Shown: positions 1-20,137 of the stretch, piece after piece
Layout: every line of letters begins with the position of its first letter
Numbering within the stretch: the first letter of the stretch is position 1
IMG/VR virus record: IMGVR_UViG_3300043410_000492
Span: 1-20,137 of that record
DNA: 20,137 nucleotides
DNA from: a virus
Reading direction: 5' to 3' (one strand)
Position numbers and translations under genes: made by a program
The notes under the pieces: model-generated
What the model saw: the letters and a program-made list of their open reading frames with translations, nothing else
What the model was told of the DNA's origin: nothing
Database searches by the model: none

Positions 1-779
1 GGACAGAACTTATGTGTATCTTTTTTTCTTTTAGCACCACACTCACCACAATATAAAATACCTAAATCTTCTTTATGATATTGTTTATGTGATGTAGGTA
101 GAATTCTCCATGCCACATTGTGAAATGCATATGAATTAAAACTTCTATTAGATGTGGTAAATTGTTGATTAGATGTATCACCCTTTTCAGTTGTACCAGT
201 TTCTATCTTTGAACTTCTAACATTTGGACCTGCAAATGAAGTAGGATTAATATTAACGTTTGAAGTTGTTAAACTTGCATTGTAAAATGTGTTAATGTTT
301 GCAGCACCACTTGTCGGTATTGTTAGAAAACTATTTGGTGTTCCTGATGTGTAAGTGATGTTATTATTGTTTAATGTAGTCCATGAAGTACTTACACCAC
401 TACCATAAAATGTTCTTTGTTTCCATTCATTATAGAATTCAACCTCAACATATCCATTATTATTAGTTGCACCTAAACTAACTGCTTCTTTACCTACTTC
501 GTAAGTTTTGAAAACAAATTTGTTATTAGTATCCAAAAATCTTTCTAAGAATACTCTTTCACCAGGTCGTAATACAATACCACCGCCTGATAAATAATCA
601 TTATCAACTTTGATTTTTGCTAAAATGTGGGTTGGAGTTGGGTTGAAGATTTCGATTTCGTATTCATCTCCATTATTGAGATAAACTTGTCCATCGTTTT
701 GTTTTAATCTTTGTTTGCGTTTTGTAATAAACGCTTGAGGGTTTGACGGTTCATTTACCGTCCAAATTGACTGTTTCAT
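1..779 (-). CDS. Phage protein of unknown function with C-terminal zinc-ribbon start (3' end cut by window edge)
   Basis: Reading the minus strand from an ATG at 779 gives an uninterrupted frame of 259 codons that leaves the window at base 1. The start is MKQSIWTVNEP, and the leader has AAGGA four bases before the ATG, one of the better ribosome sites here. Residues about 30-100 are a compact part (GGGIVLRPGERVFLERFLD, then KFVFKTYEVGK). Residues about 100-215 are rich in Asn, Ser and Thr. Near the edge lie C244-x2-C247-x11-C259, the first three ligands of what looks like a zinc ribbon; the fourth Cys would be outside the window. It lies after the terminator that ends the tail unit, so it is probably transcribed separately. 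I do not recognise the family. A virion or late structural role is inferred from position only. Confidence 0.8.
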   Translation of the reverse strand, partial: MKQSIWTVNEPSNPQAFITKRKQRLKQNDGQVYLNNGDEYEIEIFNPTPTHILAKIKVDNDYLSGGGIVLRPGERVFLERFLDTNNKFVFKTYEVGKEAVSLGATNNNGYVEVEFYNEWKQRTFYGSGVSTSWTTLNNNNITYTSGTPNSFLTIPTSGAANINTFYNASLTTSNVNINPTSFAGPNVRSSKIETGTTEKGDTSNQQFTTSNRSFNSYAFHNVAWRILPTSHKQYHKEDLGILYCGECGAKRKKDTHKFC

Positions 780-811
780 ATTTTCCTTATTTTTATTTGT
801 ATTTAAAAATT

Positions 812-840
812 CATTTGTTGGTGTTTCTCCAACTCAAATG
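812..840 (-). promoter_or_regulatory. Leader hairpin upstream of the zinc-ribbon gene
   Basis: Bases 812-821 pair with 829-840 around a 7-base loop (822-828), giving 10 base pairs with a two-base bulge. It lies in the untranslated leader, 33 bases before the ATG at 779. On the transcribed strand it is followed by AA and five T, so it could act as a weak attenuator or as an mRNA 5' structure. Function is inferred. Confidence 0.35.
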
Positions 841-891
841 CCTCAAAGGACACTGAATGTTTAACCACAAGGTTTCCATAATATATATAAC

Positions 892-924
892 AAAAAAGGG
901 AAAAACATAAGTTCTTCCCTTTTT
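892..924 (-). terminator. Intrinsic terminator after the tail tube gene
   Basis: AAAAAGGGAA (893-902) pairs perfectly with TTCCCTTTTT (915-924) around a 12-base loop. Read on the minus strand the stem ends in a run of six T (892-897), the form of a rho-independent terminator. It lies 28 bases past the tail tube stop codon and separates the tail genes from the gene at 1-779. Because both arms carry A/T runs it could also work on plus-strand transcripts. Confidence 0.75.
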
Positions 925-952
925 AAATTATTTTAAGTTTTACAATTAGAGA

Positions 953-1441
953 TTAGTATTCTAAAATTGCGTAATCATAGCTTAAAGTTAATTCTATCGA
1001 TAATGGGTCATTTGATGCCCAATCTAATTCACCAAAGTTTGCTGAAGAAATGAATGCTCCTTTCAAAGTCCATTGTTCTACTTTATCACCTACCGGTCCT
1101 AATAGATAGAAAGTGATATCTTTTTTGTAGAAAGCTGCGTATCCATCTCTACCTGTCAATGACTCATGTGAACTTCTAATCCACTCCATAACTTGCTGTG
1201 CACCCGATGGTACGATTGGGTCATAAAGAGTGATAGTTACATCATCCCAAGTTGATTTACCTTTAATTTTTCTTTTTACGTTGATATGGTCTAATTCAAC
1301 TACTTCCGATGTGAAAGTTGGTCTATTAGCGGTTTTAATCATATATGATTCTATACCGTTGATTTCCATTATAAATCTATTACCTAACTTTGGTTCAAAG
1401 TTGGTATAGAACATTTTATCGAACTCTAATACTTCTGGCAT
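953..1441 (-). CDS. Tail tube protein (T4 gp19-like)
   Basis: This 162-residue protein matches the T4 gp19 tail tube family in length and character: a single small beta-rich domain whose hexameric rings stack into the inner tube through which DNA passes. Family-like segments are the N-terminal FEPKLGNRFIMEINGIESY, the central STWDDVTITLYDP, and the C-terminal half with FLLGP-like strands (FYLLGPVGD) and WTLKGAFISSANFGELDW. The C-terminus LSIELTLSYDYAILEY is typical of tube proteins. It directly follows the sheath gene, the usual sheath-tube order. The start ATG is preceded by an A-rich leader with only a weak GAGA. Assignment rests on recognised sequence character and on the sheath neighbour. 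Confidence 0.9.
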   Translation of the reverse strand: MPEVLEFDKMFYTNFEPKLGNRFIMEINGIESYMIKTANRPTFTSEVVELDHINVKRKIKGKSTWDDVTITLYDPIVPSGAQQVMEWIRSSHESLTGRDGYAAFYKKDITFYLLGPVGDKVEQWTLKGAFISSANFGELDWASNDPLSIELTLSYDYAILEY

Positions 1442-1469
1442 TTTATTTCTCTATTTAATTGTTTTCTTA

Positions 1470-1479
1470 TATAAATATC
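1470..1479 (-). promoter_or_regulatory. GATATTTATA motif in the sheath-tube gap
   Basis: On the coding strand this reads GATATTTATA. It lies 11 bases after the sheath stop and 28 bases before the tube ATG. Candidate late promoter element; see the finding on the recurrent junction motif. Confidence 0.3.
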
Positions 1480-1490
1480 TACTTTTGAAA

Positions 1491-3725
1491 TTATCCGTTA
1501 AACGCTGCGCCAGTTGGTAAGATGTTGAAGTCGATTTGAATGAATTCAGCTGTCTTAGTCGGTTGTAAGTAGATAGCTCCTTTCATAATGTTTCTATCAA
1601 TTACATCTGGTGTGTTATTAGTTTCATCCATTACCACTCTGAAAGCGTAAAGACCTTGTCTTTGTTGGATTGATTCTAAGTAAGGGTTAACGATATTTAA
1701 GAATCTATTTCTAGTCTCCGATGTGTTTTGTTCGAACACTAAGTAACGAGAAGTAGAAGCGATATATTTTCTAACAGTCAATAATAATCTTCTTACATTG
1801 ATTCTATCCAATGCTGAAGGTTTGTCTTGTAATGTTTTTTGTCCAAATACTACAATACCTTGTCCTGGGAATTGTACAATTGGGTTTACTTTTGCTTCGT
1901 ATAATGTATCTTTTTCAGATTGAGTTAATCTATTTAATACACTAACTGCTCCAATTAAACCACCTCTATTTAAACCGGCTGGTGCGAACCATTCTGCTGC
2001 TACTCTATCGTTTGCTGCGAATACGCCAGGTAATAATACTGATGGTGGAACTGAAATCAATTTGTTTGTATTAACATCAATAGTCTTAATCCAAGGATAA
2101 TAAGTTGCTGTCATATTTGAATCTACTGCATCTGATTGAGTTGTTGCCTGTGAAATTGAATCGCCAGCTGCTGTTGTATCCATAATATAGAAACAATCAT
2201 TTCTTTCTTCAACCATGTCTAAAACATCGGTAGTAACTGCTGAGTGCAATCTTCTAATTACACCTGGAGTTACAATCATATTAACATCAAACTCATCTGC
2301 GTTAGATAATGCTGCAACATGCTTACCATATGCAACCGAACCACTTGCTGCTGAAGTAGATAAATCAAAACCTTGTGAGTTACCTGATGTTATATTAGAA
2401 CCTTTGTAGATTGGAGTTGCTGGATTCATACCATCAAATCCTTCTTGGAATGCTACAACGAATTGTGCTAAAGAAGAACCTACTGATAATGAACCACCAT
2501 TTACTGCATCTAAACCAAATACTGCGTTTTCACCTACACCTGCTCCTGTTGGGATTGGTTTTAAGTAAATTTTGTTATCAGTATTGTTATCTAAATCGAT
2601 ACCACCATATTGTGTTGCTGAACCTGTGATATAAGTTACTTCAGGAATCAAAGCTCCAACTGCTGCTGATGCTGATACAGGTAATGAATAAGCTGCGTGT
2701 CCAAATGGTACTGCTTGTACAGGTGCATTTTCATTTAAGTTTTTAATTCTAACATATTTTGAATTATTAACCCAATCACCAGTTTCAGTTATTTTACCTT
2801 CTGAATTAATTGATAATTTTCTATCACCAATTACTCTACTAATATAGTTAGGAGAATTAGGGTCTAAGTTTACATTTGACCAAGTTTCTAAAACTACTTT
2901 CTTTTTATTAGTATCAGCGAAATCTCTTACAACAATAGTGAAAGTACCATAATCAGTACCATTTACACTACCTGCTGCTTTAATATTTGTAATACCAATC
3001 TTAACTTTAGTATTTGCCGTATTTCCAGCGCCTAAAGTTTCGAATTGGAATAAGTTATATCTATCACCACTAATAGTTTGTGATTTAACATATGGAGTTA
3101 CTGCTTCCTGTGCATCAAAATTAAATAATTGGTTACCCAATACATTTACAGAAGATGAACAAGATGAGTTAAATGTGATAGATGAGTTTTTGAAGAATCC
3201 ATAAACATATGGAGATTTAGCACCATATGCGGATGTACCAAATACTGCTTCTATATCACTTGTATCAGCTGAATCTAAAGATGCTGATAAATCTAATCCT
3301 GTACCTCTTAAAACAAAATCACCACCACCTGTATTCGAACCACTTAATTGTGCATTTGCAAAACCTGCATTAGCCGCTGTTGATGTATTGAAAAGGATAC
3401 CCAATGATTGTGATACCGCTCCAGATGTTGCTGTCAATAATAAAGGAGCTGTTTCGGTGTATCCACCAACACCAGCAACTCTACAAATTGTTGCAGTTCC
3501 TGCTTCTCTTAAATAATTTTGTACTGCTAAAGGAGTATAATATGTGTCATCGATGCTACCAAACAATGTTTCAAATTCCGCTTGAGAATTAACGATTGTT
3601 GGAGTTAAAGGACCTTCTTTAAAAGGACCAATGAATGCTGCACCTATTTCAGATACACCTTGTTGTAAGAATGAAAGGTCGTTTTCTTTTGTAAATACGC
3701 CTGGTGATACTATTTTCTCTGCCAT
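1491..3725 (-). CDS. Contractile tail sheath protein (T4 gp18-like)
   Basis: A 744-residue tail sheath protein, somewhat longer than T4 gp18 (659). Its subunits form the outer helical sleeve around the tail tube that contracts at infection. The N-terminus is diagnostic: EKIVSPGVFTKENDLS followed by GAAFIGPFKEGPLTPTIV, the usual sheath start. The C-terminal domain, about residues 600-744, is also family-like: GQKTLQ, then DRINVRRLLLTVRKYI, FLNIVNPYLESIQQRQGLY, and a terminal strand region EFIQIDFNILPTG. The middle third (about residues 110-480) is Ser/Gly/Asn-rich and less recognisable, probably the surface-exposed insertion that varies between phages. It is followed by the tube gene after a 49-base gap and preceded by the Hint-lectin gene. 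The leader is A-rich with no Shine-Dalgarno. Confidence 0.93.
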   Translation of the reverse strand: MAEKIVSPGVFTKENDLSFLQQGVSEIGAAFIGPFKEGPLTPTIVNSQAEFETLFGSIDDTYYTPLAVQNYLREAGTATICRVAGVGGYTETAPLLLTATSGAVSQSLGILFNTSTAANAGFANAQLSGSNTGGGDFVLRGTGLDLSASLDSADTSDIEAVFGTSAYGAKSPYVYGFFKNSSITFNSSCSSSVNVLGNQLFNFDAQEAVTPYVKSQTISGDRYNLFQFETLGAGNTANTKVKIGITNIKAAGSVNGTDYGTFTIVVRDFADTNKKKVVLETWSNVNLDPNSPNYISRVIGDRKLSINSEGKITETGDWVNNSKYVRIKNLNENAPVQAVPFGHAAYSLPVSASAAVGALIPEVTYITGSATQYGGIDLDNNTDNKIYLKPIPTGAGVGENAVFGLDAVNGGSLSVGSSLAQFVVAFQEGFDGMNPATPIYKGSNITSGNSQGFDLSTSAASGSVAYGKHVAALSNADEFDVNMIVTPGVIRRLHSAVTTDVLDMVEERNDCFYIMDTTAAGDSISQATTQSDAVDSNMTATYYPWIKTIDVNTNKLISVPPSVLLPGVFAANDRVAAEWFAPAGLNRGGLIGAVSVLNRLTQSEKDTLYEAKVNPIVQFPGQGIVVFGQKTLQDKPSALDRINVRRLLLTVRKYIASTSRYLVFEQNTSETRNRFLNIVNPYLESIQQRQGLYAFRVVMDETNNTPDVIDRNIMKGAIYLQPTKTAEFIQIDFNILPTGAAFNG

Positions 3726-3756
3726 TTTGTAATGTTATTTATTTTTTAATGTCTAC

Positions 3757-3769
3757 TATAAATATAATC
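3757..3769 (-). promoter_or_regulatory. GATTATATTTATA motif before the sheath gene
   Basis: A variant of the recurrent junction motif, with TATATTTATA on the coding strand, 31 bases before the sheath ATG and 26 bases after the stop of the Hint-lectin gene. This is the only plausible promoter signal I see in the 70-base gap. Confidence 0.3.
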
Positions 3770-3795
3770 TTTTATTTCAAAACAACAAATTAATC

Positions 3796-5532
3796 TTATT
3801 TATATGTTGGTGAAAAATAATCGTATATTTTTGTTATGTTTGTCGAATTCAATTGTGTATTGTAGAATAATACTGGTCCTAATTGTCCATTGAAATAGTA
3901 ATTATTATCACCATACCCACCACCAATTTGAATTAAAGCACCCGTTGTGTAATCTTTTGCACCATTTGATATAGTTCCTCTCGATGTTGTATCACTATAT
4001 GCAACGTTTGTACCATTTAATGCTGCGGTATAAGAAATCATATACCAAACGTTTGTAGATAAAGTAAATGTGTTACTATTAAATTGTACAGACGTTCCAT
4101 CATGTATAAAATATGTACCACTACCATTTGAATTTAAATACAATGCCATTTCTCTCGTTCCACCACTATTTTGCTTACCAAAAATTTGGTAATATCCAGT
4201 CGCAGGATGTGATGCGAATCTTACCCAAGCTACAACTGAATATGCTGAAGTATTGAATTGAGTATATCCACCACTTATATTAGATGAACCATCTTTATAC
4301 CAAAATTTATTAGTAGATAAAGACCAATACTTTTCTTTTCTACTTGCACCATTATTATATGTAGGATTTGCACCGGTAATACCAATACCATTTGGAGCGC
4401 CTGCAGGTCTAACACCCGTTCCCCATCCTGTTAAATCCAACCAATCAGTTCCATCAGTACCATCCGTAGATGATGCTTTTGATGGGTCTAAGTACATTCT
4501 TAATCCTGCAGCCGGTATAGCTGGTTGTGTGGTTGTGCCTTTGTTATGTGAAATAAATCCATTTGCTACATAAACGTCAGCTTGCTCTACGTTGATAGTT
4601 GCAATCTCAACATCTTCTGTTACAATTTCTATATTAGTTACTTCAACTTCTTGCGTTTCTTCTAAGAAATCATCCCACTTAACAATTAAATCACCAATAA
4701 GAATATCTTCTACATTTTTGAAATGATATTTTTCAATTTCAGAATCCCATACCCAAAGTGGGTGAGTTCCAGTTGCTTTTATTTCACCATTATTTAATGA
4801 AAAATATCCACTAGCAAAGTTATATACAACATCTGCTACAACAACAGTTTGTGCCGAGCCTGATTGTGCTTCTAATTGATAAAATCTCCAATCAACTTGG
4901 TCTGATTCTGGGTTTTGAGTTTCATCCGGTAATCCGTATGGCACCCATGCTTTGATTTCATCACCAACATTTAAATCTTCAACTGCCACCGATGTACCAT
5001 CAGCCTTTTCTACCATTGTACCAAATACCAAACAAAAATCTGGTTGGTTAATTGTATTGTAAACATCAACCGCATATAATGTTTTAGTAGATGTAGTATT
5101 ATAATTTGTTGCTGCGGTATTATATCCATCCGCATATTTCATAGATAATACAGAAGATGCTTCCGAATAATTTGAAGATGCGATTGATGCCGGTGTTATA
5201 GGAAATGATGGAGATGCGCCTAATGTGGGAGTACCTACTGAAAAGTTTGCATTATCAAATGAAACTGTATAGTTAGCAGATACACTACCAACTCTATCAC
5301 CATGCAGTGAACCGGCAGAACCAAATGAAAAAGTTGCTGTTTCTGATGTACTTTCTACGATGTATGTATATGTTGGTAAATTTACAGTAACTGAATCAAT
5401 TGCGAAAGAACCTAATGAAGCCTGTGTTCCAGCTGCTGCGTTCATAGCATTCATTGAAACTGCTTGAGTGGTTCTACTCGTACCTTGGGTTGCTCTATAT
5501 AAATTTCCTAATGATAAATTAGTTTTTGGCAT
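3796..5532 (-). CDS. Tail-associated protein: N-domain, intein-like Hint domain, C-terminal LamG/concanavalin-like lectin
   Basis: The 578-residue protein has three parts. Residues 1-166 are a Ser/Thr/Ala-rich beta-type region without a recognised family. Residues 167-330 look like a self-processing Hint (intein-like) domain: Cys167, the only cysteine in the protein, opens it; LNVGDEI lies at 187-193; TGTHP at 254-258 is the block-B TxxH motif; ILIGDLI lies at 277-283; VANGFISHN at 322-330 ends it. Lys331 follows the terminal His-Asn, so standard splicing onto Cys/Ser/Thr is not expected; cleavage at one or both ends is more likely, as in bacterial intein-like domains. Residues 340-578 resemble a LamG/concanavalin A-like fold, ending with a FNGQLGPVLFYNTQLN strand pair, and could bind host sugars. 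The gene lies between the glycosyltransferase and sheath genes. A receptor-binding role is inferred. Confidence 0.8.
   Translation of the reverse strand: MPKTNLSLGNLYRATQGTSRTTQAVSMNAMNAAAGTQASLGSFAIDSVTVNLPTYTYIVESTSETATFSFGSAGSLHGDRVGSVSANYTVSFDNANFSVGTPTLGASPSFPITPASIASSNYSEASSVLSMKYADGYNTAATNYNTTSTKTLYAVDVYNTINQPDFCLVFGTMVEKADGTSVAVEDLNVGDEIKAWVPYGLPDETQNPESDQVDWRFYQLEAQSGSAQTVVVADVVYNFASGYFSLNNGEIKATGTHPLWVWDSEIEKYHFKNVEDILIGDLIVKWDDFLEETQEVEVTNIEIVTEDVEIATINVEQADVYVANGFISHNKGTTTQPAIPAAGLRMYLDPSKASSTDGTDGTDWLDLTGWGTGVRPAGAPNGIGITGANPTYNNGASRKEKYWSLSTNKFWYKDGSSNISGGYTQFNTSAYSVVAWVRFASHPATGYYQIFGKQNSGGTREMALYLNSNGSGTYFIHDGTSVQFNSNTFTLSTNVWYMISYTAALNGTNVAYSDTTSRGTISNGAKDYTTGALIQIGGGYGDNNYYFNGQLGPVLFYNTQLNSTNITKIYDYFSPTYK
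4543..5034 (-). other. Hint (intein-like) self-processing domain, residues 167-330
   Basis: The boundaries are the codon for Cys167 (5032-5034), needed for the N-S acyl shift, and the codon for Asn330 (4543-4545), the residue that cyclises for C-terminal cleavage. His257 in TGTHP and His329 are the expected assisting residues. At 164 residues there is no room for a homing endonuclease. Confidence 0.75.
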
Positions 5533-5543
5533 CTTATTATATA

Positions 5544-6542
5544 TTATTCTCCGTTATAAATATCTAAAAGTTTTTCTTTCCACTCATCTTTATCTGAAAA
5601 GTGTTTTATCATCCAATCTTTCAATTTTTGAAACTCTTTTTTACGGGTTTCATAATCATCGTTACAAATCGTTTCGTAGGTCTGCTTAAATGTTTTCTCG
5701 TCAATCGCTTTGTATTTATAATCAAGTGGTACGTGCCATTTTTCGTGTAGTATCGGAAGCTTCCCCCAATCCACTGCTTCAAAAATTCCGTATCCAAATG
5801 GTTCAAATTCAAAGCAAGAATGAGATATTCCCCAATCAAGTCCGTAGAACCTTTCTTTATATTTGTAATCAAATTTGTAAATCTTTGATTTTTCGAATCG
5901 GTATCCATACTTTTTTCTATAATACTTATTGAATGTTTCTGAATTTGTAGAAATGTAACTTTCTAATCCATCAATATATTCAACATTTTTTCTACCTTCT
6001 GCTCTAGCTGCAAACCCAATTTTTGTAGAGGTAGATAATTCTTTATTTATTTTAAATTCATAATTATTTGGAATGTGATGTAAATTTTCCGTTTTATATG
6101 GAAAATGGTATAATCCTACCCAAACTTTATGTTTAATTTTATCAATTAATTCTGATTCAAATTCCCAATTACCATACCAATGTAGATATTCATCTTTATC
6201 CATTTGTGCCATTAAAGACACTTTTGTTAAATTATGGAATACAATTGAATTAATCTTTTCCAAATTTTGATGAATAGCTCTGGTTGGAGTATAATGACCA
6301 TGTAGTATGTGGATTCTTCTAGCGCCATCTAATATTTTTATTATCTCATCTTCCGATGTTTCCCAAATATGGTCAATATCAATTGGAAATTCTTCGTAAT
6401 TTTCGGGTTTATGTCTATGGAACAAAAGAAGCGGTTTTACTTCTAAATGAGGTGCCACTTCTTTTATCCATTCGGTTACCCATATATCAGCACCGCTGTT
6501 GAACCAAGGGCCTCCAGCGGTGGTGTAATAAACATCGTACAT
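5544..6542 (-). CDS. GT4-like (GT-B fold) glycosyltransferase
   Basis: This 332-residue protein looks like a retaining GT-B glycosyltransferase of the GT4 group, which moves a sugar from a nucleotide-sugar donor. The N-terminus shows a glycine-containing first strand-loop (TTAGGPWFNSGADIW, residues 7-21) and ILHGHYTPT (79-87). The C-terminal half has the GR.KN region (ARAEGRKNVEYIDGL, 179-193) and the EX7E signature E247-PFGYGIF-E255, which binds the donor sugar-nucleotide. It has no signal peptide or membrane segment and is rather short for the family. It begins 4 bases after the stop of the 1159-residue fibre and ends 11 bases before the Hint-lectin start, so it is almost certainly co-transcribed with tail genes. 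This suggests sugar addition to Ser/Thr-rich fibres; host surface glycans or phage DNA are alternatives. Confidence 0.75.
   Translation of the reverse strand: MYDVYYTTAGGPWFNSGADIWVTEWIKEVAPHLEVKPLLLFHRHKPENYEEFPIDIDHIWETSEDEIIKILDGARRIHILHGHYTPTRAIHQNLEKINSIVFHNLTKVSLMAQMDKDEYLHWYGNWEFESELIDKIKHKVWVGLYHFPYKTENLHHIPNNYEFKINKELSTSTKIGFAARAEGRKNVEYIDGLESYISTNSETFNKYYRKKYGYRFEKSKIYKFDYKYKERFYGLDWGISHSCFEFEPFGYGIFEAVDWGKLPILHEKWHVPLDYKYKAIDEKTFKQTYETICNDDYETRKKEFQKLKDWMIKHFSDKDEWKEKLLDIYNGE
5555..5564 (-). promoter_or_regulatory. GATATTTATA motif in the last codons of the glycosyltransferase gene
   Basis: The motif is made by the codons for Asp-Ile-Tyr, four residues before the stop, and lies 22 bases before the ATG of the Hint-lectin gene. 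Since it is coding it may be chance, but the position relative to the next gene matches the other copies. Confidence 0.2.
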
Positions 6543-6546
6543 TAAA

Positions 6547-9500
6547 TTATAACCCTTTTTGTTTCTTTAACTCTTGTATTTGTAAAGTTAAATTGTGTAT
6601 TTGTGTTTGTTGCTCTTTTATTGCTTCTACCATTAGACCCATCATTTTTGAATAGTCTAAACCTAAGTGACCATCTTCTCTTTCCATTACTACTTCAGGT
6701 AAAACTTCCTGAACTTCTTGTGCTATAAGACCTGTATTAGGGGTTGTTTTGGTTACTTTGTTTACATCTTCATTCCAAGTCCAAGTTACACCATTCAATT
6801 TATTTACTTTTTCCAAAGCGTTTGGAATAATTTGAATATTAGATTTGAATCTCTTATCAGAAGAATAGTATGCCGTAATATCACCCGTTGCTGTAATTGC
6901 TCCATTGATTGTTAAACCTGCGAAAGTTGGTGAAGATGAAGTTGCTACTGCTTGTCCGATTGCTACCGTTGGAGTTGCACCTTCACCACTATTATTTGTA
7001 ATAGTAACACCTGTACCAGCTACTAAGTTTGTTACATAATCGCCCGTTGTATCAGTTCCTAATGCTACTGAATTTGCAGCTATTGTAGTTGCAAATGATA
7101 CGTTTGCTAAATTTGTAATAGTTCCCGTACCAGTTACATCTCCTGTCAATGTGATTGAAATATCAGTACCTTCTAAATTAGTTAATCTAGTTAATGCCGA
7201 TGAACTGAAAGATTCTATGTTATTCAATCTTCCAATTGCACTTCCACTTGCAGTTGATAATTGGTCTAATCTACTTGTTTGCGTAGTATTTGTACTATCA
7301 TTTGATGAAGTATATGAGTTTAATGAACTCAATATACCAATTACTTGTGATGAACCACTAACTACTCCAACTGCGTTTAATCTGGTTAAAATTCCACTTG
7401 CATAGTTTGTAGTTGCTGTCAAATCAATTTGAGATGAACCACTAACAACAGTATTACTATTCAATTGAGTTTTTACATCAGTTGCGAAATTCGTAGTTGA
7501 ACCTGCGGTAATTTGTGATGAACCGGATACTACTGTGTTACTATTTAATTGAGTTTTTACATCAGTTGCGAAATTCGTAGTTGAACCTGCGGTAATTTGT
7601 GATGAACCACTAACTACTCCAACTGCGTTTAATCTAGTTAAAATTCCACTTGCATAGTTTGTAGTTGCTGTCAAATCAATTTGAGATGAACCGGATACTA
7701 TGCCATTTGTTGCGTTAATTGCACCATTAAATGAAGTACCTGTTATTGCCCCTGCTTTGAAATCTGCTAATGTAAATCCAGTTCCGTTTACATCTACTTG
7801 TGCAGATGTTTCATCGGTTAATCCATTAAATACTTTCCAACTATGTCCATCACTTGCATCCATAAAGATACCAGCGTGTCTATAAGTTCCATCATTGTAA
7901 TGTCCAACTATACCCAAATCATTATCAATTGATGCAGTTGGTGCTAAATAAAGAATGTTATCCTGAATTTGTACATTTGTAGATGTGATTACCGATTGCG
8001 TACCATACACTTTTAAATCACCCAAAATTGAAACAGTAGAACCTGTCATCTGAATACCCGCTTGTAAAGAAGCGGTATATGAATTTAAATTTGTTAATGA
8101 AATTCCCTGCGAATCATTTGTAGATTTTGCAGTTGATGCGGATGCTATCAAAGAACCACTAACAATTCCTATTTCGGTTAATCTAGTTTCTACTGAACCT
8201 GTATAAGTTGCTAATGTAGAATTTTTTGTTAATTCAGAACTACTAAATGAATTTAAATTAGAAACAGATACGTTTAAACTTGCAGTTGTAGTATTAATAT
8301 TTGTAATACTTACATCCTGCGAATCATTTGTAGTTTTTGCGGTTGATGCTGATGTGATTAATGAACCCGTAATAGTTGCTAATGCGGAATCATATGATGT
8401 AAATCCGGTTGTAGATTGTAATACAACTTGCGATGAGCCGGAAACTACACCATTATATGCAGCAATTGAACCTGTGATACCTTGCGATGCTACAACGGAG
8501 CCGGATAGTACATAAACATCTCCAAAAAAATGAGAATGGTATCGTGAACCAGAATCTATTCTGAATACACTGCCGCTTGTATCAGTACTATGTATTGAAA
8601 ATGAAGATGCATTATATGATATTAAGTGAAATCCTCTACCATTGGTGGAATTTACCAATTGAACTTCTGAATTACCATCCGATTTACCAACATATACCAC
8701 ACTAGCACTAACTGCATATTTAGAAGTAATTTTTCCGTTTACATCCAAATTACCACTAATAATTTGTTGGTCTCCGAATGTATTTGATTGGTTTGTTTTT
8801 GCAAAACTTCCACTAATTGATTCAAATGTATCTAATCTTTGTTCGTGATTAGATGCAGTTGAAATTAAACTTCCACTTACAACACCAATTTCAGTTAATT
8901 TTGTATTTACACTCGAAGTATGTGAATTGATATTACTTACAGAGGTATTTAAACTTGCAGTTGCAGTGTTTATATTAGTAATACTTGCATCTTGTGCAAC
9001 ATTGGTTGCATATGCGTTTGATGCCGATGCTATCAAACTACCACTTACATTTGCAATTTCAGTAAATTTAGTATTAACTGAACCCGTATAAGTTGCTAAT
9101 GTAGAATTTTTAGATTCTTGTGAAGATGTAAATGTATTTAAAGAAGAAATTGAAAGATTTACACTAGCTGAAGTAGATTCTAAATTATTTAATCTACCAA
9201 CACTTGCTGTATAAAATGAAGCGAATGCGTTATCATTTGTAGTATCTACTGAATTTATCAATGCTACTATTTCTGCAAATGAATCTTTATCAGCATCCGA
9301 TGCAGATAAAATTGCATCTACTCTACCTTTTTCCGTTAATACTCTACTATCAATTGATGAACTATATGTAGTAAATCCACTTACATTTGATAAAGTTACT
9401 TGCGATGAACCACTAATTACACCATCGGTATCCAATTTACTCTTTATCGTTGTATTGATTGAAGAAGTAAATGCGTTTATATTTGTAATTGATGTAGTTT

Positions 9501-10026
9501 GTGTATCATTAGTTGTTTTAGCTGCCGAAGCGGATGCTATCAAACTACCAGTTACATTTGCAATTTCAATAAATTTATCATCCGTTGATGATGTACTTTG
9601 TAAAATTGTTGTTAATGTATTTGAAGATAATGTGTTTACAACCGAACCACCATCTATAAATTTAATTGAACCTGTTGAAATATATAAATCTCTCCAAATT
9701 CTAGTAGATGAACCTAAATCAAATGCGTTTGTAGCGGATGGTATAAGAGATGAACTCAAACTAGCCACAACGTTAACAACATCCGAAGTTTGGTCACCAA
9801 TTGAAATATTACCACCTAATGTTAAATTACCATCAATTTTTGCATCACCTGTAATATTCAACGATGAACCGGAAATACCTTGAGATGATGAATTTATCAA
9901 TAATGTAACATCGCCGGTTTCTAATCCCAATTGCAATGTTCCTAATGTAGTATTTACATATGGTTCTCCGAATGCTAACGAACCTGATTTTTGTGCGGTT
10001 GTCCCACGTCTAAATTTAAGTGCCAT
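6547..10026 (-). CDS. Long tail fibre with C-terminal endosialidase-type S74 chaperone
   Basis: The 1159-residue protein starts with an attachment-like N-terminus (LKFRRGTTAQKSG...FGE). A long Ser/Thr/Asn-rich shaft follows, made of repeating phrases such as SGSSQ (7 copies), SGSLI.SAS and LN..TAS. A beta module with GDLKVYGTQSV and DNILYL begins near residue 669. A 28-residue repeat array spans about residues 779-894. Then come TGVTITNNSG...VAIGQ and GDITAYY. The C-terminal 105 residues are an S74 intramolecular chaperone: SSDKRFKSNI places the catalytic pair as Ser1056 and Lys1061, the same five-residue spacing as in phage endosialidases, and the tail is a coiled coil (LTLQIQELKK). The chaperone should trimerise the fibre and then cut itself off before Ser1056. 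The leader carries AGAAGG, a modest ribosome site. Confidence 0.88.
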   Translation of the reverse strand: MALKFRRGTTAQKSGSLAFGEPYVNTTLGTLQLGLETGDVTLLINSSSQGISGSSLNITGDAKIDGNLTLGGNISIGDQTSDVVNVVASLSSSLIPSATNAFDLGSSTRIWRDLYISTGSIKFIDGGSVVNTLSSNTLTTILQSTSSTDDKFIEIANVTGSLIASASAAKTTNDTQTTSITNINAFTSSINTTIKSKLDTDGVISGSSQVTLSNVSGFTTYSSSIDSRVLTEKGRVDAILSASDADKDSFAEIVALINSVDTTNDNAFASFYTASVGRLNNLESTSASVNLSISSLNTFTSSQESKNSTLATYTGSVNTKFTEIANVSGSLIASASNAYATNVAQDASITNINTATASLNTSVSNINSHTSSVNTKLTEIGVVSGSLISTASNHEQRLDTFESISGSFAKTNQSNTFGDQQIISGNLDVNGKITSKYAVSASVVYVGKSDGNSEVQLVNSTNGRGFHLISYNASSFSIHSTDTSGSVFRIDSGSRYHSHFFGDVYVLSGSVVASQGITGSIAAYNGVVSGSSQVVLQSTTGFTSYDSALATITGSLITSASTAKTTNDSQDVSITNINTTTASLNVSVSNLNSFSSSELTKNSTLATYTGSVETRLTEIGIVSGSLIASASTAKSTNDSQGISLTNLNSYTASLQAGIQMTGSTVSILGDLKVYGTQSVITSTNVQIQDNILYLAPTASIDNDLGIVGHYNDGTYRHAGIFMDASDGHSWKVFNGLTDETSAQVDVNGTGFTLADFKAGAITGTSFNGAINATNGIVSGSSQIDLTATTNYASGILTRLNAVGVVSGSSQITAGSTTNFATDVKTQLNSNTVVSGSSQITAGSTTNFATDVKTQLNSNTVVSGSSQIDLTATTNYASGILTRLNAVGVVSGSSQVIGILSSLNSYTSSNDSTNTTQTSRLDQLSTASGSAIGRLNNIESFSSSALTRLTNLEGTDISITLTGDVTGTGTITNLANVSFATTIAANSVALGTDTTGDYVTNLVAGTGVTITNNSGEGATPTVAIGQAVATSSSPTFAGLTINGAITATGDITAYYSSDKRFKSNIQIIPNALEKVNKLNGVTWTWNEDVNKVTKTTPNTGLIAQEVQEVLPEVVMEREDGHLGLDYSKMMGLMVEAIKEQQTQIHNLTLQIQELKKQKGL
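7345..7692 (-). repeat. 84-bp in-frame tandem repeats, arrangement A-B-B-A
   Basis: Four consecutive 84-bp units (from 7369, 7453, 7537 and 7621) encode 28-residue repeats. The two middle units are almost identical (ITAGSTTNFATDVKTQLNSN type). The two outer units are almost identical to each other (IDLTATTNYASGILTRLNAV type) at exactly 252 bp spacing; the clearest difference between the outer copies is a single g/a. Each unit ends in the shared VSGSSQ phrase. Confidence 0.85.
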
Positions 10027-10067
10027 CTAGTTTACCTTCTTTTTAGTACGTTATTATAATGTATGTT

Positions 10068-10077
10068 TATAAGTATC
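10068..10077 (-). promoter_or_regulatory. GATACTTATA motif after the 974-residue fibre gene
   Basis: A one-base variant of the junction motif, touching the TAG stop of the upstream fibre and 41 bases before the next ATG. The rest of the 50-base gap shows no hairpin terminator. Confidence 0.25.
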
Positions 10078-13001
10078 TATTTTGATTCCAATTCTTTAAC
10101 TTTTGCAGATAATTCTTTAATAGCTTCAATTAATACCGGAACTAATTTAATATAATCAACTGCTAAGTATCCCGTTTCTCTTTGAGTTACGATTTCAGGC
10201 ATTATTGATTGAACTTCTTGTGCAATTACCCCCAAATCATTTCCTTTATGAGAATGTATATTTTCAAATCCTTCTTTCCAATCATAAGTGTTACCACTAA
10301 TTGCTTCAACTTTTGATAAAGCGTTTTGAATAGGTTGGATATTTTCTTTTAATCTTTCATCCGATGAATAGTATGCAGTAATATCACCCGTTGCTCTAAT
10401 CTCACCACTTACACCACTTGCGGTAGTCCCTACTCCGATTGAACCGAATTGAACGTTTGCTGATGTACCAACTGCTTGTCCAATTGCTATCGTTGGTGTT
10501 GCATTTTCTCCACTATTATTTGTAATAGTAACACCCGTACCTTGTACTAACGATGCTACATAATCGCCTGTTGTTTGAGTTGCTAATGTGATATTTCCAG
10601 CAGCATTTCCCAAAGTAATTTGAGATGAACCTGAAACAACACCAACTGCGTTTAATCTTGCTAAAATACCACTTGCATAGTTTGTTGTAGCAGTTAAATC
10701 AACTTGCGAACTACCACTTACTACACCGGTTGGTAATAATGAAGTTATTTGTGTAGATGAAGATATTACGTTTGTACCTTCTAATATTTTTGCAGCTGTT
10801 ATCGAACCACCCAATGCTACCGAAGTACCGGCTATTGTCATTGATTTGTTTGTAATAGCCGTACCATCTATTTGAGATGAACCACTAACTACACCCGTTG
10901 GTAATAATGGGATTATTTGAGATGAACCACTAACAATACCTCTACCTTTTGATTCATATCCAGCAGCAACTTCAGCTTCAGTAGCGTAAGTAGCATCTAA
11001 TGATGCGGTAAATGAATTTAATGAACTTAATATACCAATTACTTGTGATGAACCACTAACTACTCCTGTTGGCATTTGTGCCGAACCACTCCATAATCCA
11101 CTTCCTCCTAATATTTGAGAACTACCACTTACTACACCAGTCGGTAATAATGGTGTTATTTGTGCAGAACTTGATACGATACCACTACCCTTTGCCTCAT
11201 ATCCAGCTGCAACTTCTGCATCAGTTGCAAATGTATTTGTTAAAGAAGAACTCCATGCATTTATAGATGCCGATGTTAATTCTAAATTTGATAATCGTGT
11301 ATTAGCAGATGATGTGAATATTTCTAAATTTGCTAATTCAATTTTTGCCGAAGCTGACCATAAGTGCAATTGAGTTAATGGGTTACCACCACTAATTCCA
11401 CCAATTCCTTCTAAATATGTAATTCTTTCTTCATGGTCTTTAACCGATGCAGTCATCAATGATGCACTTACATACGATTGAGATGCTGAAATTATTAAAC
11501 TACCACTTACTACGCCTATTTGTGTGAATTTAGTATCAACCCCTCCACTCCATGCATTTGCAGATGCAGTATATGATAATATAGATGAAGTTACTTGCTG
11601 TAATGTTGCAAATTTAGTATCAACTCCACCACTCCATGTATTTGCAGATGCAGTATATGAATTTATCGATGCCGAATGTTGTTCTAATGATGCACTTGCT
11701 ACATTTAAAGAAGCAGTTGTTTGGTATATTGATGTTAATGATGATAATACACTTGCACTAAACGTATTTAACGAAGATGTACTTACATTAATATTCGAAA
11801 CTGATGTATTTAAACTGGCAGTTGTTAAATTTAAATTGTTTATTGAAATATTTACACTTGCCGAATTTGTTTGTAAATTGTTTAATCTACCACTTGCAGA
11901 TGATGTGAATGAATTTAATTCACTTAATTGTGCGGATGATGTAATTACATTATCTCCACCTGCTAAAAGTAATTTAGATTCAGCATCTTTAACTCCACCC
12001 TTCCAATAATCATTTGTAGCATCCCATAATAATGAACCGGATGTTGTTGAACCACCCGTTGCATCTTTTGTATATATACCAGCGGTAGTTGATGAACCAC
12101 CAAAATTTAATTCAATTATATTATCACCAATATTAACCTGTGTAGAGTTAATTTGGGTAGTTGTTCCATTTACAGTTAAGTTACCATTTACAGTCACATC
12201 AGTTCCACTTACACCAATCGCTGTTTTAAGAGAAGATGTATATGATTCAATACTTCCAATTCTTTGTTCGTGATTAGAAGCAGTTAATATTAATGAACCA
12301 CTAATAGTAGCTAATGCTGAATTTTTTGATATTTGAGAACCTGTGAATGAATTTAAATTTGTTATCGAAATATCTTGCGAATCATTTGTTATCTTAGCAG
12401 CTGATGCTGATAGAATCAATGAACCACTTATAGTAGATAATGCCAAATCATATGCAGTAAATCCAGATGTACTTTGTAAAGTTATTTGAGATGAGCCGGA
12501 TACTAATGTGTGAGTAGCGCTTGCTTTATCTTCAAATACAGAACTTAATTGAGATGAACCTGAAATTAGGGTATGAGTAGCACTTGCTTTTTCTTCAAAT
12601 ACAGAACTCAATTGAGATGAACCCGATATAACTCCGTTAGTTGCAGCTATTGCACCCGATATATTCGTTGCGTAAACATTTCTCCAATATGCCGAAGTTG
12701 TACCTATATCAATAGTACCATTTGGTACTAAGTTTGTTGTAAATTGTCCTAATGCCGAAATGCTATCCGCATTTGCGTTACCTAAGTAAATATTACCACC
12801 AATTCTTACATCGCCCGATGCACTAATATTACCAATTAAATTAATATCACCAGAAACAGGTACGTTTAATGGTAATAGTGTAATAGGATTATTAGAACCA
12901 CTACCAAATTGAATAGAACCACTTCCTTTGTGTAAATATAATTCACCATCAGCAATAGTGATATTCGATGTACCCCTTCTTAGTTGAAATATAGCTGCCA
13001 T
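10077..13001 (-). CDS. Long tail fibre with C-terminal endosialidase-type S74 chaperone
   Basis: The 974-residue fibre begins with an attachment-like N-terminus (IFQLRRGTSNITIADGELY). Next come two 21-residue repeats (about residues 122-163), and a beta module at about 262-350 (GNLTVNGTTTQINSTQ, GDNIIELN, then DATNDYWKGG) that recurs in the 614-residue fibre. Then follows a shaft with nine SGSSQ phrases and two 28-residue WSGGVDTKF repeats. From about residue 790 it parallels the 1159-residue fibre (TGVTITNNSGENATPTIAIG). The last 96 residues are an S74 chaperone with SSDERLKENI, giving Ser880 and Lys885 as the catalytic pair, and a terminal coiled coil (EAIKELSAKVKELESK). Self-cleavage before Ser880 is expected after trimerisation. 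The leader is A-rich without a Shine-Dalgarno. Confidence 0.88.
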   Translation of the reverse strand: MAAIFQLRRGTSNITIADGELYLHKGSGSIQFGSGSNNPITLLPLNVPVSGDINLIGNISASGDVRIGGNIYLGNANADSISALGQFTTNLVPNGTIDIGTTSAYWRNVYATNISGAIAATNGVISGSSQLSSVFEEKASATHTLISGSSQLSSVFEDKASATHTLVSGSSQITLQSTSGFTAYDLALSTISGSLILSASAAKITNDSQDISITNLNSFTGSQISKNSALATISGSLILTASNHEQRIGSIESYTSSLKTAIGVSGTDVTVNGNLTVNGTTTQINSTQVNIGDNIIELNFGGSSTTAGIYTKDATGGSTTSGSLLWDATNDYWKGGVKDAESKLLLAGGDNVITSSAQLSELNSFTSSASGRLNNLQTNSASVNISINNLNLTTASLNTSVSNINVSTSSLNTFSASVLSSLTSIYQTTASLNVASASLEQHSASINSYTASANTWSGGVDTKFATLQQVTSSILSYTASANAWSGGVDTKFTQIGVVSGSLIISASQSYVSASLMTASVKDHEERITYLEGIGGISGGNPLTQLHLWSASAKIELANLEIFTSSANTRLSNLELTSASINAWSSSLTNTFATDAEVAAGYEAKGSGIVSSSAQITPLLPTGVVSGSSQILGGSGLWSGSAQMPTGVVSGSSQVIGILSSLNSFTASLDATYATEAEVAAGYESKGRGIVSGSSQIIPLLPTGVVSGSSQIDGTAITNKSMTIAGTSVALGGSITAAKILEGTNVISSSTQITSLLPTGVVSGSSQVDLTATTNYASGILARLNAVGVVSGSSQITLGNAAGNITLATQTTGDYVASLVQGTGVTITNNSGENATPTIAIGQAVGTSANVQFGSIGVGTTASGVSGEIRATGDITAYYSSDERLKENIQPIQNALSKVEAISGNTYDWKEGFENIHSHKGNDLGVIAQEVQSIMPEIVTQRETGYLAVDYIKLVPVLIEAIKELSAKVKELESK
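11529..11671 (-). repeat. 84-bp in-frame direct repeat (two copies)
   Basis: Copies start at 11529 and 11613 and share about 58 bases with few differences. They encode 28-residue units with WSGGVDTKF and SYTASAN. The period equals that of the array at 7345-7692, although the sequence is different. Confidence 0.75.
12512..12637 (-). repeat. 63-bp in-frame tandem repeat (two copies)
   Basis: Units start at 12512 and 12575 and encode 21-residue repeats with SGSSQLSSVFE and KASATHTL. A few mostly silent differences separate the copies, so the duplication is older than the array at 7345-7692 or is selected at the protein level. Confidence 0.75.
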
Positions 13002-13019
13002 TTATTTTTATTTCTTTTT

Positions 13020-13029
13020 TATAAATATC
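13020..13029 (-). promoter_or_regulatory. GATATTTATA motif before the 974-residue fibre gene
   Basis: An exact copy of the junction motif. It starts one base after the stop of the 172-residue gene and ends 18 bases before the next ATG. The gap is only 29 bases, so little else fits in it. Confidence 0.3.
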
Positions 13030-13030
13030 G

Positions 13031-13549
13031 TTATTCGTTAAAATCTAAATCTATATATCCATTTACCGCTAATTGTGTAAAAATATCTGCTATTGAACGA
13101 TTTGGCATGCTATTTCCATCAACAGTTGTTAATACTGCCGATGATAAATCAAAATCGGTAGATGGTAAATTTGTTAAACCACTACCATCTCCAACAAACG
13201 TTGCAGCTGTTACACTTCCACTTATCAATGCATTAGAACCACTTATACTTCCTAATATATCAATACTACCATTTGATATAATATCTCTAGTCACATAAAG
13301 GTCTCTAGAAATATTTGCGTCTTGATTTACTACTAATTCACCAAATGAACCGGATTGTGTAAGAGTAATTGAACCGGTGGTTATAGAATTTGTTGTTACA
13401 ATTGTTTCAATAGATTCGACACTTCCTGAACGTTTTAAAAATACTTTACCATCGTAAGTATTAACTGCAACCTCACCTAAGTTAAGAGAACCCGTATCTG
13501 GTACTTTGCCGGGCAAAGCGGAACGCTTCAGTATAATTGATTGTGACAT
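13031..13549 (-). CDS. Short tail fibre or fibre adaptor protein
   Basis: A 172-residue protein whose N-terminus (SIILKRSALPGKVPDTGS, then LNLGEVAVNTYDGKVFLK) is a common start for phage fibre and baseplate-attachment proteins and resembles the N-termini of its fibre neighbours. The middle repeats short beta-strand phrases (GSFGELVVNQDANISRDLYV, GSIDILGSISGS), leading to FVGDGSGLTNLP, a frequent phrase in phage fibres. The C-terminus (VNGYIDLDFNE) has no chaperone or lectin domain. It could be a short fibre, or the base piece onto which the two long fibres dock. It is the first gene after the terminator at 13580-13608, so it opens the second transcription group. The leader has no Shine-Dalgarno. 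Confidence 0.8.
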   Translation of the reverse strand: MSQSIILKRSALPGKVPDTGSLNLGEVAVNTYDGKVFLKRSGSVESIETIVTTNSITTGSITLTQSGSFGELVVNQDANISRDLYVTRDIISNGSIDILGSISGSNALISGSVTAATFVGDGSGLTNLPSTDFDLSSAVLTTVDGNSMPNRSIADIFTQLAVNGYIDLDFNE

Positions 13550-13579
13550 ATTTAGTCTATTCTATTAAAGTTATATAAC

Positions 13580-13608
13580 AAAAAAGGCAGTATATATATA
13601 CTACCTTT
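13580..13608 (-). terminator. Intrinsic terminator after the 614-residue fibre gene
   Basis: Bases 13583-13595 pair with 13596-13608 in an almost gapless palindrome (AAAGG.AGTATA core). The one imperfect position (13588/13603) forms a G-U pair in minus-strand RNA but a C-A mismatch in plus-strand RNA, so the structure fits minus-strand transcription. Six T (13580-13585) follow on that strand. Confidence 0.75.
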
Positions 13609-13617
13609 ATAAATATA
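13608..13617 (-). promoter_or_regulatory. TATATTTATA motif just before the fibre terminator
   Basis: On the coding strand the motif runs straight into the 13580-13608 hairpin. A promoter here would fire into a terminator, so this copy fits poorly with a promoter role and fits better with an RNA-end or processing role. Confidence 0.2.
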
Positions 13618-13634
13618 AATTATTTTATAATTCG

Positions 13635-15479
13635 TTAGAATGTTCCCCCATCAATTACATTACTCATAACAAAAGAACTACCATCCCATTGAGCGATATC
13701 TCCTGCTGTTGTTGGAGCTGTGATAAAATCCAAATTACCATTAGTTGCTCTAAATGCTAATCTTTTTGAAGAACCAAATCCTGGAACGTTTACAGAACCC
13801 GTAACATTTGATACGATTGCAATTGAAGAACTGAAATAGTTATCAGTACCATTGTATTTAAAGTATGCCGATGTACCAGCTATTTCAATTCCAGCACCAT
13901 CCGCAGTTGCGTTTGAAGTAGAACCACTTGCTAATGTAATTAATTTATCTTCAACTACTAATTGTGCAGTATTTAATGTTACAGTGTTACCTTGTACTAC
14001 TAAATCACCACCAACTACTACATCACCCGTTGTTGTTACTTTCGCAAATGTTACTTGATTGCCTTGCCCAACTCCTTGGATTGTTCCCGTACCTTCTAAA
14101 GTAGTTATTCTACTATTAGCTGATGCAGTAAATGTATTAATATTCGAAACCGAAGTATTTAAACTTGCAGTTGTTGAGTTTATATTTGTAATAGAAATGT
14201 TTACACTTGCAGATGTTGTTTCTAAATTAGATAATCTGCCATCTTGTGTATCATTTGTAGATTTTGCAGTTGATGCAGATGCTATCAATGAACCACTAAC
14301 TACACCTATTTCAGTAAATTTAGAATTTGCAGATGCAGTAAATGCGTTTAATGCATTTGTAGATGTATTAGATGATGTGTATGAATTTAATGCGGCAACT
14401 GATATATTTACACTAGCCGATGTAGATTCCAAATTATCCAATCTACCACCCTGTGAATCGTTTGTCGATTTTGCAGCTGATGCTGAACTGATTAACGAAC
14501 CTGTGATAGTTGCTAATGCGGAATCGTATGCTGTAAATCCGGTTGTAGATTGTAAAGTAATTTGAGATGAGCCACTAACTACCGAATCACTACCTGCTAA
14601 AAGAACTTTACTTTCAGAACCTTTAACTCCGGCTTTCCAATAATCATTTGTAGTATCCCAAATCATTGAACCAGTTGCCGTATTTGGTGCAGTTGGGTCT
14701 TTAACCCATAACCCACCATTTGTAGCACCCGTACCATTTAATTCGATGATGTTATCACCCAATTGAATAGTTGTAGAATCTATAACAGTCTGCGTTCCAG
14801 CAACAGTCAAATTACCAGCGATAGTTACATTTGAACCTGTTATATTAAATGCGGTATCAAATGATGAACTGAAATCGGTAAATCTATTTAATATAGTAGA
14901 TGCCGATGATATTAAACTACCACTTACAACACCAACTTCTGTCAATTTTGTGTTTACAGAAGCGCTGAATGAATTTATATTAGAAACACTTATATCAACT
15001 GATGCTGATTTTGATTCTAATTGACCTAATCTTTGTAAAGCACTTCCACTAAAAGTATTTAATAATGTTACCGAATTACCGATATCACCACCACCACCTA
15101 AAGATGCTTCAACGGCATCTAATCTACTATCAACAGATGTAGAGAATGGTTGGATGTTACCAACTAAGTTGATTGCATCGTTACCATCACTTCCTAACAA
15201 ATATAATGTAGAACTACCACTTGCATAGTAAGGAACGCCTTTAACCATCCCATTATAAACGGATGCCGTAAATACTGATGGTGCAGAATCTCCAATTAAA
15301 AATCTATTAACTGCTTGTACTTGTCCATCGGTTGGTACTGTAAATACTAATGATGTTCCGTTCGTAGTTGTTAAATTGGAAGAACCCGATGCTATGATAA
15401 TTTCACCCTTTTGTAATGATGAAGTTACAGCTGATAGTGCTTCCAAACTACCACGTCTATGCTTGATTATTTGTGCCAT
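13635..15479 (-). CDS. Tail fibre protein without chaperone domain
   Basis: The 614-residue protein has an attachment-like N-terminus (MAQIIKHRRGSLEAL...LQKGEIIIASG). A beta module at about residues 220-295 (GNLTVAGTQTVIDSTTIQLG, DNIIELNG, WDTTNDYWKAGVKGSESK) closely matches one in the 974-residue fibre. A shaft of LN..TAS and SGSLI.SAS phrases follows (about 295-475). A second related module lies from about residue 490 (GDLVVQGNTVTLNTAQLVVE, DKLITLASGS, ADGAGIEIAG). It ends in a short beta tip (AQWDGSSFVMSNVIDGGTF). Unlike the two long fibres it has no S74 domain, so it must trimerise unaided or with another chaperone. It is the last gene before a terminator. The leader offers only AAGAG about 11 bases before the ATG. 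Confidence 0.85.
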   Translation of the reverse strand: MAQIIKHRRGSLEALSAVTSSLQKGEIIIASGSSNLTTTNGTSLVFTVPTDGQVQAVNRFLIGDSAPSVFTASVYNGMVKGVPYYASGSSTLYLLGSDGNDAINLVGNIQPFSTSVDSRLDAVEASLGGGGDIGNSVTLLNTFSGSALQRLGQLESKSASVDISVSNINSFSASVNTKLTEVGVVSGSLISSASTILNRFTDFSSSFDTAFNITGSNVTIAGNLTVAGTQTVIDSTTIQLGDNIIELNGTGATNGGLWVKDPTAPNTATGSMIWDTTNDYWKAGVKGSESKVLLAGSDSVVSGSSQITLQSTTGFTAYDSALATITGSLISSASAAKSTNDSQGGRLDNLESTSASVNISVAALNSYTSSNTSTNALNAFTASANSKFTEIGVVSGSLIASASTAKSTNDTQDGRLSNLETTSASVNISITNINSTTASLNTSVSNINTFTASANSRITTLEGTGTIQGVGQGNQVTFAKVTTTGDVVVGGDLVVQGNTVTLNTAQLVVEDKLITLASGSTSNATADGAGIEIAGTSAYFKYNGTDNYFSSSIAIVSNVTGSVNVPGFGSSKRLAFRATNGNLDFITAPTTAGDIAQWDGSSFVMSNVIDGGTF

Positions 15480-15515
15480 GTTATATTATTCTCTTATTGA
15501 TTATTGTATTCAATC

Positions 15516-15525
15516 TATAAATATC
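15516..15525 (-). promoter_or_regulatory. GATATTTATA motif before the 614-residue fibre gene
   Basis: An exact copy of the junction motif in the 82-base gap between the 91-residue gene and the 614-residue fibre gene, 36 bases before the fibre ATG. No hairpin is seen in this gap. Confidence 0.3.
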
Positions 15526-15561
15526 ATTTTTTTAAGTAACAATATTAAAAATTAAAATATA

Positions 15562-15837
15562 TTACCATTCACCCATATCCACATTCAAATTAGATTGCGA
15601 AACAGTCAATTCTGCATCAGTTGCGTATGTATCATTTAATGAAGCAGTAAATGTGTTCAATGAATTTAATATATCAATTACTTGCGATGAGCCGCTAACT
15701 GTACCATCGGGTAAAACTGCTTGCACTTCTGCTGTTATAATACTAATAACAGATTGTGAAAAATCCTGTCCAACTGCACCAGCTGCTTCTAAATATGATG
15801 AACTTTCTATTTGTTTTAATCTAATTAAATTTGCCAT
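15562..15837 (-). CDS. Mini-fibre protein, possibly a remnant or adaptor
   Basis: This 91-residue protein has its own N-terminus (MANLIRLKQIESSSYLEAAG), then a segment (about residues 46-79: TVSGSSQVIDILNSLNTF, then TYATDAEL) that matches a phrase in the shaft of the 974-residue fibre (VVSGSSQVIGILSSLNSF, then TYATEAEV). It ends soon after in VSQSNLNVDMGEW. It has no receptor-binding tip, chaperone or full beta module. It may be a deletion product of a full fibre, a donor segment for recombination, or a small adaptor. The frame is intact, the codon use matches its neighbours, and the start follows the previous stop closely, so I treat it as a real gene. Confidence 0.7.
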   Translation of the reverse strand: MANLIRLKQIESSSYLEAAGAVGQDFSQSVISIITAEVQAVLPDGTVSGSSQVIDILNSLNTFTASLNDTYATDAELTVSQSNLNVDMGEW

Positions 15838-15840
15838 ATT

Positions 15841-15850
15841 AATAAATATC
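15841..15850 (-). promoter_or_regulatory. GATATTTATT motif between the Gly-rich adhesin and mini-fibre genes
   Basis: It fills nearly the whole 13-base gap: the stop of the adhesin lies on one side and the mini-fibre ATG three bases away on the other. That close spacing cannot serve a leadered promoter for this ATG, so a role in RNA processing or translation, or chance, must be considered. Confidence 0.2.
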
Positions 15851-16951
15851 TTATAATTTAGTTATTTGTATATATCCACTACCACTATTGAAAGAATTCA
15901 AATTTGTAATCGAACTTCCGCTAAATGTAGATAATCCATCATAGTTTCCGTTTGATGTAGATATTGTATTTGCTAAACTAATAATGTATGATGAACCACC
16001 ACCGGCTCCATCGGATGCAGGCTGTGAATTTCCCCATGTACCAGCTCCTCCGGCATATCCACCACCACCGCCGCCGGCAATTGGGCCACCTCCACCACCG
16101 CCACCAAAACCACCTGCAGTTGCACTATTCGGTGTATATGTTGTAGATGCACCACCACCTACCGCACCACTAACAAATGCCATACCACCGCCACCTGTTT
16201 GAGCCGCAGGAGTTGGTGCGGTTGCTGCGATTGTATTATTTCCTGGAAATCCATTTCCTAAAAATCCACCTCCACCACCTCCATCATATACGTTTGTAGA
16301 TGTAACGGATGCAGTATTGATATGTGAACGTCCACCTAAACTTCCAGTTCCACCAGGTGCATTATTTTTTGATAAAGAACCCGTTGTTGCAGTAGAACCA
16401 TTTCCACTTAATGAACCACTTTTTAATATACCGGCCATTCCCATACTATCACCACTATATGCACCATATCCACCTGCACCACCTGCTACTAAATATGGAG
16501 TGTTTGAACCTGAAAGAACAAAGAATGAACCTCCGCCTCCCCCCAATCCAATGTAAGCTAAACCAGATAAACCAGTATTTAAACTTTTTTGTCCAACCAC
16601 CATTACAAATTTTTGTCCTTGCGTTAGTGGAACTCTTGCTTTTACAATTGCACCTTTTGAACCTGATACTGCTGCAGGATATGTTGTATTACCTGTTGCT
16701 GCACCTGCAATTTCAATTTCATATGTTGCAGTTTGTGGAACTGTCCAAATTTGATAACCTTGATATGAACCGGTTGTAAAAAATGTTGGATTTGAAAAAT
16801 AACTTCCAGATGAAGAACCGGTATATGCTGCCAACAATGTAGTTCCCAATGGACCTGTTGAACCACTTATCCCTGCCGTTGTAAATCTAAAAGATGTAAA
16901 CGGATACAAATAGTTACTTACTGTTATTCCATTTGTGAAAGTTATGGCCAT
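15851..16951 (-). CDS. Glycine-rich adhesin (possible receptor-binding tip)
   Basis: The 366-residue protein has an N-terminal part ending in a beta-sandwich-like stretch (IWTVPQTATYEIEIAG, residues about 68-83, then ARVPLTQGQKFVMVVGQ). A long glycine-rich domain (about 135-325) contains many G4-G7 tracts, including GGFGGGGGGGPIAGGGGGG and GAGGGSSYI. It closes with GYIQITKL. The layout resembles glycine-rich domains of phage adhesins (as in T-even gp38) and of ALK/LTK-type glycine-rich proteins, where glycine helices pack into a rigid core and the loops between them bind the receptor. It starts 3 bases after the C1q-fibre stop, so it may act with that fibre, as gp38 does with a long tail fibre. 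No signal peptide is seen. Family placement is by pattern only. Confidence 0.7.
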   Translation of the reverse strand: MAITFTNGITVSNYLYPFTSFRFTTAGISGSTGPLGTTLLAAYTGSSSGSYFSNPTFFTTGSYQGYQIWTVPQTATYEIEIAGAATGNTTYPAAVSGSKGAIVKARVPLTQGQKFVMVVGQKSLNTGLSGLAYIGLGGGGGSFFVLSGSNTPYLVAGGAGGYGAYSGDSMGMAGILKSGSLSGNGSTATTGSLSKNNAPGGTGSLGGRSHINTASVTSTNVYDGGGGGGFLGNGFPGNNTIAATAPTPAAQTGGGGMAFVSGAVGGGASTTYTPNSATAGGFGGGGGGGPIAGGGGGGYAGGAGTWGNSQPASDGAGGGSSYIISLANTISTSNGNYDGLSTFSGSSITNLNSFNSGSGYIQITKL

Positions 16952-16954
16952 ATC

Positions 16955-19270
16955 TTATCCTATGTATGCTACTGAAAAATTATCGTTTTCATCAAATGAA
17001 GCAGTTCCCACCGTTACTAGTGCTTTAAGTGTATCTCCTACTGCTAATTTAGAAATAGTAGAACCTCCCATATGGTTTGCAGTTGTATTTGCTGCCCATT
17101 CTACCATTACTTGTGCGATTCCAGTACCAAGACCAGTATAGTTTTTGTACACTATCACCTGAACAGATTGAGCACTACTATTTGAATTTGTTCTACATAC
17201 AAAATTAACCTGATATAATCCTGCAATTGGTGCAGTAAATGTACCAGTTGTATTATCCCAACCTCCTTGATTATAATCAACAATAGTCATACTACCCGAT
17301 AATGTAGTTATTGCAGCAGTTGCACCACCCGCCCCCTTTACTCTAAATGCAGGTCTATTTGGCATTGTGATTGAACCACTACTAATATTAATTGAACCTG
17401 TAAATATAGTAGAACCACTAACTAACAATGAACCACTAATTTCCACCAATCCATTATTTTGAACATACATATTACTTCCACTTGTCAAATAAAGTGATGA
17501 AGTGTTTGCAGTAATTGTAGAACCAACAAATGAACCCGTTGTTACAATTAACGAACCCGTAATTGTTTGTGTTCCGTTGAATGAGTTTGAACCAGTTGTT
17601 ACTGCCTGTGCAGATGCAGTAAATGAGTTAAATGATGAAGTTGTTGTATAACTTCCACTTACAAATCCAAATGCAGTTATTTGTGCAGAACCACTAATAG
17701 TTCCTGCAGGTGTTGTTCCACTTACCACACTACCACTTAAAGTATAACGAGTATCGTATGATGCGGTAAGTTGCGAAGAACCTGAAATAATGCCTGTTGG
17801 TAATTGAGTGGAACTACTGTATATTCCACTTCCACCTAATACTTGTAAAGATGAACTAATTGCACCATTTAGATTCGTTAAAAATGAACCCGTTTCACTT
17901 TCTGTAATCCAACTTCCACTAACCGATTCTATTGCATTCAATCTACTAACTAAACTAGCCGTTGAAATACTTGCAGTATATGTATTCAAATTAGTAATTG
18001 AAGTTACTAAACTTGCCGTAGATTGTGAAGCAGTATATGTATTCAAATTAGTAATTGAAGTTACTAAACTAGCGGTTGAAATACTCGCAGTAAATGTATT
18101 CAATTGTGTTAATTGCGAAGAACCACTAATTAAACCGGAAGGTAATTGAGCAGATGAACTATAAACTCCACTATTTCCTAATATTTGCGATGATGAACTA
18201 ATTGCTCCACTTAATGATGTTAAATAAGAACCAGTTAATCCACCTAATGTATTCCATTTTGTATCGTTTGATGCCGTATATGAATTTAAAGATGTAATAT
18301 CGGTATGCGATGAACTTATAAATCCATATGCACTTATTTGTGCAGATGAACTTATTATGTTATTTGGTAAAGGTTGAACTGAACCACTTAAAGTATATCT
18401 TACATCAAATGAGGAAGTCAATTGCGAAGAACTACTTATTGCACCATTTAAACTTGTCAAAAATGAACCCGTTTCGTTTTCAGTAATCCAACTACCACTT
18501 ACACTTTCAATTGCGTTTAATCTATTTACCAATGATGATGTGGATTGTGATGCGGTATATGTGTTTAAGTTTGTAATTGATGTTACTAAACTTGCAGTTG
18601 AAATACTTGCAGTATAAGAATTGAATGAAGTTGTTGTTACTAAATTAGCAGATGAAGATATGATACCTCTACCAATTGTTTCATATGATGCTGTTGCTGA
18701 ATTTAAATTATTTATTGATATTACTAAACTTGCAGTTGAAATACTTGCAGTAAAATTATTTAATGAAGTTAAATCCGTAGATTGTGAAACCAATCCAGTC
18801 GGTTTTCCACTAATATTATCCCAAGTAGTTTGAGTAATAGAACCACTAACTACATATCTACTATCATATGAAGATGTTAATTGCGAAGAACCACTAATCA
18901 ATCCATTAAAAGATTGTTCGTTGGTTGCTGCATTTATTCTAGTATGAACCGATGCTGAAAATGAATCAAAAGAAGATGTAAAGGAATTTAAAGATGTTAA
19001 ATCAGATGAAGATGTTGTAAACCCTAATGCACTAATTTGTGCAGATGAACTTATCACATTTCTACCTTTTGCTTCAAATGAAGATGTTACAGATTCTAAA
19101 GATGATAATCTACTTCTATCCAATATATTAACTCGAGAAGTAACCGCATCGGCAAGAACATCCAATTCTATTTTATAGGTTGTCCCATTATCCACTCCAA
19201 CTACAACAGTATCCAATGATGCTGATGCTAGCGTTGTTAATTCCGATATTTTTTTTCTTACGTTTGTCAT
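16955..19270 (-). CDS. Tail fibre with C-terminal C1q/TNF-like head
   Basis: A 771-residue fibre. The N-terminus (VRKKISELTTLASASLDTVV, then DNGTTYKIELDVL) is a common phage fibre start but differs from the RRG-type start of the other fibres. Residues about 45-560 form a shaft of LNSFTAS, SGSSQL, ISSSAQIS and GSWITE.ETGSFL phrases, including a 19-residue tandem repeat. Residues 639-771 look like a trimeric C1q/TNF jelly-roll: RPAFRVKG start, YNQGGWDNTTGTFTAPIAGL, Y.V.F strands, and FSVAYIG as the last strand. Such heads both trimerise the shaft and bind ligands, so this is probably a receptor-binding fibre. It begins one base after the previous stop (TAA-A-ATG), which suggests coupled translation. 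It has no S74 chaperone. Confidence 0.85.
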   Translation of the reverse strand: MTNVRKKISELTTLASASLDTVVVGVDNGTTYKIELDVLADAVTSRVNILDRSRLSSLESVTSSFEAKGRNVISSSAQISALGFTTSSSDLTSLNSFTSSFDSFSASVHTRINAATNEQSFNGLISGSSQLTSSYDSRYVVSGSITQTTWDNISGKPTGLVSQSTDLTSLNNFTASISTASLVISINNLNSATASYETIGRGIISSSANLVTTTSFNSYTASISTASLVTSITNLNTYTASQSTSSLVNRLNAIESVSGSWITENETGSFLTSLNGAISSSSQLTSSFDVRYTLSGSVQPLPNNIISSSAQISAYGFISSSHTDITSLNSYTASNDTKWNTLGGLTGSYLTSLSGAISSSSQILGNSGVYSSSAQLPSGLISGSSQLTQLNTFTASISTASLVTSITNLNTYTASQSTASLVTSITNLNTYTASISTASLVSRLNAIESVSGSWITESETGSFLTNLNGAISSSLQVLGGSGIYSSSTQLPTGIISGSSQLTASYDTRYTLSGSVVSGTTPAGTISGSAQITAFGFVSGSYTTTSSFNSFTASAQAVTTGSNSFNGTQTITGSLIVTTGSFVGSTITANTSSLYLTSGSNMYVQNNGLVEISGSLLVSGSTIFTGSINISSGSITMPNRPAFRVKGAGGATAAITTLSGSMTIVDYNQGGWDNTTGTFTAPIAGLYQVNFVCRTNSNSSAQSVQVIVYKNYTGLGTGIAQVMVEWAANTTANHMGGSTISKLAVGDTLKALVTVGTASFDENDNFSVAYIG
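17951..18105 (-). repeat. 57-bp in-frame tandem repeat in the C1q fibre shaft
   Basis: Units start at 17951, 18008 and 18065 (the third is partial) and encode 19-residue repeats of the form SITNLNTYTAS.STASLVT. The first two units are nearly identical over 57 bases. Diverged relatives lie near 18570-18620 and 18715-18765. Confidence 0.8.
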
Positions 19271-19271
19271 T

Positions 19272-19823
19272 TTATATAATTAAATCTAAATCATTTTCAG
19301 TTGATAAAATAATGTCATCTTCCAACGTAACCGGTACATCTATTAATTTACCTATAACATAAATATCATCCAATATTGTATTGTCAAAATCAATATATTC
19401 ACCACCAAGTGTAATCACAACATTATTTCCAATATCATTAATTGTAAAATCCCCAGGAATATGCAATCCATATACCATTATTTCAAAATTGTCAGCAGAT
19501 GCACCTTCCGTACCATAATCGGTATGGGTATTATACAATGTTATAGTATTTGCAGAATTATCAAATGCATCTGCTTTTCTTTTAACGTATCTAGCACTAT
19601 GAATTAAAATTTCATTATGAAAATCCGAAATAGTATTTTTATTATTTATTAATTTTGTTGGATTTGGATTTGATTTTGTATTTGAATTAAATTTGGCTTC
19701 AGTTGGTATTTCTATATTCAATAGACTGCCAGTTAAATACAAATCATCATTTAAATTATTTGTATTTATTTTTGGTATAACTCTATTGAGTTTTTTTGCA
19801 TTAGAATTGAACTGTTTAAGCAT
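19272..19823 (-). CDS. Small tail or baseplate-associated protein, function unknown
   Basis: A 183-residue protein. The N-terminal third is Asn/Lys-rich and looks disordered (NSNTKSNPNPTKLINNKN). The C-terminal half is a compact beta-type region: FEIMVYGLHIPGDFTIND, then NVVITLGGEYIDFDN, DDIYVIGKLIDVPV and an acidic end. Similar phrases occur in phage baseplate/tail accessory proteins, but I cannot name a family. Its ATG overlaps the upstream gene by 8 bases and its stop is one base before the C1q-fibre ATG, so the three genes are translationally linked. A role in attaching the fibre to the tail is inferred from this arrangement. Confidence 0.7.
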   Translation of the reverse strand: MLKQFNSNAKKLNRVIPKINTNNLNDDLYLTGSLLNIEIPTEAKFNSNTKSNPNPTKLINNKNTISDFHNEILIHSARYVKRKADAFDNSANTITLYNTHTDYGTEGASADNFEIMVYGLHIPGDFTINDIGNNVVITLGGEYIDFDNTILDDIYVIGKLIDVPVTLEDDIILSTENDLDLII

Positions 19824-20137
19824 ATTGTTCGATATCGCCTTTTATTTCTATGTAATCATCTGAATCTAAATCATATTCAAAATTAGATTTTATAAATTTT
19901 ATCAATAATCCATTTGAACCACTTTCTATTACAAAATCCCTATTGCCAATTGATAATGAATTTATGTAAACTGATATTCTATCCTGCGTAGTTCTTAGTT
20001 CTATTTCTCTTAGTATTGATACAAATTTCCAACCAATTGCTTCATAAATCCAATATGTTGTATTAGACAAATCATATGGAGTTAATACCGCATGACCAGG
20101 CTTTCTACTGATTTTTTGAGTTATATCTAATAAACTT
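19816..20137 (-). CDS. Phage structural protein, partial (5' end outside the window)
   Basis: The frame is open from the stop at 19816 to the window edge (106 codons), continuing upstream of a TTG at 20070 that could be mistaken for a start. The codons before it read smoothly (SLLDITQKISRKPGHAVLTP, then YDLSNTTYWIYEAIGWKF), so the true start lies beyond base 20137. The visible part is mixed alpha/beta, with ISVYINSLSIGNRDFVIESG and a final acidic stretch (DLDSDDYIEIKGDIEQYA). I do not recognise the family. It overlaps the 183-residue gene by 8 bases and leads into the fibre cluster, so a baseplate or fibre-attachment role is plausible but unproven. Confidence 0.7.
   Translation of the reverse strand, partial: SLLDITQKISRKPGHAVLTPYDLSNTTYWIYEAIGWKFVSILREIELRTTQDRISVYINSLSIGNRDFVIESGSNGLLIKFIKSNFEYDLDSDDYIEIKGDIEQYA

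Follow-up and report, generated by a model that had tools for sequence, protein, structure and literature searches.

Hint domains follow an established chemistry, an N-S acyl shift at the cysteine in position 1 and cyclization of the terminal asparagine, and covalent transfer by such domains is known from Hedgehog (to cholesterol) and from the BIL2 domain of Tetrahymena (to lysine). Bacterial intein-like (BIL) domains lack the nucleophile at position +1 and mainly cleave (PMC7664689), and the known A-type BIL domains sit in variable bacterial proteins (PMC7765530). The biochemical hallmark of the A-type BILs is autocleavage, accompanied by minor ligation. In the polymorphic toxins, a PT-HINT domain is located ahead of a swappable C-terminal module (PMC3482391).

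The window analyzed here, a viral stretch of 20,137 nt from IMG/VR, carries a 578-aa protein with a Hint domain between a base part and a lectin head. Like the A-type BILs, e.g., the C. thermocellum BIL domain (2lwy), which is its best profile match, the window Hint has the Hint fold, Cys1, TxxH, a terminal His-Asn pair, no endonuclease, and a +1 residue other than Cys, Ser, or Thr; unlike them, it belongs to a phage tail-gene block and its +1 lysine is fixed. BIL2 of Tetrahymena BUBL1 (6y75, 6tmm) similarly has no +1 nucleophile, with Met following in the BIL2 construct, but it is eukaryotic, flanked by ubiquitin-like domains, and zinc-controlled. The swappable C-terminal module recalls PT-HINT, although the module here, encoded within a phage tail-gene block, is a lectin and not a toxin. 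The Hints of jumbo phages share with the window Hint a related sequence, the location in a phage structural or tail protein, an insert that contains W, and a block F Asp, whereas they are C-terminal, with no lectin behind them and with T, V, A, or K at +1.

Table 1. Coordinates of the Hint protein, its parts, and the adjacent genes in the window.
Feature	Position	Strand	Basis or remark
Complete ORF (578 aa) with base part, Hint domain, and lectin head	3796..5532	-	103 distinct full-length relatives
N-part, residues 1-166	5035..5532	-	Prediction: N-terminal helices and an Ig-like beta sandwich, weakly matched in fold
Hint domain, Cys167-Asn330, 164 aa	4543..5034	-	AF2 model, Foldseek, VIA-align, profile search
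Cys167, first residue of block A and predicted nucleophile of the N-S acyl shift	5032..5034	-	On intein residue 1 in alignment; 104/104
T254-x-T256-H257, block B TxxH	4762..4773	-	T254, T256, and H257 each 104/104
H329-N330, block G, predicted Asn cyclization	4543..4548	-	104/104
Lys331, +1 residue, not C/S/T	4540..4542	-	104/104
C-junction flank KGTTTQPxIP, residues 331-340	4513..4542	-	Low dN/dS; high-ranking conserved window
C-part, residues 331-578, variable head	3799..4542	-	Laminin_G_3 (ConA-like) lectin domain, residues 419-566
332-aa gene, upstream neighbor	5544..6542	-	No Pfam match; glycosyltransferase-like by eye only
Tail sheath, downstream neighbor	1491..3725	-	Pfam and PHROGs searches
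Tail tube (gp19-like)	953..1441	-	Pfam and PHROGs searches

The region from Cys167 to Asn330 delineated by the first-pass annotation corresponds exactly to 5034..4543, and the TxxH motif (T254-G-T256-H257 in the window protein), H329-N330, and Lys331 (codon AAA) were all read back from the ORF. The annotation had also called the C-part lectin-like, rightly so, as a Pfam search with the window protein detected Laminin_G_3 at E 1.9e-12. Its statement that Cys167 is the only cysteine is true of the window protein but not in general, the relatives carrying 1-3 Cys. The AF2 model of the N-part has a pLDDT of 82 and a weak top fold match, the lambda tail tube protein V (Z 7.1), to which no evidential weight was given; Pfam and PHROGs searches gave no family match for this part.

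Searches with the single sequence did not identify the domain: the whole 578-aa protein scored 14.2 bits against Pfam Intein_splicing (cut-off 35.8), PHROGs gave no match, phmmer against the PDB returned only a spurious lysozyme, and tblastn of the whole protein against phages gave no match. Since single-sequence Pfam scores fall below the cut-off, a profile or structure search is needed. The AF2 model of the Hint domain, built from an input alignment of 20 relatives, has moderate confidence (mean pLDDT 78). Its best Foldseek match in the PDB is the BIL2 domain of Tetrahymena BUBL1 (E 1.7e-9), followed by the C. thermocellum BIL domain (4e-8) and then by inteins and Hedgehog. VIA-align yielded Z 17-18 against BIL, intein, and Hedgehog structures, and in many chains model residue 13 (Cys167) fell on intein residue 1 and model residue 176 (Asn330) on the terminal Asn. 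A profile pooling the window-type Hint with Hints of other phage structural proteins matched BIL 2lwy first (E 8e-16) and BIL2 6tmm second (6e-13), then one intein-annotated protein (2e-9) and classical inteins (from 5e-8). The Hint domain claimed from the letters of the DNA is thus borne out by the model, by both structure searches, and by domain ends in register, and segment 4543-5034 (-) encodes a real Hint domain. A chance motif was ruled out by the fold matches and by residue invariance. Block F is occupied by Asp319 in the window protein, while many inteins have histidine there, and no endonuclease domain family was matched within the 164-aa domain.

Scans of IMG/VR provided the 103 distinct full-length relatives, all from metagenomic contigs; two scans of genome contigs yielded no relative. 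Seven residues (Cys167, T254, T256, H257, H329, N330, and K331) are unchanged in all 104 distinct proteins. Synonymous codons vary for H257 (92 CAC, 12 CAT), H329 (63 CAT, 41 CAC), N330 (64 AAC, 40 AAT), and K331 (101 AAA, 3 AAG), as well as for T254 and T256, whereas Cys167 is encoded by TGT in every protein and is the only one of these residues without such variation. Because the named residues are invariant while synonymous codons vary at all of them but Cys167, the Hint domain is argued to be active. The median dN/dS is 0.25 for the Hint domain (dS near 0.96), 0.23 for the N-part, 0.36 for the lectin, and 0.09 for residues 331-340. A catalytically silent Hint fold that only keeps base and head rigidly apart, for which the constant encoding of the protein in one ORF may be cited, would not need catalytic residues that stay invariant at this synonymous divergence, and we regard it as highly unlikely. 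In one group of relatives, two extra residues stand right behind the lysine (HNKIGGTNAQP), which itself is retained.

Not a single ORF with N-part and lectin but without Hint was found, versus 330 ORFs carrying all three; the other ORFs were ended by contig borders or came from other Hint proteins, and one contig was frame-broken. The latter (L111/L262, IMGVR_UViG_3300031951_008394) has a single copy with the frame broken within the Hint domain, by a sequencing error or as a split gene. In 12 large contigs, N-part and lectin are each single copy and lie in the same ORF.

Pairwise distances of nine segments of the protein form three blocks (1-166, 167-330, and 411-578), with correlations of 0.37-0.81 inside the blocks and nearly none across them. 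By these distances, the base, Hint, and lectin modules are exchanged among phages, with the borders at the Hint ends. Identity in the lectin part is as low as 42% in relatives whose N-part and Hint hold 80 and 77%, respectively. The lectin alleles form at least six groups. Some of the IMG/VR scans used the N-junction patterns DVYNTINQ or YAVDVYN, which inflates the apparent conservation of the N-junction; the junctions were therefore retested in two subsets (46 and 26 proteins) recruited with other patterns. In both subsets, the 12-residue stretch at the N-junction (152-163) ranks first for conservation and that at the C-junction (329-340) ranks fourth, and the catalytic residues together with Lys331 are invariant (46/46 and 26/26).

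The 332-aa gene is found upstream of the Hint protein in 251/251 testable loci and the tail sheath downstream in 261/261, the loci being redundant. The tail context proposed earlier is confirmed by this position in a tail-gene block beside the sheath and tube genes, and from the same context we infer that the 578-aa protein belongs to the virion. S74-type fiber genes are located upstream of the Hint gene in the window. Region 10077-19270 encodes several long tail-fiber-like proteins with many repeated SGSSQ / STSSLN-type segments, of which one ends in an S74 chaperone domain and one has a C1q-like tip (E 0.0021); a second S74 protein is encoded at 6547-10026.

With respect to classification, the fold, in which the residues of blocks A, B, and G align in register, is that of the Hint superfamily. 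The C-terminal His-Asn pair is followed by Lys, and never by C, S, or T, in 104/104 proteins, and the pooled profile is closer to BIL than to inteins, which agrees with the earlier assignment to bacterial intein-like domains without a +1 nucleophile. The variability typical of BIL-bearing proteins is seen in the lectin and in the shuffling of modules, yet gene and position are fixed. A class 1 intein would have C, S, or T at +1; moreover, no version of the host protein without Hint occurs among the ORFs examined, and the homing endonuclease, an optional trait of inteins, is absent. Thus, a classical intein was ruled out by Lys at +1 and the absence of empty alleles. The broader reading of a classical (mini-)intein, intact or as a remnant in decay, which shares the Hint fold and the block A, B, and G residues, deserves almost no credence given these same observations, and a remnant would also sit poorly with the low dN/dS of the Hint domain and its intact catalytic residues. 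The Hog domain of Hedgehog does not fit either, as a Laminin_G_3 lectin and not a sterol-recognition region lies behind the Hint. Since the residues are invariant, no Hint-less relative was found, and the tail-gene neighborhood is constant, the domain is neither a mobile intein nor a product of chance. It is best filed, on its sequence and model, as a fixed A-type-BIL-like Hint under strong purifying selection.

Related Hints are located at the C-terminus of structural proteins in the jumbo phages Alexandravirus SNUABM_32 and AD1, SNUABM_5, Erwinia phage Y3, Yersinia phage fHe-Yen9-02, NCTB, and the uncultured 484-kb phage LR756508. Some are already annotated (Y3 gp110, 'contains intein domain'; NCTB, 'large intein domain protein'; Alexandravirus gp111/gp108). 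Only 2-9 residues follow Asn in these Hints, and +1 is T, V, A, or K (e.g., Lys in LR756508, Ala in NCTB, and Val in fHe-Yen9-02); they too have no fixed nucleophile at this position. In the unannotated phage LR756508.1, a structural-looking protein (127498-129886; L349:3499-5887) has a C-terminal Hint ending in HNKH, and a homolog of the 332-aa gene (37% identity) lies directly behind it. As the same two kinds of gene are neighbors in the window, the pair of Hint and 332-aa gene recurs in a distant phage, in the opposite order. Three large related contigs contain a second gene, for a protein of ~750 aa with two clear tandem Hint domains preceded by a third Hint-like stretch in which the Cys and the TxxH motif are lost (L225:115-2379, record of L072, 245 kb; L221:679-2976, record of L023; and L220, record of L050). 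In L225, this protein terminates precisely at ...LVHNK-stop, and immediately downstream, in one contig, there is a 2OG-Fe(II)-oxygenase-like gene (L219:2124-2627). A literature search that covered few subscription papers turned up no study of phage structural Hints.

By analogy with the A-type BIL domains, the Hint domain probably self-processes, with cleavage as the typical outcome. Cys167, aided by T254-x-x-H257, would turn the Phe166-Cys167 bond into a thioester, and Asn330, aided by His329, would cyclize and cut the Asn330-Lys331 bond; because +1 is Lys, the transesterification of normal inteins would be impossible. Cleavage at both ends would typically give pieces of about 166, 164, and 248 aa, and a fraction of the molecules might be ligated again through the amine released on Lys331 or become attached to some other amine. 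The occurrence of these reactions, like their order and what then becomes of base and lectin, is inferred.

Splicing without a +1 side chain is a different outcome, in which the alpha- or epsilon-amine of Lys331 would attack the Cys167 thioester after Asn330 cyclization, so that the base would be joined to the lectin as ...NQPDF-KGTTTQP... (NQPDFKGTTTQP) and the Hint discarded. One BIL domain has been reported to ligate with no nucleophilic side chain involved (Aranko 2013, as cited in PMC7664689), and the strong conservation of both junction flanks, the invariance of Lys331, and the constant presence of base, Hint, and lectin in one ORF would suit it. BIL domains, however, yield chiefly cleaved products, and flank conservation equally fits cleavage or a linker role, and we consider ligation unlikely. 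The invariance of Lys331 is suggestive because jumbo-phage homologs carry T, V, or A there, but the lysine could instead serve folding or binding.

In these homologs, C-cleavage would free nothing, since so few residues stand behind Asn, and N-terminal chemistry may be what counts. Their architecture suggests such chemistry as the purpose and would agree with covalent transfer, i.e., the thioester-activated N-part being handed to a lysine amine or to some other nucleophile that a protein of the virion or cell provides, much as BIL2, the top Foldseek match, forms isopeptide bonds to Lys (PMC8616854). We hold this to be quite unlikely for the window protein, as its sequence does not separate transfer from hydrolysis and there is no known acceptor. 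Cleavage of the A-type BIL kind is the preferred reading.

Hint domains annotated in phage structural proteins (NCTB, Alexandravirus, and Y3) are already known; new here are the setting of a Hint in a phage tail-gene block, with a base on one side and a variable lectin on the other, and the obligatory lysine at +1. To our knowledge, few natural functions have been assigned to BIL domains, and the natural role of these domains becomes testable on one small protein, in which the domain, with its invariant +1 lysine, is fixed in a phage clade exactly where the base meets a fast-changing lectin. It is an unlikely proposal that a Hint with an obligatory +1 lysine couples a phage tail protein covalently, by ligation or an isopeptide bond, attaching the swappable lectin head or the base part chemically and not just through assembly; if true, phage structural Hints would be a widespread device for virion cross-linking or head exchange. 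All relatives keep the cutting residues; the tail adhesin of this lake-type phage is therefore probably cut or re-joined by the phage itself, after synthesis. If the adhesin is cut or coupled, this would be a self-processing of receptor-binding heads, unlike the chaperone cleavage of tailspikes or the action of the prohead protease.
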